Assembly (NCBI RefSeq): GCF_024204685.1
Contig: NZ_CP100350.1
Coordinates: forward strand, 3,560,501 to 3,624,500
Direction of reading: 5' to 3'
Source of the DNA: Gilvimarinus sp. DA14
Lineage (GTDB): Bacteria; Pseudomonadota; Gammaproteobacteria; Pseudomonadales; Cellvibrionaceae
DNA length: 64,000 bases
Shown here: in pieces, positions 1 to 64,000 of the stretch
How the letters are laid out: every line of letters begins with the position of its first letter
Numbering within the stretch: position 1 is the first letter of the stretch
Translations under genes and position numbers: made by a program
Notes under the pieces: model-generated
What the model was told of the DNA's origin: nothing
The model's input: the letters and a program-made list of their open reading frames with translations, nothing else
The model's database searches: none

Positions 1-1931
1 TGGTGCTCGCCATCGGCTTGCTGGTGGACGATGCCATTGTGGTGGTCGAGAACGTCGAGCGGGTGATGCACGAGGATAAGTTGCCGCCGCGCGAGGCCAC
101 GCGAAAATCCATGGATCAGATTACCGGCGCATTGATTGGTATCGCTCTGGTGTTGTCGGCGGTGTTTGTGCCTATGGCATTTTTCGGTGGCTCCACCGGG
201 GTTATCTACCGTCAGTTCTCGATCACCATTGTCTCGGCCATGGTGTTGTCGGTGGTGGTGGCATTGACGCTAACGCCTGCGCTCTGTGCCGTAATGCTCA
301 AACCCACCAGCGATGGACACTACGACAAAAAAGGCTTTTTTGGCTGGTTTAATCGCTTTTTTGATCGCTCATCTAACGGTTATCAGAACAGTGTTAAGGG
401 AATTTTGGCGCGCAAAAGCCGTTTTATGGTGGTGTATCTGGGGATCGTGGTGGTGCTGGCGCTCTTATTCGGTCGGCTACCTGGTTCTTTCCTGCCGGAT
501 GAAGACCAAGGCATTTTGTTTACCCAAATGACGCTGCCGGTTAACGCCACTAAAGAACGCTCGATTGATGTGATGAACCGCATCGAAAACTATTACTTGC
601 AGCAAGAAGAGCAAGTGGTGGAGTCGGTGTTCTCGGTCATTGGTTTTAGCTTTAGCGGTCGTGGGCAGAATAATGGTATCGCCTTCGTGAAGTTGCGCGA
701 TTGGGATGAGCGCACGGAGCAGGGGCAAGATGTGCACTCGTTGGCCGGGCGTGGTATGGGTTACTTCTCTACCATTAAAGAAGCCATGATCTTCCCGTTT
801 GCACCACCCCCCATTATTCAGCTGGGTACCGCCTCGGGCTTTAACATGCAGCTGAAAGATTTGGGCGGGCAGGGCCATGAGGCCTTAATGAACGCGCGTA
901 ACCAGCTGTTGGGAATGGCAGGGCAAGAGTCTGAACTGGTTGGCGTTCGCCCCAATGGTCAGGAAGACACACCGCAATTTAAATTGGATATCGACTTTGA
1001 AAAAGCCTCGGCTTTGGGCGTATCGATCAGCCAGATTAACAGCGTGTTTTCTACTGCCTGGGCAGCATCGTATGTGAATGACTTTATTGACAACGGCCGG
1101 ATTAAACGTGTGTACGTGCAGGGCGATGCGCCTTACCGAATGATGCCGGACGATGTTGGCGACTGGTATGTCCGCAATGACGCTGGCGAGATGGTGCCTT
1201 TCTCGGCATTTTCCAGTGGCCGCTGGGTGTACGGTTCACCGCGCTTGGAGCGTTATAACGGTGTGTCATCGGTGAATATTCAAGGGCAGGGGGCTCCCGG
1301 AGTAAGTTCGGGTCGTGCCATGCAAATTATGGAAAATCTGGCCGCGCAGCTGCCACCCGGTTTTGGCTTTGAGTGGACCGGTATGTCTCTGCAAGAGAAA
1401 GAATCCGGCGACCAGGCGCCACTGCTTTACGCTTTATCGATTCTGGTGGTGTTCCTGTGTTTGGCGGCTTTGTATGAAAGCTGGTCAGTGCCCTTTTCGG
1501 TCATGCTGGTAGTGCCGCTCGGCGTCCTCGGTGCGCTGCTGTTCGCCATGGGGCGCGGCTTGTCCAACGATGTGTACTTCCAGGTGGGGCTATTGACCAC
1601 CGTGGGTCTGTCGGCGAAAAACGCGATCTTGATTGTGGAGTTTGCCAAAGACCTGTACGAAGACGGCATGGATCTGATTAAGGCCACCATGGAGGCGGTA
1701 CGGATGCGTTTGCGCCCCATTATTATGACCTCGCTGGCGTTTGGTTTAGGGGTAACGCCTCTGGCCATTAGTACGGGGGCTGGTTCCGGTGCGCAAAACG
1801 CCATTGGTACGGCGGTACTGGGGGGCATTATCTCCGCGACCTTCCTGGCGATATTCTTCGTGCCACTGTTCTACGTGGTAGTGGTTAAGCTGGGGCAGTT
1901 GCTGTCTCCCGGTAAGCGTCAGCAGCCATAA
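1..1931 (+). CDS. RND efflux transporter inner membrane subunit, AcrB/MexB-type (5' truncated by window edge)
   Basis: This is the C-terminal part (about 642 residues) of a hydrophobe/amphiphile efflux RND pump, a proton-driven drug exporter in the inner membrane that works with a periplasmic adaptor and an outer membrane channel. The first visible residues carry the TM4 signature [17 protein letters not shown], with the two aspartates used for proton relay. The second-half loop start FLPDEDQG, the large second periplasmic domain, and a final set of transmembrane helices including [14 protein letters not shown] follow. AcrB-type pumps are about 1030-1050 residues, so roughly the first 400 residues lie outside the window. 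The reading frame enters from the left edge; the first in-frame GTG is internal. A strong terminator follows directly. The substrate cannot be told from this part. Confidence 0.95.
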
Positions 1932-1943
1932 AAATTAATCCAA

Positions 1944-1968
1944 CGGCGACTTAGGTCGCCGTTTTTTT
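1944..1968 (+). terminator. Rho-independent terminator of the RND pump gene
   Basis: A perfect 7 bp stem (CGGCGAC, loop TTAG, GTCGCCG) is followed by seven T. It lies 13 bases after the stop codon of the efflux gene. The loop and right arm lie over the stop codon and last codons of the convergent histidine kinase gene, so the terminator is built into the end of that coding sequence. No T-run follows in the other direction. Confidence 0.88.
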
Positions 1969-4900
1969 ACTCTGCTGAAATGCTGTAATTGTTTCTTCCA
2001 GCGTGGCCTGTAGCTCCGGTATGGCAGATTCTAACAGAGTCCACTGTTGCCTTTGAGCTGCGTGCTCGACTTGTTCAGCGTGTTTGTGGAGTTTAAATGC
2101 TTTTAACTGTCCGGCGCTGCCTTTCAGGCTGTGGGCTTGTAGCGTGATCAATTGCGCGTCTTTATTGTTCAGAGCAGTTGCTAAAATTTGACTCTTTTCG
2201 CGACCGGTTTTGGTAAATTGCACTAACAGTTTGTCTAGAAAATCTTGTTTATTAAATAGGCTTTTGAGCGCTTGCTCGCGATCCCAGATTAAGTCCTCAT
2301 TCGGTTCTCGGTCGGTGGCTTGCGGTTGCTTTTCATCTTCCGCCAGCAACCAATACTGCAGAGTGCTTAACATAGAAGCGGCGTCTATGGGCTTGCTGAG
2401 ATAGTCATCCATGCCCGCTTGGAGGCATTTCTCTTTATCGCCCTGCATGGCGTTAGCGGTTAAAGCGATGATGGGAATTTTACTGTTGCTTTCCCCTGCT
2501 TCTTTGTTGCGTATACGCCCTGTAGCTTCAAATCCGTCCATCTCTGGCATCTGACAATCCATAAAGACTAGGGTGTAGGGGTTGTGGCTCGGGCTATTTT
2601 TCAAGGCGATTAATGCCTCTTTACCGTTGCCTGCAATATCGGCGCTCAATCCTAGCTCGTGGAGTATTAGCTGGGCGACTTCTTGGTTAACGGGGTTGTC
2701 CTCAACCAGTAGCAGGCGGGTATTTTTTGGCCATGTTAATAGGCTTTCATTGCTTTTACTGAGAGTGTTTATACTTTCGGCATGGATGTAACCGTTATGT
2801 GGCTTGACCTGATTGAGCAGTTTCAGCAGCGCCAGCGTGCCCGGCGGGTGGTAGAGGTATTGGTCGTAGCTGCCTTGGGTAAAGCTTTCACTAAGGCCAA
2901 TTATGGAAATTAAATAATGCGTGTTTTTCTCCTCTCGCCACTTTCGCGCCTGCGCCAGCTCATGTGATCCCGAACGACTATCGATAAAAACGAGGTCGAA
3001 GCTTGGCTCTTGCAGCTCTGTGAGCTGAGCCAGATCATGGGTGCATTTAGCCTCAATTCCCCAGCGGGTAAGTAGCCGATGCAAGGATTCGCTCAGAAGT
3101 TGGCTTGGGGTGTGAATCAATATTTTAGGTGGGCCATCGCTAAAGTCGGGGGCTTTAAACAGAGAGGCTTGTGCGGGCTTTAATTCTACCGAAAAGCTAA
3201 AACACGAACCTTCTCCCGCGCTACTCTGAGCGCTGATTTTTCCCCGCATAAGTTGCGTGAGCTTGCGGCATATGGCCAAACCTAGGCCAGAGCCCCCGTA
3301 GCGACGGGTGGTGGAAGCATCCAGTTGCGAGAAAGGATCAAACAGCTGCTCGATTTTATCGCCGGGAATGCCTACGCCGGTGTCTTGAATATCTGCCGAA
3401 AAGTGAACCCGGCCTGCTGCGAGGTGGCTGTGGCAGCGGATAACAATGCTGCCCTGCTCGGTGAATTTAATGGCGTTACCTACCAGGTTGGTGAAAATTT
3501 GTTGCAGTCGACCGCAATCGCCGCTGACACTGGCGTGGTTTAACTCGGATTTATCGAGAATCAGTTCCAGTCCTTTATCTTGGGCTCGCATTGCCATGGT
3601 GTGGGTAAACCCATCGAGAAACTGGTGCAGCTCAAATTCCGCCTCGTCCAGCTCGAGCTTGCCGGCCTCTACCTTGGAGAAATCCAAAATATCGTTAATG
3701 ATGGCCAGCAATGATTCGGCACTAGTTTTGGCGATATGCAGTTTGTGTAAATCCCGGTCGGGGAGCTGGGCCTTTTTCAGCAGGTTTAGCATGCCCAATA
3801 CTCCGTTCATTGGAGTGCGTATTTCATGGCTCATCATGGCGAGAAATTCGCTTTTTGATCGTGCGGCCACTTCGGCCTCAGTTTTGGCTGCCTGCAGGGC
3901 AAATTCTGCCAGCTTGCGCTCGTGAATATCCTGGAATGATCCGTACAGACGCACACACTTGCCATTTTCCATTACGGCTTTGCCCGCTGTAGAAATCCAC
4001 TTTTCCGTGTTGTTGGCGGTGATTAAGATCAGCTCATCTTGAAACTGAGTGCCATTCTCAATGGCCTGTTCTACCAAAGAGGTTATTTTCTGGCGGTGCT
4101 CGCCTTCCTTATAAAAGTTAATGCCTGTGGCGAGGTCGGGAGTAAAATCTTCGGCGACCTCGTGAATTTTTTTAGTCATTTGTGACCAGTATATTCTGCC
4201 TTTTTCAAGGTCGACCTCCCAGGCGCCAATCTTTCCCAGTTCGCTCATGGCGTTCAGCAAACGGCTCTGGCGATTTAATTTTCGGGCAGAGGCTTCCTGT
4301 TCGGTAATGTCGACGGCAGATGCATAAATTTTGCCGGTTTCGTCATCAATTTTTGCACTCCAAAGTAGCGTTACAAAGTGACCTTCCTTGTGTCTGAAAC
4401 GGGCTTTTACAGAGCTGATCGTGCTGCCCTGCTGTAGCTTTTTAAGCGCGTTGAGGGTGGGGGCACTGTCATCGGGGTGGAGGAACTCGAACACTGGCAC
4501 CGCAAGTAAGTCTCTTGCGCTATAGCCCAAGGCGTGGGTGAAGTGGTTATTAACGCGCTCGAACACCCCTTCTGCAGTAGTTATACATAAGAAAGAGTTG
4601 GCGTTATCGAAGTACTGGTTTAACTCGCGCTGCGATAGCTGGATTTTATGCAGCGCTTGCTTGTGCTCTGTGATATCCAGGTGAGTACCCACCATCCGCC
4701 TAGGGGTTCCGTCACTATTCCACTCGACCACTTCTCCGGTATCAATCACCCAAACCCACTGGCCGTTTTTATGCCGCATACGACATTCGCAAATATATTT
4801 TTCGCTACGTCCGTCCCAGTGTTCCTGCAACTTTTTCTCTGAATAGGGAAGATCTTCAGGGTGGGCGTGATCCAGCCAGGTGTTGATGTCAATCGGGGCT

Positions 4901-6330
4901 AATTCTTCGAGACTATAGCCAATAATCTCGGCCCAGCGGTCGTTAAAACGGACTCTACCAGTGGGAATGTCCCAGTCCCAGATGCCGACCCCTGTGCTGT
5001 CAATGATCAATTCCAGCCTTTGTCGTTGCTCGGCCAGGCGGCGGGCTTGGGCCTGGGCTGTACTGATATCCTCGACGATCGACCACACCAGCTTTTCACC
5101 GGAGTTATCTTTCACCAATACACTGCTCAGCTGCACAGGGAGGGGCTCATCGTTACATTTAACAAATTCCAATTGCACCGGTCCGCAGCGACCCTCTTGG
5201 GCAAGCTGGGTGCGAAGATCCATTAAAGTGTGGTGATCCGAAGCGGTTAATACTTTTTTCACCGTTAGTTTGCGCAACTCGTCTAATTGATAATTGCCGT
5301 AGGCCAGCAGGGCTGGATTGGCGTCGAGAAATTTGCCGCTGTTGAAGTCGTGTAGGCAGATACCGATAGGAGAGCCGTGAAACAGGGTATGCAGTCTTTG
5401 TTCTGCGCCACGGCGAGATTCCAGCAGATAGATCACCCACAGCAAAGGCGCCAGAATAAGAATTGCAACCAAGCACATAGCCAGACGCAAAGGCGTCGCG
5501 TTGGGGGCTCGTTGGGGCCAGCCTTGCGCCGGAATAGCGGCCAGCTGCCACTCGCCGCCGGGAATGTCGACTGTGGCGGTGACCGGGTCTTGTGAGCTGA
5601 TCGCCTGATCCCCCCAAAAAGGTAGAAGTGAGTCGCTGTGACGGATGCTCACATTTAAATTTGCTAGCTGATTTAGGCCGCTGGCGGCGTAGAAAGCTTG
5701 GGCGTCGAGCACGGCCGAGACTAACCCCCATAATTGCTGGTCATCGGTGTAAACCGGTATGCGCCCAATGATGCCTTGGCCGCCCTGTACTAATTCCAGC
5801 GGGCCTGCGACGGTCATATGACCAGACACAATAGCCTCTTGCACTGCAGCTTTTTGCGAGGGGTGGGTTAGATAATTCAGCCCCAGGGCCGTTTTGTTGT
5901 TCTCGTAGGGGTAAACCAATGAGAGCACAAAATCTGGTGCCGCACCTATATTGCGCAGCAGGCTGTTACCGCCAAATAAATGTTGGGCGTAGTGGCTAAA
6001 GGTTGCCTGGTCCATGTCGGGATTGACCTGGATGGCGGCTACCAGTCCCTGCACCGTTTGCAGGCTGGCGGTGATATTGCCTTCGAGGCGGGTGCGCAAT
6101 ATAGCCACTTCGTCCAGGGTTTCGCCGCGCACCTGGTGCAGGTGGCCCTGATAGTTAAGCCGGTCGATGTAATAACCACTGGCGAATGCGGTTACCCCTA
6201 CCACTAAGGAGATAATGAAATAACCGATGCGAGAGAGAGAAAACGCCTGAGGCAGAGAGGAGTTGGATGAAGTACGGAGCATAAAACCTGCGCGCTTTTG
6301 TATGGCGGTGAATTTGTTTTTTTGACTCAT
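1951..6330 (-). CDS. Membrane hybrid sensor histidine kinase (CHASE, four PAS, HisKA, HATPase, two REC, HPT)
   Basis: A 1459-residue multistep phosphorelay kinase. TM1 is near residues 35-55, a CHASE-like periplasmic sensor spans about 60-270, and TM2 is near 280-302. Four PAS-type modules follow (about 310-425, 440-560, 570-690, 695-815; the last is weakest). HisKA carries the H-box SHEIRTPMNGVLGM near 845, and the ATPase domain carries NLVGNAIKFTEQG, DTGVGI and YGGSGLGLAI. The first receiver-like domain is degenerate: it has HTPSQ where the acidic pair should be and lacks the conserved lysine. The second receiver is intact (LLLVEDNPVNQEV, FMDCQMPEMDGFEA, LSKPI). The C-terminal HPT domain has HSLKGSAGQL. 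The gene stands alone, with no adjacent response regulator, so it probably passes phosphate from its HPT to an unlinked one. The ligand is unknown. Confidence 0.93.
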   Translation of the reverse strand: MSQKNKFTAIQKRAGFMLRTSSNSSLPQAFSLSRIGYFIISLVVGVTAFASGYYIDRLNYQGHLHQVRGETLDEVAILRTRLEGNITASLQTVQGLVAAIQVNPDMDQATFSHYAQHLFGGNSLLRNIGAAPDFVLSLVYPYENNKTALGLNYLTHPSQKAAVQEAIVSGHMTVAGPLELVQGGQGIIGRIPVYTDDQQLWGLVSAVLDAQAFYAASGLNQLANLNVSIRHSDSLLPFWGDQAISSQDPVTATVDIPGGEWQLAAIPAQGWPQRAPNATPLRLAMCLVAILILAPLLWVIYLLESRRGAEQRLHTLFHGSPIGICLHDFNSGKFLDANPALLAYGNYQLDELRKLTVKKVLTASDHHTLMDLRTQLAQEGRCGPVQLEFVKCNDEPLPVQLSSVLVKDNSGEKLVWSIVEDISTAQAQARRLAEQRQRLELIIDSTGVGIWDWDIPTGRVRFNDRWAEIIGYSLEELAPIDINTWLDHAHPEDLPYSEKKLQEHWDGRSEKYICECRMRHKNGQWVWVIDTGEVVEWNSDGTPRRMVGTHLDITEHKQALHKIQLSQRELNQYFDNANSFLCITTAEGVFERVNNHFTHALGYSARDLLAVPVFEFLHPDDSAPTLNALKKLQQGSTISSVKARFRHKEGHFVTLLWSAKIDDETGKIYASAVDITEQEASARKLNRQSRLLNAMSELGKIGAWEVDLEKGRIYWSQMTKKIHEVAEDFTPDLATGINFYKEGEHRQKITSLVEQAIENGTQFQDELILITANNTEKWISTAGKAVMENGKCVRLYGSFQDIHERKLAEFALQAAKTEAEVAARSKSEFLAMMSHEIRTPMNGVLGMLNLLKKAQLPDRDLHKLHIAKTSAESLLAIINDILDFSKVEAGKLELDEAEFELHQFLDGFTHTMAMRAQDKGLELILDKSELNHASVSGDCGRLQQIFTNLVGNAIKFTEQGSIVIRCHSHLAAGRVHFSADIQDTGVGIPGDKIEQLFDPFSQLDASTTRRYGGSGLGLAICRKLTQLMRGKISAQSSAGEGSCFSFSVELKPAQASLFKAPDFSDGPPKILIHTPSQLLSESLHRLLTRWGIEAKCTHDLAQLTELQEPSFDLVFIDSRSGSHELAQARKWREEKNTHYLISIIGLSESFTQGSYDQYLYHPPGTLALLKLLNQVKPHNGYIHAESINTLSKSNESLLTWPKNTRLLLVEDNPVNQEVAQLILHELGLSADIAGNGKEALIALKNSPSHNPYTLVFMDCQMPEMDGFEATGRIRNKEAGESNSKIPIIALTANAMQGDKEKCLQAGMDDYLSKPIDAASMLSTLQYWLLAEDEKQPQATDREPNEDLIWDREQALKSLFNKQDFLDKLLVQFTKTGREKSQILATALNNKDAQLITLQAHSLKGSAGQLKAFKLHKHAEQVEHAAQRQQWTLLESAIPELQATLEETITAFQQSKKTAT

Positions 6331-6497
6331 CCAACTATAGCGTAAAGCTGTCGGGTATAAACGAAGTCGAGTAAATTTTTATGCTAGGAGGCGCGACCTT
6401 TGTCCGCAAACCCAGTGGGTAGGGTTATATCCAGAATGTCTCTGCTGATGGGCGAATATAGCGCCTTGGGAGGGTATGGCTGGAGTCAGGGAGAAAT

Positions 6498-6515
6498 GGC
6501 GGCCATTGGGCCGCC
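6498..6515 (-). terminator. Hairpin downstream of the pullulanase-type gene, probable terminator
   Basis: A perfect 7 bp GC-rich stem (GGCGGCC, loop ATTG or its complement, GGCCGCC) lies 8 bases past the stop codon of the minus-strand amylolytic gene. The following T-tract is weak (ATTTCTC), so termination efficiency is uncertain. Confidence 0.6.
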
Positions 6516-6523
6516 GTGTTCAA

Positions 6524-9500
6524 TTAGATTTGCTCATCGGCTTTCACAAAAACCGCGGTGGTCAGAGCGGGAACCATAAAATCTCCCTCGCTGAATTTTG
6601 CTTGTGTGGTCATAGCATCCGCCGATTGTTGCTGTACCGGATGCAAGGTAAAGGTTCCGCTGAGCGGGTTGGCTATCTCAACGGCTTGCGCTTGCGGGTT
6701 AAAAATAACCACGATGGCATCGTGTTCAGCGTCTAGCATTGGCACGTCCGTTAAGCTCATCACGATCACCCCGGCTTGCTGATCTGTGCCGGTGTTGTGA
6801 AACTTAAGCACTTGCTCTACGTCGCTGGCGCTGCGTAACCGAAACAGTGGCGAGCTGGCCCGAATGGCGAGCCACTCTTGAAACAGTTGGCGTGCGGTGT
6901 CGATATGCTCCGCCGAGGGCGCTGCCTGTTCATCCGCGATAATTTCACCGATTAAGGGCCAGTTGCTGCCGTCTTTGTCCTCGCGGGGTAGGCCCACATT
7001 CCAGTTGTTGCTTTGGCCGGTAAAATCTACGCGGTTAAACCAGTCGCCGGAATCGTAGCTGTCGCGCTGCATGGATTTAGAGCGCAGCAAGTCAACCCCC
7101 ATATGGATAAACGGAATGCCCTGAGCCAGCATAGGCACGCTGAGCGAGAAGTTCTGCATACGCACACGCTCGGCCGCGGTTAATGCGCTGGGCGCTTTGT
7201 ATTGCAGGTTATCCCACAGGGTTTGGTTGTCGTGCTTGGAGATATAGTTGATGCTCTCCTGCGGGTCCTCGGTGTAGCCGGCTTTAAGGTCAAAGTATGG
7301 CACCTGGCCGCCGGTGGTTGGGTTGCCGTTGCGATCCACCAAAGGGTAGCTTTTTAAGCTGCCCGCCAGGTTTACCCGTAAACGGTCGGTTAAATCCGTT
7401 AACGCATTTCGCTCGCTATCGGCGCCCGAATTTAGGTCGTTGGGGTAGTGGAACAGCCCGGTGCCATAGCCCTGGTTGCGGCGAATGTCATCGCCACTGT
7501 CGAAGGGGCCGCCGCCTCGTACCGCATCGCGAATGCGGTCGTTAAAGCTGCCCACGCCAGTGCCTGCCATATTATTTTGGATGGCGTTAACCCCCCGGCG
7601 GCTGTTGGCCACTTCGCCAAAGTTCCAGCCCTCCCCGTAAAAATAGCTGTCGGCATCTACCGCCTGTACGGCATTGCGGGCGGCGAGAATATCTTCGCGC
7701 ATGTGGTGGCCCATCAAATCAAAGCGGAAACCGTCAATTTTGTAAGCATCGGCCCAGACCACCAGCGAGTCCACCATCAGCTTTTCCATCATCTCGTGTT
7801 CGCTGGCGGTGTTGTCGCAGCACGATGACATTTCTACCGCGCCGGACAGTTCGTTGCGGCGGTGGTAGTAGCCGGGTACTAACTTATCCAACACGGATTT
7901 TTCACCCAGGCCCGACGCGTTGGTGTGGTTGTAGACCACATCCATCACCACGCGCAGGCCCATCTCGTGCAGCGATTGCACCATCTGGCGAAACTCTACA
8001 ATGCGCGCAAAACCTTCGCTTTGCGTGGCGTAGCTGCCTTCGGGCGCGGTGTAGTGGTAGGGGTCGTAGCCCCAGTTAAACGAATCCAGCCCGCGCAGAT
8101 CATTCATCAGCGCTTGCGCCTCGGCGCCGGTGGGGTCAAAGCCCGCCAACACCGACTCGATGCTTGCACTACTGTCGGCGGAACCGCAGATAGCGGCGTT
8201 GGCATTCAGCGCGCACAGCTCGCCCACGGTATCGGTAATATCCACCCGCATACTTTCATCTTCATTGACGGTGGCAATATCAAAGGTGGGCAGTAGGTGA
8301 ATGGTGTTCAGCCCCGCTTGCTGTAAATCGCGCAAGTGATTAACCGGCGCGCTGTCGGTAGCGCTAAAGGCGAGGTATTTACCGCGATGGGCTTCAGGGG
8401 TACTGGTATCCTGCGCCGAGAAATCGCGAATATGCACCTCGTAAATCACCGAGTCTTCAGGCGCGGCCAGTGGCGGCACACTGTGGTTACTCCAACCGCT
8501 AGGCTGGGTGTCGGCGCGGTCTAAATCCACCACCTGCGCCAGAGTGCTGTTGCTGGACAGGTTTAGGGCGTAAGGGTCGGTGGTGGTGAGGCTTTCTACC
8601 GTATCGGTTAAGTAGTGGTACACATCAAACCGGTAGCGGTAATACTGACCGTGCAGGTCGCCTTCTACCGTCGTTTCCCACACGCCTTCATCGGTTTTGA
8701 CCATGGTGTGGGTTGCGCTGGGCTCATCGCTTAGCGTGGCAAAAACTTCCAGTGTCATGTTGCGTGCGGTGGGTGCCCATACCGCAAACTGCGTATTGCT
8801 GCCGTCGATCCAGCTGCCCAGTTTGGCATTGGTAGTAAAGTAGGCATCCAGTGCCCCCGGTGTTTGTACGCTGGTGGCTTTGAGTAAATTGCCGTCGCTA
8901 TCGTAGGCGCTGGCTACCAGTTCACCGGTCAGCCAATCCTGGGTATTGATGTCGCTAACCGGAATTTTAAACGCTTGCCAGCTGGCAATATGAGGAAACT
9001 TTTCCGCGCTGGCGGAGCTGAGTTCGCCCGCGGTTAATTCAACGCCTGCACCGCCCGTGAGTTCATTATTGCTTACGTTAATGTCGCCCGCGCTGTCGGC
9101 GTGCAACATAATGCGGCTGGCATTAGCGGGGGCATCCCAGACCAGGGTGTCGGCGTCTACCCAATGGGCGGCGTAACCCGAGAGAGTAATTTGCGCAGGG
9201 CCTTCTTCGCCCTGGTAAACAATGGCGCTGGAGCCGTGCTCGGTGTAGGCGATATTGCCCTGGGTTAAATCCATCGCCAAATCGGCGTCGCCCAGCGCTT
9301 TTTCATCACCCTTATGCAAAATAAAGTTGATGCAACCGCCGGGGTTGTTTAAATCCAATATAAAGTACGCGCCGCGCTCGGCATCGACGCCGGTGGCGGG
9401 CATGGGGTTATCCCAGGTGATGCCGTTAACGCTGTTGTCAGCCAGGGCGTTACAGTCGCCGCCGTTCCACAAGTGCAAGCCCCAGCCGTCGTATTCGCCA

Positions 9501-10099
9501 TCGGCGCGGGTGTAAAAAATAGCGGCTTGGGTCTCGGTTAAGGTAAAGGGCAAAGGTGCCTCGCCACTGTCGTCTTGCGGGTATTCAATGCTGGCTAAAC
9601 CGTGCGTGGTAAGGGCAATATTGCCGTGCTCTAAATCGAGTATTAAGTCGCTTTCGCCCAGTGCTTTATTGTCACCTTGATGCACAATAAAGTTTACGCA
9701 ACCGCCTTCAGTTGCCGCTTGCGCCAAGTCCAATACATAGTAAGCGCCGTAGATGTCATCGATGCCTGTGGGGGCCATGGGGGTGTCCCAAGTGACACCT
9801 TCTACCGCTGATTCCGCCAGCGCGTCGCAGGCGGCGTTATTCCACAAGTGCAAACCCCAGTTGTCGTAGTTTCCATCCTCGCGGGAGTAAAACACGATGG
9901 CCTGGGTATCGCTGAGCGCGACCGGCAACTCCATGCTCGGCACCGAGCTGGAAGAACTGGACACGCTGGAGGAAGACACACTGGAAGAACTTGAAGATTC
10001 GATACTGCTGGATGAGACCGAGTGGTCGTCGCTGTCACTGCCACCGCAGGCACTGAGCAGAGCGGCGCTGATAAAAACGCCAAGCGTAATAGAGCGCAT
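6524..10099 (-). CDS. Secreted lipoprotein pullulanase-type alpha-1,6-glucosidase (GH13, two PUD/CBM41, CBM48)
   Basis: An 1191-residue starch-debranching enzyme that should cleave alpha-1,6 bonds in pullulan or glycogen-type glucans at the cell surface. A lipoprotein signal ends in LSAC (Cys18), followed by a poly-Ser linker (about 25-55). Two repeated bacterial pullulanase-associated domains follow (about 65-172 and 183-300, each with WGLHLWN). Then come an N-terminal beta region, a CBM48-like domain (about 430-540), the GH13 barrel and a C-terminal beta domain. The type I pullulanase motif appears as FNWGYDPYHY. Catalytic blocks are VVMDVVYNHTN, GFRFDLMGHH (nucleophile Asp near 790), YFYGEGWNF (acid/base Glu near 820) and ISKHDNQ. 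An RBS (GGAGAG) precedes the ATG. An operator-like inverted repeat lies about 90 bp upstream. No other amylolytic gene is adjacent. Confidence 0.93.
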   Translation of the reverse strand: MRSITLGVFISAALLSACGGSDSDDHSVSSSSIESSSSSSVSSSSVSSSSSSVPSMELPVALSDTQAIVFYSREDGNYDNWGLHLWNNAACDALAESAVEGVTWDTPMAPTGIDDIYGAYYVLDLAQAATEGGCVNFIVHQGDNKALGESDLILDLEHGNIALTTHGLASIEYPQDDSGEAPLPFTLTETQAAIFYTRADGEYDGWGLHLWNGGDCNALADNSVNGITWDNPMPATGVDAERGAYFILDLNNPGGCINFILHKGDEKALGDADLAMDLTQGNIAYTEHGSSAIVYQGEEGPAQITLSGYAAHWVDADTLVWDAPANASRIMLHADSAGDINVSNNELTGGAGVELTAGELSSASAEKFPHIASWQAFKIPVSDINTQDWLTGELVASAYDSDGNLLKATSVQTPGALDAYFTTNAKLGSWIDGSNTQFAVWAPTARNMTLEVFATLSDEPSATHTMVKTDEGVWETTVEGDLHGQYYRYRFDVYHYLTDTVESLTTTDPYALNLSSNSTLAQVVDLDRADTQPSGWSNHSVPPLAAPEDSVIYEVHIRDFSAQDTSTPEAHRGKYLAFSATDSAPVNHLRDLQQAGLNTIHLLPTFDIATVNEDESMRVDITDTVGELCALNANAAICGSADSSASIESVLAGFDPTGAEAQALMNDLRGLDSFNWGYDPYHYTAPEGSYATQSEGFARIVEFRQMVQSLHEMGLRVVMDVVYNHTNASGLGEKSVLDKLVPGYYHRRNELSGAVEMSSCCDNTASEHEMMEKLMVDSLVVWADAYKIDGFRFDLMGHHMREDILAARNAVQAVDADSYFYGEGWNFGEVANSRRGVNAIQNNMAGTGVGSFNDRIRDAVRGGGPFDSGDDIRRNQGYGTGLFHYPNDLNSGADSERNALTDLTDRLRVNLAGSLKSYPLVDRNGNPTTGGQVPYFDLKAGYTEDPQESINYISKHDNQTLWDNLQYKAPSALTAAERVRMQNFSLSVPMLAQGIPFIHMGVDLLRSKSMQRDSYDSGDWFNRVDFTGQSNNWNVGLPREDKDGSNWPLIGEIIADEQAAPSAEHIDTARQLFQEWLAIRASSPLFRLRSASDVEQVLKFHNTGTDQQAGVIVMSLTDVPMLDAEHDAIVVIFNPQAQAVEIANPLSGTFTLHPVQQQSADAMTTQAKFSEGDFMVPALTTAVFVKADEQI

Positions 10100-10165
10100 G
10101 GATAAACTCTCCGTATTTTATGGTTATTGGAGTGGGAGAGATTACGCCAGGAAATTCTAGACAGA

Positions 10166-10207
10166 AATTTGCATACGTATTCATTTTTATGAATACGTAT
10201 GCAAATT
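10166..10207. promoter_or_regulatory. Operator-like inverted repeat upstream of the pullulanase-type gene
   Basis: Two perfect 19 bp arms (10166-10184 and 10189-10207) are separated by TTTT. Each arm contains a near-palindromic core, GCATACGTATTC on the left and its complement GAATACGTATGC on the right, with a central CG as in LacI-family operators. The element is centred about 87 bp upstream of the start codon of the minus-strand enzyme gene. It could be a pair of binding sites for a sugar-responsive repressor or activator. No LacI- or MalT-type gene lies nearby, so the regulator is unknown. A cruciform or RNA structure role cannot be excluded. Confidence 0.6.
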
Positions 10208-10619
10208 CTTTAAGGGAGAAAGGCTGAAAATAAATTTTCTACTATTGATATGCCCGTGTCGCCGGGCGTTGCGAGTTACTTTTTTCGGCAAAAAGTAACT
10301 CCGCCGTTCCTGCGCATCCATGCGCCCACGGCATTAGTGATTCCCTTCACGTCAAAACCTCGCCCAATAACTGGCCCCTGCGGGGTTCCCTTACTCCAGC
10401 CAATTTTAGCGGGCCGTATCGACAGGCCTTCCGTGGCCTGACGATACTTGCGCAAACGTCCTGTTTGCTTACCCCCTAAAATAGGCCTCCGCTCGGCTCA
10501 GTCATAATCGGGCGAAAATCCCCAGTTATCTCCATATTTTGAGTGCTAAAAGCCCCAGAAATAGTGGCTTTCGGCCTTGTCTGCTTTTGGAAGTCTCTGT
10601 TGCTATTTAAAAATAACGA
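10208..10619. other. Non-coding stretch with several stem-loops, possible dispersed repeat
   Basis: No convincing gene is seen here. Three hairpins stand out: 10273-10301 (12 bp perfect arms GAGTTACTTTTT, loop TCGGC), 10416-10447 (13 bp arms with one mismatch, GTATCGACAGGCC, loop TTCCGT) and about 10452-10468 (GCAAAC/GTTTGC). The GTTACTTTTT...AAAAAGTAAC hairpin resembles intergenic repeats I recall from other gammaproteobacterial genomes, but there is no second copy in this window. A weak terminator-like stem for the exporter genes (AAAGCC/GGCTTT) is at 10549-10571. Confidence 0.5.
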
Positions 10620-11381
10620 TTAGCTTTTTAACTTGTACCCGGTGTGAAAAACCCAGGCAATCAGGCCGCTGCAGATGGCGATAAACAGGGTAATCATCGC
10701 CAGGCTGACACCAATGTGAACATCGGCGCTGCCGTAAAAGCTCCAGCGAAAGCCGCTGACCAAGTAAACCACCGGGTTTAACAGGGTGACCTTCTGCCAA
10801 AACTCCGGCAGCATGCTGATGGAGTAAAAGGTGCCGCCCAAAAAGGTGAGCGGTGCAATGACCATCATCGGAATAATTTGCAGCTGCTCGAAACTATTGG
10901 CCCACAAACCGATTAGAAAACCCAGCAGCGCAAAGGTGACGCATGTAAGCACCAGAAACAGCAGCATCAGCAACGGATGATCGATGGAGTAATCCACAAA
11001 CAAGCGCGCGGTTAACAGAATAATCAGCCCCAGAATAATGGACTTGGTGGCCGCGGCGCCCACATAGCCAGCAACGATTTCAAAGGCGGAAACAGGCGCT
11101 GAGAGTATCTCGTAAATCGTGCCACTGAATTTCGGCATATAAATGCCAAAGGACGCGTTGGAGGTGCTCTCGGTCAGAATAGTCAGCATCACCAGCCCCG
11201 GAATAATAAAAGCGCCGTAACTGATGCCGTCAATGGAAACGATCTGCGAGCCGATGGCCGAGCCAAAGACAATAAAATACAGCGAGGTAGATAATACCGG
11301 CGAGGCGATGGATTGCATTAAGGTGCGCCAAGTGCGCGCCAGTTCGAACAGGTAAATAGCTTTAATTCCGTAAGTGTTCAC
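10620..11381 (-). CDS. ABC-2 type exporter, membrane permease
   Basis: A 253-residue integral membrane subunit of an ABC-2 exporter, partner of the ATPase encoded just upstream. The protein has about six hydrophobic segments and the conserved stretch [20 protein letters not shown] typical of the YadH/NodJ-like permease group. Later segments include [20 protein letters not shown] and [18 protein letters not shown], also typical of this family. Its start overlaps the stop codon of the ATPase gene by 4 bp, so the two are translationally coupled. The substrate is unknown; relatives export drugs, lipids or polysaccharides. Confidence 0.93.
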
Positions 11382-12304
11382 GCTTTTTCCTCCACCAGCG
11401 AGACAAAAATTTCTTCCAGTGAACTCTGTTTGGTCGATAAGTCAGAGTACTCGATACCAGACTGAGCTAGCTGCTGCAGTAGCTGGGCTACGCCCGTATC
11501 GGTTGCGGCGGTATTGTATTGGTAGCTTAGGCTCAGGCCATCCGCTGCCAGTTCTACGGTTTCGCTATCGATAGCGCTGGGTAAAGCGGCAAGAGGTTGT
11601 GTGAGATGAACGGTTAAACTCTTACGGCCCAGATCGCGCATTAAGCGATGTTTTTCTTCTACCAGCATTAACTGCCCTTTATTGATGACGCCAATGCGGT
11701 CGGCCATATCTTCGGCCTCTTCAATATAATGAGTGGTTAAAATAATGGTCACCCCTTCATCGCGCAGGCGGCGAATCATGGCCCACATGTCGCGGCGCAG
11801 CTCCACGTCTACCCCGGCGGTGGGTTCGTCCAAAAATAAAATTCGCGGTTGGTAGGCGAGGGCTTTGGCGATCAGTACCCGGCGTTTCATGCCGCCGGAT
11901 AGCGCCATAATGGTGCTGTCTTTTTTATCCCACAGGCTGAGGCTCTTTAACAGCTGTTCCAGGTAAGCGTCGTCCGGCGCGCAGCCGAACAGCCCGCGAC
12001 TGAACTTTACCGTGTTCCAGACAGACTCAAAAATATTCACCGCTAACTCTTGTGGCACCAGGCCGATACGCTGGCGGGCCTCGCGGTAATGGCGCTGAAT
12101 ATCCAGGCCATCGGCGCTGATACTACCGCCCGAGGCATTGACTATGCCGCAGATAATACTGATTAACGTGGTTTTACCCGCGCCATTGGGGCCCAACAGG
12201 GCAAATATTTCGCCGCGCTTGATGGTTAAATCAATCGGCTGCAGCGCCTGAAAGCCAGTGTTATAGGTTTTACTGACGCTTTTTATTTCGATAATTGAAT
12301 CCAC
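11378..12304 (-). CDS. ABC-2 type exporter, ATP-binding subunit
   Basis: A 308-residue ABC ATPase that powers the exporter with the permease downstream. Walker A is [11 protein letters not shown] near residues 35-45, the signature is [15 protein letters not shown], Walker B is [12 protein letters not shown], and the switch histidine lies in [18 protein letters not shown]-terminal extension of about 90 residues is typical of YadG/DrrA-like subunits. The start is GTG, supported by a good Shine-Dalgarno sequence (AAAGGAG, 5 bases upstream). The 5' half of that Shine-Dalgarno lies in a 22 bp tandem duplication just upstream of the gene. Confidence 0.95.
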
Positions 12305-12312
12305 TGTGACTC

Positions 12313-12356
12313 CTTTAGTGGTAACAGGCTTAGGCTTTAGTGGTAACAGGCTTAGG
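12313..12356. repeat. Exact 22 bp tandem duplication upstream of the ABC exporter operon
   Basis: The 22 bp unit starting CTTTAGTGGTAACAGGC occurs twice head to tail without mismatch (12313-12334 and 12335-12356). The gene-proximal copy supplies the AAAG of the ribosome binding site of the ABC ATPase gene. It looks like a recent slippage duplication in the 5' leader. Confidence 0.9.
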
Positions 12357-12427
12357 CGCTTCGAGGCGCCCTTTGCCTGCGGTAATTAATGGCAGGTTAG
12401 TGCCGCCAGTGGCTACCAAATGTGCGG

Positions 12428-12934
12428 CTATTGGCAGGCGCAGTATTGACGTACCCGCTCGCGGCAGCGAGCAAACAACCCCGGATAGACACTGTTGCGC
12501 ATAGGCGGCAAGGCTACCTTTTCCTCGCGAGGTAACAGTGCATCCAGCCGCACATGGAAATCCAGCTGTACTAAAAATTCTGCCAGCAGCAGGTTCCAGT
12601 CCAAGTACAGACTATAGCGCTCGGCACTAAGGCTCGCACCCTGCAGCTTTGTTAGGCATGCAAAGCGCGGCGCAAGTTTCGCCAGTAGGGCCGCCAAACG
12701 TAGATTACCGTCTTCCAGCCGATTGGCCAGTAGAGGGTCGTAGTCGCGTATACCTGGTTCCAGGGCTGTGGCGGAATTCTCCAGCGCTCGATGCACGCTG
12801 GCTGATATGCGCGCAAATTCAGCGTTGATAGCAACGCTGCTGTGGGGTTCGTTAGCTCCAAGTGTTTGCGCCAGGGCGAACATGTCGCCACGCAGAGCGT
12901 TTGTTTCGTGTTGGTTGGTGGTGTCAGTAGGCAT
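12428..12934 (-). CDS. Hypothetical protein, mostly helical
   Basis: A 168-residue protein I do not recognise. It has no signal peptide or membrane segment, is rich in Leu, Ala and Arg, and appears helical throughout, with a C-terminal cluster of Arg and Cys (FARCRERVRQYCACQ). It is transcribed divergently from the WYL regulator, with a 171 bp shared upstream region that contains an inverted repeat. This suggests it may be a target of that regulator. No start-codon conflict is seen. The reading frame is supported by position and codon use only, so confidence in the gene is moderate and nothing is claimed about function. Confidence 0.6.
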   Translation of the reverse strand: MPTDTTNQHETNALRGDMFALAQTLGANEPHSSVAINAEFARISASVHRALENSATALEPGIRDYDPLLANRLEDGNLRLAALLAKLAPRFACLTKLQGASLSAERYSLYLDWNLLLAEFLVQLDFHVRLDALLPREEKVALPPMRNSVYPGLFARCRERVRQYCACQ

Positions 12935-13029
12935 GGTGCGCGTCCTTTACAAAAGTGTCAGTTCCTGGTCGATGGGGACAGAGCAAAATCGACCGGTACA
13001 GATTTTTCAATAGCGCTACGCTAATCCGG

Positions 13030-13054
13030 ATATACGTCATATTCTGACGTATAT
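13030..13054. promoter_or_regulatory. Inverted repeat in the divergent WYL promoter region
   Basis: Perfect 10 bp arms ATATACGTCA and TGACGTATAT flank the 5-base spacer TATTC. The repeat lies about 50 bp before the WYL regulator start and about 100 bp before the divergent hypothetical gene. It is a plausible autoregulatory operator. The right arm runs into a TATACT sequence that could be a -10 element for the regulator gene. Confidence 0.55.
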
Positions 13055-13105
13055 ACTGACTATGGTTAGAAAAGAACCGTTAGGCCCCTTTTAGGTAACT
13101 TTGCT

Positions 13106-14146
13106 ATGGCGAATACCGCAACACGTTTAATTCATCTGATTATGGCGCTGCAGCGTCAGCCTAATTTGCCCGCTTCCAAGTTAGCCGAAGAGCTTGAGGT
13201 GTCGGTGCGCACGGTGCAGCGCTACATCGGCATGCTGGAAGAAATGGGCGTGCCCATTTATGCCGAGCGCGGTACCCACGGCGGTTATTCACTGGTGCGC
13301 GGTTACCGTATGCCGCCACTGATGTTCTCGGCCGAAGAAGCGGTAGCGGTGTGCCTGGGGGCAGAAATGGTGGCTCGCGCCTGGGGCAAGCTGTTTCGCC
13401 CATCGGCGCAAAGCGCGGTGACGAAAATTGCCAATGTACTGCCCCAAGCGCAGCTGGCCGATATTAACTGGGCCCGTGAGAGTCTGCTGACACGGGGTAT
13501 GCCCCGCATTAACCCGAGTGTAGACGAAGATACCCTGCAAGTGGTTTATGGTGCGGTGCACGAGCAAACCCGTATAGAAATTGTCTATCGTGGGCGTGGC
13601 CAGCTCAGCACCGAGCGCCGCACTATCGACCCCTACGCGCTGGTGTACAGTTGGGGACAGCAATACTGTCTGGCATTTTGCCACCTGCGCGGTGCGCTGC
13701 GCTCGTTTCGGGTAGACCGAATCGAAGCGGTGAAAGCTTTAGCCGAATCTTTTGCAAGGCCTGCGGATTTTGATCCCGACGAACACTTTAACCCTTATGC
13801 GTTGGAGGCCGAGTCGTTTGATGTGGTGTTGTCATTCCCTCCCGCCCAGGCGCTGGTAGCCAAAGATCATCCCTGTTGCTGGGATTCGTTAATGGAACAC
13901 GACGATGGCGCCGTAACGGTTACCTTTAAAAGCGCAGACCTGTCCATGGCGGCCTGCCGGGTAATGGGCTTTTTACCCGGCGCACAGCTGGAAAGCCCGC
14001 CGGAGTTAATTACTCTGGTACGGGATAAAGCCCGTGCCATCGCGGCCAGTTACGAACCGGCCAGTAACTACGAAGTGAACACTGGTTACGACAATTCAAT
14101 AAAACCAGATAACGCTAAGGAACCTGCGTATGCCAAACACCATTAA
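13106..14146 (+). CDS. WYL-domain HTH transcriptional regulator (YafY/DeoR-like)
   Basis: A 346-residue DNA-binding regulator. Residues 5-60 form a winged helix-turn-helix (LPASKLAEELEVSVRTVQRYIGMLEEMGVP), followed by the typical GTHGGYSLVRGYRMPPLMF. The WYL ligand-binding domain spans about 140-215, and a C-terminal WCX-like segment follows. In this family the WYL domain is thought to bind a small ligand or nucleic acid. The last 17 bp overlap the start of the cupin gene, so both are probably co-transcribed. The inverted repeat at 13030-13054 is a candidate operator. Confidence 0.93.
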   Translation: MANTATRLIHLIMALQRQPNLPASKLAEELEVSVRTVQRYIGMLEEMGVPIYAERGTHGGYSLVRGYRMPPLMFSAEEAVAVCLGAEMVARAWGKLFRPSAQSAVTKIANVLPQAQLADINWARESLLTRGMPRINPSVDEDTLQVVYGAVHEQTRIEIVYRGRGQLSTERRTIDPYALVYSWGQQYCLAFCHLRGALRSFRVDRIEAVKALAESFARPADFDPDEHFNPYALEAESFDVVLSFPPAQALVAKDHPCCWDSLMEHDDGAVTVTFKSADLSMAACRVMGFLPGAQLESPPELITLVRDKARAIAASYEPASNYEVNTGYDNSIKPDNAKEPAYAKHH

Positions 14147-14636
14147 TATTTCGGACTTGCAACCCCAGCCTTTGCCGCCGGGCATGGCGCCCGAGGGGGA
14201 GGCCTGCGATAAATACAATGCCACCATTGCTTATATTGGCCCGCAATTGGGCGCGCAAAAACTGGGTTATAACCTCACCGTAGTGGCTCCGGGCAAGCGC
14301 GCCTTCCCCTTTCACAGCCATCGGGTGAATGAGGAGATGTTTTTTATATTGGAGGGGGACGGACAGCTGCGCCTTGGCGATACGCTCCAGACGATTAAAG
14401 CGGGGGATATCATAGCTTGTCCCGCCGGCGGGCCGGAAACGGCCCATCAGATAATCAATACTGGCGCAGAACCTCTGCGGTTCTTGGCCGTAAGCACTCG
14501 CTTAACCCCCGAGTTAGCCGAATATCCCGACAGTGGTAAGTTCGGTGTTATGGCGCAATACGGAGGTGCGGACGGCAAACCGGAAATGTTTTTACACGTC
14601 GGCAAGCGAGAGCAAAATTTGCCGTACTGGGACTGA
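14130..14636 (+). CDS. Cupin-domain protein
   Basis: A 168-residue single-domain cupin. Cupin motif 1 is seen as FPFHSHRVNEEMFFILEG (two His and one Glu as metal ligands), and motif 2 as GDIIACPAGGPETAHQIIN with the third His. This size fits small metal-binding cupins often annotated as sugar-binding or mannose-6-phosphate isomerase-like, but no reaction can be assigned. The gene begins inside the end of the WYL regulator gene, preceded by AAGGAA. It is probably part of the regulator's own operon. Confidence 0.9.
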   Translation: MPNTINISDLQPQPLPPGMAPEGEACDKYNATIAYIGPQLGAQKLGYNLTVVAPGKRAFPFHSHRVNEEMFFILEGDGQLRLGDTLQTIKAGDIIACPAGGPETAHQIINTGAEPLRFLAVSTRLTPELAEYPDSGKFGVMAQYGGADGKPEMFLHVGKREQNLPYWD

Positions 14637-14638
14637 GC

Positions 14639-15052
14639 TTATTCAACCGGGTCGCAGTTGATCATCCATTTAATGCCAAACTTGTCGGTAAAAGCGCCGA
14701 AGCGTTCGGCCCAGAATGTTTTTTCTATCGGCATTTGAATATCGCCGCCTGCACTTAATGCCCCATAGAGTGTTTCGGCCTCAGCGGCGGTATCGGTTTG
14801 CAGGCAAATGGATACCCCTTGGGGTTTTTGATAGTTACCGGGAGGTGCGTCCGAGGCCATAAGCGTCGAGGCGCCTATCTTCATACTGGCGTGCATAATT
14901 TTATTTTTGTAGTCATCGGCGACAGGCGATCCGCCTGGTGCCTCGCCATAGGTCATTATGGCGTCGATGGGGGTTTGCAGAATATCGCGATAAAACTCAA
15001 ACGCAGCGCGACAATCACCGTTATAAAAAACATAGGGGGTTAGGCTTTGCAT
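14639..15052 (-). CDS. VOC superfamily protein, PhnB/glyoxalase-like
   Basis: A 137-residue VOC-fold protein of the PhnB-like (3-demethylubiquinone-9 3-methyltransferase-like) group. Typical blocks are LTPYVFYNGDCRAAFEFYRD, MHASMKIGASTLMASDAPP, and the end FGAFTDKFGIKWMINCD. Such proteins are frequent cargo of ECF-sigma or YCII-linked gene clusters; the substrate is unknown. It lies 12 bp downstream of a second VOC gene in the same direction, so the two form an operon that may be driven by the promoter at 15678-15706. Confidence 0.9.
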   Translation of the reverse strand: MQSLTPYVFYNGDCRAAFEFYRDILQTPIDAIMTYGEAPGGSPVADDYKNKIMHASMKIGASTLMASDAPPGNYQKPQGVSICLQTDTAAEAETLYGALSAGGDIQMPIEKTFWAERFGAFTDKFGIKWMINCDPVE

Positions 15053-15064
15053 AATGACAGGCTC

Positions 15065-15472
15065 CTATTGTTTTTGCAGATGTTCAGGGTCCATATAAAA
15101 CAGCTCCCAGGTGTGGCCGTCTAAATCCTCCAGGGTGCGCTGGAACATAAAGCCGTGATCCATGGCAGCGCGCGGCTCTCGCCCACCCAGCGCAATGCCT
15201 CGCTCCATTAAATGATCCACTTCCTCACGGCTCGCGCAGGAAAGCGCCACCAGTGTTTCTATCTGGTCGCGGGTATTGCACAGTTGTTTAGGGGTGAAGG
15301 TTTTAAAATAGCTGTCGGTCAGTAGCATCACATAAATATTGTCACCGACAATCATGCAGGTGGCTTTGTCGTCGGTAAACTGCGGGTCGAAATCGAAGCC
15401 CAGGCCGCGAAAAAACTCGATGCTGGTGGGCAGGCTTTTGACCGGGAAGTTAACAAAAATTTTATCGGGCAT
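15065..15472 (-). CDS. VOC superfamily protein, lactoylglutathione lyase-like
   Basis: A 135-residue glyoxalase/bleomycin-resistance fold protein. It starts KIFVNFPVKSLPTSIEFFRG and ends DLDGHTWELFYMDPEHL, which is typical of this group and carries the family's C-terminal metal-ligand region. The reaction is unknown. It is the first gene of a VOC pair. The ATG is supported by GGAG about 11 bases upstream. A leader of about 200 nt, with stem-loops, separates it from a candidate ECF-type promoter. Confidence 0.9.
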   Translation of the reverse strand: MPDKIFVNFPVKSLPTSIEFFRGLGFDFDPQFTDDKATCMIVGDNIYVMLLTDSYFKTFTPKQLCNTRDQIETLVALSCASREEVDHLMERGIALGGREPRAAMDHGFMFQRTLEDLDGHTWELFYMDPEHLQKQ

Positions 15473-15564
15473 TGCGCTTATCTCCGTTTAAATGTGTGGA
15501 AAGCCTCAACTATTCATCCGGCAATTATGATTGTCGGGTTAACAGCGGCGCAGGATGCGCTGAC

Positions 15565-15631
15565 CTCGCCGAAGGCGAGCGCGAGCTCTGTAAAATCAAG
15601 GGATTTCGCAAATTCCACCGATTTTGCAGAG
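15565..15631. other. Stem-loops in the leader of the VOC gene pair
   Basis: Two stem-loops lie between the candidate promoter and the first VOC gene. One has 12 bp arms with one mismatch (CTCTGTAAAATC at 15586-15597 and GATTTTGCAGAG at 15620-15631), with a second stem inside the loop. The other is CTCGCC-GAA-GGCGAG at 15565-15579. They could be leader RNA structure, an attenuator, or remains of a repeat. Confidence 0.4.
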
Positions 15632-15677
15632 TGACAATTAAGATGTTCTGGACGAGTAATCTTAATTAGCTGGTTAA

Positions 15678-15706
15678 TAGTCGGTTGAGCGAATGGTCAT
15701 TCGACC
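15678..15706 (-). promoter_or_regulatory. Candidate ECF42-type promoter before the VOC gene pair
   Basis: On the minus strand GGTCGA, a 17-base spacer and CGACTA match the promoter before the YCII gene in both elements and in spacer length. My recollection of the ECF42 consensus is TGTCGA at -35 with a CGA/TC-like -10. The -10 element is about 205 bases from the VOC start codon, which is long. Confidence 0.55.
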
Positions 15707-15739
15707 CGAGCCAGGATTTTATTTGTCGCTTAAAGGCCG

Positions 15740-16087
15740 TTAATCAACTTGCAGTTGGCGCACGGGGCGCACTTCTATACTGCCCACCCGGGCGGGAGGA
15801 ATGCCCTGGGCGATGCGTAGGGCTTCGTTTAAATCTTTGGCCTCAATCATATAAAAGCCCGCTAGCTGCTCTTTGGTTTCGGCGAAGGGGCCATCGGTGA
15901 TGTGCACTTCACCGCCACGCACACGCACGGTGGTCGCGCTGTTGACACTTTGCAGGGCTTCGCCCGCGACTAAATGCCCGCTATCGGCTAGCGATTGGGC
16001 GTAGGCGGCGCATTCGCGATCTTCAGGGCTATCGGGCAGACCGTGCAGGTCTTGCTCATCGCTGTATACCAGGCAGAGGTATTTCAT
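15740..16087 (-). CDS. YCII/DGPF-domain protein
   Basis: A 115-residue member of the YCII-related family, with the DGPF signature (TDGPFAETKEQLAGFYMIEA). The fold is ferredoxin-like with a conserved His/Asp-type pocket; the biochemical role is not established. DGPF proteins are the known genomic companions of ECF42 sigma factors, and here the sigma gene lies directly upstream. The ATG is preceded by AAGGAACC. Its own candidate promoter is at 16126-16154. Confidence 0.93.
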   Translation of the reverse strand: MKYLCLVYSDEQDLHGLPDSPEDRECAAYAQSLADSGHLVAGEALQSVNSATTVRVRGGEVHITDGPFAETKEQLAGFYMIEAKDLNEALRIAQGIPPARVGSIEVRPVRQLQVD

Positions 16088-16125
16088 GATTGGTTCCTTT
16101 CACGTTATCAGCCGTTGATAGAGGT

Positions 16126-16154
16126 TAGTCGGTTTGCGTGGCGTGGAATCGACA
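16126..16154 (-). promoter_or_regulatory. Candidate ECF42-type promoter before the YCII gene
   Basis: On the minus strand TGTCGA, a 17-base spacer and CGACTA lie about 40 bases before the YCII start codon and within the 74 bp gap after the sigma factor gene. The same two elements with identical spacing occur before the VOC pair. The match in both boxes suggests both are read by the linked sigma factor. Confidence 0.65.
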
Positions 16155-16161
16155 GGCGGGC

Positions 16162-17385
16162 TTAAATTTTTTCGCACTCGCGCAACCGTTTTTGAATATA
16201 GCGCTGCTCCGGCGCCTGGCCAGACAGTGCCAGAGCTTGGCGATAACTGACCGCCGCCTCGCGTGGGCGGCCTAAGCGATGCAGTAATTCCGCGCGGGCG
16301 GCGTGTGCAGGGCAGTAGTTTTTTAGTTCGCCCGCGGCCAACTGGGTAATCGCCAGCAGGGCTTGCTCTGCGTCTGCGGCCATGGCCTGTGCTACCGCCA
16401 AGTTCAGGGCTACCACCGGGGTAGGGGTGCGCGCGTACAACGCGTGATACAGGCCATGTATTTCTTGCCAGTCGGTAGCCTCGGGGCTGCTGGCCTCGGC
16501 ATGCAGCGCCGCTATGGCCGCCTGTAATGCGTAGGGGCCAGTGGTTGGGCCAACCAGAGCACGGGGTACTAAAGCGAGAGCCTCGGCAATGTCGCTTTGG
16601 TGCCATAGCTCGCGGTCTTGGTCCTGGAGTAAGACAATATCTCCGCGCGCATCGCTGCGGGCGTCGCGGCGGCTGTGTTGCAGTAGCATCAGCGCTAAAA
16701 GGCCAAGTACCTCGGGTTCGGGCAGTAAGTCCGCTATCAGCCGCCCCAGGCGAATGGCTTCCTCTGCCAGTTGTTTGCACAGAAGGTTATCGCCGCCGCT
16801 GGCGTGATAGCCCTCATTAAAAATCAGATAAACCACCTGTAGCACCCGGGGCAAGCGCTCGGGCAAGTCTTGTTTACCCGGTACTTCGTAGGGAATGCCC
16901 GCTGTTTGTATTTTGCGCTTGGCGCGCACAATGCGCTGGGCGATGGTGGCGGGTTTGCTCAGGTAGGCGCTGGCAATTTCTTCGGTGGATAGGTCGCATA
17001 TTTCGCGCAAAGTTAGGGCGGTAGCCGCCTCGGCATTAAGGCTTGGGTGGCAGCAGGTAAATATCAGCCGTAGACGGTCATCCGCCAGGTGCAGTTGCTC
17101 GGGGTGCTCTTGTTGCGCTTCGAGCTCGATAATGTCTGCCGGTAAAGGCGCTTCGCGGTTGTATTTGCGCAGTTTGTCGATGGCCTTAAAGCGCCCGGTA
17201 GAAACCAGCCAGGCGGTTGGGTTGTCGGGGATGCCCTCTGTCGGCCACTGCAGCAGGGCGTTGGTGAATGCGTCGTGCAGCGCCTCTTCGGCTAGATCAA
17301 AGTCCCGCAATAACCGAATTAAGGTTGCCAGCACCTGCCTGGAGTGCTGTTGATAAATTTGCGCGATGGTGGTTTCCATACACAT
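16162..17385 (-). CDS. ECF sigma factor of the ECF42 type with long C-terminal TPR-like extension
   Basis: A 407-residue RNA polymerase sigma factor. Sigma region 2 is near residues 10-78 (DLAEEALHDAFTNALLQWP, WLVSTGRFKAIDKLRK), and region 4 near 115-165 (TLREICDLSTEEIASAYLSK). A helical C-terminal extension of more than 200 residues follows, including LVYLIFNEGY-like and AALVSYRQALALSG-like segments as in TPR domains. ECF42 factors have this extension instead of an anti-sigma factor and are encoded beside DGPF proteins, as here. I chose the ATG at 17385 because GAGG lies 9 bases upstream; an ATG at 17379 is also possible. The signal that activates it is unknown. Confidence 0.9.
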   Translation of the reverse strand: MCMETTIAQIYQQHSRQVLATLIRLLRDFDLAEEALHDAFTNALLQWPTEGIPDNPTAWLVSTGRFKAIDKLRKYNREAPLPADIIELEAQQEHPEQLHLADDRLRLIFTCCHPSLNAEAATALTLREICDLSTEEIASAYLSKPATIAQRIVRAKRKIQTAGIPYEVPGKQDLPERLPRVLQVVYLIFNEGYHASGGDNLLCKQLAEEAIRLGRLIADLLPEPEVLGLLALMLLQHSRRDARSDARGDIVLLQDQDRELWHQSDIAEALALVPRALVGPTTGPYALQAAIAALHAEASSPEATDWQEIHGLYHALYARTPTPVVALNLAVAQAMAADAEQALLAITQLAAGELKNYCPAHAARAELLHRLGRPREAAVSYRQALALSGQAPEQRYIQKRLRECEKI

Positions 17386-17502
17386 GTAAGCAGGCCTCAA
17401 TGCATCGATTCAACGGCCGCTATCGTATAGCCAATAACAGTGTGTAACAATTGCGCTGCTTTGCAGTCTGTAGAGTCTAGTTGAATAAAATTAGTGAATG
17501 TT

Positions 17503-18501
17503 ATGTTAATTAAATCGCCATCCGATATTAAAGAAAGTGACATTACGCCCGAGTCCGTTTACCGCGAGAGACGGCGCTTTATGCAGTTAGCAATGGGGGC
17601 GGGCGCTCTTGCAGCGAGTCCTTTTGCACGCAGTAAACCCGGGTTTGTTACCGAGTCTGCGGTGAGCGAGGGGCCTGACTGGCTAGAGCGCCAGATCGCA
17701 GGTGCCGAGGCATACGAAAAACAGGTGAACGACAAGCTCACGCCTTACGAACACGTTACCAGCTACAACAACTTTTACGAGTTTGGCTACGATAAATCGG
17801 ACCCGGCTCAGCACAGTGGCAGCCTTAAGCCGTATCCGTGGACGGTAGAAATTGCCGGTCATGCGGAGAAAACCGGGCGCATTAACCTGGAAGACTTACT
17901 CGCTAAAGTCAGCTTGCAAGAGCGCGTGTACCGGCTGCGCTGTGTTGAAGCCTGGTCTATGGTCATCCCCTGGGTCGGTTTCGAGCTGGGTGAATTGCTC
18001 AAGCAGTTTAAGCCCACCAGCCGCGCCAAGTATGTGGCCTTTACGACATTGTTGGATAAAAAGCAGATGCCGGAGCAGGCCAGCCGCTTTAGCACCATTG
18101 ATTGGCCCTACCGCGAGGGGCTGCGTATGGATGAGGCTATGCACCCGCTCACTATTTTGGCCGTGGGGTTATACGGCAAGGTACTGCCCAATCAAAACGG
18201 TGCGCCATTACGCTTAGTCGTACCTTGGAAGTACGGCTTTAAAAGCATTAAGTCCATCGTCAAAATCGAATTTACCGAAAAAGAGCCCGCCACCAGCTGG
18301 AACGTGAGCGCTCCCAACGAGTACGGCTTTTACGCCAATGTGAATCCCAAGGTCGATCATCCGCGTTGGTCCCAGGCTACCGAGCGGCGCCTTCCCAGCG
18401 GCTTGTTTAGCCCCAATATTATCGATACCCAGATGTTTAACGGGTATGGGGATGAAGTGGCGCAGCTTTATAGTGGGATGGATTTGAAGAAATATTATTG
18501 A
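17503..18501 (+). CDS. msrP: Protein-methionine-sulfoxide reductase catalytic subunit MsrP (YedY)
   Basis: A 332-residue periplasmic molybdopterin enzyme that repairs oxidised methionines in envelope proteins, using electrons from the membrane heme protein MsrQ. The Tat signal is [18 protein letters not shown] near residue 20. The sulfite-oxidase fold shows the molybdenum-ligand cysteine in [19 protein letters not shown]. Length and order match E. coli MsrP (334 residues). I prefer the ATG at 17503; a GTG at 17494 is in frame, and neither has a strong RBS. msrQ follows, but 122 bp away, with a tandem repeat array starting at the stop codon. Confidence 0.95.
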
Positions 18502-18569
18502 ACGAAGAACGAAGAACGAAGAACGAAGAACGAAGAACGCAGAACGCAGAACGCAGAACGCAGAACGCA
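18500..18569. repeat. Heptamer tandem array, five GAACGAA then five GAACGCA
   Basis: Ten perfect head-to-tail 7 bp units start in the stop codon of msrP. The first five read GAACGAA and the last five GAACGCA. There are no mismatches within each block, which suggests recent expansion. The unit length is not a multiple of three, but the array is outside the coding sequence, so a length change would alter the msrP-msrQ spacing and leader, not a frame. Confidence 0.97.
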
Positions 18570-18573
18570 TTGC

Positions 18574-18601
18574 GTCGGACGTCCGACGTCTGACGTCAGA
18601 C
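18574..18601. repeat. Two abutting 14 bp palindromes between msrP and msrQ
   Basis: GTCGGACGTCCGAC (18574-18587) and GTCTGACGTCAGAC (18588-18601) are both perfect palindromes centred on GACGTC and touch end to end. The pair is flanked by TTGC and GCAA, extending the symmetry. It directly follows the heptamer array and ends about 22 bp before the msrQ start codon. It may be a protein binding site or a dispersed repeat. Confidence 0.9.
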
Positions 18602-18623
18602 GCAAAACCAGGAGGCTGCATTA

Positions 18624-19220
18624 ATGCCGGTTGTGGCACGTAGATTGGTCATTTTCGTACTTTCGATGATGCCGTTTCTCTGGCTTGTCTATCGCACTGC
18701 GACGCAGCAGTTGGGAGCGGACCCGGCGAAAACGATTGTTCTGTTTACCGGCGAGTGGACGATTTACTTTTTGTTTATCACTCTGTCAGTCAGCCCGTTG
18801 GTTAAGTTGGCAAAGTGTCGTTGGCTGATGGTGCACCGGCGTATGCTAGGTTTGTTTGCGCTCTTTTACGCGCTTTGTCATGTGGCGGCTTATTTAACGT
18901 TTATTCTCGGGTTGGATTTGTCCCGCTTTTTCTCTGAAATGGTCAAACGCCCTTATATCACTGCGGGCATGCCGGCGGTGCTGATTTTAATTGCACTGGG
19001 AGTCACCTCCACCAAGAGGATGATGCGACGGCTAGGTAAGAACTGGGTTAAGTTGCATCGCTTGGTTTATGTAGCACTTCTTCTCGGTTGGGTGCATGTG
19101 CTCTGGCAGGTTCGTTCCAGCTATTTTGAAGCGGTAATTTACGGCTTGATTACTCTGACATTGCTGGGCATGCGCGTTTATTGGTTTTGCAAGCGGCGCA
19201 GTGCTCACTCAAAGGCCTGA
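18624..19220 (+). CDS. msrQ: MsrQ (YedZ), heme-binding membrane subunit of the MsrPQ system
   Basis: A 198-residue inner membrane b-type heme protein of the ferric reductase-like fold, which delivers electrons from the quinone pool to MsrP. About six hydrophobic segments are seen. Heme-ligand type histidines lie in MVHRRMLGLFALFYALCHVA and in VKLHRLVYVALLLGWVHVLW. A strong RBS (AGGAGG) precedes the ATG. The strong RBS and 122 bp separation suggest independent translation, unlike the usual tight msrPQ coupling. Confidence 0.95.
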   Translation: MPVVARRLVIFVLSMMPFLWLVYRTATQQLGADPAKTIVLFTGEWTIYFLFITLSVSPLVKLAKCRWLMVHRRMLGLFALFYALCHVAAYLTFILGLDLSRFFSEMVKRPYITAGMPAVLILIALGVTSTKRMMRRLGKNWVKLHRLVYVALLLGWVHVLWQVRSSYFEAVIYGLITLTLLGMRVYWFCKRRSAHSKA

Positions 19221-19321
19221 GCCTGTGCGCTTCAGCACTCGTTTGTGATTACAAAATCACACAGAATCTTGTCGTTTTTTGGTTATGCTGGGAAGATAAA
19301 TCCATACCAGGAAGGTGGAAC

Positions 19322-21658
19322 ATGCGCTCAATACTCTTTCCCGCACTCATTGCCGGGGCTTTAACGGCCTGCGGTGGCTCGTCATCCAGCTCGGATACCA
19401 CTAGACCTATTGATCCGGGTGGCCCTAGTGAGCCCGTCGACTATAACCAACTCAAACTCAGCGAGCCCAGCGATGCGCCTTTGACGCTATTAGCGGGTGA
19501 AGATTTTGAACGCTTGGTGAAAAATGGTCTGCGATTGCAGACCGGCGCGAGGGACGAGGGCGAGAACGGGGGCGGCACGGTGGACTTCTCCGCCGGCCCC
19601 CCTGAGGCGGATACGGGCAACGATAATTACTCTGATACCAATGTCCATATTGAGGGGGTAGGCGAGTCCGACGTCGCCAAGTATGACGGCCAGCACTGGT
19701 TTGTCGCTTATCAGCCCAGCAGTTACAACGGCGAGTTGCCAGGTGTGCAAATTGTCTCAACCGACCCGGACATTCCCGATGCGACCATCGTTGGAACCTA
19801 CAGTTTTGATGACCCTTTGTGGGGCCCGGCTTACTCGCTTTATTTGCAAAAGGACAGTGGGCTTGCCTCGCACTTGGTGGCTATTCGCAGCCAGTGGGGA
19901 CACGTTGAGCCAGTGCTGCCCGGCTGGGGTATCGAGTTTTCAGCCGCGGATAGCGCTATTTGGCCCGGCCCCAGAAACAGTGAGTTAAACATTGAGTTTA
20001 TCGATGTCAATCAGCCCTCAGCGCCTAAGCTTGCGACCGCTATCTCTTTAGATGGTTCTTTAATCGACAGCCGTCGTCTCGGGGACACCCTTTATGTGAT
20101 TACCCGTTATGACCCCTGGCTGGAAACCCTGCAATTTGAAGAGGTGGAAGGTCAAGCTCGCAGCGAAAACGAGACCGCTTTAAGCCGTGTTGAACTTGCC
20201 GAGCTTCTGCCCCGGTACCGACAGGGCGATTTGGAAGCTCCGTTAAGTGACGATTGTTATGCCTCCAGTGAGACCCAACCCGAGCACGGCTTCTTTTCCA
20301 TGGTGAATATTACCGCCATTGATTTGAACGCTCAGCAGGTCGTGTCCAGTGAATGCTTGAGTACCGGCGTTGATTCCATGACCATGAGCACTAACGCACT
20401 CTACTTAACGTCTTATGACTGGCGCCAGAGTGAACCCCGCACCATCATCCACAAGTTTGATTTAACCGATTCCGGCGCCAGCTACAGCGCCACTGGCGGT
20501 GTGCCAGGCAGTATTCGCGGCGACGCGCCTTATCGGGTTAATGAATACGAAGGCGACCTGCGGGTGGTGACCACGCGGGGCGACTGGAATCAGCCAACGC
20601 ACCACCTCAGCATATTGCGCCAGTCGGGCTCGGGTTTTGACGCAGTGGCGGAGTTACCTAACAGCGCTCGCCCCGATCCTATCGGCAAGCCGGGGGAAGA
20701 TATTTATGCCGTGCGTTTTGCCGGCCCCACCGCCTATGTGGTGACCTTTCGGCGTGTTGATCCGCTCTATGTGCTGGATTTGTCTGACAGCGCCGACCCC
20801 AAAGTCAGCGGCGAGTTAGAAGTGCCGGGTTTTGCGACTTATATTCATCCGCTTAACGATGACTATCTGTTTACCCTGGGGCAGGACGCCGATAACCAGA
20901 CCGGCTGGACCCAAGGGCTCAAGGCGCAGTTGGTGAAGGTGGCCGGTGGCACCCCCGAGCTTGTGGGCGAAATGCTAATCGGCGAGCGCGGCAGCCATAG
21001 CGAAGCCCTATACGACTTGCGCGCGCTTAACTTCTTGTCGGTAGGTGAGGGTGATATGCGAGTTTCTTTTCCGGTCAGCGTAAACAGCGCGGAGAATGGC
21101 TGGCAGTACAGTGGCTTGCAGATGTTGTCTTTGCAAGGCTTGGATAGCGCCGAGGGTGTGATGCTGGATCAGGGCACCTTAATTGCCGAGGCGGCGGGTA
21201 ATGACCGATATGATTACGGCGGCGGGGTGAGGCGCGGACTCTTACACAATGATGCCGTTTACTATGCCCACGATAATCATATTTGGTATACCCAATGGGG
21301 CGCGGCCGATGCACCCAGTGGCCCCATTGGCGGCGAGCCCATTGCCTGCACTGAAGAGATCCGCTATGGCTTAAATATCGATGTCTGGGCAAGTGAAGAG
21401 GACGCCGACGTGTGCGCCGCCCAAGTGGTAGCCACCGAAGGTGAATACTCTGAGCTTCTGCAGCCCAAAACCGGCCACTACGGAGCGGAGGGCTGCTATT
21501 TTTACGGTGCCTCCGAGCGAGCCGGGACCTATTCTATAACCGTCCAGCTGGACGGTTATGCCACCCAGACTCGGACGGGCATTGTGGTGTCCGAGGATGT
21601 CTGCCATGTGCAGCCACGTTGGTCGTCGATTGAATTGCACACCGTCAGCGGTCAATAG
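19322..21658 (+). CDS. Beta-propeller domain lipoprotein
   Basis: A 778-residue secreted lipoprotein. The signal ends LTACGG, followed by a Ser-rich linker and then a large domain of the secreted beta-propeller family (PF09826 type). Its hallmark is SDTNVHIEGVGESDVAKYDG near residues 110-130, followed by repeated strands on alternating WD-like blades and metal-looking acidic loops. Function is unknown; archaeal and bacterial relatives are cell-surface proteins. The long reading frame is open further upstream, but the ATG at 19322 has AGGAAGGTGG just before it and starts a good signal peptide, so upstream starts were rejected. It lies 101 bp after msrQ. Confidence 0.88.
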   Translation: MRSILFPALIAGALTACGGSSSSSDTTRPIDPGGPSEPVDYNQLKLSEPSDAPLTLLAGEDFERLVKNGLRLQTGARDEGENGGGTVDFSAGPPEADTGNDNYSDTNVHIEGVGESDVAKYDGQHWFVAYQPSSYNGELPGVQIVSTDPDIPDATIVGTYSFDDPLWGPAYSLYLQKDSGLASHLVAIRSQWGHVEPVLPGWGIEFSAADSAIWPGPRNSELNIEFIDVNQPSAPKLATAISLDGSLIDSRRLGDTLYVITRYDPWLETLQFEEVEGQARSENETALSRVELAELLPRYRQGDLEAPLSDDCYASSETQPEHGFFSMVNITAIDLNAQQVVSSECLSTGVDSMTMSTNALYLTSYDWRQSEPRTIIHKFDLTDSGASYSATGGVPGSIRGDAPYRVNEYEGDLRVVTTRGDWNQPTHHLSILRQSGSGFDAVAELPNSARPDPIGKPGEDIYAVRFAGPTAYVVTFRRVDPLYVLDLSDSADPKVSGELEVPGFATYIHPLNDDYLFTLGQDADNQTGWTQGLKAQLVKVAGGTPELVGEMLIGERGSHSEALYDLRALNFLSVGEGDMRVSFPVSVNSAENGWQYSGLQMLSLQGLDSAEGVMLDQGTLIAEAAGNDRYDYGGGVRRGLLHNDAVYYAHDNHIWYTQWGAADAPSGPIGGEPIACTEEIRYGLNIDVWASEEDADVCAAQVVATEGEYSELLQPKTGHYGAEGCYFYGASERAGTYSITVQLDGYATQTRTGIVVSEDVCHVQPRWSSIELHTVSGQ

Positions 21659-21662
21659 ATTT

Positions 21663-21678
21663 ACCCCTCGGTAGGGGT
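21663..21678 (+). terminator. Short hairpin after the beta-propeller gene
   Basis: A 6 bp perfect stem (ACCCCT, loop CGGT, AGGGGT) is followed by only a short T run (TT). It lies right after the stop codon. It is a weak candidate terminator. Confidence 0.4.
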
Positions 21679-21734
21679 TTCGCATCGCCCTGGGGTATAC
21701 TCCGCTTAGATTATAACAAGCAAGGAGTTACCCT

Positions 21735-22199
21735 ATGGGTGAATGGCTGCAAACCGGGCTCGCGCCCTGGATCTGGATTGTTTTCGGTATCGCCCTGTCG
21801 GCGTTAGAAATTCTCTTACCCAGCTTCTTTATGCTCTGGCTTGGTGTCAGTGCCATTGTGGTGGGGCTGGTCACATGGCTGGTGCCGCTATCTCTGGCGT
21901 TACAGTTATTACTTTGGATCGTCTTGTCGTTTCTCTCGCTACTGGCCTGGTTTAAATGGATCGCGCCGCGCATGAAAGACAAAACCCTCTCGGGCATGGC
22001 CATGGAAAAAGCCGTAGGCCAGATCGGCACCGTGCTTAATTACACCGTCTCCACTCAACGCGGCATTCTGCGCTTTCCTGCACCAGTGCTAGGCGAAGAT
22101 GAATGGCGTTTTATTTGTACTAGCGACTTGCAGCCGGGCGATCGCGTCATAGTGATGGACTTTTCCGGCAACGATCTAATCGTTAAACCGAAAGCATAA
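21735..22199 (+). CDS. NfeD-like membrane protein
   Basis: A 154-residue short NfeD protein. It has three hydrophobic segments (about 10-85) and a C-terminal OB-fold domain (about 95-150: GQIGTVLNYTVSTQRGILRF, ending DLIVKPKA). NfeD proteins pair with SPFH proteins and are thought to support membrane microdomain assembly. The SPFH gene begins 9 bp downstream, so the pair is an operon, as in many bacteria (YbbK/QmcA-YbbL type). The RBS AAGGAG is present. Confidence 0.93.
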   Translation: MGEWLQTGLAPWIWIVFGIALSALEILLPSFFMLWLGVSAIVVGLVTWLVPLSLALQLLLWIVLSFLSLLAWFKWIAPRMKDKTLSGMAMEKAVGQIGTVLNYTVSTQRGILRFPAPVLGEDEWRFICTSDLQPGDRVIVMDFSGNDLIVKPKA

Positions 22200-22208
22200 G
22201 GAAATATT

Positions 22209-23060
22209 ATGGAAACAACATTAATTACGGTGGCAGCCATCGTTGTTTTGGCATTGGTGGTGATTACCCGCGGCGTACGCATCGTACCTCAGGGGCGCAA
22301 AGACGTTGTACAGCGTTTGGGGCGTTACCACACTACGCTCAACCCGGGGTTAAATCTGATTATTCCGTTTTTTGACACAGTTGCCTACAAAGTTACTACT
22401 AAAGATATCGTGTTGGATATTCCCTCGCAGGATGTGATTACCCAGGACAATGCGGTGATTATCGCCAACGCCGTGGCTTATATAAATATTGTCAGCCCCG
22501 AAAAATCTGTTTATGGGGTCGAGAATTACATTATCGCTATTCAGAACCTGATTCAGACATCTCTGCGTTCCATTATCGGTGAGATGGCGCTGGATTCGGC
22601 GCTGTCCTCGCGGGATCAAATTAAAGCAAAATTAAAAGCCTCTATCTCCGACGATATCGCCGACTGGGGTATTGTTCTGAAGACCGTGGAAATTCAGGAT
22701 ATTAACCCATCGACGACCATGCAGCAGGCCATGGAAGAGCAGGCCGCGGCCGAACGCCAGCGCCGCGCCGCCGTAACCAAAGCTGAAGGTGAGAAACAAG
22801 CCGCGATTTTAGAAGCGGACGGCCGGCTTGAAGCATCAAAGCGCGATGGTGAAGCGAAAATTGTATTGGCCAATGCCTCGGCAAAATCGATTCAGCTGGT
22901 GACCGATTCGGTAAAAGGGGGCGATGAGTTGCCTGTTATGTATTTGCTTGGCGAGAAGTACATAGAATCCATCGGGGAGCTCTCGACCTCGGATAACAGC
23001 AAGACGGTGGTTTACCCGGCCGATTTGGCAAACGCCTTTAAGGGAATGTTTGGCAAGTAA
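22209..23060 (+). CDS. SPFH/Band 7 membrane protein (stomatin-like, QmcA-type)
   Basis: A 283-residue stomatin/prohibitin-like protein. One N-terminal membrane segment (TLITVAAIVVLALVVITRGV) is followed by the SPFH domain (VPQGRKDVVQRLGRYHTTLNPGLN region through about residue 190). An Ala/Glu-rich coiled coil (AMEEQAAAERQRRAAVTKAE) comes next, then a C-terminal region. The family forms oligomers that organise membrane domains and regulate FtsH-type proteolysis. The partner NfeD gene is directly upstream. A strong terminator follows. Confidence 0.93.
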   Translation: METTLITVAAIVVLALVVITRGVRIVPQGRKDVVQRLGRYHTTLNPGLNLIIPFFDTVAYKVTTKDIVLDIPSQDVITQDNAVIIANAVAYINIVSPEKSVYGVENYIIAIQNLIQTSLRSIIGEMALDSALSSRDQIKAKLKASISDDIADWGIVLKTVEIQDINPSTTMQQAMEEQAAAERQRRAAVTKAEGEKQAAILEADGRLEASKRDGEAKIVLANASAKSIQLVTDSVKGGDELPVMYLLGEKYIESIGELSTSDNSKTVVYPADLANAFKGMFGK

Positions 23061-23067
23061 AACTATT

Positions 23068-23100
23068 CAGGCTTCGCAGTTTTGCGGAGCCTGATTTTTT
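23068..23100 (+). terminator. Rho-independent terminator of the NfeD/SPFH operon
   Basis: An 11 bp stem with one G:U-type mismatch (CAGGCTTCGCA and TGCGGAGCCTG) has a loop of four bases. It is followed by ATTTTTT and further T-rich sequence. Confidence 0.88.
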
Positions 23101-23379
23101 AGATTTTTTTGTTGTGTTAATAAAGTTATAATTTTTCTTGCTTATTAAAAAGCTCTATTTCTCTTAGAATCTCACTTATAAAGTCTTTCCGGTATTTTAA
23201 ATTTTTCGCTAATGCGCCTTTGTTCTAAGGTTGATTTGCGTACTGGTCTTGCTGTGCTAATTTCATACTTAACCTTGGCGCTTAAATCTTTCGGGTTTTA
23301 AGACAAGGTAATAAAAATGACGCAAATATAATTTTAAGTAGACCGTTCCAGGGAAAATCAATTTGTTGAGGGATATAAC
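23101..23379. other. AT-rich intergenic leader before the TSP3-repeat lipoprotein
   Basis: After the terminator the DNA is clearly AT-richer than its surroundings, with no open reading frame or clear RNA structure. A promoter for the downstream gene is likely here, but no -35/-10 pair stands out. The RBS GAGGGA lies at the right end. Confidence 0.4.
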
Positions 23380-26300
23380 ATGTACCGGATATTCTCACTG
23401 GCATTAGTGTGCCTGTTTTGCCTTGCGGGTTGCGGCGGTGGAGGCGGTGGTGGTTCATCGCAAACACCCAATCCTCCCGTACAATCCTCCAGTAGTTCCA
23501 GCTCCGACGGCTTTGAAGAGCCAGACCCCATAGACATCCCAGACGAACCCGCCGACGCCGATGACGACGGTATAGCGGATGATTCAGATAACTGCGTTAA
23601 CACCGCTAACCCCAACCAGCTTGATAGCGACGGTGACGGTGTGGGCGATGCCTGCGATACAAGCCCGGTGACTGACGGTGATGGCGATGGTGTGGACGAT
23701 AGCGTGGATAATTGTCCGCTCATTGCGAATAGCAACCAGCAGGATACCGACAACGACAATATAGGCGATGCCTGCGATCAGGATGATGACGGCGATAATA
23801 TCAGTGATGGCGAAGACAATTGCCCGCTGCTGGTCAATCCGAACCAGCAGGACAGTGATGGCGATCGGATTGGCGATGCCTGCGATGGCGACAGCGATGG
23901 CGATGGTGTACAAAACGACAACGACAATTGCCCCCTAATTGCCAATACCGCGCAGTCAGACCTGGACAGCGATGGGCTGGGCGATTTGTGCGATACCGAT
24001 ATTGATGGCGATGCGCTGGATAATGGCGCTGACAATTGCCCTCGCGACCTTAATGAAGATCAAGCCGATACGGATGCCGATGGCATCGGAGATAGCTGTG
24101 ATCTCAATGCCGACTCAGATGGCGATGGTATTGACGATGGCATTGATAACTGCGCCTTAGATTTCAACCCACAGCAGCTGGATCAGGATAATGATTGGAT
24201 TGGTAATGTTTGTGATCTTGACGTCGACAATGACGGCGTAGCCGACTCTGGTGATAACTGTCCTTTAACCGCGAATACCTTGCAGCTCGACGATGACAGC
24301 GACGGTTTGGGTAACAGTTGCGACAGTGACGATGACGGCGACGGCGTAAACGATGCGGTGGATAACTGCCCGGTCGATGTCAATGCCGATCAGCTCGACT
24401 CCGACAGCGATGGTGTTGGCGATGTCTGCGATTTAGACCGCGATAATGACGGTTTGCCTAATCCCATCGACAATTGCCCAGCCAATGCCAACGCGGCACA
24501 AAACGACCTGGACGGAGATGGCATTGGCGATGCCTGCGATGATGACCGTGATGGCGACGAGATTGTCGACGAAGCCGACAACTGCCCCGCCGTTGCCAAC
24601 CCAGGGCAAGTGGACAGTGACGGCGACGGTATAGGCGACGCCTGCGATAGCAGTAACGATCCGGTGGATCCTGTCGACAGTGATGGCGATGGTATAGCGG
24701 ATGATGACGACAACTGTCCGTTAATTTCCAATGCCGGTCAGAGCGATGCCGACGGCGATGGCGCTGGCGATGTTTGTGACAATGACCGCGATGGTGACGG
24801 CATTGATAATACCGGTGATAACTGTCCCTCGGTTGCCAATCCAGATCAGTTGGACACCGATGGTGATGGCCTGGGAGATGCCTGCGACGAGGGCTCTGCT
24901 ACCGATAGCGACGCCGACGGGATTGTCGACAGCGCCGATAACTGCCCCCTGGTTGCCAACGCCGGGCAGCAGGACAGCGATGCCGACGGCACCGGTGACG
25001 CCTGTGATACGGACGTGGATGGCGACGGTGTTGCCAATGATCAGGACAACTGCCCAACAACCCCCAACGCCAGTCAGCTCGATACTGATAGTGATGGGGT
25101 GGGTGATGCCTGTGACGGCAGCGACGATAGCGACACAGACAATGATGGCATTCAGGATGATGCCGACAATTGTCCGCTGATTGCCAATGCTGACCAAGCC
25201 GACATGGATCTGGATGGTGTCGGTGATGTGTGCGACAACGATCGTGACGACGACGGTGTTAATAACGGCGCCGATAACTGTCCCGACCAGGCTAACGCCA
25301 ACCAAAATGATCTGGACGGCGATGGTATAGGCGACTCTTGTGATGCCGATGTGGACGGCGACACCATTAGCAATGGCAGCGACAATTGCCCCAGAACCGG
25401 TAACACTAATCAAAGTGATTGGGATGCCGATGGTGTCGGCGATGCCTGTGACGACGACCTGGACGGCGATGGTGTGGCCAATGGTGCCGATAACTGCCCA
25501 GCCATGCCCAATGCGGATCAGGTGGATACCGATGCCGATGGGGTAGGGGACGCGTGCGATAGCAACACCGACAGCGACGGTGACGGTATCGACGATGGCT
25601 CAGACAACTGCCCGGCCACGGCCAATGCGGATCAGCTGGACTTTGACGGCGATACTGTCGGTGATGTGTGTGACGACGATCGTGACGGTGATGGCGTTAA
25701 CAACGATGATGACAACTGCCCCGACACCGCCAACGGCGACCAGGCCGATGCCGACGGCGACGGTATTGGCGATGCCTGCGACAGCTTTACCGACAGCGAT
25801 AGCGATGGCATAGCCGATGCGGCAGACAACTGCCCGCTTACAGCCAATGCCGATCAGGCGGATGCCGATAGCGATGGTATAGGTGACGTATGCGACGGCG
25901 ACAGAGATAACGATGGCATTGCGAACAGCGGTGATAACTGTCCTCTGGTCAGTAATCCCGACCAGTCCGATATGGACGCAGACGGTATGGGTGATGCGTG
26001 CGATGACGACCAGGACGGTGACGGCACCGACGATGACGCAGATAACTGTCCGCTGATCGCTAACCCGAGCCAGCTTGATAGCGATGGCGACGGCATTGGC
26101 GATGCCTGTGACAATGATCTGGACGACGATGGTGTGGACAATGGTGCCGATAATTGTCCCTCTACCCCTAATCCCGATCAGGCCGATATCGATGGCGATG
26201 GCGTAGGCGATGTGTGCGATGCCACAGAAGATGTAGCCTGCGCTCCGGGCAAACTCTACGAGCCGCTAATCGACCCCAATATCACAGTGCATACCGATGT

Positions 26301-26742
26301 AAGCAGCATACTGTGCGTGGGATGTGGGGTGTTGAACGCTGGCAACATTGAAGACAGCGACCTCAACAACTTTGCCACGGTTGCCACCCCAGTGGCGGTA
26401 GCCGGCACAGTGAGTCTGGCGGCGGAGGATACTGCCACCAGCTATGCAGGCAGTCATCGGGTCGGGGTAGTGGTCTCGTCTGCCAACGATCTCTTGGAGC
26501 TGGATTTGTTGGACAACATTACCCTAACCACATACCTCGATGGTGTGGCGCAGGAGTCTGGTGGCGCTACGGGGTTACTGGGTTTGCAGCTGTTAGGGTT
26601 ATTTAATAACCCGGATCAGTACTTGGTAATGATGCCCACCAGCGCGGAGTTTGACCGGGTAGAAATATCTAAAGCCGCTGTACTGGGGCTGCTGAGCGAC
26701 CTTCGCGTACACACCATGTGCGTTGCTCCGGCAGCACAGTAG
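23380..26742 (+). CDS. Lipoprotein with 24 thrombospondin type 3 calcium-binding repeats
   Basis: An 1120-residue surface lipoprotein. The signal ends [11 protein letters not shown], followed by a poly-Ser linker (about 35-47). From about residue 55 to 950 lie 24 TSP3 units, each of the form DxDGDGxxDxxDNCPxxxNxxQxDxDxDGxGDxCD; I counted 24 DNC cores. Each unit has two cysteines and many Asp, and should bind calcium and form a rigid rod, as in thrombospondin and OmpA-linked TSP3 proteins. A C-terminal domain of about 165 residues has two cysteine pairs and segments such as [22 protein letters not shown]. It resembles carbohydrate-binding or adhesion modules in surface proteins, but I cannot name it. 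A role in adhesion or as a calcium-dependent stalk is inferred. Antisense open frames arise from the Asp-rich codon pattern. Confidence 0.93.
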
Positions 26743-26798
26743 CTGCCTGGTAATAGGGGTGGAGGGATCCGCCCCTAATTGCCAACCGTTTTATCCCT

Positions 26799-26820
26799 GC
26801 CCCATTTGTGGGGCTTTTTT
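26799..26820 (+). terminator. Rho-independent terminator of the TSP3-repeat gene
   Basis: A perfect 6 bp stem GCCCCA-TTTG-TGGGGC is followed by TTTTTT. It lies about 57 bp after the stop codon. Confidence 0.85.
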
Positions 26821-27285
26821 ATGTGCATGAGTTAAGCAATCTATTTTTATAGCGCTGGCTTATATCCATCGATGTGGATTTGAATGACATCTATCCATAT
26901 TGGTTATTTTACGACCAGCCTCTTATACCTTATCATTCCCAACAGTTTCTAGTCAGAAACATTGGAACTAATCGACTGTAATTCCTTTGGGTTGATGGAA
27001 TATCACCGGGTTTTAACACCCCCCTCCGCGTTTTAGTTGAACGCCTTCAGTCAATCAGGATGGATTCGTATTGGTCTGTGTTGATCGCAGCCCTTTGCGG
27101 CCAGAAGTTGGCGCATAAATCTTTTATTGGTGTGAGTGGGCTTAGAGCAAAGCTTAGGGATTTTTACGCTGGATATTGGCGTATTATTCATCTTTAGGGG
27201 TGAAGAAAGAGAAGTTTAGTTGCTCGATAGTTGGCCTGCGGAGACTAATCAAGCGTTTTCTGCGCTTTAATCGCTGAGGCTATTA
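26821..27285. other. Intergenic region with no recognised gene
   Basis: About 465 bp without an open reading frame of note. I see no tRNA, hairpin of quality or repeat. It should contain the promoter and leader of the esterase lipoprotein; GAGG lies 6 bases before its ATG. Confidence 0.4.
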
Positions 27286-28209
27286 ATGAAATTATTGCAG
27301 CATCTTATTGTTTTCCCCGCGTTCTTGGTTCTTGCTGCCTGTGGAGGCGGTGGTGGCGGATCATCCTCAGGCGCTACCAGTGGGGCTGTCTCTAACGATA
27401 TCGCGAGCAATGCAAGCAGTTCTGCACAGGCCAGCACCTCTTCGGTGGCGTCGCTCAATGAGCCGGAATTTCAGGACCTGGATAACAGTGGTGAAGGTTT
27501 TGGGTTTCTCGCCGGGCAAGTGGTGCGCGAAACACTGTTTACCTCGGCTATTACCGGGGTTGAGTATCCAGTGCATATCTATCTACCGCCAGGGTACGAT
27601 GACTCGCAGCGCCGCTACCCGGTTATCTACGCGCTAGATGGGCAAACATTGTTTCCAGGCCTGCCGTATTTGCTCGAAGATGAAGGTGTAGAGGCCATAC
27701 TGGTGGCCATTGCCGAGGGCCCCGATGACCGCCGTCGCACAGATTATTTGCTGCCCGGTGCGCGCGACTACTTCCAATTTATTGTCCACGAATTGATTCC
27801 CTTCGCCGAAGCTGGCTTGCGGGTAGACACCAGTCAGCGCACCATCGCGGGTACTTCCTTTGGTGGCGTATTTGCGGGTTTGGCCTTGTTGATGGATGAT
27901 TCCGTCGATCCCGTGTTTCATAACTTTTTCGCGTTTGATGCCAGCTTTTATCAGCATCCGGAGCAGACTGAGCAACTGGAGCAAAACCGCTATCTGGCAA
28001 GTGCACAGCTCAATGCTAAGGTATTTCTTTCCAGCGCCTTGCCTGAGGGAAACGATGAATTTGTCACCCTTTTTGAGGCTTCTTTGGCTGAGCGTAATTT
28101 CAACGGCTTGACCGTCTATCGCGATCGCTTTCAGAGCACTCACGGCAAAATTACCGAGCCGTCTTTTCGCCGCGCCATCGGCCAGTTATGGGGAAATGAC
28201 GCTAACTAG
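27286..28209 (+). CDS. Esterase-family lipoprotein (alpha/beta hydrolase, enterochelin-esterase/EstD-like)
   Basis: A 307-residue lipoprotein hydrolase. The signal ends VLAACGGGGGG and is followed by a Ser/Ala linker (to about 60). The alpha/beta hydrolase domain of the putative esterase family (PF00756 type) shows YPVHIYLPPGYDDSQRRYPV and YALDG. The nucleophile elbow is GTSFGG with Ser near 200, and a C-terminal catalytic His is likely in STHGKI. Relatives cleave feruloyl or acetyl esters, or siderophore esters. In this polysaccharide-degrading setting a hemicellulose esterase is plausible but unproven. The Cys-Gly-Ser leader is shared with the TSP3 lipoprotein upstream. Confidence 0.9.
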   Translation: MKLLQHLIVFPAFLVLAACGGGGGGSSSGATSGAVSNDIASNASSSAQASTSSVASLNEPEFQDLDNSGEGFGFLAGQVVRETLFTSAITGVEYPVHIYLPPGYDDSQRRYPVIYALDGQTLFPGLPYLLEDEGVEAILVAIAEGPDDRRRTDYLLPGARDYFQFIVHELIPFAEAGLRVDTSQRTIAGTSFGGVFAGLALLMDDSVDPVFHNFFAFDASFYQHPEQTEQLEQNRYLASAQLNAKVFLSSALPEGNDEFVTLFEASLAERNFNGLTVYRDRFQSTHGKITEPSFRRAIGQLWGNDAN

Positions 28210-28234
28210 TGAATGGCGTATGGGCCTCAGCGGC

Positions 28235-28522
28235 TTACTTGCGGGTACTTTTGCCGTTAACCTTTAGCGTTTTTTGTTTGCTTTCGGTGTCGCTTTGCTC
28301 GTGCCAGCTAAAGCGTAAATTAACGCGGTTGTAGGCGTCTTCGCGCTGGGCGGTAACTTTTACTTGCATCAATCCCTGGGGGCAGAGCGTCAGGGTTTCT
28401 TTACCCTCACTAAAAGACAGTTCGCCCGCGTCTATGCCATCCATAAGCGCCTGCAACAAGTTGCGGATGGATTGCGAGTCCTGCAGCGATTCGTGGCGAA
28501 AGCTGTTTTTCTCTCGGCTCAT
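28235..28522 (-). CDS. Amphi-Trp domain protein of a GAK-type operon
   Basis: A 95-residue basic protein matching the amphi-Trp domain (NCBIfam name). It starts KNSFRHESLQDSQSIRNLL, then has ALMDGIDAGELSF, and ends LRFSWHEQ with the conserved Trp. The domain recurs beside HprK-related kinases and an ATP-grasp enzyme in the 'GAK system' and may be its small carrier or substrate. Here it is the last gene of a six-gene minus-strand operon, 13 bp after the metallophosphoesterase gene. AAAGGAAC precedes the ATG. Its role is unknown. Confidence 0.88.
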   Translation of the reverse strand: MSREKNSFRHESLQDSQSIRNLLQALMDGIDAGELSFSEGKETLTLCPQGLMQVKVTAQREDAYNRVNLRFSWHEQSDTESKQKTLKVNGKSTRK

Positions 28523-28535
28523 GGTTGTTCCTTTG

Positions 28536-29876
28536 TTATTTTGCCTGCGGCTGAAATAATTTAATTGCGGGCCAATCGCTACTGATTCCGGCGACGAAGC
28601 CCTTGGGGTCGATAATCGTGGCGCCCGCTCCCAGCCCTTTAAGAGACTCTTTTTTGCGTGAGTGCTTATCCAGGGTGATATCGCACTCTATGTGCAGCAA
28701 CTCGCGGCGCAGTGCCAGGCGTTGGCCCCGGTGTAAATTGCGGTGGCCGTGCACAATGGCGTGAATGCCGGCACTGTGAGTCCGCCGAGCACCGTGTTTG
28801 CTTAGCGGGTGATCCACAGCGCGGTATTTGGTGCGAATGCTGTTGGCCAGCGAGCCGTAGTAAAAATCAAAGGGCGAGCCTTTTAATTGTTTGGCAAACT
28901 CTTTGTTTAATGGTGTGAGACCGCGAGTGCTAATTTCGTTGGCAAGGTTGTCATCCAGGCCCGCGTGTACAAATAAAAAACTGCCGCGCTTGAGAGCTAG
29001 CCTCAGTTTTTTATAAAACCAGTAAAACTCCCCACTTTTAGATAAAAACAGCTTTTGCCATAAAAGGGCGCTGGCGTATACCTCGCGCAGGGTCAACCCA
29101 GCCTTGTGGCATTGGTCTTCAAATTCTGCGGATTTTTTTGCAATCTTGGCCAGTTCTCGTTCGCAGGCGGCGGGCGATAATTGGCTTTTAGCGGCCTCTT
29201 GGAAGCCGGCAAACCAGGTGTTTTGTGGCAAGAGTAATTGGCGGCATTGCTTGGTGTCTGGTACATCTGCCAGCGCATTTTTTCCGCTTAAGTATTCGTT
29301 GCGAATTTCTTTTAGCAGCGGAATAGCTTTGGCTCCCATGCGTACAAAAAAATGCCCGTTTTTAACATCGGCGGCGCAGCCTGCTGTACGCATGCCGAAC
29401 AGTACTCTAACGTCGTGATTGCCCGCCAAGAGTTTTACCCGCGCCTTCTGATCGATCAGGTTTTTTAACACCCGCAACAGGCGCAGGTTGCTGGGGCCTT
29501 TATCAAAAAAATCGCCCCCGAAAACAAAAACAGATTTTTTCCCCTGTTTGCTCAACTTGAATTTATTGTCGCCTTTACCTGTGCGTATCACCCCGCCGCT
29601 GGCAACCAGTGAGGCGAGCAGAGCGTCGGCATCGGCGTGCAGATCCGAGATAAAAATGATCCGCCGCTTGGGCCACACCCAGGGGTATTGTGATACCTGT
29701 TGGTCAATGGCGTGGCGCGCGCGGCGGCGCCCGCGCTTGCGCTGGCGAAAAGCGTGTTTGCCCTCATCCAGCCAGGGGCGCACATGATCCGGCAGGGTCA
29801 TAGGCAGCCATTTTTCCCCCTCGTAATGGGTAAGCTGGCTGATGGCTTTGCTGTTAAGCGACGATTCGGCATTCAT
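28536..29876 (-). CDS. Calcineurin-like metallophosphoesterase, GAK-type operon
   Basis: A 446-residue protein of the PPP-like metallophosphatase fold. All metal-binding motifs are seen: FISDLHADADA, VFGGDFFDKGP, LLAGNHDVRV, FVHAGLDD and IVHGHRN. A large helical insert (about residues 150-250) between GNHD and HAG is unusual in length. It is predicted to remove phosphate from protein or a small molecule made by the operon's kinases. The ATG at 29876 lies 2 bases after the stop of the SixA-like gene, so translation is coupled. The frame continues to 29918, but those extra codons lie inside the upstream gene. Confidence 0.9.
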   Translation of the reverse strand: MNAESSLNSKAISQLTHYEGEKWLPMTLPDHVRPWLDEGKHAFRQRKRGRRRARHAIDQQVSQYPWVWPKRRIIFISDLHADADALLASLVASGGVIRTGKGDNKFKLSKQGKKSVFVFGGDFFDKGPSNLRLLRVLKNLIDQKARVKLLAGNHDVRVLFGMRTAGCAADVKNGHFFVRMGAKAIPLLKEIRNEYLSGKNALADVPDTKQCRQLLLPQNTWFAGFQEAAKSQLSPAACERELAKIAKKSAEFEDQCHKAGLTLREVYASALLWQKLFLSKSGEFYWFYKKLRLALKRGSFLFVHAGLDDNLANEISTRGLTPLNKEFAKQLKGSPFDFYYGSLANSIRTKYRAVDHPLSKHGARRTHSAGIHAIVHGHRNLHRGQRLALRRELLHIECDITLDKHSRKKESLKGLGAGATIIDPKGFVAGISSDWPAIKLFQPQAK

Positions 29877-29878
29877 GC

Positions 29879-30553
29879 TCAGTCGGTGAACTCCCGTGGT
29901 GAGGTGCGCGGTTTCCACTGCCCCGCTAGATGAACCCAGCCGGCCTCAGTACAAGCGATAATAACTGGTTGGGCATGATGCATACTCAGGTTGGCAACGT
30001 CAGATTCACTCAGTATACCCAGATTACTGGCGCCGTGGCGCAATGCAGCGCCGTGGCCGACAATCACCGTAAGAGAATTGTCCGCGCTTTCGTCGGCGAG
30101 CTGGCTGATATAACTTGCAACCCGCTCGCCGGCCTGCTGCAGAGATTCGGCCCCGGGCAGTGGCAGGCAGTAGTCGCTGCGCGATTTCCAGTTCTCCGGT
30201 GGGCTGGGGTAGCGTGGGTCTTGTTCCAGCAGCTGTTCTATCTCATCGATGGTGAGATTCGCCGCGCTGCCTACGCAGCGCTCGGTTAACGCATCGCTTT
30301 GCAGCAATTGCCCCTCGTCTACTGCCAACTCGCGGCGAATAATCTCGGCAGTTTGCCAGGCGCGAAGTAACGTTGAGCTGTGCATAACCGACGATAAACC
30401 CAGCTCTAAATCGGACGCTGCCTTTTGCAGTAACAGTGCACAGTCGCGCGCTTGCTGTTCACCTTTTGCCGTGAGCGGGTAGGGCTGATGGGCGCTGGGG
30501 GTGTCTTTTTTCTGCCGGTAGTCCCCATGGCGTATCAAGGCAAAAGCGCGCAT
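29879..30553 (-). CDS. SixA-like histidine phosphatase, GAK-type operon
   Basis: A 224-residue histidine phosphatase superfamily member. The catalytic signature LIRHGDYR is near residue 7, the second His lies in SLTVIVGHGAALRHG, and ALLLQKAASDLELGLSSVMH resembles SixA/phosphohistidine phosphatases. SixA removes phosphate from histidine residues; here the substrate is unknown. I chose the ATG at 30553, which gives the canonical N-terminus MRAFALIRHGD and shares one base with the stop of the kinase gene (TAATG). Confidence 0.92.
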   Translation of the reverse strand: MRAFALIRHGDYRQKKDTPSAHQPYPLTAKGEQQARDCALLLQKAASDLELGLSSVMHSSTLLRAWQTAEIIRRELAVDEGQLLQSDALTERCVGSAANLTIDEIEQLLEQDPRYPSPPENWKSRSDYCLPLPGAESLQQAGERVASYISQLADESADNSLTVIVGHGAALRHGASNLGILSESDVANLSMHHAQPVIIACTEAGWVHLAGQWKPRTSPREFTD

Positions 30554-31689
30554 TAATCCTGTGCCTCTGGTAATTGCCACAGCTGCCAGCAAAAATCCCG
30601 CAGCGCGCTAAAATCTACCCCGCCGCTAACGGCATAGACTTGGGTGTGGCTTAGCTGCTGCAGATAGGCTTGAAGCGCAGGCATTTGTGCATTGGGCTGG
30701 AACTGGCCATCGCTACGCTGGTAAAAGGGGCCAGAGGATTTCATCAATGCGGGGAGTAATTCCTGGCGCTCGTTTATATCAATTTTGTCAATGCGAGTGG
30801 CGCATTGCTCGCGGCGGTTCCAGTTCAACAACACAATGGCTTTTAGCGGCGCGGTATTCTCAATACGGGTGTTTTCACCTCTGCCGTAGAGTTTGGGAAT
30901 CAGCACGTCGTATTTTTCCTCCAGCTCCCACAGCTCGTCCGGAGCCATGGTCTGGTAGCGCCGCTTTTGCTCGGCCGTTAATAACGGTTGCAGGCGCGGG
31001 TTGTTGAGCAGGGTGCCCGGGTTAACCCGTGGCATTTTGGCCGCGCCGCAAAGCAACAGCTGCTCACCGACTTGCTTGGTAAATATCCGATCGTTGCTCA
31101 CAAAGTTAACTTTCGGGTGATCCAGAAGCCGCAGCATACTGGTGGATTTTCCGCCGCCCGAAAACCCGGCAATAGCGATTGCCTGCTGGTTGTAACTTGC
31201 CGCGGCGGCGTGGCCAATTAACCAGCCATTTTGTTGCAGCTGGTTCATGGCTTGGTTGTTGATAAAATTAATAACCTGATTCAGGTTGTCATTACAGGGG
31301 CCTATCGCGATACGCTGGTTTCTGCTTTGCAGAAATACCATGCCGGTGCGACATTTGCGCAGAAGACGCGCATCATCCAGATCGATAAACGTATCTTTGC
31401 GCGCGCTTTTGCCCGGTTCCCGCTGCCATTCTTGCCAGGGTAAATACTCCGCAACAGTGGGTGATTCAATTACGGTAACTGTGGCGTCACAATTTTTCTC
31501 GCCAGACATAAGCCAGGGCTGGAAGTAGGCTTTAAGGCTGCTGGCTGTTTGTGCCTGCGTGCAATTGACCTGCACTGAAGCGCCAGGTAGTGCCAGGCTC
31601 AGGGAGTACTCCGTTTTTTCCGGATGGCGCTGCAACCAGTGTAAAAAGTTGTGTATTTCCGTTTCGGTATTTGCCTTGGCTTCAGCCAT
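30553..31689 (-). CDS. HprK-related kinase B, GAK-type operon
   Basis: A 378-residue protein with the HPr-kinase-like P-loop AIAGFSGGGKSTSMLRLLD near residue 175 and the following FVSNDRIF. These fit NCBIfam 'HprK-related kinase B'. True HprK phosphorylates Ser46 of HPr; these relatives lack the rest of that system and their target is unknown. An N-terminal region (about 1-160) is specific to the family. The ATG at 31689 lies in an 8 bp overlap with the ATP-grasp gene (ATGGCTGA), and its stop overlaps the SixA-like start. Confidence 0.9.
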   Translation of the reverse strand: MAEAKANTETEIHNFLHWLQRHPEKTEYSLSLALPGASVQVNCTQAQTASSLKAYFQPWLMSGEKNCDATVTVIESPTVAEYLPWQEWQREPGKSARKDTFIDLDDARLLRKCRTGMVFLQSRNQRIAIGPCNDNLNQVINFINNQAMNQLQQNGWLIGHAAAASYNQQAIAIAGFSGGGKSTSMLRLLDHPKVNFVSNDRIFTKQVGEQLLLCGAAKMPRVNPGTLLNNPRLQPLLTAEQKRRYQTMAPDELWELEEKYDVLIPKLYGRGENTRIENTAPLKAIVLLNWNRREQCATRIDKIDINERQELLPALMKSSGPFYQRSDGQFQPNAQMPALQAYLQQLSHTQVYAVSGGVDFSALRDFCWQLWQLPEAQD

Positions 31690-32575
31690 TGAGCTTCTCC
31701 AGAACGTAATCCGCGTAAAGTGCAGCGGCATCGATACCTATACCATCTTTGGCGCCGCGAAAACCGCCGAACGCCGATACTTCAAAAACTATGGGGCCAT
31801 TGTCTGTTTCAGCCACATCTACGGTGGTAAAGTCCATCGCGAATGGCGCTTGAGCACGGGTCGCGAGGTCAATCAATTCGGGTTCAGGTTCGGCTTTGGC
31901 GTATTTTCCGCCGCTGTGAATAGTCGTGTTCCAGCTATCTCCCGCTCCCAGTCGGGCATAGCTGCCAAGATACTGACCGCCCAGAAATACCATACCTAAA
32001 TCGCGCCCGCTCAAATTCAGCTTTTGTTGGATATACATGCACGGGTGAGTGCTGGAAAAACGCTCCACGGCGGATTTCTTATCCGCATCCTCGGCCCTGA
32101 TAATTTCCATACCGCGCGCTTTGGTGGAATAGAGAGGTTTAAATACGGCGGCGCCAAATTTATCCACGGTGTGCAGTGCCTGATCTACCGATTCGGTGAT
32201 CACTGTGGCCGGCATGGGAATATCGTGGTTGCGCAGTGTTACCGTACAGCTCAAACGGTCAATCAGGCGCAGTATGCTTTGCGCCTGACTAAAAACCGGC
32301 ACGCCCTGGGCCTCGGCTACCCGCAGAAGCTCCAGTCGGTCGAGAGTATTGGGGCTGTACTCGGCACTGATTTTCTTGACGATAATCCCATCAAATTCAC
32401 ACAGGTTGTGCTCGCGGTAATAGAGACTTTTGTTTTGTAAATCCAGTACCACCTCGCGCATGTCGACCACCAGACGAAAGCCGGTGCGCGCTTGCAAGGC
32501 ATCGGCCAATACTTCGGTGGACCATTTGCCGGGCAGGCCTACCACAGCTATTTTTCCCTTGGTCGAATCAGTCAC
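31682..32575 (-). CDS. GAK system ATP-grasp enzyme (RimK-like)
   Basis: A 297-residue ATP-grasp protein. Visible ATP-grasp features are AVFKPLYSTKARGMEII (ATP-binding lysine), GRDLGMVFLGGQ, FAMDFTTVDVAETDNGP and the metal-site residues in VFEVSAFGGFRG. RimK-like enzymes join amino acids to a protein or peptide; NCBIfam names this subgroup 'GAK system ATP-grasp enzyme', with no known reaction. It begins 8 bp inside the end of the PhoU/APH-like gene and ends 8 bp inside the HprK-related gene, so the three are coupled. Confidence 0.9.
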   Translation of the reverse strand: MTDSTKGKIAVVGLPGKWSTEVLADALQARTGFRLVVDMREVVLDLQNKSLYYREHNLCEFDGIIVKKISAEYSPNTLDRLELLRVAEAQGVPVFSQAQSILRLIDRLSCTVTLRNHDIPMPATVITESVDQALHTVDKFGAAVFKPLYSTKARGMEIIRAEDADKKSAVERFSSTHPCMYIQQKLNLSGRDLGMVFLGGQYLGSYARLGAGDSWNTTIHSGGKYAKAEPEPELIDLATRAQAPFAMDFTTVDVAETDNGPIVFEVSAFGGFRGAKDGIGIDAAALYADYVLEKLNG

Positions 32576-34199
32576 AAAAAAGCTCCGTTAATGGCACGTG
32601 GTAATCGGTCAGCTTGTGGCGTGGCAGCTGGTTGACTTGCTCCAGCAGGTAGCGCGCTTTTAAATACATGCGTGTGGCCATGGTGTGGTCGAGAATAAAG
32701 CGGGTCGAGGTGACGAACGAGCGTGCCAGCCCAAGCGCCAGCCGTACCTCGAAGGTGTCATCATTGTGTTTGCGGGCAAAGGTCTGAACAATGCTGTAAA
32801 ACTGCTCAACTTGCTGGCGTATGCGCCGGCGTACTGGTTCGTCCAGCACTTGCAAACGATAGTTCGAAACCATAAACACCGAAACGTCTTGCACGTAATC
32901 CATGTGGCAAGAGCGGTGAAGATCAATAAAGTTAATTTTGTTTTCAACCGGGTCGTAAATAATATTGTCGACGTTAAAGTCGCCGTGAATAAACACACTA
33001 AAAGGTGCGCCGAGTTTTTCTTCTTTCTTCTGCACCTTCTTTACCAGGGCGTCAAAGCTCTCTATTTTGTAGCTGCCGAGACTCTGGCGCTCATGTTGAA
33101 AGTCCGGGTGCACGCTGTACACATCCGGCAGGCGCTTAAGAGTTTGAGCCATAAAGTTAGCCGGGTTGGGCTGGTCGGTATAAGTCTGTTGCCAAATGCT
33201 GTTGAGTGTTTTTTTCAGACTGGTCATGGCCTTTTTACGGCGCTTTTGTGGCGATTTTATGACCAGCTGTTCGAAGGTTTCTCCGTTTAAATGTTCAATC
33301 AGTAAGGCGGCATTGTCGCCTTGCTTTTGGTAGGTATGAATGTGCGGTGCAACCCCCGGATAAATATCGTGCCAGCGATTTACCCCCTCCAGCTCTTCTT
33401 TAAGCTTGCGTTTGCTGCCGTCTTTGTACACCAGTCTCTGCCACTGCTCATCGGTGGGATTGTCGATGGTGCTGATACCACTGCCAGAGCGGGTTTCGGC
33501 AAGGGGGGTAACTCGCAGTTGCGCGGCCAGATCTTCCTCGAGCCAGTTATTGATGGTGCTGCGCAGAGAGCTGTAGCGCTGTAAGTCCAGTGGCTGGCCC
33601 ATATGCCCCGAGATAATGGAATCGCTAATGTTTAACAGGGCGTCGCCCATCTGCTCAATGGCGTGGGCAATAAACAATCCGCTGACTAAATCCTCGGTGT
33701 GCTTTTTCTTTTTCAGCTGGCGGGTGTACTGGCTGACCAGCTTTTTATAAGACTTCTCCAGTTTGCGCTCGGTCTTTCCCAGCTTTAAGGCCAGTTGCGT
33801 GTCACGATCTTTTAACGCCCGGGATATCAAATCGATACTTTTGTCGACTTTTTGCAATAGTGGCAGGTACACACTTAAGTCCAGTCGTGCGCCGCTGTGC
33901 AGAAAATTCATCTGTTGCAGGCATTCGCGTGCAAGCTCGGCGATGCGCTCCAGCTCGCTGGCAATGCGGCTCACAGCCCGGTAACTCATAGAGTGCTGGT
34001 TGCTTTGCAGCGCGACATGCTTCATGCAGGCATTTTGCACCCGCAGGTTAAGGTTGTAGGCGTGACCACTGCGCTCCAGTAAACGGTGGGCATGGGCTAC
34101 CTTGCCCTGGGCGAAAAAGTTCTGCAGGTGCGCCAGGTGCGTTTTTACCTCGGCGATCAGAAAATGCAGATTGTCGGTGATGGCCGGGGTTAACACCAT
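32568..34199 (-). CDS. PhoU-like/aminoglycoside-phosphotransferase-like kinase fusion, first gene of GAK-type operon
   Basis: A 543-residue protein with two parts. Residues about 1-210 are helical and PhoU-like (two three-helix bundles; SMSYRAVSRIASELERIAEL, LFIAHAIEQMGDALLNISDS). Residues about 230-520 form a phosphotransferase (APH) fold with the catalytic loop FIHGDFNVDNIIYDP and the metal aspartate in INFIDLHRS. PhoU domains bind metals and sense phosphate signalling; APH folds phosphorylate small molecules or proteins. The fusion suggests a sensor-regulated kinase. It is the first gene of the operon and is divergent from recQ. The substrate is unknown. Confidence 0.85.
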   Translation of the reverse strand: MVLTPAITDNLHFLIAEVKTHLAHLQNFFAQGKVAHAHRLLERSGHAYNLNLRVQNACMKHVALQSNQHSMSYRAVSRIASELERIAELARECLQQMNFLHSGARLDLSVYLPLLQKVDKSIDLISRALKDRDTQLALKLGKTERKLEKSYKKLVSQYTRQLKKKKHTEDLVSGLFIAHAIEQMGDALLNISDSIISGHMGQPLDLQRYSSLRSTINNWLEEDLAAQLRVTPLAETRSGSGISTIDNPTDEQWQRLVYKDGSKRKLKEELEGVNRWHDIYPGVAPHIHTYQKQGDNAALLIEHLNGETFEQLVIKSPQKRRKKAMTSLKKTLNSIWQQTYTDQPNPANFMAQTLKRLPDVYSVHPDFQHERQSLGSYKIESFDALVKKVQKKEEKLGAPFSVFIHGDFNVDNIIYDPVENKINFIDLHRSCHMDYVQDVSVFMVSNYRLQVLDEPVRRRIRQQVEQFYSIVQTFARKHNDDTFEVRLALGLARSFVTSTRFILDHTMATRMYLKARYLLEQVNQLPRHKLTDYHVPLTELFCD

Positions 34200-34410
34200 G
34201 CCGGGCTCCGGTTGTCCGTCTTTGTTGCTGAGCGGCTATATTACGGCCCGCCTTGTGGGATTGAAAGGCGAAGCGCCTCTTGTCATATAAATGTCATCCC
34301 CCAGCTTGCGCGCAGAAATGCCACATCTGTACAAGAAATAGCCGTTTGCGAGGGCGAGGTTGTTAGGCTAACTTACCCTTCAGGATGCGCAAACTGATAA
34401 ACTCTCACGG

Positions 34411-36561
34411 ATGAATCCAACGGCCCTCCACACTCTGCAAACCACCTTCGGCTATGACGCGTTTCGCGGTCAGCAAGCCGAGATTATCGACACTGTGATC
34501 AACGGCAAAGACGCGCTGGTGCTTATGCCCACCGGTGGTGGCAAATCGCTGTGCTACCAGATACCGGCGCTGGTGCGTCAGGGGGTGGCAATAGTGGTCT
34601 CGCCGCTAATCGCGTTGATGCAGGATCAGGTGGATGCCCTGGCGCAGCTGGATATCAGCGCCGCCTATTTAAACTCCAGTCTCAGTCTGGAGGAGGTGCG
34701 GGCGGTTGAGCAGGGGCTCGTAAGTGGTGAGATTAAAATTCTGTATGTCGCGCCAGAGCGCTTGATTCAGCCTCGTACTCTGGATTTGTTGCACCGCTTG
34801 CCGGTGTCTCTATTTGCCATTGATGAAGCCCACTGCGTGTCTCAGTGGGGGCATGACTTTCGCTCAGACTATTTACAATTGAGTCTGCTGCATCAGCAGT
34901 TTCCTCAAGTGCCCCGCGTTGCTCTGACCGCCACCGCTGACGAGCGCACCCGCGCGGAAATTCTCAGCCGGCTGCAGCTGGAGGGCGCGGCGCAGTTTGT
35001 CAGCGGCTTTGATCGCCCCAATATCCAGTATCGGATTGAACAAAAGCAGAACGCACGCCAGCAATTGCTGCGGTTTTTACACAACGAGCACCCTCAGGAT
35101 GCGGGCATTGTCTACTGCCTGTCGCGCCGCAAAGTAGAAGAAACCGCCGCCTGGTTGAGTGTTCAGGGCTACACCGCCCTGCCTTATCACGCCGGTTTGC
35201 CCGCCGCCACCCGGCAGCAGAATCAAGAGCGCTTTTTGCGCGAAGACGGGGTGATTGTCGTGGCGACCATCGCCTTTGGTATGGGTATCGATAAGCCGGA
35301 TGTTCGGTTTGTGGCGCACCTGGATTTGCCCAAAAGTCTTGAATCTTACTATCAGGAAACCGGCCGGGCCGGGCGCGACGGCCAGCCAGCCACCGCCTGG
35401 ATGGCCTATGGCGTGCAGGATGTGATTAAGCTTAAGCAAATGCTCAGCCAGTCTCAGGGCACTGACGAGCACAAGCGGTTGGAGCACCACAAGCTGGATG
35501 CCATGCTGGGGTTGTGTGAAATCACCAGCTGTCGCCGCCAGGCGCTGCTGTCTTATTTTGGCGAGCAGGATCATCCTGACTGCAACAATTGCGATACCTG
35601 CCTATCGCCGCCGGAAACCTTTGAGGGCACAGTAGCGGCACAAAAAGCGTTAAGTGTTTGCTATCGCACCGGCCAAAAGTTCGGTGTCAACCATTTAATT
35701 GATGTGTTGCTGGGCAAAGCCACCGATAAGGTCACGCAGTTCGGCCACGAAAAGCTCAGCACCTTTGCCATAGGCGACGAGCTGGATGCCAATCAGTGGC
35801 GCTCGGTATTCCGCCAGCTGGTGGCACGAGGCCTAATGCAGGTTGATGTAGCAGGTTACGGCGGCCTGATGCTGACGGAAAAGTGTCGCCCGCTGTTAAA
35901 AGGCGAGAGCCACATCCAGCTGCGTAAAGACACAAAAGTCGAAAACGGGAGAAAGTCTCGCAGCGGCCAGGCCGCCAGCGGCTTAACCGGCCCGGACCGC
36001 GCCCTGTGGGATCGCCTGCGCGAGCTGCGCAAACGCCTGGCCGCCGAGCAGGATATCGCCCCCTACATGATTTTTCACGACGCGCATTTAATGGAAATGG
36101 TCAGCCTGCAGCCGCAAGATTTGGAGGCATTTGCACGAATTTCTGGCGTGGGCGCCAGTAAGCGCGAGCACTATGGCGATGCCTTTGTGGAGGCGATAAC
36201 CGAGCATGTACAGAGCCTGGCCGATTACGCCGGTAGTGCTGCCAACGTAAAGGCCACCGAACACGAAACCTTTGCGCTTTTTAAGGCGGGCATGACGGTG
36301 GCGGATATTGCCCGCCAGCGCGACATTACCGAGACGACAGTCTATGGCCACTTGGCAGGTTTGATTGAGCAGGGCCAACTGGACGTCGCCGAAGTGGTGG
36401 AGCTACCCGAGCAAGAGCTGGATGCCATTTTCGATGTAATGCTCGCCCACGACGATGAACCCTTTAAGCTCAAGCCGGTCTATGAGGCGCTCGATGGTGC
36501 GTATGATTACGGTGTGCTGCGTTGCATTCGGGCGGTTATTGTGCGGGAGACGGCGAATTGA
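34411..36561 (+). CDS. recQ: ATP-dependent DNA helicase RecQ
   Basis: A 716-residue 3'-5' DNA helicase for recombination and fork repair. Motif 0 ([14 protein letters not shown]), Walker A ([16 protein letters not shown]), DEAH ([20 protein letters not shown]), motif V ([11 protein letters not shown]) and the arginine finger motif ([11 protein letters not shown]) are all present. The zinc-binding cysteines are seen (CNNCDTC), then winged helix, and the HRDC domain at about 530-605. A C-terminal helix-turn-helix-like tail of about 100 residues ([20 protein letters not shown]) follows, which many RecQ proteins have. The stop codon overlaps the TTG start of the NTF2-like gene. Confidence 0.98.
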
Positions 36562-36926
36562 AAACCCAGGTTACATCGAGCGGCCAATGTAAAAACTCGC
36601 CTAAAAACCAACGAGCAGAAACTCTTGCCGTCGCGCTTGCTAGCGCAGACGCTCAAACCGCAGCGACACTGTTAACCGACAACGCGATTTGGCAAACAGC
36701 TGAGGGCAAAACCTTAATCGGCGACCAAATCGGCGAGAGTTTGCGCCGTGCCGAGGCCCCAGTGTCGGTTGTCGTTACTCATGTGATCACGCACGGCAAA
36801 AGCGCCGCGGTAAATGCCGAGGTGCGCGCCGGCAAGTCTTATCGACAGTGTGATGTTTTTGAGTTTTCAAACGCGAAAGCCGAGAAAGTACAGCGGATAA
36901 TAAGTTACAGAGCTGTCGCTGATTGA
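36558..36926 (+). CDS. NTF2/SnoaL-like small protein
   Basis: A 122-residue protein of the NTF2/SnoaL-like fold. It shows [31 protein letters not shown] and the final strand [13 protein letters not shown]. The fold often forms dimers with a pocket, but catalysis cannot be inferred. I chose TTG at 36558 as start because GGGAGA lies 7 bases upstream and the TTGA overlaps the recQ stop; an ATG at 36522 lies inside recQ with no better support. The next gene, dsbB, has an in-frame TTG overlapping this stop. Confidence 0.7.
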
Positions 36927-36961
36927 GCACAAATATTAATCATAAATTGGATAAATTAAGC

Positions 36962-37489
36962 ATGAGCAACTTTACTAAAAGTAATTTGTTAGGCATTTCA
37001 GGTTGCCGCTATTTTTGGCTTGCAGTGGCGTTGTTAATGCTCGCGCTTGAAGGCGGGGCACTTTACTTTCAGCACGTGAAGTATTTTTACCCCTGCGAGT
37101 TGTGCATTTATGTGCGGGTGTGGGTGGCAGCATTATTTTTACTTGCGTTGCTGGCGCTGGTGGCAAAGCGTTGGTGGTGGGGGCGTATTCTTTGTGCCAC
37201 CACCGGGTTGGCGTTAAGCATTGGTCTGGCCGTAGAAACCTGGAACCTGATTAAAGTGGAGTACGCGATTGGCGATGGTGGCGCTTGTGGGTTTAAAGCT
37301 AACTTTCCTGCATGGGCGCCGCTCGATAGCTGGCTGCCCTGGATGTTTGAAGTCCAGGACATGTGTCAGGCCACACCGCCGGTGTTTTTAGGATTGACAA
37401 TGGCTCATTGCTTGGCTGTTGTGAGCTTTGCATTGATAGTGTTATTCCTAGTGGCCCTGTTTGGCAGTCTACGTAAAAATAAAGCCTGA
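36962..37489 (+). CDS. dsbB: Disulfide bond formation protein DsbB
   Basis: A 175-residue inner membrane quinone reductase that reoxidises DsbA. The first periplasmic loop has CELC (YPCELCIYVRVW), the second loop has C...C with FPAWAPLDSWLPWMF between, and four transmembrane helices match the family (E. coli DsbB is 176 residues). I chose the ATG at 36962; a TTG at 36923, overlapping the NTF2-like stop codon as TTGA, is an alternative start adding 13 residues. It follows recQ and the small protein in the same direction and may be co-transcribed. No dsbA lies nearby. Confidence 0.9.
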   Translation: MSNFTKSNLLGISGCRYFWLAVALLMLALEGGALYFQHVKYFYPCELCIYVRVWVAALFLLALLALVAKRWWWGRILCATTGLALSIGLAVETWNLIKVEYAIGDGGACGFKANFPAWAPLDSWLPWMFEVQDMCQATPPVFLGLTMAHCLAVVSFALIVLFLVALFGSLRKNKA

Positions 37490-37526
37490 TGTTTTCTGCT
37501 AGGTGAGGGTGTGCGGCGTGTTAATG

Positions 37527-38300
37527 TTAGCTCGCCGCAACGCCAATTGTCAGAGTCGCTGTATACCCCTCATTAATGGTGCCTTGGATAGTCACTCTTT
37601 GACTCTCAATTCCATCGGCAAAAATGCCATCTTCAACGTATGAGCGCACCGAAGTGTTTTGTCCTTTATCACGATAGAGGTCAGAATTATAAACGGTTTG
37701 GACTACGTCATCGGGAAACGCCAGCTGAGAGGTGGCGGTAGCGACTGAGACCGTATCATTGTAGAGAAATACTTGAAAGTGGATGTGCGTTAGTCGCCCG
37801 GCATACCAACCGGGAAAAATGGTGTGGAATGTGACTTCGCCGTTTTGATTTACATCTTGCACGCCCCGGCAGAAGGTTTCGCCGATGGTGTTGGCGCCCG
37901 GCTGAGAATAGCCGGAGTAAAGACCGTCTTTGTCGCAATGCCAGACATAAATAGACGCATAGGGAAAAGCTTCGCATCCGTTGTTGATGTCCACCAAATT
38001 AAATTTTAACGTGAGCGGAATGCCTGGTTTGTCTTCGTGAATAGTGCCGCGAACATAGGCCGAGTTGCTGAGAATGACTGATAGCGGATACGGGCCTTCA
38101 GTTTCCTGTGGAATCAGTATACAGCTGCCTTCCCCTGTACTTATGCTGGATGAGCTGCTTGTAGTTGTAGCGCCATTACCATTGTTGCTAGAGCCACATC
38201 CGGCCAGTCCCGCACCAGCCAGGCTTGCACCTAACCCCCGTAGCAGATTGCGACGGCTGGTTTGTGTAAGGTTTAAATCGGTTTTCGGTTTTTCAAGCAT
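37527..38300 (-). CDS. Tat-exported lipoprotein intradiol ring-cleavage dioxygenase
   Basis: A 257-residue protein of the catechol/protocatechuate 3,4-dioxygenase fold. The iron-ligand residues are plausible: Tyr in GLYSGY and PGWYAGR, and His in LTHIHFQV. The N-terminus is unusual: a twin-arginine motif SRRNLLRGLG, then a hydrophobic stretch ending LAGC, and an Asn/Ser linker. This indicates a Tat-exported lipoprotein, so ring cleavage would occur outside the cytoplasm. Homologous extracytoplasmic dioxygenases occur in lignin-associated bacteria. The natural substrate is unknown. It stands alone and is divergent from nothing; 26-27 bases separate it from dsbB, which converges. Confidence 0.9.
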   Translation of the reverse strand: MLEKPKTDLNLTQTSRRNLLRGLGASLAGAGLAGCGSSNNGNGATTTSSSSSISTGEGSCILIPQETEGPYPLSVILSNSAYVRGTIHEDKPGIPLTLKFNLVDINNGCEAFPYASIYVWHCDKDGLYSGYSQPGANTIGETFCRGVQDVNQNGEVTFHTIFPGWYAGRLTHIHFQVFLYNDTVSVATATSQLAFPDDVVQTVYNSDLYRDKGQNTSVRSYVEDGIFADGIESQRVTIQGTINEGYTATLTIGVAAS

Positions 38301-38500
38301 AGGGCCACTCCACTTATTGTTGGTGTTTCCAAGGTGCGGGATTGGAGATAAAAGTCGGAGTGAAGTTCGTGTGCGTGTACTAACTTTACAGTTTGATACA
38401 TTCGCATACCGAGTTTTTCGTCGGCTGCGTGGTGGTAATCTTACCGTTAGTTAACGACAGTGCCTTGAAATCTGGCAAGGCTAAACCCGAGCTCTTTTCC

Positions 38501-39502
38501 TCAAAGGGTAAATTCCAGCGTGAGTTTTAGATACCAATCGCTCGCTATATCTCTGTCGTAATTCACATACTCAATATTGGGCAGTAAGCGAAGTTCAGGT
38601 GAGAGCCGGTACTCGCTCCCCAGAATATACAGGGTGGACTTGGACTCGGGAGAAAACGGCATATAGTCGATGTTTTCACCGCGCGCGCTCGGCTCTAGCA
38701 AGCGGTCTACACGGGCAATGAGTGGCCATGGCGTTGCCGAGGTTGAGGCAAACACCGAGAAGAGCTCAACATCGCCGGGGGTATTGTCGCCGCCGTGTGA
38801 GTCGCGATGGGTGTAGTGCGCACCGATACGGGTTCTGTCATCCTGCCAGCGAATAAACACTTGCTCGGTATTGGCGCTGGGGGTGTCATGCTCGCTTTTA
38901 AGCTCATCGGCATAGAGCTCTAGCGATAATCGTTCCGTTAACTTTATGTCGAGCGATGCCTGGTATTTCGCTTGTTGGGCATGATCTACGCCCAAGGTCC
39001 CGCTGGTAGAGATGACAAATGCGTAGCGAACTTCGTCGCTAAACAAAGGGCCGCTCGCACCTAGGCCAAAAATTCGGCTGGTAATACCCTGCAAATCCGG
39101 CGCTGTCTTCTCCAGCGAACGGAATTTCCAAAATGATTCAATGCGTTGAAACGTTAGGGCGCTCTGTTTGCCGAAGATAATTTTATGATTATGGGTATTC
39201 CATTCAAAATAGGCATCTTTTAGCTGGCTGCTGAAATCTTCGCTCTCGGCAATATGATCCGGGCCGTTGGTTTCACTGCGCAAACGCAAACTAATGGGTA
39301 ACTCGGCGGGTGTTAAGTCCAAGGTTAAATAGAGCCTGCGCAGCCATAAGCCAGCATCGTTATCGGCTGCGTCCAGATGGTGGTCGGGTATGGCGTAAAC
39401 ATCGCCAAAGGCGATCAGAGAAGGATCCATGGACCAATCGGCGGTAACAGGTGAACTTGCAACCGCAAACAGAAAAAAAGTGGCAGAAAACCTCACGAAC
39501 AC
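38501..39502 (-). CDS. Putative outer membrane porin-like beta-barrel protein
   Basis: A 333-residue protein with a signal peptide (MFVRFSATFFLFAVASSPVTA, cut after about 21) and many alternating hydrophobic/polar strands such as LWLRRLYLTLDL, KIIFGKQSALTF and YILGSEYRLS, as in porin O/P-like barrels. The C-terminus ends LKLTLEFTL, a weak form of the usual terminal strand. No family can be named with certainty. It lies upstream of the intradiol dioxygenase gene in the same orientation, 200 bp apart, and could supply aromatic substrate across the outer membrane, which is inference. Confidence 0.7.
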   Translation of the reverse strand: MFVRFSATFFLFAVASSPVTADWSMDPSLIAFGDVYAIPDHHLDAADNDAGLWLRRLYLTLDLTPAELPISLRLRSETNGPDHIAESEDFSSQLKDAYFEWNTHNHKIIFGKQSALTFQRIESFWKFRSLEKTAPDLQGITSRIFGLGASGPLFSDEVRYAFVISTSGTLGVDHAQQAKYQASLDIKLTERLSLELYADELKSEHDTPSANTEQVFIRWQDDRTRIGAHYTHRDSHGGDNTPGDVELFSVFASTSATPWPLIARVDRLLEPSARGENIDYMPFSPESKSTLYILGSEYRLSPELRLLPNIEYVNYDRDIASDWYLKLTLEFTL

Positions 39503-39675
39503 CTCGAATAAATAGCGCAGCAGCTAAGTATAGGCCGCAATTGTTACTCGTTTTGTATTTGCTGCACCGCCCGACAGAGCCACGACTATCCGGCAGAATC
39601 TATTTAATGAGCTGGCTACAAAGCATGACTAAAAGTGGTAGCATCAGTGTCAAATGATTACCTGAGTTCATAAGT

Positions 39676-40563
39676 ATGTTGGAGCGACACCACCTGGCTT
39701 TGCTGCGTGCGGTTGAGCGCGAGGGGACTTTAACCGGTGCGGCCGAGCGCTTGCACCTGACACAGTCGGCGCTGAGTCACTCGGTTAAAAAACTGGAACA
39801 GCGCCTGGGGATTGATCTGTGGGAAAAAGAGGGTCGCAGACTGCGTCTTACCGCCGCTGGTGAATATCTGCTGTCGCTGGCCAATCGTCTGCTGCCCCAA
39901 TTTGAGCATGCCGAGCAGGTACTGCAGCAAATGGCGGCTGGCGAGCGCGGTGCACTGCGCATAGGTATGGAGTGTCACCCTTGTTATCAATGGTTGTTAA
40001 AGATAGTGGGTCCTTACTTAGAGGCCTGGCCAGGGGTGGACGTGGACGTCAAACAGGAGTTTCAGTTTGGCGGTATGGCGGCTCTTTTTGGTCACGAGAT
40101 AGACCTGCTGGTAACGCCGGACCCCTTGCACAAGCCGGGCGTTGTGTTTACCCCGGTATTTGCTTACGAACAGGTGCTGGTGGTGGCCGCTGACCACCCG
40201 CTGGCGTCAAAAGCCTATGCGCAACCGCAGGATTTAGTGGACGAGGTTCTGATTTCTTACCCGGTGCCTCTGGAGCGACTTGATGTTTACAGCTATTTTT
40301 TAATGCCCGCCGGCATTGCTCCCAGGCGTCATAAAACCATTGAAACCACCGATATTATGTTGCACACAGTGGCCGCCGGGCGCGGCGTAGCGGCACTGCC
40401 GCGTTGGCTGGTGGACGAGTACGCGTCGGGTTTACCGATTACTCCCGTAAGTCTGGGAAAAAAGGGCGTGGCAAAACAGATTCATTTAGGCGTGCGCGAG
40501 ACTGACCTGCACACTGATTACGTGGATGCTTTTGTGCAGATGGCGCGCCGGCCGGGTGGGTAA
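39676..40563 (+). CDS. LysR-family transcriptional regulator, MetR-like
   Basis: A 295-residue LysR-type regulator. The N-terminal HTH shows ALLRAVEREGTLTGAAERLH and QSALSHSVKKLEQRLG. The co-inducer domain (about 95-290) includes IGMECHPCYQWLLKIVGPYL and VAAGRGVAALPRWLV, as in MetR. It is divergent from the porin-like gene (173 bp apart). The downstream esterase has its own leader. MetR usually controls methionine synthesis with homocysteine as co-inducer; no met gene is adjacent, so the target is uncertain. Confidence 0.92.
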   Translation: MLERHHLALLRAVEREGTLTGAAERLHLTQSALSHSVKKLEQRLGIDLWEKEGRRLRLTAAGEYLLSLANRLLPQFEHAEQVLQQMAAGERGALRIGMECHPCYQWLLKIVGPYLEAWPGVDVDVKQEFQFGGMAALFGHEIDLLVTPDPLHKPGVVFTPVFAYEQVLVVAADHPLASKAYAQPQDLVDEVLISYPVPLERLDVYSYFLMPAGIAPRRHKTIETTDIMLHTVAAGRGVAALPRWLVDEYASGLPITPVSLGKKGVAKQIHLGVRETDLHTDYVDAFVQMARRPGG

Positions 40564-40652
40564 AGAGTTGAAAAAGCGCTAGCGAGAGCTGCGGCGCCTC
40601 GCTAAGGTTAATTTCTTTTGCAGTCACACAATAACAAGCAAAGGAGTTATCC

Positions 40653-41669
40653 ATGAAATACGCTATCAGCCTGTTAATGGCGTGGTCTCTCGCCTACAGC
40701 ACACTCGCCACTGCCGATACCTACAAGGTTAAAAAGTACGACGATATTCAGTGGGCCGAAGTCGCCGGCAAGTCGCTTAAGCTGGATATCTACACCCCTG
40801 AAACCGACCAAAAGGCACTCCCGGTGGTGGTTATCTACCACGGCGGCGGCTGGTTGATTAACGATGAAAGCGTGATGGACGCCATGAGCCAATACCTGGC
40901 CGAGCACGGCGGCTATGTGGTGGCGAATATGAATTACCGCCTGCTGCCGGATAACGGCAACACCACCACCATGAATGAAATTGTAGAAGACGTATTTGGC
41001 GGTTTACTGTGGGTGAAAGCGCATATCGCAGACTATGGTGGCGACCCAAATCGCGTTGCGATTACCGGCGACAGTGCAGGGGGCCATTTAACCAGCATGA
41101 TTTTGACCGCCGGGCGCAAGCTGGAAAGCGACGGTTTTGCCGGGGACAGTTTGGGTTTTAATCCCACCTGGTTGCCAGAGGGTAAATCCGCCGAGCAAGT
41201 TGCCGCCGAGGACGGCCTAAAAGTGCAAGCGGCGGTGGTAAGCTATGGGGCCTTTGATTTATACGCCGCAGCCAAGGGCGGTTTCGAATCACCGCAAAAT
41301 ATATTCTGGCAATTTGCCAACGCCGAGGCGCGCGGTATTTTTGGCGAGGGCATCAACCCAGATTCCGCCCCAGATTACTACAGAGCGGTATCTCCCGCGT
41401 ACAACATTCCTCAGGCCAGTGAGTATCAGCTACCGCCGCAATTTCACCATGTCGGTAGTGTTGATACCACAACGCCGCCCCAAGCGGTAAAGGCCTATGT
41501 CGACAAACTCGAAGCTGCAGGGCAAAGTGCCAGCTTAAAAATTTATGAGGGAAATAATCACGCCTATATGGATACCGGCTGTATAGAAGCGTTAGGCAGT
41601 TGTTTTGATACCCATGCCGTGCCTGTGCTACAACAAGATATATTGCCGTTTTTGCAGCAGCACCTGTAA
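40653..41669 (+). CDS. Secreted alpha/beta hydrolase esterase (carboxylesterase, hormone-sensitive lipase-like)
   Basis: A 338-residue exported esterase. The signal peptide ends about residue 21 (LATADTYK). Family motifs are HGGGWLINDE (oxyanion hole) and ITGDSAGGHLTSM (Ser nucleophile near 150); the acid is probably in GSVDTTTP and the base in GNNHAYMD. The RBS is AAGGAG. Substrates could be short-chain or xylan acetyl esters; that is a guess from the family. A small unknown gene follows 19 bp downstream. Confidence 0.9.
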   Translation: MKYAISLLMAWSLAYSTLATADTYKVKKYDDIQWAEVAGKSLKLDIYTPETDQKALPVVVIYHGGGWLINDESVMDAMSQYLAEHGGYVVANMNYRLLPDNGNTTTMNEIVEDVFGGLLWVKAHIADYGGDPNRVAITGDSAGGHLTSMILTAGRKLESDGFAGDSLGFNPTWLPEGKSAEQVAAEDGLKVQAAVVSYGAFDLYAAAKGGFESPQNIFWQFANAEARGIFGEGINPDSAPDYYRAVSPAYNIPQASEYQLPPQFHHVGSVDTTTPPQAVKAYVDKLEAAGQSASLKIYEGNNHAYMDTGCIEALGSCFDTHAVPVLQQDILPFLQQHL

Positions 41670-41688
41670 CCAAAACGAGGTATGGTCA

Positions 41689-42045
41689 ATGTCCGATATC
41701 CCCGACACCGCCGATGCATTGGTTTTACAGTTTCGGGAGCGGAGGGTGGAACTACACCTGCGCCGCGATGAAGACGACATTGCCACGCTCCTGGCCTACG
41801 CTGGCGTGGGCCCTCAACCCGACAAAAGCAATGTGCAGGGGCCATACCAGCGCCTGGATCAGGCCATAGGCGCGCGCCGCGCTATTGCTCGGCAGTTGCA
41901 GAGCCAGGGGTATGAGTATTTGCCTGACGAATATCCGCAGTGGTCGCTACAGGCTCAGCGTGATATTAACGCCATGCGCAATATTAAATCTGGCTCCAAG
42001 GTGGATTACCGATTCGACCCGAAGGACGTGTTTCTAGACTGGTAG
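41689..42045 (+). CDS. Small hypothetical protein
   Basis: A 118-residue, charged, probably cytosolic protein that I do not recognise. It has a Glu/Arg-rich start (VLQFRERRVELHLRRDEDD) and a basic middle (GARRAIARQLQSQGYEYLPDE). There is no signal or membrane segment. It begins 19 bp after the esterase gene with an AACGAGG RBS, so it is likely co-transcribed. The frame stays open further upstream into the esterase gene, but the ATG at 41689 fits the RBS. Confidence 0.7.
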   Translation: MSDIPDTADALVLQFRERRVELHLRRDEDDIATLLAYAGVGPQPDKSNVQGPYQRLDQAIGARRAIARQLQSQGYEYLPDEYPQWSLQAQRDINAMRNIKSGSKVDYRFDPKDVFLDW

Positions 42046-42253
42046 CCTGAGCTGGCAAAAGTTCTGGCGGGTAGGGCTATTGGTAAAAGTTACAGGATGG
42101 CCGTAAAAATTTCGTCTAAGTTTGGTGGTTTTTTGCGCGCAATGCGCATTTATTTTGCGTTTTATCACAAAAAACACTCTGTTTTAGCGTGATTTCGTTA
42201 TTGGCACGTCTCTCGCTCTGTGCATGTCAGTAATTATGCAACGGGAGCAAAAC

Positions 42254-42934
42254 ATGATCAGCAAAAGCAAATATTTGGGCGTTTCTCTGTGTGTGTCGGT
42301 AATGGCGTTAAGTGCCTGCAGCAGCACCGATACCGCCCAGACCAGTGAACAAGACAGCTCTTATGAGCTGGTGAATATGCGCACCGAAAAAGATGTGCAA
42401 AATGTTAACGCTGCGCAAAGTGGCTACCATGCGGTGAAAGTTGCGGACGATGAAGCGCCGCAGAGCACAGACAGTGCTCGGGATGAGACTGTATCCACCG
42501 AGCCTGAGATGGAAATGGAAGCAACGGAAGAAGTCCTGCCGGTGGCGAAAACCGTGCGCTTTGAATTTGATTCTGACGAGCTAACTCCTCGCGCTAAGAC
42601 CGAATTGCTGACTCTACTTGATAGCGCCGAAGACGCCGAGGGCGTAAAGATTCAAGCGGCGGTAGACGGCTATGCTGATGCCACCGGGCCCAGTAGCTAC
42701 AATCAGGAATTGTCCAAGCGCCGCGCGCAAAGTGTTGCCGAGTACCTTGAGTACCAAGGCGCTGAAGTGGTCGAGTGGCAAGTGCAAGGTCATGGTGAAT
42801 CCAACCCAGTGGCGGATAACAGCGATGCGTCTGGGCGTCAACAAAACCGTCGGGTGGAGGTGAATTTAGTAAGCCTGACGGACCGAGAGCTGCAAGATCG
42901 TGATAAGTCGCGCGAGCAATTCAGTGCGCGTTAA
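42254..42934 (+). CDS. OmpA-family lipoprotein
   Basis: A 226-residue lipoprotein. The signal ends LSACSS, an acidic linker (about 25-100) follows, and a C-terminal OmpA domain (about 100-215) begins VRFEFDSDELTPRAKTELL. Peptidoglycan-contact residues are in VDGYADATGPSSYNQELSKR and GRQQNRRVEVN. It would tether the outer membrane to the wall, like Pal or YiaD. I chose the ATG at 42254 because GGGAG lies 8 bases before it; an ATG at 42224 lacks one. A GC-rich hairpin without a T run lies between it and the next gene. Confidence 0.9.
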   Translation: MISKSKYLGVSLCVSVMALSACSSTDTAQTSEQDSSYELVNMRTEKDVQNVNAAQSGYHAVKVADDEAPQSTDSARDETVSTEPEMEMEATEEVLPVAKTVRFEFDSDELTPRAKTELLTLLDSAEDAEGVKIQAAVDGYADATGPSSYNQELSKRRAQSVAEYLEYQGAEVVEWQVQGHGESNPVADNSDASGRQQNRRVEVNLVSLTDRELQDRDKSREQFSAR

Positions 42935-43010
42935 CAGCGCGTAAGTTAAAGCGAAGTGTTTAAGCAGACGGGGGGCGCTTTTGCGGCCCCCGCTGTGTTC
43001 TCCAAGGTGA

Positions 43011-43457
43011 TTACTGACCCCACAGAGAGCTGAGTGAGCCCAACAGTTCTTTGCCACCATTATTGCCAACATAGTCCAGCACCACCGGCGCAAACTGATT
43101 CACCATAGCCGGGTCCATTCCCAGAGAATCAAAAATCGACTTTACACTGTCCATATTGGTCACTTGGCTGATCAACTGCGAGGTGAGACCACCACTGTTG
43201 CCCACCGGCAGTATATCGCCCAGCGCCGAGGCTTGATCGCCAGATAAGTTGTTGGCCGCCATGGCCAACAGCGCTGAGGTGCCCCCCGCGGCTTGTTCCG
43301 AGCTAACTCCGAGCGATTCGGTCAGGTTGTTTAATAGGCCCGAAGGCAGGGTGCTCTCAGAGTTAGAGCCCAACGCTTTGTCGACATCTCCCATATCAAA
43401 AGCATTGGCACTTAAGGCGAATACCAGTGACAGAAAAGCAATAATGACGTGTTTCAT
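43011..43457 (-). CDS. DUF2780-like exported protein
   Basis: A 148-residue protein with a signal peptide (AFLSLVFALSANAFD). The mature part is a Gly/Ser/Leu-rich helical domain as in the DUF2780 (VcgC/VcgE-like) family, with SALLAMAANNLSGDQASALG and SIFDSLGMDPAMVNQFAPVV. The function is unknown. It converges with the OmpA-like gene and ends 76 bp from it. AGATGG lies just before the ATG. Confidence 0.75.
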   Translation of the reverse strand: MKHVIIAFLSLVFALSANAFDMGDVDKALGSNSESTLPSGLLNNLTESLGVSSEQAAGGTSALLAMAANNLSGDQASALGDILPVGNSGGLTSQLISQVTNMDSVKSIFDSLGMDPAMVNQFAPVVLDYVGNNGGKELLGSLSSLWGQ

Positions 43458-43654
43458 ACCATCTCCATTTGATTAAAGTCGGCCTATTTTACCTAGCCGT
43501 TAATGACATCGACGTGATCAACCGCCGAAAGCAGAAATAGTTTGCGCGTATGTCACTGACACCGCAATAGCGCAGATGTGAGCCACAATCCAGAAATGGC
43601 GGATTAATCATGTTAATCTTCCGTTTTTTATATCGAATTGCCCCGGAGGAGCCG

Positions 43655-44590
43655 ATGTCGCGTTGGTTGAAGTGTGTGTGTATGTTGTTGTTAGCTCCGC
43701 TGGTATGGGGCGACGAAAACGCCCAAGCGTTGCAGTTGGCGTCCGTAAGCGCTCAGGTAATGCCGCTACAGAGCGAACAGCCGCTGTTTGAAAAGCGCTC
43801 AGACTGGGTCATGCCTATCGCCTCAATCACCAAAGTCATGACCGCTATAGTGGTACTGGATTCAAAAGCGGATATGGACGAACGCTTGAAAGTCGAAAAG
43901 CGTCACTTCCCCGCCGCCGCCAATGCCTACTCACGCATTCGTCCAGGCTCGGCCGCAAAACGCTCGGATTTGTTAAAAATTGCCCTTATGTCTTCGGAAA
44001 ACTATGCCGCTTATTTGCTGGCCTGGCATCACCCCGGTGGCTATGACGCCTTTATTGAGGCAATGAACGCCAAAGCCCGCGAGCTGGGGATGCTGAATAC
44101 CCGTTTTGTGGATTCCAGCGGTTTGTCGGAAAAAAATGTTTCCACCGCTAGCGACTTGATGCGCATGGTAAAAGCGGCCTATCAATACCCCGAGATTCGC
44201 GAGGCGAGTACCAGCTCTAAGCACGACGTCTGGTTTACCCAGCCGGGCTATTCGCTCTATTACGCCAATACCAACCCCTTGGTACGCAGCTCGCGCTGGG
44301 ATGTGAGCCTCAGCAAGACCGGCTATTTGATCGATGCCGGGCGCTGTCTGGTGATGGTGACGGATATCGATGGTGAAGAGGTGGGCATGGTGTTTCTCGA
44401 TTCGTTTGGCAAACGCACGCCTTTGGGGGATGCCGGGCGCACCAAACGCTGGATAACCTCTGGCACCGCCAGTCAGATAGCCGGTGCAGCTCAGCGCTAC
44501 GAGATTGAAAAAGCCGGCTCAATCAAGGCGCAGCTGGTTAATAGTGAAAAAGAAGCTACCATTTCAGCAGGTGCAGCAAGTGTACAATAA
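43655..44590 (+). CDS. pbpG: D-alanyl-D-alanine endopeptidase, PBP7 type
   Basis: A 311-residue S11-type serine peptidase that cuts D-Ala-mDAP cross-links in peptidoglycan. The SxxK motif is MPIASITKVMTA, SxN is SSENYAA, and KTG is LSKTGYLIDAG. A signal peptide ends around VWGDE. The ATG at 43655 is supported by GGAGGA just upstream; an upstream ATG at 43610 has no RBS. The hybrid kinase gene starts 13 bp later, so both may be one operon. Confidence 0.93.
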   Translation: MSRWLKCVCMLLLAPLVWGDENAQALQLASVSAQVMPLQSEQPLFEKRSDWVMPIASITKVMTAIVVLDSKADMDERLKVEKRHFPAAANAYSRIRPGSAAKRSDLLKIALMSSENYAAYLLAWHHPGGYDAFIEAMNAKARELGMLNTRFVDSSGLSEKNVSTASDLMRMVKAAYQYPEIREASTSSKHDVWFTQPGYSLYYANTNPLVRSSRWDVSLSKTGYLIDAGRCLVMVTDIDGEEVGMVFLDSFGKRTPLGDAGRTKRWITSGTASQIAGAAQRYEIEKAGSIKAQLVNSEKEATISAGAASVQ

Positions 44591-44603
44591 ATAGGGCAAT
44601 TAC

Positions 44604-47600
44604 ATGGCGGAACGCAAAGGCTTGGATCGGGTTTCTACCCGGCAGTTGTGGTGGGCTCTTTCACTGGCTAGTGTGTTCTTTTGTGCCATTACAGTCTTAA
44701 CCTATCAGCTTGGAGCTCGAGATATCCGTAACGCGTTGCAGCGGGAAATGGACATCTACCAAGCGGAAAGTCGTTCGCAACTGATCGAGCTTTTATCTTT
44801 GCCTGCTCAGCATTTAACCGGAATGGCTCGGGAGCCGATGGTGCAAACAGCGCTTGAAGCTCGCGATGAATCCATTAAGCGCCATAATTTCTCCCTGGCG
44901 ATGTACTCGCTTGTTTATCGCAACCCTAGGTATTTTCAGGTGCGCTGGATTTTACCTGACGGGCGTGAGCAGATAAAAATTATTGCTGACACGCTCGGAA
45001 TACGCGAATTAAGCCCCGATGTTTTACAAAATAAGTCTACCCGCCCTTATCATCAAAAAGTTTTAGAGTTAAATCCCTACGAGACCTATGTATCTCAGCC
45101 CGATTTAAATGTTGAAAATGGGCTTTTGGAACGTCCATTAAGACCTGTTGTACGTTACGCGATTCGTCTGCCGTCTATCCACGGTGTTGATCATGGATAT
45201 CTTATTTTCAACTTGCTGTTTAATATCCATGACGGCTTGCTGCCGCTGTCTCGAGACTATGTGAACTTGTCTCTTGCCGACCATCAGGGCAATTGGTTGA
45301 TGCAAGCCGATAGCGCAAAAACCTGGGGCCATTTGCTTGGCAATAACCACTCCGTTAAAACTGATGAGCCTGAGCTGTGGGCCGCTATGCAAGCTGGAGA
45401 TAGCGACATTTCGAGTAAGTCTGGGATGTGGGCCTGGAGTCAAGTTGCCCCCTCTCTTGATAACTCTCCGAATGTAGCCGGTTTGAGTTTTCAGCCGGTG
45501 TACTTGTTAACATCTATACCCCGCGCTGTAATCTCACAGCGAATGCAAGCGGCTGCGATACGGTCGGCCGCTGTGCTCTTGCCTTTTTTGGGGCTGTTGA
45601 TTATCGGCATTTGGTATTACTACAAATTGCTTCGCAGCGCCTCACAGCTGCGGTATGCACAGTGGCAACAATCCCAAGATTTACTGCGTCGCAATGAGTT
45701 TATTCTCACCTTGACAGAGTCCCTGCCTAATATGGTGAGTTATTGGACCTCTGACAGACGGTGCGTTTATGCCAATAAAAGCTTTCGTGAATATTTGCAG
45801 CTGGCGCCTGGCACCGATCAAGATATCTCTTTGCATAGGCTGATCAATTACAACGAACAGTCCTATTTTGATCAATGCGTAGCCGGTGAAGAGCTCGGCT
45901 TTCAAAAGAAGGAAGTTCGCAATTCAGGCGAATCTCATCTGCAAATTTATTTAATCCCAAATTGGGAAAATAGTGAAGGTGGGGGCCGAAAAGTGGCAGG
46001 CGTTATTGCCATTGCAACGGATTTGACCCAAATCCTACAGGCTAAAGCTCAGGTTGAAATCCTTAATGAGCAGCTCAAACTGCGCACGAAACAGGCCGAG
46101 GCTGCTGCGGAGGCAAAAAGTAGTTTTCTCGCCAATATGAGCCATGAAATTCGTACCCCCATGAATGGCATTACCGGGCTTATCGAAATTCTTAAACAGA
46201 CACCTTTGGATGACAAACAGCGCGACTACGTGGGTAAACTGAGCCAGGCGTCTACGTCCCTGTTGGCAATATTGAACGACATACTTGACGTTTCCAAACT
46301 GGAAGCGGGCAAGGTGAGTATTGTAACCGAGCCCTACCACCCTGAAAGTTTGGTTTCTGATGTGGTCAACTTGTTTGAAGTTAACCTGGCTAAAAAAGGT
46401 GTGGCGTTACACACCTGGATTGACCCGCTTTTGCCATCGACCTTGCAGGGTGATCAGCACCGGTTGCGGCAGGTGTTAAATAATTTGCTGAGTAATGCGA
46501 ATAAATTTACCGAGCAGGGACAAATATTGTTGTCAGTCACCCGAGAGTTTAGTGCCGAGGGGACGGAGCAGGTTCGTTATTCAGTCAAAGACAGTGGCGT
46601 TGGGATTAAACCTGAGAAGCTCGAAACAATATTCGGTAAGTTTAATCAAGCGGACGAGTCGACCGAGCGTCAGTACGGCGGTACAGGATTAGGACTCTCT
46701 ATTTGCGAAAAGCTTGTGACGCTTATGGGCGGTAACATCGGTGTTTTGAGTACGGTGGGCAAGGGCAGTGAGTTTTATTTTAACGTGCCAATGCAGGTGG
46801 ATTCCCACGAGCGGCCAAGCTTTGGTGGTTTGGTTGGAAAAAGAGCGCTGTTAGTGGATGACAGCGACACCTCTAATGAAATTATGCAAAGTTATCTGAC
46901 CGCCTGGGGTATGCAGTCAGATTGCGTTAGCTCTGTCGAGGAAGCGGTAACGAGCTACCAGCGTTCTTTAGGCGGCGAGGGCTACGACCTGGTTATTGTC
47001 GACTGGAAATTGGGTGAAGAAGATGGCGTGGAGCTACTAAAAAGTTTGCAAGCGCTTACACCGAATCATGAGCTGGCCAGCCAGATTATGATGGTAACTG
47101 CCTACAACAAAGAAAAGCTGATGGACCAGCTGAAGCGAGAAAAAAAGCAAGAGACTCCGATTCTTACAAAACCGGTATTGCCATCCACTTTATACAACGC
47201 CATCGCGGATAAGCCCATGCGTTTACGTTCTAGCCGGCCCAGCGTTGGTACTCTTCCGGCGGTTAGCGAAAGTGTGCGACAGCTCATACGCGAGAAAAAA
47301 ATTCTGCTGGTAGAGGACAATCTGTTAAATCAGGAGGTTGCTCTTACCCTTTTGGGCTACGCAGGTTTACACGCAGACGTGGCTTCATCGGGTGTTGAGG
47401 CTCTCAACAAAATTCAGGCGTGTCGGTACGATGTGATCCTGCTTGATTTACACATGCCTGAAATGGATGGTTTTGAAACATGTCGTCGTTTAAGAAAAGT
47501 ACCAGGCTATGGCAATACCTTGGTGGTCGCACTCACAGCCGCGGTTCTGAATGAGGACGTTGAGCAGGCTCTGGCGGCTGGTATGGATGACCATCTGGGT

Positions 47601-48053
47601 AAACCCTTCGATGTCGAGCAGCTATTGAGGCTGCTGGGGCGATGGTTTGAGACAGAGCCAGAATCAGAAATCACACCGTCTGCCGCAGAAACGGCGCAAC
47701 CCGTGCCAGATGCTCTGGCGCCACTGTTTAAAGCAATGGGCGTCAATCCGCAAGAAATGCTACGGCGTTTTCGCGGCAATGAGAGCATGATTTTACAGCT
47801 GCTGCGCAATTTCTCTCAGCGGCATCAAGACTGGCCTGCAATGTTGCGTCAGACTACAGAGACGGAAGCCCTGGCGGCACTGGTTCATACCATTAAGGGC
47901 ACGACTGGCACCATGGGGTTGATGGAAGTCTATCGCCATGCCGAGCAAATAGAAGAAGACTTTCGCGAAGGACGCAGCGTTAACCTGGAACCTTTAGCCC
48001 ACGATTTAGAAGTGTTAATCGGTGCGGTATTAGCCGATGCGCAAGCACAATGA
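44604..48053 (+). CDS. Membrane hybrid sensor histidine kinase (PAS, HisKA, HATPase, two REC, HPT)
   Basis: An 1149-residue multistep kinase. TM1 is near residues 15-35, a periplasmic sensor of the double-Cache-like type spans about 40-320, and TM2 is near 328-348. A PAS-like module (365-475) and coiled coil lead to HisKA with SHEIRTPMNGITG (His near 515). The ATPase domain has NLLSNANKFTEQG and YGGTGLGLSI. Both receivers appear intact: ALLVDDSDTSN with VIVDWKLGEEDG, and LLVEDNLLNQEV with LLDLHMPEMDGF. The HPT domain has HTIKGTTGTMGLM. It lies 13 bp after pbpG, which hints that it might sense envelope state. No partner regulator is adjacent. Confidence 0.93.
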   Translation: MAERKGLDRVSTRQLWWALSLASVFFCAITVLTYQLGARDIRNALQREMDIYQAESRSQLIELLSLPAQHLTGMAREPMVQTALEARDESIKRHNFSLAMYSLVYRNPRYFQVRWILPDGREQIKIIADTLGIRELSPDVLQNKSTRPYHQKVLELNPYETYVSQPDLNVENGLLERPLRPVVRYAIRLPSIHGVDHGYLIFNLLFNIHDGLLPLSRDYVNLSLADHQGNWLMQADSAKTWGHLLGNNHSVKTDEPELWAAMQAGDSDISSKSGMWAWSQVAPSLDNSPNVAGLSFQPVYLLTSIPRAVISQRMQAAAIRSAAVLLPFLGLLIIGIWYYYKLLRSASQLRYAQWQQSQDLLRRNEFILTLTESLPNMVSYWTSDRRCVYANKSFREYLQLAPGTDQDISLHRLINYNEQSYFDQCVAGEELGFQKKEVRNSGESHLQIYLIPNWENSEGGGRKVAGVIAIATDLTQILQAKAQVEILNEQLKLRTKQAEAAAEAKSSFLANMSHEIRTPMNGITGLIEILKQTPLDDKQRDYVGKLSQASTSLLAILNDILDVSKLEAGKVSIVTEPYHPESLVSDVVNLFEVNLAKKGVALHTWIDPLLPSTLQGDQHRLRQVLNNLLSNANKFTEQGQILLSVTREFSAEGTEQVRYSVKDSGVGIKPEKLETIFGKFNQADESTERQYGGTGLGLSICEKLVTLMGGNIGVLSTVGKGSEFYFNVPMQVDSHERPSFGGLVGKRALLVDDSDTSNEIMQSYLTAWGMQSDCVSSVEEAVTSYQRSLGGEGYDLVIVDWKLGEEDGVELLKSLQALTPNHELASQIMMVTAYNKEKLMDQLKREKKQETPILTKPVLPSTLYNAIADKPMRLRSSRPSVGTLPAVSESVRQLIREKKILLVEDNLLNQEVALTLLGYAGLHADVASSGVEALNKIQACRYDVILLDLHMPEMDGFETCRRLRKVPGYGNTLVVALTAAVLNEDVEQALAAGMDDHLGKPFDVEQLLRLLGRWFETEPESEITPSAAETAQPVPDALAPLFKAMGVNPQEMLRRFRGNESMILQLLRNFSQRHQDWPAMLRQTTETEALAALVHTIKGTTGTMGLMEVYRHAEQIEEDFREGRSVNLEPLAHDLEVLIGAVLADAQAQ

Positions 48054-48144
48054 CAGTATCTTCAGCGGTTGTTATATTGCCTAAGCGCGAGGGTTTGCAG
48101 CGCAGTTAAAAAAACAACGACATACGTTACGGAGAGACATGCCC

Positions 48145-49299
48145 ATGAAATCATTCTTTGCTTGCTTTATCATCGCAGTGTTGGCAGCCATAAGCACAGC
48201 CTGTTCGACAAGTCCAACCTCAAATACCCTGGAGCAAAATCACGGTTTTACCGCCGAGCAGGCGGCTGCCGAAGAGTTTTGGAACATTCCCTACCCCACC
48301 GCGTTTGATGCCGACAGCCTGGCCGAGCAGCAAAGTATGCTGCATGTAGACGGCCGCTTAGTCGTCAACGAACAAAACCAGCCGGTGGTGCTGCGCGGTG
48401 TTAATATCGCTGATCCCGCCAAGCTCGCCTATAACGATCAGTGGAGTGAAAGGCTTTTCAGCGAAATCGCCGCCTGGGGTGCGAATACCGTGCGCATACC
48501 TATTCACCCCATGGCGTGGCGGCGTGAAGGGCAAGCGTGGTATTTCCAGCGTCTGGACGAAGCGGTGCACTGGGCCAATCAGAACGATCTTTATATTATT
48601 CTCGATTGGCACGTAATTGGGAATATTCAGTCCAGCCTTTATCAGCACCCCATGTACGAAACCACCATGGTTGAAACCCGAAAATTTTGGCAGCAGGTGG
48701 CGCTGCGCTATCGCGGGGTGCCCACTATGGCCGTGTACGAGTTGTACAACGAACCAACCCACGACTTTATTGGCAACGGCCCCGAATCATTAGGTAAAGC
48801 CAGTTGGGAGGGGCTGCGCGCCATTCACGAAGAGTTGATTGACTTGATCTATGTCTACGATCAGAACGTGATTCCTCTGGTAAGTGGCTTTAACTGGGCC
48901 TACGACCTCAGCTTTATCCCCGAGCAGCCAGTGCGCCGCGACGGCATCGCCTATGCCATTCATCCCTACCCGCAAAAGGCCAAGCCCCAGCAGGACACCA
49001 AACAAGCCTACTTCGATGCCTGGCAAAAACAGTGGGGCTTTGTGGCCGAGACTTACCCTGTGATGGCAACAGAGCTGGGGTGGGTGCGAGAAGATGGCTA
49101 TGGCGCCCATGTGCCGGTCATTCACAACGAGGGAACTTATGGGCCGCGCGTGGTGGAGTTTATGGCGGCAAGGGATATCAGCTGGACCGCCTGGGTGTTC
49201 GACCCGGACTGGTCTCCGACGCTTATCGACGATTGGGACTTTAACCCTTCTGAACAGGGCATGTTTTTTAAGCAGACCCTCGACGAGCTAAATCAGTAG
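48145..49299 (+). CDS. Glycoside hydrolase family 5 lipoprotein (endoglucanase/cellulase-like)
   Basis: A 384-residue surface lipoprotein. The signal ends ISTACST and is followed by a GH5 barrel. Visible motifs are LRGVNIADPAK, NTVRIPIHPMAW, YIILDWHV, the acid/base in YELYNEPTHD and the nucleophile in VMATELGWVRED. No carbohydrate-binding module is seen. GH5 members cut beta-1,4-glucan, mannan or xyloglucan; the subfamily is not clear. The second ATG (48145) has GGAGAG 8 bases upstream and is preferred over 48139. Confidence 0.92.
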   Translation: MKSFFACFIIAVLAAISTACSTSPTSNTLEQNHGFTAEQAAAEEFWNIPYPTAFDADSLAEQQSMLHVDGRLVVNEQNQPVVLRGVNIADPAKLAYNDQWSERLFSEIAAWGANTVRIPIHPMAWRREGQAWYFQRLDEAVHWANQNDLYIILDWHVIGNIQSSLYQHPMYETTMVETRKFWQQVALRYRGVPTMAVYELYNEPTHDFIGNGPESLGKASWEGLRAIHEELIDLIYVYDQNVIPLVSGFNWAYDLSFIPEQPVRRDGIAYAIHPYPQKAKPQQDTKQAYFDAWQKQWGFVAETYPVMATELGWVREDGYGAHVPVIHNEGTYGPRVVEFMAARDISWTAWVFDPDWSPTLIDDWDFNPSEQGMFFKQTLDELNQ

Positions 49300-49456
49300 G
49301 GCTTTTGCAACAGTGCTGTGAGGTTTTATAACCAACTTAACCTCTCGGCCCAGGCTTATGTATAAAGCGTATAAACGGCGTGGCGCATTATGCATTATAA
49401 TGAGCATCATCTAAGCTAACCTTGATTAAGCAAATCGCCCCAAAGGCTATTAATGA

Positions 49457-50791
49457 ATGGCATCTAAACTGCGCGATTATCTTTCACCCACCGACCTTGG
49501 GCTGGCGCTATTGGCGATTATGTCAGTAGCCGTTTTGTTTGTGCCCAAACAGTGGATAACACGTCAGTATCAATTGCCTTTATCCGAAGTTAATACCGCC
49601 CTGTTTAGTGATTCTGTTATCGGTGGAAACAGTCAGGCCACCGCAGTCGAGGGAAGTGATCACGCTTGGCACTGTAGTCTGCGATCAGGTTTTGCAGACC
49701 CTTTTTGCAGCTACCAAATTGATTTAATAGGGTCAGAAGGCAAAGGTTTAGATTTGTCGGTATACGAGTCAATGACGATTAATTTGAAGTACGAGGGTAA
49801 CGCCAACAACGTGCGTTTGTACTTGCGCAACCGCCATCCTCAGTACTATAAGGTCGGTGATTTAACCACAACTAAGTACAACGGTGCCGAGCTGGATGTA
49901 GAAAGTCTTAACCGCGGTGCGTTTACATTTAAGCTGAAGGATTTCTCGGTTGCAGACTGGTGGATAACCGCTAAAAGTATACCGATGCCGCTGTCTCACC
50001 CTGATTTTAACGATGTGCTGTTTGTTGAGATACAAACTGGTTCCGATGTAAGTTCTGGCGAACATCAATTTAAGCTTGATAGCATTTCTTGGAGCGGGCC
50101 CGTTATCTCCCAGGCGACATTATATCGCGTGTTATTGATTACCTGGATTTTCGCTATCGTATTGGTGTTATTGATCCGGATCATTAATTTAAAGATAACC
50201 CTGCAAAGAAACGCCCGCTACCAAGCCGAGTTGCAAAAGATTAATGGTCTTCTCAACGTCAAGAACCGGAAGTTCGAAGAGCTTGCCAAAACCGACGGTC
50301 TTACCGGCGTGGCGAATCGCCTGGGTGTGCGTGAAGCGCTCTACCGCAGCTTAACCGAGTGGCGAGATAGCCGCACACCCCTGTCGCTAATTATGGTGGA
50401 TATTGATCATTTTAAAGAGATCAACGATAAGCATGGTCACGACATGGGAGATAAGGTGCTCCAAGTGGTTGCTGACACCTTTTCTCACAGTGTGCGGCAA
50501 ACTGACTTAGTGGCCCGCTGGGGTGGCGAAGAGTTTATTGTGATTTGCCCTAATACTGAGTTGCTCCAGGCGCAGTCTGTCGCGGAAAACCTGCGCGGGC
50601 GTTTGGCCAATACTTTGATTGGTGGGGCAGTACACGTCACCGCCAGTTTTGGCGTGGCTAGCCTTAGCGATAATAATTTAGATCAGCTTTTCAAACAGGC
50701 CGATGATGCGCTTTATAGGGCCAAGGCCTCGGGCCGCAACCGGGTGATGTTGGCTGAAACCCTCGCACCACCAAAGCTTGTGAGTGGTTAA
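49457..50791 (+). CDS. Membrane-anchored diguanylate cyclase (GGDEF)
   Basis: A 444-residue protein that makes cyclic di-GMP. TM1 is near 15-33, a periplasmic carbohydrate-binding-like sensor spans about 35-225 (LRNRHPQYYKVGDL), and TM2 is near 228-247. The GGDEF domain (about 275-435) has GGEEF and an inhibitory-site RxxD (RQTD) five residues before it, so product inhibition is expected. The periplasmic domain is not a recognised Pfam family to me. It is the second likely c-di-GMP or phosphorelay protein after the hybrid kinase, but it is separated from it by the GH5 gene. Confidence 0.93.
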   Translation: MASKLRDYLSPTDLGLALLAIMSVAVLFVPKQWITRQYQLPLSEVNTALFSDSVIGGNSQATAVEGSDHAWHCSLRSGFADPFCSYQIDLIGSEGKGLDLSVYESMTINLKYEGNANNVRLYLRNRHPQYYKVGDLTTTKYNGAELDVESLNRGAFTFKLKDFSVADWWITAKSIPMPLSHPDFNDVLFVEIQTGSDVSSGEHQFKLDSISWSGPVISQATLYRVLLITWIFAIVLVLLIRIINLKITLQRNARYQAELQKINGLLNVKNRKFEELAKTDGLTGVANRLGVREALYRSLTEWRDSRTPLSLIMVDIDHFKEINDKHGHDMGDKVLQVVADTFSHSVRQTDLVARWGGEEFIVICPNTELLQAQSVAENLRGRLANTLIGGAVHVTASFGVASLSDNNLDQLFKQADDALYRAKASGRNRVMLAETLAPPKLVSG

Positions 50792-50975
50792 TGCGTGAGC
50801 TTGGTAAGAGAGCCCGGAACATCTGGGGCGACAGTAATCGCCAAGTTAAATCGCCGCTGCATCGCCTAAAGTCGCGGTAGTTGGCGTTACAAAAAATTAA
50901 AGGTTTTTGATTTTTTCACTTCGCGCTGTCGGCTCGATCAAAACATTAAGGCCAGATGCGAAAAAGTCCTGTTAA

Positions 50976-51009
50976 GAATGGCCTTATCGGCACTGTCACG
51001 GCCATTCTA
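50976..51009. terminator. Inverted repeat between convergent genes
   Basis: Perfect 9 bp arms AGAATGGCC and GGCCATTCT are separated by 16 bases, between the diguanylate cyclase gene and the convergent YgjV-like gene. It may terminate transcription from either side, but no T-run is present. Confidence 0.4.
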
Positions 51010-51048
51010 ATAAGTTCGCAAAGTATTATTGATAAAGCGCTTTCCGGC

Positions 51049-51576
51049 TTATCGGTCGCAGACAGTTTTAAAAGCAGATTTTCTCTCGCGGTATAGGCGT
51101 CGAATGGTATTAAGATTGACTGCAATCAGGGTTATTTCCAGTAGCGTTAAACCGATTGAGCCCACCAGAATATTGTTGGTTAGCCAGCAGCAGGCGCCCA
51201 GCAAAAAGCCAAAGCGCATCGCAATACCACTTAAGCAAAATACCGTGTAAGTGCCGATGCAGGTGCCCAGAATAGGGAAGAGGTCGTACCAGGCATCGGA
51301 CAAATAAATCCCCCAGGCCAAAGATACCGCAATAAAGATAAAGGCCACCAGTTTAGAGCTGGTGTGCAGCGCAAGGGTTGTGCGCAGTAGCGAAAGCAAC
51401 GCACTAGCTACGGCCGTGTGCGCGCCAAGCAGGGCAAAATGCAGCGCATGATTTAAATTCATGGCCACCATAATGCGTTTTAAGCGCAGGTCATCGCGCT
51501 GATAAAAACAGGCAATGCCCAACGCAAAGCTGACAAAGCCCACGGCCTGGGCAAGGTCGAGTTCGGGAAACGTCAT
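51049..51576 (-). CDS. YgjV-like inner membrane protein
   Basis: A 175-residue protein with five or six hydrophobic segments. It matches the Imp-YgjV family (PF10688 type): AQAVGFVSFALGIACFYQRDD, NHALHFALLGAHTAVASALL and LVGSIGLTLLEITLIAVN. No function is known. It lies alone and converges with the diguanylate cyclase gene. Confidence 0.85.
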   Translation of the reverse strand: MTFPELDLAQAVGFVSFALGIACFYQRDDLRLKRIMVAMNLNHALHFALLGAHTAVASALLSLLRTTLALHTSSKLVAFIFIAVSLAWGIYLSDAWYDLFPILGTCIGTYTVFCLSGIAMRFGFLLGACCWLTNNILVGSIGLTLLEITLIAVNLNTIRRLYRERKSAFKTVCDR

Positions 51577-51764
51577 AGCGGGGGTTTATAATATGAGGAA
51601 GAAAGGTCGCCAAGTTTACCAGAACCGCGCTTGTTCCGCCATTGGGTTACACGGCGGTTGCTCCAGGACGCTCGACCTGCAGACGCCCCGCTGGTCATAA
51701 ATTACCAGTGTTTCAACACTGGCGGCGGTATTGTAGGGGCTCGATACACAAGGAGGGTTAAACC

Positions 51765-53369
51765 ATGAAACTATTTCTTAAGCCTTTATTAGCGGTATGT
51801 CTTGCAATCTGCTCCGGCTCGGCGATGGCGGCCGATTATTCGCAGGAGCTAAACGCCCGCTGGCGCGGACTGCTGGAGTTTCCTCAGGGCGTGCATCTGG
51901 TGCTGGGTATCAATATTGAAAACGGCAAGCTTACTCTGGATAGCCCCAATCAGAGCATGTTCGGCCGGGTCCCTAGCGAATTTGCCCTGAGCGGCAACAA
52001 GGTTACTTTTACCGACCAAGAGTTAAATGCCAGTTTCAGCGGCGAGTTAAACGCAGGTGTTTTAAAGGGTAAGTTTACCCAGGGCAAGTCAGTCAAAATT
52101 ACCTTGCAGCCACTGACTGCGGCCGATCGTGAGCGCTTAACGTTTGAGGGCCGTTACAGTGGCGAGCTGCTGATCGATGGGGCTACCGCGCTGCCTTTGC
52201 AATTGAATATTGCGGTTCTGCCTACAGGCTACATTGGCACCCTGGATAGCCCGGCGCAGCATTCATACAACATTCCGCTAACGGATGTCGATATCAATGC
52301 TGCGCGTGTCAGTTTTGCCTCGCCCTTGATTCACGCCAGTTACAGCGGCGAATTTAAAGATGGTGCTTACCGGGGCACCTTTACTCAGGGAATGGAGCGC
52401 CCCCTCAGTTTTAAAAAAACGCCTTTGGCAGAGGAGGCGCAAGTACCCTCCCCAAAGCCGCAGGCGGGTAAGCACGGTGGCGCCCTAGCCGTGATTACCC
52501 GCGCAAATGTTGAAACAACCTACTACGCCGATCACGATGCCAGCACCCAGTACGAGATAGGCTCAAACACCAAAACCATGGTCGCCTATGTGCTGGCGCA
52601 AATGCTGACTGAGGGGCGTTTAAACAGTGACAGCCAAGTCGCTGACTTTTGGCCGGATGTCCCTGCACAGCTAAGGCTGGTGGATTTGGCCAGCCACCAC
52701 AGCGGTTTGCCGCGCCTGCCGGCTAATCTCGCTCTAACACCCGAAACTTTTGCCGACCCCTACGCCGACTATGGCCAGGCCGAGCTGCACGCGGCGCTGC
52801 AAGACCTGAACCCGCAGCGCGATGGGTATCAGTACTCTAATTTCGCTTATGGCATTTTGGGCGAGGCTTTGGCGCGCAGCGCGAGTGTTGGTTTCGCCGA
52901 GCTGTTGCAACACCGGGTATTTGCACCATTGCAAATGCAGGATGCTTATGTGGCTTTAACGGCGCGAGGGGATCAGGGCAATTTGGTTCAAGGCTACAAC
53001 GTAGCCGATAAACCTGTATCAGCTTGGCATTTTGACGCGCTCGCTGGCGCCGGCGCTGTGGTCGCTACCCTGCCTGATATGGTGAAATACCTGCAGGCAA
53101 TGTTGCAGCTGGCGCGGGATGATAGTGCGCTGCTTGCCACTATGCTCAATCCTGCCTCTGAGTTAGGGCCCTGCTGTACGCATCCGCTCGGCTGGATGCT
53201 GGGCGAAGATGCCCAGGGGCGCGCCTATGCCTGGCACGGCGGCATGACCGCGGGCTTTACCAGCATTATCGGCTTTTACCTGGACGGATCGCGGGCGATG
53301 GTGCTGTTGAATAACCAGTCCATCCCCCTAGGGGCTGAGGCGCTGGCACCCATGCTGACAACACCATGA
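51765..53369 (+). CDS. Exported serine hydrolase, beta-lactamase class C-like, with two N-terminal beta repeats
   Basis: A 534-residue exported protein. A signal peptide (about 1-22, SAMAADYS) is followed by two repeated beta-rich domains (about 25-110 and 120-215; compare FSGELNAGVLKGKFTQG and YSGEFKDGAYRGTFTQG). The class C-like hydrolase domain (about 235-525) has GSNTKTM (SxxK), YSNFAYG (YxN) and HGGMTAG in place of KTG. Substrate is unknown; family members act on D-amino peptides or esters. The next gene, a LytS-like kinase, starts in its stop codon (ATGA), so hydrolase, kinase and regulator form one operon. Confidence 0.9.
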   Translation: MKLFLKPLLAVCLAICSGSAMAADYSQELNARWRGLLEFPQGVHLVLGINIENGKLTLDSPNQSMFGRVPSEFALSGNKVTFTDQELNASFSGELNAGVLKGKFTQGKSVKITLQPLTAADRERLTFEGRYSGELLIDGATALPLQLNIAVLPTGYIGTLDSPAQHSYNIPLTDVDINAARVSFASPLIHASYSGEFKDGAYRGTFTQGMERPLSFKKTPLAEEAQVPSPKPQAGKHGGALAVITRANVETTYYADHDASTQYEIGSNTKTMVAYVLAQMLTEGRLNSDSQVADFWPDVPAQLRLVDLASHHSGLPRLPANLALTPETFADPYADYGQAELHAALQDLNPQRDGYQYSNFAYGILGEALARSASVGFAELLQHRVFAPLQMQDAYVALTARGDQGNLVQGYNVADKPVSAWHFDALAGAGAVVATLPDMVKYLQAMLQLARDDSALLATMLNPASELGPCCTHPLGWMLGEDAQGRAYAWHGGMTAGFTSIIGFYLDGSRAMVLLNNQSIPLGAEALAPMLTTP

Positions 53370-54430
53370 ACAGTATTTTTTACCCGGTTTATCAGGCGCT
53401 GGGCTGGTTGGCCTTATACATCGGTCTTACCTTTGTCGTTTCTCTTAAGGCTTTTTTCACTCCGTTTGAGTATCTGTACGGTGCTGTGTTGATAGGCGCC
53501 GCAGCCTGTTATTCACATCTGATCCGCTTGGGATTTAAACGCTGGTTGTACCACACCGCGATTTACTGGCAGTTGCTGTATTTATTCTGTCAGTCGGTAG
53601 TGGGTGGCTGCTTTGCCGGTTTGGTGCTTATGCTGTGTGTGTTCGGCTTATCGGCCGCCGGTATCACCGACCCAATAGCGCCCGGGCAGCAGTGGCTGGT
53701 ATTTAAAATGGTGTTCTGGGGCAATGCGGCTAACATGATTACCGCACTGGTTCTGTGGAGTGCTATTTACCTGACCATCATAAAAACCAGACAACTGCGG
53801 GAAATGAATCAGGCGTTAGCTTCCAGCCAGTTAGACGTCCTGATTCAACAGTTAAGCCCGCATTTTTTGTTTAATGTGCTCAATAATATCCGCGCGATGA
53901 TTTTGCACGACCCGTCCAAATCCCGTGAAGCGCTGGCGCAGCTGGCGGATATGTTGCGCTACAATTTACAGCGCGATAACAGCAGCAAAGTCAGCCTCGC
54001 CGAAGAGCTGGAAATAGTGCGCGAATACATTGCCTTGTGTCAGCTGCATTATGAAGACAGGCTTATTTTTAACCCTGAGGTCGAACTCGCCGCACGTGAG
54101 TGTTTAATTCCGCGCATGCTGCTGCAGCTGGTAGTGGAAAACGCCATCAAGCACGGTATTAGTAAGCTGGCCGGGGGCGGAGAGATACTGCTGCAGATCA
54201 AAAAAGAGGACGAGACGCTGTTGATTACAATACAAAACCCCTGCCCACACTACAGCGACAAGGCAATTGAAACCAAACCGGGCATTGGCTTGCACAATGT
54301 TGAGCGGCGTTTGGCCTTAATGTACCCGGCCAAAGTTGCACAGCTGGAGTATCAGCGTACCTCAGGGGAAGATCACGATTGTGTCAGGGTGATGGTATCC
54401 CTGCCTGCGGAGTCCGCCTCATGCGCGTAG
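53366..54430 (+). CDS. LytS-like membrane histidine kinase
   Basis: A 354-residue sensor kinase of the His_kinase/LytS type. Four hydrophobic segments lie in the first 140 residues, then a dimerisation region with the phospho-acceptor in QLSPHFLFNVLNNIRAM (His near 165). The ATPase domain has LVVENAIKHGI and KPGIGLHNVERRL. It pairs with the LytTR regulator downstream (10 bp overlap). It is translationally coupled to the serine hydrolase upstream through ATGA overlap. Confidence 0.93.
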   Translation: MNSIFYPVYQALGWLALYIGLTFVVSLKAFFTPFEYLYGAVLIGAAACYSHLIRLGFKRWLYHTAIYWQLLYLFCQSVVGGCFAGLVLMLCVFGLSAAGITDPIAPGQQWLVFKMVFWGNAANMITALVLWSAIYLTIIKTRQLREMNQALASSQLDVLIQQLSPHFLFNVLNNIRAMILHDPSKSREALAQLADMLRYNLQRDNSSKVSLAEELEIVREYIALCQLHYEDRLIFNPEVELAARECLIPRMLLQLVVENAIKHGISKLAGGGEILLQIKKEDETLLITIQNPCPHYSDKAIETKPGIGLHNVERRLALMYPAKVAQLEYQRTSGEDHDCVRVMVSLPAESASCA

Positions 54431-55119
54431 CCATTGTCGACGACAGCCGCCTGGCACGTGTCGAGCTCAAGCAGCAGCTGGCCGAATTCGGGCACACCGC
54501 AGCCGTGCTGGAAGCAGCCACCGTGGCCGAGGCGGTAGCGCTGCTGGGACGGGAGTCGCCGGATCTGTTGTTACTGGATATTGATTTGCCCGATGGCAGT
54601 GGCTTTGATGTATTAGAACAGGCCGCGAGCGTGCCCCAGGTTATTTTTGTTACCGCGTTTGATGAATATGCCGTGCGCTCATTTGAAGTTAACGCACTGG
54701 ATTATTTACTCAAGCCTGTGCGCCAGGAGCGTTTGGCTGCGGCGCTGGCCAAGGTGCAAAAAAACCGCCAGCAACCGCAGCCGCTGAAATCCGACAATCG
54801 CATTTTTATCAAAGACGGTGAACGCTGTTTTTTTGTCAGCCTCACCGATGTTTACGCTTTTGAAGCTATGGGCAATTACACCAAGGTTCATCTGGCCGAC
54901 GCAGCGCCCTCGGTATATCGGCCTATCAGTGCTATCGCCGAGCGCCTCGATAGCTCGCAGTTTTTTCGCGCCAGTCGCAGCTGGATTATTAATACCGCCT
55001 ACATTGAGACGATAGAACCTGCGCTCAGTGGTGGTTTCGCGCTGACGCTTGAGAACAGCCTCGAAGTGCTTATTTCAAAACGCCAGAGTGTCGAATTTCG
55101 GCGCTTGTGGTCTCTGTGA
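54421..55119 (+). CDS. LytTR-type response regulator
   Basis: A 232-residue response regulator. The receiver (1-115) has VDDSR, phospho-acceptor Asp53 (LLLLDIDLPDGSGF), and the Lys in YLLKPVRQ. The LytTR DNA-binding domain (about 135-232) has EAMGNYTKVHL and RASRSWIINTAYI. The start at 54421 matches the receiver N-terminus and overlaps the kinase gene. It probably controls the operon and unknown targets; no LytTR direct-repeat site was located. Confidence 0.95.
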   Translation: MRVAIVDDSRLARVELKQQLAEFGHTAAVLEAATVAEAVALLGRESPDLLLLDIDLPDGSGFDVLEQAASVPQVIFVTAFDEYAVRSFEVNALDYLLKPVRQERLAAALAKVQKNRQQPQPLKSDNRIFIKDGERCFFVSLTDVYAFEAMGNYTKVHLADAAPSVYRPISAIAERLDSSQFFRASRSWIINTAYIETIEPALSGGFALTLENSLEVLISKRQSVEFRRLWSL

Positions 55120-55404
55120 CTTTTGGTAAGGCCAAATTGTGTGACAAATAATGTAATCGGTTTCCTGCTTTGCGTCTTTCTCGGGTGTTTAAAACTCGTG
55201 CACTTGCTGAGGCTTTTTTTGCAAAATATGCGTAACTACAGCCGTTTCCGCTTATTCTGCGCTGATTGTTAACCAATTATCCCCTAATATATGGCGCAAA
55301 TTAAAATTGGGTTTGGATAGGCCAATAAATTCAGATAGAATTAAATTGGTAAGCCCAATTATTTTATGTGGTTTGGCAAAGTCTCGAATTGAGGATTCTG
55401 GTAA
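55120..55404. other. Intergenic leader of tpiA
   Basis: No gene is seen. The right half is AT-rich and carries an imperfect inverted repeat (AATTGGGTTT about 55303 and AAGCCCAATT about 55354). The tpiA promoter should lie here. Confidence 0.35.
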
Positions 55405-56172
55405 ATGAAAAAACGCGCGCCGCTTGTGGTAGCAAACTGGAAACTAAACGGCGGTACGGATCTTATCTGTACCTCGGTGGCTTCTTTTCTGACAAAAAGC
55501 TTCAAGGCTGAAATTGGCATTGCTCCGCCCTATGTCTATATCAGCGATATGGTCAGCTTTTTGCGCAACTCCAAAATCATGGTGGGTAGTCAGAATGTCA
55601 GTAAGTTTGCCTCCGGAGCTTTTACCGGTGAGACCTCGGCGCAAATGCTCAAAGAGGTGGGCTGCGGCTTCTGTTTAATTGGTCATTCCGAACGCCGCCA
55701 GGTATTTTTGGAAAATGATGCTTCCTGCCACACTAAAATCGAACGCGCGCTCACCGCGGGATTAATGCCCATTCTGTGCGTGGGAGAAAACAATCAGCAG
55801 CACGAGCTGGGGCTGACCCATGATATTCTTTACCGCCAGTTGCATCAGGCGCTGCCTGGGTTGGAATTAAAAGGTAAACGTCTGTGTATCGCCTATGAGC
55901 CGGTGTGGGCGATTGGCACCGGCAAGGCGGCGACCGCCGAGCAGGTGCAACAGGTGCACGAGTATATTCACCAGGAGTTGATCGAAATTCTCGGCGCTGA
56001 GTCTGCCGATCAAGTGCAAATTCTTTACGGCGGCAGCGTGAAAAAAGATAATGCCGCTGAACTGTTGGCCATGCCCAATGTGGATGGCCTGCTGGTGGGT
56101 GGCGCCAGCCTGGACCCGGAACACTTTACTCAAATCTGTTCGATCGCTAATGATGTGGCGCCCAGCGAGTAA
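55405..56172 (+). CDS. tpiA: Triosephosphate isomerase
   Basis: A 255-residue TIM-barrel enzyme that interconverts dihydroxyacetone phosphate and glyceraldehyde 3-phosphate. Catalytic residues appear in VVANWKLNG (Lys), LIGHSERR (His) and AYEPVWAIGTGKAA (Glu); the phosphate loop is ILYGGSVKKDNAAELL. Length matches the family. Fructose-bisphosphatase follows, separated by a MITE-like element. It belongs to central carbon metabolism and is not a duplicate visible in this window. Confidence 0.98.
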   Translation: MKKRAPLVVANWKLNGGTDLICTSVASFLTKSFKAEIGIAPPYVYISDMVSFLRNSKIMVGSQNVSKFASGAFTGETSAQMLKEVGCGFCLIGHSERRQVFLENDASCHTKIERALTAGLMPILCVGENNQQHELGLTHDILYRQLHQALPGLELKGKRLCIAYEPVWAIGTGKAATAEQVQQVHEYIHQELIEILGAESADQVQILYGGSVKKDNAAELLAMPNVDGLLVGGASLDPEHFTQICSIANDVAPSE

Positions 56173-56180
56173 CTGAATAA

Positions 56181-56466
56181 CTAGGGCCTGTTAACACTAA
56201 TTAGATGCAGCCTGTTGCGACTAAAAATTTGCCAATCAAGGCGCGAGGAGAGTGGTTTGGTTATTCCAAATGAACGACGAGCAACACAGAGTGGCGGATT
56301 TTTAGCCGCAACCCGAGGGGCTGGAGCCAGTTTTGCCCTCAGCGTTGTTGCCGATCGCTTATTTGGAGTTACCAAACTACGCTCACGGCGCCTAGCTGGA
56401 AACACCACTTGTTTGCAAAACAGGGGCTTCCCGCAGGCGCATCTAATTAGTGTTAACAGGCCCTAG
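56181..56466. mobile_element. 286 bp MITE-like element, long imperfect palindrome with 28 bp terminal inverted repeats
   Basis: Perfect 28 bp terminal inverted repeats lie at 56181-56208 and 56439-56466, beginning CTAGGGCCTGTTAACACTAA. The interior is also palindromic in part: GTGGTTTGGTTATTCCAAAT (56251-56272 region) pairs with GTTTGGTAACTCCAAAT on the other strand. As a result, both strands encode ORFs ending in the same peptide HLISVNRP. No transposase is present. It looks like a non-autonomous miniature element. The terminal CTAG may be part of a target duplication. It is placed between tpiA and fbp, and a transcript through it would form a long hairpin. Confidence 0.75.
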
Positions 56467-56535
56467 GCAGAAACTACACCGCCAACGAACAACAACGCCA
56501 AAGAGATAATAAGCGAGATAAATAAGGAAGCAGCT

Positions 56536-57501
56536 GTGATTGATTTAGCCAGACAACTCACCGATGACAATACTCCGGCCGAACTTGGCCAGCTGGTGCT
56601 AAAGCTCGCCAGCGTCAGCGCGGACATTTCCGCCAAGGTGCGCCTGGGCGCGCTTGCCGGTGTGCTGGGCAGCGCCGGCGAGCAGAACGTGCAGGGCGAA
56701 ACGCAAAAAAAGCTGGACGTTATCGCCAATGACATGCTTAAAGAAGCGCTACTGTCACTGCCGCAGGTGAGGGCATTGGCCTCGGAGGAGGAAGATAATG
56801 TGGTAGCGGCCAACCATGGCGGGGCCTACATTGTGGCCTTTGACCCGCTGGATGGTTCCTCCAACATCGATATTAACGGTCAGATAGGCACTATTTTTAC
56901 TGTGTACCCAGCGCGCGACGAAGTCGCCTGCGACAGCGCCGAGCAGTTTGCCCAGCCCGGCCGCCAGCAGGTGTGTGCGGGGTACATGCTGTATGGCCCG
57001 TCAACGCAAATGGCATTAACCACTGGCGGCCCGTCGCGGCTGTTCACCTTGGTGCCTGAGCAGGGCGCCTATCAACTGACCCAAAACGAGTTGAATATTG
57101 CCCCCGAATGCCAGGAGTTCGCGATCAATATGGCCAACCAACGCCATTGGTCGCCCGCTACGCAAGCTTATATCGCCGATTTACAGGCGGGCAGCACCGG
57201 GGCGCGGGGCAAAGATTTTAATATGCGCTGGAACGGCGCCATGGTGGGCGATGTACATCGGGTACTGATGCGTGGCGGCATCTTTTTATACCCCGCCAAC
57301 ACACAAAGCAAAACACATAACGGCAAATTGCGACTCCTGTACGAGGCAAATCCCATGGCGCTGTTGGTGGAAAACGCCGGTGGCAAGGCGGTGGTTGGGG
57401 CGCAGGCGATTTTAGATGTGGCGCCCGAAAGCCTGCACCAGCGCGTACCGGTTATTCTCGGGTCTGGCGCCGAGGTAGAGTACTTTCAGGCGCAGCAGTA
57501 A
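56536..57501 (+). CDS. fbp: Fructose-1,6-bisphosphatase class 1
   Basis: A 321-residue gluconeogenic enzyme that hydrolyses fructose 1,6-bisphosphate. The metal and catalytic motif VAFDPLDGSSNIDINGQIGT and SEEEDNVVAANHGG are present. NMRWNGAMVGDVHRVLMRGG and LLYEANPMALLVENAGGKA also match class 1. The start is GTG, supported by AAGGAAG 6 bases upstream. It follows tpiA after the MITE-like element. Confidence 0.97.
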   Translation: MIDLARQLTDDNTPAELGQLVLKLASVSADISAKVRLGALAGVLGSAGEQNVQGETQKKLDVIANDMLKEALLSLPQVRALASEEEDNVVAANHGGAYIVAFDPLDGSSNIDINGQIGTIFTVYPARDEVACDSAEQFAQPGRQQVCAGYMLYGPSTQMALTTGGPSRLFTLVPEQGAYQLTQNELNIAPECQEFAINMANQRHWSPATQAYIADLQAGSTGARGKDFNMRWNGAMVGDVHRVLMRGGIFLYPANTQSKTHNGKLRLLYEANPMALLVENAGGKAVVGAQAILDVAPESLHQRVPVILGSGAEVEYFQAQQ

Positions 57502-57653
57502 GCGCAAAAAACAGCGAGCGGCGCAGTACAAACACGGGTAACTGCGCCGCTACTGCAATTAACTTTTCTTGACGCTCTATTGTCTTTATACTCAATTCTC
57601 TTTCTTTCCCGTTCCCACGGGCCCTGTCAGTTATATCCATTGGAGAGGATTGT

Positions 57654-58355
57654 ATGAAAACCATTACTACTGTCACCAGCTTGGCCGCCCTTATTGCAAT
57701 GGGTGCATTAACCGCATGCAGCGAACAAAGCCAGGACGATGCCGCCGAGACGGCGCAAGAAGTTGTTACCGTGGTCGAGGAAGAGGTGGTTGAACCGGCC
57801 GCCGAGCAGGTGAGCGAAATGACCGACGCCGCCGAAGATATGATGGCAGAAGACAGCGATCTAAAAGATAAGGCATTTATCGCCCTCACCGAGACAGAGA
57901 TCGTCACCGCCGCAGTAACCGCTATTGATCACGAAACCCGCGAAGTAACCCTTGCAGGCGAGAACGGCGAAATGACGTTCGTCGCTGGTGACGAAGTGCA
58001 GAATCTCGATCAGGTACAAGTGGGTGATCAAATCGTTGCTGAGTACCTGAACCAGCTAACCCTTGAGGTGATAGATGGCGAGGGGATGGAAGCCGGCGAA
58101 GGCCTGGTGGAAATTGCCGAGCGCGCCGAGCAGGGTGAGCTGCCGGGTATGGTTGCCGGCGCAAGTGAAGTGCGCGTGTTTATGATTGAGGCTATCGACC
58201 TGGAAGACAGCACCTTCAAACTGCGCAACGTAGACGGCGAGGTGCGTCAATTTACCGCGCGCAACCCCGAGAACCTGAAGCTGGCCGATGTAGGCGATGC
58301 ACTGGTCGCTACCATGACCACCATGGTGGCTGTGGAAGTGACTCACGCCGAATAA
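57654..58355 (+). CDS. Acidic lipoprotein of unknown function
   Basis: A 233-residue lipoprotein. The signal ends LTACSE and is followed by a very acidic linker (to about 75). Two similar beta-rich domains follow (VTAIDHETREVTLAGENGEM and IEAIDLEDSTFKLRNVDGEV), each with a GDxxVA-type segment, giving an internal repeat. I do not recognise the family; a DUF5666-like fold is possible. RBS GGAG precedes the ATG. A good terminator follows. Confidence 0.8.
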   Translation: MKTITTVTSLAALIAMGALTACSEQSQDDAAETAQEVVTVVEEEVVEPAAEQVSEMTDAAEDMMAEDSDLKDKAFIALTETEIVTAAVTAIDHETREVTLAGENGEMTFVAGDEVQNLDQVQVGDQIVAEYLNQLTLEVIDGEGMEAGEGLVEIAERAEQGELPGMVAGASEVRVFMIEAIDLEDSTFKLRNVDGEVRQFTARNPENLKLADVGDALVATMTTMVAVEVTHAE

Positions 58356-58374
58356 GCGCTGTTAGCACGCCCTT

Positions 58375-58405
58375 AAAAAGCCGCTCCGCAAGGTGCGGCT
58401 TTTTT
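58375..58405 (+). terminator. Rho-independent terminator of the acidic lipoprotein gene
   Basis: A perfect 10 bp stem (AAAAAGCCGC and GCGGCTTTTT) encloses TCCGCAAGGT, and ends in a T-run. It lies 19 bp after the stop codon. Confidence 0.88.
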
Positions 58406-58645
58406 GCTTGGGCCTGCGACGCAGAGCGTGCGCTAGGGATTGCGCCAACCACCGTTTACCCGGTGGTCATAAAGCGGCGCTATACTGAGCTTAAAATGTA
58501 TTAGTGCTGGAAACGCCTTACTGACTTCGCGTAAGCTTTAGCGCACTTACTCTTATAATCTCGCGTTCGCGCGTCATTTTTATTGACTCCCCGGTGGCGG
58601 CGTTGACAAAAAAATTGAACTCTTGATAGGGATGAATCAACCGCA

Positions 58646-59749
58646 ATGAAACCTACCTCCTCTCCCATTATTGATGTGGCAATTCGCTTGGGTCTGATCG
58701 CCCTGTTGGTGTTTTTATCATTTACCTATCTGCGCCCGTTTTTGGGGTTGATGCTCTGGGCGATGATCTTGGCCATCGCGCTATATCCGGTGCACGCCAA
58801 GTTGGTTCCCAAGCTGGGGGGCAAAGAGGGGCGTGCCGCCACAGTCCTGGTACTGGGGATCGTGCTGGTAATAGGCGCACCCACGGTGATGCTGAGTGTG
58901 TCTCTGGTGGACCATGTGTTGAGCATATACAACCAGGCTATTGCAGGCTCGCTGCGTGTGCCCGAGCCGTCTGACAATGTTGCTGGCTGGCCCATTATTG
59001 GTGAGCGGGTGGACACCGCCTGGCGCGCCGCCTCGGAAAATTTTCACGGCTTTGCCGTGGCTCACGAGCAACAAATCCGGGATTTCGCTCACAACCTGAT
59101 GTCCCTGTTTGGCAATGTGCTTACCACCTCGCTGGCTTTTTTGGCGGCGTTTATTGTCGCCGGTATTTTTATGGCCTACGCGAAACCCGGTGCGCAAACC
59201 ACTAGCCGTATTTTTAATCGTATTTGCGGTCCTGAAACGGGCGACGAGTTGCATATTTTAAGTGTGGCAACCGTGCGCTCGGTTGCCGTGGGCGTCATCG
59301 GTGTGGCTTTTATTCAAGCCTTATTGTTGGGTGTGGGTTTTATGCTGGCGGGTATTCCCGCGGCCGGTTTATTGGCTTTGGCGGTACTGGTGTGCGGCAT
59401 TGTACAGCTGCCCGCCGCTATTTTTGTGATACCTGTGGTGGCCTGGATGTGGATGGCCGGTGACGGCTCCATGGTTGCCAATATCGTGCTTACCATATAT
59501 TTGATTGTCGCAGGTCTGGCTGACAATGTGCTTAAACCCATGTTGCTCGGGCGAGGGCTGGCCGTACCCATGCCGGTCGTTTTGCTCGGCGCATTAGGGG
59601 GCATGATTGTCAGCGGTTTAATCGGTTTGTTTATTGGCGCAGTGGTACTGGCCGTAAGTTACCAGCTGTTTATGGCTTGGGTGAACGAAGGTAAGGGCTT
59701 GGAAGAGAAAGCCGCCAGAGTGCAAGGAGAGTTAGAGGATCGTGGCTAA
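58646..59749 (+). CDS. AI-2E family transporter-like membrane protein
   Basis: A 367-residue membrane protein of the AI-2E/PerM family (PF01594). About eight hydrophobic segments are seen, including LGLMLWAMILAIALYP, SLAFLAAFIVAGIFMAY and the C-terminal LLGALGGMIVSGLIGLFIGA. Family members export small molecules, including autoinducer-2 or ions, by debated means. Its stop overlaps the GTG start of the outer membrane factor gene by 8 bp, so it begins an operon with the efflux genes. Confidence 0.9.
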   Translation: MKPTSSPIIDVAIRLGLIALLVFLSFTYLRPFLGLMLWAMILAIALYPVHAKLVPKLGGKEGRAATVLVLGIVLVIGAPTVMLSVSLVDHVLSIYNQAIAGSLRVPEPSDNVAGWPIIGERVDTAWRAASENFHGFAVAHEQQIRDFAHNLMSLFGNVLTTSLAFLAAFIVAGIFMAYAKPGAQTTSRIFNRICGPETGDELHILSVATVRSVAVGVIGVAFIQALLLGVGFMLAGIPAAGLLALAVLVCGIVQLPAAIFVIPVVAWMWMAGDGSMVANIVLTIYLIVAGLADNVLKPMLLGRGLAVPMPVVLLGALGGMIVSGLIGLFIGAVVLAVSYQLFMAWVNEGKGLEEKAARVQGELEDRG

Positions 59750-61292
59750 CTTACCGCAACGAAGCGGGCGAGCGGGTAGTAAAGGCGCAGCGCTCGCGCT
59801 GGCCGTCTGTTTGGCAGCGGTGGGTTGTGCGCCACTGGGACCAGATTTTCAAGAGCCGCAGGTGCAATGGCTGGCCGATTGGCAACCGGAGCTGTACGGC
59901 GAAATACAAAGCGACGCCCCGGCTACGGATTTAAGTCAGTGGTGGCAGCGTTTTAACGATCCGGTAATCAATCAGCTAATGAGTGAGGCGAGAGCGCAAA
60001 GCCCAAGTTTAAAAATTGCGGGCTTGCGCATTTTGGAAAGTCGTGCTCTGCTCGGTGTTGCCACAGGCGCCCAGTACCCACAGGTACAGCAGATAACGGC
60101 GCAGGGCGCTTATGTGGGCAAAAAGCGTGGCGGTAGAGACTACAGTGATTTCACCACCAGCGAAGCGGCATTTAATATCGGCTGGGAAATGGATTTTTGG
60201 GGGCGTTTTCGCCGTGGTGTCGAGTCGGCGGATGCAGCTTATTTTGCCTCGCTGACGAGTTACCGCGATGCCCAAGTGCTGTTAACCTCGCAAGTAGCCA
60301 GCCTCTACTACGGCATTAAAACCACGTTACAGCGTATTGAAATTGCCCAGAACAATTTAAAGCTGCAGCAGCGCAGCTACGATATTACCGAGCAGCTGTA
60401 CGAACAGGGGCAAGATTCCGAGCTGGATTTACAGCAAGCCAAGTCACAATATTTATCCACCAAAGCGACCATTCCCGGTTTGCGTTTAGCGCTGCAGCAA
60501 CAGCGCAATGCTTTAAGCGCGTTGCTCAATCGCGGCCCTGGCGATTTGCCCGAGCTGGATAATATTGACAGCCGTTTACCCCAGGTAGATGCGCAGACGG
60601 TGGCGGGTATACCCGCGCAATTAATTGTGCGCCGCCCCGATGTACGCACCGCTGCCTGGCAGGCCGCCGCGCAGTCGGCGCAGGTGGGTCTGGCCGAAGC
60701 GGATTTGTACCCGTCCCTGTCGCTGTTTGGCACTGTGGGGTGGTCGGGCAATGACATTGACATTGTTGATGACGTCTTAAGCTTTGCCGCCGGCCCCTCG
60801 CTCAGCTGGAACATTTTTAACTACGGGCGCATTAAAAATAATGTGCGTGTGCAAGACGCTCGCCTGCAGCAGGCACTGGAGGCCTACCAGGCCAGTGTGC
60901 TCAATGCCGCCCGCGAAATAGATGATGCCGCCAACCGCGTGGCGCAAACCCAGGCCAGCCAGCAAATACTCGACGAAGCACTAACCGCGGCCGAGCGCTC
61001 GTTGGCAATCGCTACCCGCCGTTATAAAGAGGGCTACTCAGACTTCCAGCGTGTCCTTGACGCCCAGGCCTCCACCTTTCGCCAATCCGATCGTGCGGTC
61101 ACCAATCGCGGTGATCATATCGCCGCGGTGATTGGTTTGTATCAGGCGCTCGGCGGTGGCTGGCAAGAGGCAAGCATTGACACCATTGTGCCGGCTGCGA
61201 CTCGCGAAACTCTTGAAGAGCGCACCGATTGGGGCGATTTACTAGAGGCTCCATTAGATTACCCGCCAGAACAAGGAAACCCCAATGACTGA
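59742..61292 (+). CDS. Efflux outer membrane factor lipoprotein (NodT/OprM family)
   Basis: A 516-residue TolC-like outer membrane channel. The signal peptide ends AAVGCAP (lipidation Cys). The OEP repeats show NIGWEMDFWGRFRRGVESAD and YQASVLNAAREIDDAANRVA, and LIVRRPDVRTAAWQAAAQSA is typical. The start is GTG at 59742, overlapping the AI-2E stop, with GAGG upstream. It provides the exit duct for the HlyD and DUF2955 proteins downstream. Confidence 0.93.
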   Translation: MANLPQRSGRAGSKGAALALAVCLAAVGCAPLGPDFQEPQVQWLADWQPELYGEIQSDAPATDLSQWWQRFNDPVINQLMSEARAQSPSLKIAGLRILESRALLGVATGAQYPQVQQITAQGAYVGKKRGGRDYSDFTTSEAAFNIGWEMDFWGRFRRGVESADAAYFASLTSYRDAQVLLTSQVASLYYGIKTTLQRIEIAQNNLKLQQRSYDITEQLYEQGQDSELDLQQAKSQYLSTKATIPGLRLALQQQRNALSALLNRGPGDLPELDNIDSRLPQVDAQTVAGIPAQLIVRRPDVRTAAWQAAAQSAQVGLAEADLYPSLSLFGTVGWSGNDIDIVDDVLSFAAGPSLSWNIFNYGRIKNNVRVQDARLQQALEAYQASVLNAAREIDDAANRVAQTQASQQILDEALTAAERSLAIATRRYKEGYSDFQRVLDAQASTFRQSDRAVTNRGDHIAAVIGLYQALGGGWQEASIDTIVPAATRETLEERTDWGDLLEAPLDYPPEQGNPND

Positions 61293-62412
61293 ACCTGCCA
61301 ATCAAGAACCCACTGCGGCTGAGTCGCCCAGCGCAGGTAAGGCCGTATCCCGCGGGGCGATCATTGTGCTGGCCGTGGTGTTGTTAACTCTGCTGTGGCA
61401 TTTACTGGCCGATCGCTTTACTCCCTACACTTCGCAAGCGCGGGTCCAGGGGTATGTGGTAGGCGTAGCGCCCAAAGTTGCCGGGGTGTTAACCGATGTC
61501 TGGGTCGACAATAATCAGCGTGTAGAGGCGGGAGAAAAACTGTTTGCCATTGATCAGTCGCAGTACAAAATTGCTTTGCAGCAGGCGCAGTCCAATTTAA
61601 ATAACACCCAAAATCAGGTTGCCGCAGGTGATGCCGGCGTGGAAAAAGCGCGCGCGAGCTTGCGCGCCGCCGAAGCCGGACAGCTAAAGGCCGAACAGGA
61701 CTACAAGCGCTTAAAGCGTCTGCGTGAAAACGATCCGGGCACTATATCAGCACGGCGCCTGGAAATGTCCGAGGCGAGCCTGGAGCAGGCGCGCGCTCAG
61801 GTCGCGGCGGCTCGCGCCGATATTCAGCGCGCCATTGAACAAAAAGGTGGCGACTCTGCCGATAACAATACCCTGTTACAAACCGCCCAAACGGCGGTGG
61901 ATAAAGCCACTCTGGATTTAAACAACACCACTGTTACCGCCGAAGCCGCTGGCGTGGTGACCGACTTGCGCGCTGAGGTGGGTCAGTTTGCCGGCACGGG
62001 CAGCCCGGTGCTGACGCTCGTGGCAATTGAAGATGTGTGGATCAGTGCGGACTTTACCGAAAATAATCTCGGGCATTTAAAGCCGGGCACCAAGGTTGAA
62101 ATAATTTTGGATTCGTTACCCGGGCAAGTGCTTAAGGGCCGCATTAGAAGTATTGGGGTGGGCATTAGCGCCGGCCAGCCGACCCACGCGGGGGCTTTGC
62201 CCAGCGTGCAAAACAACCGCGACTGGTTGCGCCAGGCGCAGCGTTTTCCGGTGCAGGTCGAGTTTGCCGAGTCCCTGCCTGGCGATGCCATTCAGCAGTT
62301 GCGCATTGGTGGGCAGGCATCGGTCATTGCCTACGCCGAAGGGCACGGCTTTTTGGCACTGCTGGGCAAACTGTATATTCGCTTGCATAGCATCCTCACC
62401 TACGCCTACTGA
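61285..62412 (+). CDS. HlyD/EmrA-type membrane fusion protein
   Basis: A 375-residue periplasmic adaptor. One N-terminal membrane segment (GAIIVLAVVLLTLLWHLLAD) is followed by the biotinyl-lipoyl-like half (RVQGYVVGVAPKVAGVLTDV), a coiled coil (about 95-200) and the second half (NTTVTAEAAGVVTDLRAEVG). The start overlaps the outer membrane factor stop by 8 bp. It bridges the inner membrane exporter and the channel. The stop is 2 bases before the next start. Confidence 0.95.
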   Translation: MTEPANQEPTAAESPSAGKAVSRGAIIVLAVVLLTLLWHLLADRFTPYTSQARVQGYVVGVAPKVAGVLTDVWVDNNQRVEAGEKLFAIDQSQYKIALQQAQSNLNNTQNQVAAGDAGVEKARASLRAAEAGQLKAEQDYKRLKRLRENDPGTISARRLEMSEASLEQARAQVAAARADIQRAIEQKGGDSADNNTLLQTAQTAVDKATLDLNNTTVTAEAAGVVTDLRAEVGQFAGTGSPVLTLVAIEDVWISADFTENNLGHLKPGTKVEIILDSLPGQVLKGRIRSIGVGISAGQPTHAGALPSVQNNRDWLRQAQRFPVQVEFAESLPGDAIQQLRIGGQASVIAYAEGHGFLALLGKLYIRLHSILTYAY

Positions 62413-62414
62413 TT

Positions 62415-63473
62415 ATGTTTAGCCGCGCGGATCAGCCTATGGTTTTACCGCGCCTGCCCCTGGCGGCCAGGCGCGCCTACCGTTTGGCTTTTAGCACCAG
62501 CTTGGTGTTGGCCATGGCCTATGGGTTTGGTTTGGCCATTCCTTTCGTTGCACCTTTGTTTGTGGTTATTTTATCGGCCAAGCCTGCGCCTCCCCCGGGG
62601 CCCAAACAGCTGTTAATTCTGTTGCTGGCTGTAGCGGTGAGCTTGGGCGTAGGAGTCATACTCGGCCCTCTGTTGCACGGCGCTCCCTTGCCTGCGCTGG
62701 CGATTATTATCGCCGGCTTGTACGTCAGTAACCGCTTGGCGTTGCAGCCGGGTAAGGCGGCGGTGGGTACGTTACTCGCACTGGGGTTAACCGTGATTGC
62801 GGCGGCGAGCGGTATTAGCCCGACTCTGGCCTCGGGCATTATTTCCACATTGGTGCTCGGTATTGCATTGGCTGTGCTGGGGCAATGGCTGGTGTACCCG
62901 TTTTTTCCCGAAGATCCTGCCCCCCAAGTAGCACCGCCACCGCCGCCCAGCGCAGCGGACAGCAACTGGTTATGCTGGCGTGCCACCGCAATTGTGATTC
63001 CTGCATTTGTTCTAACTCTGACCAATCCGGCGGCTTATTTACCGCTAACGGTAAAAAGTATTTTGCTCGGGCGCGAGGCTTCACAGCTGCGCTTACGCGA
63101 TGCTAACCGCGAGATGATCGTCTCAACATTGTTGGGCGGGGCCTGCGCCATCGGCGTCTGGAGCTTGCTGAGCCTAGCGGTAAATTTATGGTTTTATGCG
63201 GGCTGGATATTACTGATTACACTGTTTCTCGCCAGTGGTATGTACGGCGTGTTGCGCACCTCGTTTAAGCCGTCGTTCTGGATGGCGAGCATGACCACCA
63301 TGATTATTCTATTGGGTGCGGCGGTGCAGGACAGCGCCAATGGCAAAGATGTTTATCAGGCATTTGTGGTGCGCATCGCTTTATTTCTCGCCGTTGCGTT
63401 CTACGCGGCTGCGGCCATGGCGGTGCTGGAGTACTGGCGCGCGCGACGCATGCAAAAATCCAACAAGGAGTAA
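62415..63473 (+). CDS. DUF2955/FUSC-like inner membrane transporter
   Basis: A 352-residue membrane protein with about nine to ten hydrophobic segments, of the DUF2955 group related to FUSC/aromatic acid exporters (AaeB-like). Typical stretches are LVLAMAYGFGLAIPFVAPLF and SFKPSFWMASMTTMIILLGA. It lacks the cytoplasmic domain of full-size AaeB. It sits 2 bp after the HlyD gene and is the probable inner membrane pump of the system. Its substrate may be an aromatic acid, by analogy only. Confidence 0.88.
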   Translation: MFSRADQPMVLPRLPLAARRAYRLAFSTSLVLAMAYGFGLAIPFVAPLFVVILSAKPAPPPGPKQLLILLLAVAVSLGVGVILGPLLHGAPLPALAIIIAGLYVSNRLALQPGKAAVGTLLALGLTVIAAASGISPTLASGIISTLVLGIALAVLGQWLVYPFFPEDPAPQVAPPPPPSAADSNWLCWRATAIVIPAFVLTLTNPAAYLPLTVKSILLGREASQLRLRDANREMIVSTLLGGACAIGVWSLLSLAVNLWFYAGWILLITLFLASGMYGVLRTSFKPSFWMASMTTMIILLGAAVQDSANGKDVYQAFVVRIALFLAVAFYAAAAMAVLEYWRARRMQKSNKE

Positions 63474-63483
63474 ACATAGTCTT

Positions 63484-63912
63484 ATGTTAATGAATTTTGT
63501 CCTCGGCATATCCATGATGGTGTTTTGCCTATTTTTGCAGGGTATTTTGGTGTTAGTGGCACTGCGGTTCTTTAGCCGGCGCGAACATATTGTGGGAGCT
63601 TCATTTGCCGCATCCATGCGCGTTACGGCCGGGATGATGGCCATTCTGATTTTGGGCAATATCTTTCAGGTAATGGCCTGGGGTGGGCTGTTTTATCTTC
63701 TGGGTGAGTTTGATGACTTTGCCGTGGCCGTGTATCACTCGGCGGTGAACTTTGCCACTTTAGGTTACGGCGATATTGTGATGTCGCCCGAGCACGAACT
63801 GCTAGGCCCGCTGGAGGCATTAAACGGCGTGTTAATGGTGGGGGTGTCAACTGCAGCTCTGTCGCGCGCCTTCTCCGAAGCGCTTAAAGATCGCATCCCC
63901 CAATCCCATTAG
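63484..63912 (+). CDS. Small ion-channel-like membrane protein (Ion_trans_2 pore)
   Basis: A 142-residue protein with a pore loop bearing the potassium selectivity signature TLGYGD (YHSAVNFATLGYGDIVMS). Two or three membrane segments flank it. It resembles a minimal ion-transport domain protein and may be a potassium-type channel subunit or a distant relative without channel activity. It starts 10 bp after the DUF2955 gene (ATG at 63484; another at 63490) and so joins the efflux operon. The longer upstream frame is inside the previous gene. Confidence 0.85.
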   Translation: MLMNFVLGISMMVFCLFLQGILVLVALRFFSRREHIVGASFAASMRVTAGMMAILILGNIFQVMAWGGLFYLLGEFDDFAVAVYHSAVNFATLGYGDIVMSPEHELLGPLEALNGVLMVGVSTAALSRAFSEALKDRIPQSH

Positions 63913-63915
63913 CGC

Positions 63916-64000
63916 CTAAATGCCATCAAGCGCGAGCTGGCAGTTGTCGTCGGCAAGCTTTTCCAGCTCGCGCTCTATTTCCACCTCGCTGGGTAATGAT
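63916..64000 (-). CDS. C-terminal end of an unidentified minus-strand gene
   Basis: The last 27-28 codons of an open minus-strand frame end with TAG at 63916-63918. The tail is very acidic and helical (SEVEIERELEKLADDNCQL). It stops 3 bases after the channel gene ends, in convergent orientation. Too short to identify. Confidence 0.5.
   Translation of the reverse strand, partial: SLPSEVEIERELEKLADDNCQLALDGI

Follow-up and report, generated by a model that had tools for sequence, protein, structure and literature searches.

The GAK operon of Gilvimarinus sp. DA14 is passed on as one module in many marine bacteria, on plasmids in some lineages. Several lines of evidence point to a link between this operon and phosphate, namely Pho-box-like sites upstream of it in some relatives and in the window (the whole stretch of 64,000 nucleotides analyzed here), a PhoU domain fused to a kinase, and recurring phosphate and polyphosphate neighbours. 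With moderate confidence, we propose that the operon is a phosphate-responsive, Pho-linked “writer and eraser” module for phosphate. The phosphate link is new here and gives an operon for which no published function was found its first testable direction.

A co-inherited operon of six genes

Six adjoining ORFs on the minus strand, from 28235 to 34199, encode in 5′ to 3′ order PhoU-APH, GAK ATP-grasp, HprK-related kinase B, histidine phosphatase, PPP-type metallophosphatase and amphi-Trp proteins (Table 1). Using the probable starts, which were picked by eye against relatives for the third to fifth genes, the successive junctions are overlaps of 8, 8 and 1 bp followed by gaps of 2 and 13 bp, in agreement with a sequence-only reading of this DNA that had described six minus-strand genes with overlaps or gaps of at most 13 bp. 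That reading also saw a PhoU/APH fusion, which is borne out by the Pfam matches to both domains, and an operon of the NCBIfam GAK type; indeed, three genes of the one operon exceed their curated NCBIfam cut-offs, grasp_GAK (TIGR04356) with 461 bits against 300, HprK_rel_B (TIGR04355) with 338 against 200 and amphi-Trp (TIGR04354) with 60.5 against 31. However, the GAK names of NCBIfam (TIGR04354, TIGR04355, TIGR04356, TIGR04357) do not cover the constant partners, PhoU-APH and the two phosphatases, and the DA14 genome differs from the NCBIfam set in giving no CofD_rel_GAK match at E ≤ 0.001. We treat CofD_rel_GAK as an optional member; its gene lies close by in 26 of the 51 complete loci. No paper on the GAK families was found in the open-access literature under the names tried, in line with the earlier statement that no substrate or physiology is known to be published, and as far as could be found they exist as database names only.

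Table 1. Features of the GAK operon and its upstream gap, in window coordinates
Feature	Position	Strand	Basis or remark
PhoU-domain/APH-like kinase fusion, first gene, 543 aa	32568..34199	-	Pfam PhoU 54 bits, APH 41 bits
GAK system ATP-grasp enzyme, 297 aa	31682..32575	-	TIGR04356 461 bits
HprK-related kinase B	30553..31731, probable true start 31689	-	TIGR04355 338 bits
Branch-1 histidine phosphatase	29879..30592, probable true start 30553	-	Pfam His_Phos_1 88.8 bits
PPP-type (ApaH-like) metallophosphatase	28536..29918, probable true start 29876	-	Pfam Metallophos 43 bits
Amphi-Trp protein of 95 aa, without recognizable catalytic motif	28235..28522	-	TIGR04354 60.5 bits
Pho-box-like direct repeat TTGTCATATAAATGTCAT	34280..34297	+	211-bp gap between GAK operon and recQ

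Neighbourhoods were counted in the best 80 of 490 relatives together with 15 survey stretches, 5 being dropped as duplicates; 89 loci held the ATP-grasp gene, and 38 with short flanks were excluded to give 51 complete loci. All six genes are present in 48 of the 51 and stand in the same order as here in 44, although these counts are not independent, with close relatives included (three Onishia taeanensis, many Roseibium). Checked across genomes as the sequence-only reading had proposed, the neighbours thus do co-occur. A search of 321 class genomes found PhoU-APH in 12; the GAK ATP-grasp gene is present in 11 of these and other GAK-linked genes in the twelfth. HprK_rel_B exceeds its cut-off in 12 of 369 genomes, all of them among the 14 with grasp_GAK. 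GAK loci also occur on Rhodobacterales plasmids. Pseudomonadota, Planctomycetota and plasmids thus share an intact operon that combines three enzymes using ATP with at least two of phosphatase type.

Because the order is the same in so many complete-flank loci, the grouping is not due to chance. It is extremely improbable that the genes lie together by accident and have unrelated housekeeping or drug-modifying roles, the APH half acting for instance on aminoglycosides: the families are general apart from the three named ones, but both order and co-occurrence are conserved, and the neighbourhood counts already contradict this explanation. APH resistance models stay well short of their cut-offs (at best 42 bits versus 205), and we reject the APH half as an aminoglycoside or drug-resistance kinase.

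Kinases, phosphatases and an altered ATP-grasp enzyme

As judged from aligned sequences, the catalytic motifs are intact in both kinases and both phosphatases. H405, D407, N412 and D426 of the APH motif are invariant in 38 PhoU-APH proteins, and the Walker A Lys-Ser, H174 and D214 of HprK-related kinase B in 37. The predicted model of the latter (pLDDT 92.9) has an HprK/PEPCK fold with a P-loop, matching PEPCK and HprK/P entries with Foldseek probability 1.00. It resembles HPr kinase/phosphorylase and the PEP carboxykinase superfamily in this predicted fold, in Walker A and in the catalytic Asp/His region, but it is larger than HPr kinase/phosphorylase, and its top fold matches are PEPCK entries. 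There is no HPr gene among the six operon genes. In the histidine phosphatase R21, H22, E104 and H180 are invariant (31 aligned); its earlier label of “SixA-like” is rejected, as the sixA model reaches 26.4 bits against a cut-off of 74.5 and other branch-1 models score higher. The metallophosphoesterase of the sequence-only reading is supported by Pfam Metallophos and can be refined to a PPP/ApaH-like motif set, with D92, H94, D136, N167, H168, H318 and H392 invariant in 34 aligned proteins.

The ATP-grasp enzyme shares family and overall architecture, by sequence, with RimK, MptN and CofF ligases, and MptN is its next best NCBIfam model (147 bits). D253 and E265 are retained, whereas the position of the Mg-binding Asn is Ser267 in 81/81 aligned GAK proteins and Asn in 26/26 RimK-type paralogues, so that the E-x-N metal motif of RimK-type alpha-L-glutamate ligase is replaced by E-x-S. 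Two further residues, K17 (in the GKWSTE motif) and K152, also differ from the RimK paralogues compared. Because the Mg-binding Asn of RimK enzymes is missing, glutamate ligation should not be assumed for this enzyme, and the “amino-acid ligation” entertained earlier is weakened. The same loss bears on the idea that the operon makes an unknown cofactor or peptide-like compound, F420- or methanopterin-like, built by the CofD-like protein together with the ATP-grasp enzyme of the RimK family, while the phosphatases would process intermediates. We consider this unlikely: the CofD-like gene present in about half of the complete loci (representative 539 bits on CofD_rel_GAK) and the MptN score speak for it, but the Asn is lost throughout the GAK enzymes, two kinases and several phosphatase-type enzymes would be unusual in a linear pathway, and the DA14 genome has no CofD_rel_GAK match, and therefore that step would have to be dispensable or done otherwise.

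The loci of many relatives also hold a SixA-type member fused to NUDIX, for which no match was obtained in the DA14 genome at E ≤ 1e-15. The best PDB matches of its NUDIX half are DIPP1 entries (E about 1e-6), and the list of enzyme folds is similar to that of the PP-InsP and polyphosphate enzymes of eukaryotes (PPIP5K, DIPP/Aps1 NUDIX and the Ppn2 polyphosphatase). Ppn2 belongs to the PPP family. Such eukaryotic parallels to the parts list appear in PMC11836120. True inositol pyrophosphate metabolism as in eukaryotes, with an ATP-grasp kinase, a histidine phosphatase and a DIPP-type NUDIX, would account for the resemblance to PPIP5K and DIPP; however, the GAK ATP-grasp enzyme is RimK-like by sequence, the GAK histidine phosphatase is of branch 1 where that of PPIP5K is of branch 2 (PMC11836120), and the inositol synthase domain PF07994 was found in 0/16 carriers at E ≤ 1e-5, the same search being positive in 3/14 control genomes. 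Inositol pyrophosphates proper are thus disfavoured and, in our view, very improbable.

A proposed link to phosphate

The Pho-box consensus consists of two TGTCAY half-sites 11 bp apart, and such a pair lies upstream of the operon in the window (Table 1), where it scores 12.7 and is one of several islands conserved in the gap in three Gilvimarinus species. Its 17-bp core is one of eight pattern matches in the genome, against one for the reversed-pattern control. Two of the seven others precede PstS-like and PhoD genes and point towards them; the neighbours of the remaining five (an EAL protein, a CitMHS-type transporter, a sugar transporter, a TonB-dependent receptor and one unnamed) have no known part in phosphate handling or could not be named. 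Pho activation has a usual orientation, which the window's site does not show, since it reads towards recQ and away from the operon; across related loci the orientation is mixed.

Excluding the window, sites at a score of at least 12 were found in 10/68 operon leaders of relatives versus 7/536 other leaders (Fisher p 1.8e-6), and dinucleotide shuffles gave a mean of 0.23 and a maximum of 2 in 200; the scoring weights were fixed once the sites of a strict-consensus scan had been inspected and allow the TGTAAC-type halves seen there, which favours these counts somewhat. In the other 58 related operons no site reaches this score. Both groups exclude the gaps before CofD-like genes, and background sites identical to or shared with an operon's own were removed (14/110 versus 9/544 without this). 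The strict consensus gave a smaller excess, with at least 11 of 14 matches in 8/80 leaders (window included) versus 45/1580 random stretches, and at least 12 of 14 in 3/80 versus 7/1580.

Cluster HMMs placed CHAD near the operon in 9 of the 51 complete loci, a Na/Pi symporter in 6, PhoB-like in 5, PhoR-like in 3 and CYTH in 2, the clusters being named from one to three representatives and the PhoB- and PhoR-like ones from one each. CHAD, which is polyphosphate-binding, is only mildly commoner in carriers (11/16 versus 13/29 genomes, one of the 29, G252, having GAK-linked genes), and the case for it as a constant genome-level partner is weak. As CHAD is absent from all eight Gilvimarinus genomes searched, and DA14 gave neither CofD_rel_GAK nor SixA-NUDIX matches, the phosphate company of the operon is in other genomes. 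The sequence-only reading had included neither the phosphate link nor the altered Mg motif, nor the SixA-NUDIX, NUDIX, CofD-like and CHAD partners of relatives.

In the mechanism that we propose, scarcity of phosphate would lead PhoB to activate the operon. In the first protein, the PhoU half may sense phosphate status or dock on the Pst/PhoR machinery, and would gate the attached APH-type kinase; the operon is like the Pho regulon in its PhoU domain and Pho-box-like sites, but here PhoU is fused to a kinase and the six-gene core has no transporter. The two kinases (APH-type and HprK/PEPCK-type) and the ATP-grasp enzyme would act on a single pool, be it of a compound or of a protein, either loading it with phosphate or spending ATP to form a bond; the histidine and PPP phosphatases, with NUDIX enzymes in many relatives, would remove what was added. 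The substrate is the least certain part, though the company of NUDIX, PPP, CHAD and CYTH favours a phosphoanhydride compound or something tied to polyphosphate, with amphi-Trp as a binding or regulatory subunit or as the carrier itself. A bolder version, which we hold to be rather unlikely, is that bacteria have here an equivalent of the phosphate-signalling circuit of eukaryotes: PhoU-gated kinases would make a small molecule other than an inositol, carrying pyrophosphate, or else a polyphosphorylated carrier, to report phosphate status, the histidine, PPP and NUDIX enzymes would erase it, and amphi-Trp and CHAD would read it. If a soluble messenger stands behind the operon, it would add a bacterial phosphate signal to the PhoR-PhoU-Pst route already known.

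The amphi-Trp protein

While the co-inherited GAK-type operon of the sequence-only reading stands, amphi-Trp, suggested there as the target of a reversible modification cycle, is a candidate for the modified carrier. The predicted amphi-Trp model is a helix with four strands (mean pLDDT 84.2, pTM 0.63), without a PDB match at E ≤ 0.001 among the 49 listed. In the corresponding protein-carrier cycle, amphi-Trp would be an HPr-like phosphocarrier whose invariant Ser12, just before the helix, is phosphorylated by a GAK kinase, most likely HprK-related kinase B, and reset by the phosphatases, so that the output of the module would be a signal and not a metabolite. We regard this as a doubtful though real possibility. 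It leaves the NUDIX, CofD-like and CHAD partners unexplained, HPr entries are absent from the 49 fold matches, the S-x-x-D motif may be a simple helix cap, and the genome G353 retains amphi-Trp with the motif while not being among the genomes with an HprK_rel_B match, which weakens this kinase as the necessary writer of Ser12. On the other hand, Ser12 is present in 58/58 and His10 in 57/58 aligned GAK-linked amphi-Trp proteins, the motif is missing from nine stand-alone amphi-Trp proteins read, residues 11-20 are predicted with a mean pLDDT of 96, the kinase has the predicted HprK fold, and, among the 7 complete loci whose order departs from the standard one, 4 have HprK directly before amphi-Trp in the core-gene list.

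The six-gene operon and its inheritance

The operon is real, co-inherited and of a named kind for which no explanation could be found; this copy consists of six genes and has no CofD. Its six ORFs lie on the minus strand where the sequence-only reading had placed them, and the tight packing claimed there (overlaps or gaps of at most 13 bp) holds with probable starts, neighbouring genes overlapping by 1-8 bp or standing 2-13 bp apart. Three of the six products, the GAK ATP-grasp enzyme, HprK-related kinase B (HprK-B) and the amphi-Trp protein, score above NCBIfam curated cut-offs; the other three fall into general families only (PhoU plus APH, histidine phosphatase branch 1, calcineurin-like phosphatase). 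The same reading held that no substrate or physiology was published, and indeed no paper on the GAK system, amphi-Trp, HprK-related kinase or the operon combination was found in the open-access literature.

In profile searches of 369 genomes of the class, 14 contain grasp_GAK at E<=1e-60, 13 of them with scores over its cut-off, and all 12 genomes with HprK_rel_B above cut-off fall among these 14, as do six of the seven with CofD_rel_GAK at E<=1e-60. Amphi-Trp occurs in 33, namely 13 of the 14 grasp_GAK genomes and 20 of the 355 others. The PhoU-APH protein was found in 12 of 321 class genomes, 11 of them with grasp_GAK; the twelfth, G252, lies outside that set and has CofD_rel_GAK and a SixA-NUDIX fusion. 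Within Gilvimarinus, the ATP-grasp gene exceeds its cut-off in three of eight genomes.

Scanning a genome collection for the ATP-grasp enzyme turned up 490 relatives; the best 80, which were retained, come mostly from Gamma- and Alphaproteobacteria, of which many are marine as judged by name or source, and also include Mariprofundus and two planctomycete genera, Rhodopirellula and Stieleria. The neighbourhood comparison that had been proposed bears out co-occurrence: 48 of 51 complete-flank loci, some of them close kin, have all six genes, and 44 keep them in the order seen in the window. The six genes are one system. The ATP-grasp gene is also carried on five Rhodobacterales plasmids; annotation of three of these holds all six gene kinds in each, and on the Tritonibacter mobilis plasmid no NUDIX or CofD-like gene adjoins the six.

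Of the 51 loci, 26 have a CofD-like gene alongside the core, 31 a NUDIX gene and 31 a SixA-NUDIX fusion of ~320 aa. SixA-NUDIX matches of at least 300 residues occur in 6/16 carrier genomes, a seventh having the halves on two contigs, and in 1/29 controls, which is G252. The best PDB matches of the NUDIX half include diphosphoinositol polyphosphate phosphohydrolase 1. Neither CofD_rel_GAK (profile search) nor SixA-NUDIX has a match in the window's genome.

Some loci are unusual in layout. L067 (G210:C152) has a second HprK-B copy outside the main operon, adjoining CNNM, NUDIX, histidine-phosphatase, ParA-like and CHAD-cluster genes. A split operon, L118, contains a divergent exonuclease/endonuclease/phosphatase-family gene (12934-14076) whose cluster recurs in four loci. 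L085, titled Halobacteria archaeon, looks gammaproteobacterial in gene order and 68% identity, and is perhaps a mis-binned contig.

Catalytic residues and the amphi-Trp protein

The two kinase-like proteins and two phosphatases named by the sequence-only reading hold up in alignments of 31-38 proteins. Invariant are the APH motif residues (38 proteins), the HprK-B Walker A Lys-Ser, H174 and D214 (37), the PPP motifs of the metallophosphatase (34) and the histidine-phosphatase motifs (31); we take the catalytic roles of these residues from family knowledge. With the motifs so conserved, all four enzymes look active. The HprK-B predicted model (mean pLDDT 92.9) has PEPCK and HprK/P as fold matches. 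The ATP-grasp enzyme shares D253 and E265 with RimK enzymes but differs at the third metal ligand, which is Ser in 81/81 aligned GAK enzymes but Asn in all 26 RimK-type paralogues drawn from the same genus, family and order.

The earlier idea that amphi-Trp may be a carrier modified by the operon's enzymes stays alive because GAK-linked amphi-Trp is marked by Ser12 (58/58 aligned proteins) and His10 (57/58), a motif absent from 9/9 readable stand-alone proteins (17 loci scanned), and because amphi-Trp directly follows HprK among the core genes in 4/7 rearranged operons. However, G353, a 99% complete genome, retains motif-bearing amphi-Trp together with PhoU-APH and ATP-grasp, and gives no HprK_rel_B match at E<=0.001; the serine is therefore unlikely to be there for HprK-B alone. 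The amphi-Trp model combines a single helix with four strands and a tail predicted at low confidence, and matched no solved fold at E<=0.001. Stand-alone amphi-Trp proteins (L182, L184, L185, L188, L193, L194 and other loci) have open frames of mostly 72-103 aa and a different N-terminus (RDIEK...), in genomes without grasp_GAK.

A proposed link to phosphate

The first operon gene fuses a PhoU domain to an APH-type kinase, and recurrent neighbours in relatives are CHAD, ParA-like, CNNM, Na/Pi symporter, PhoB/PhoR-like and CYTH genes, clusters named from one to three representatives each. In two loci (L112, L213) CHAD- and ParA-type genes directly precede PhoU-APH on the operon's strand. None of the eight Gilvimarinus genomes has CHAD, and in other genomes its frequency is only mildly higher among carriers. 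One study describes CHAD domains as binding polyphosphate and stand-alone CHAD proteins as often lying within operons of polyphosphate enzymes (PMC6537752), and two others report NUDIX hydrolases that cleave polyphosphate (PMC6522730, PMC11323792).

The Pho-box-like site by the operon is one of several islands conserved across three Gilvimarinus species; in G. agarilyticus recQ is not adjacent to the operon. Across the 3.96-Mb genome TGTCAYNNNNNTGTCAY matches 8 times, the window's site included, and its reversed control once. Two other matches lie directly upstream of, and read towards, a PhoD gene and a phosphate-binding-protein-like gene (Pfam PBP_like_2), which we read as PstS; the remaining five are by an EAL protein, a CitMHS-type transporter, a sugar transporter, a TonB-dependent receptor and unnamed ORFs. 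The site upstream of the receptor gene is at 1501-1517 of L220, a stretch of the window's genome. Among relatives, 10/68 operon leaders score at least 12 (shuffled mean 0.23) vs 7/536 other leaders (Fisher p 1.8e-6), with weights set after an initial view of the sites and a smaller excess under a strict consensus. Genes of the CYTH, PhoB-like and CHAD clusters follow three of the seven background sites, and a fourth site precedes a metallophosphatase gene within a GAK operon.

Since the window's site reads towards recQ, 58/68 operon leaders of relatives have no site at this score, the weights are post hoc and CHAD is distributed as described, we consider the phosphate link good for the operon family in aggregate and moderate for the window's copy. 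That the operon belongs to phosphate homeostasis we regard as an even bet.

Other features of the window

Coordinates of the GAK operon, its upstream site and other features of the window
Feature	Position	Strand	Remarks
GAK operon	28235-34199	-	six ORFs
Pho-box-like site	34280-34297		TTGTCATATAAATGTCAT; in gap upstream of operon
Thrombospondin type 3 repeat protein, 1120 aa	23380-26742	+	22 repeat matches
Very large hybrid histidine kinase	1951-6330	-	response-regulator and Hpt domains
Very large hybrid histidine kinase	44604-48053	+	response-regulator and Hpt domains
257-aa protein	37527-38300	-	signal-like N-terminus; no Pfam match at 1e-5

The thrombospondin-repeat protein has, by eye, a lipoprotein-like N-terminus and is presumably, from its family, a calcium-binding surface protein. 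The 257-aa protein appears intradiol-dioxygenase-like by eye only.
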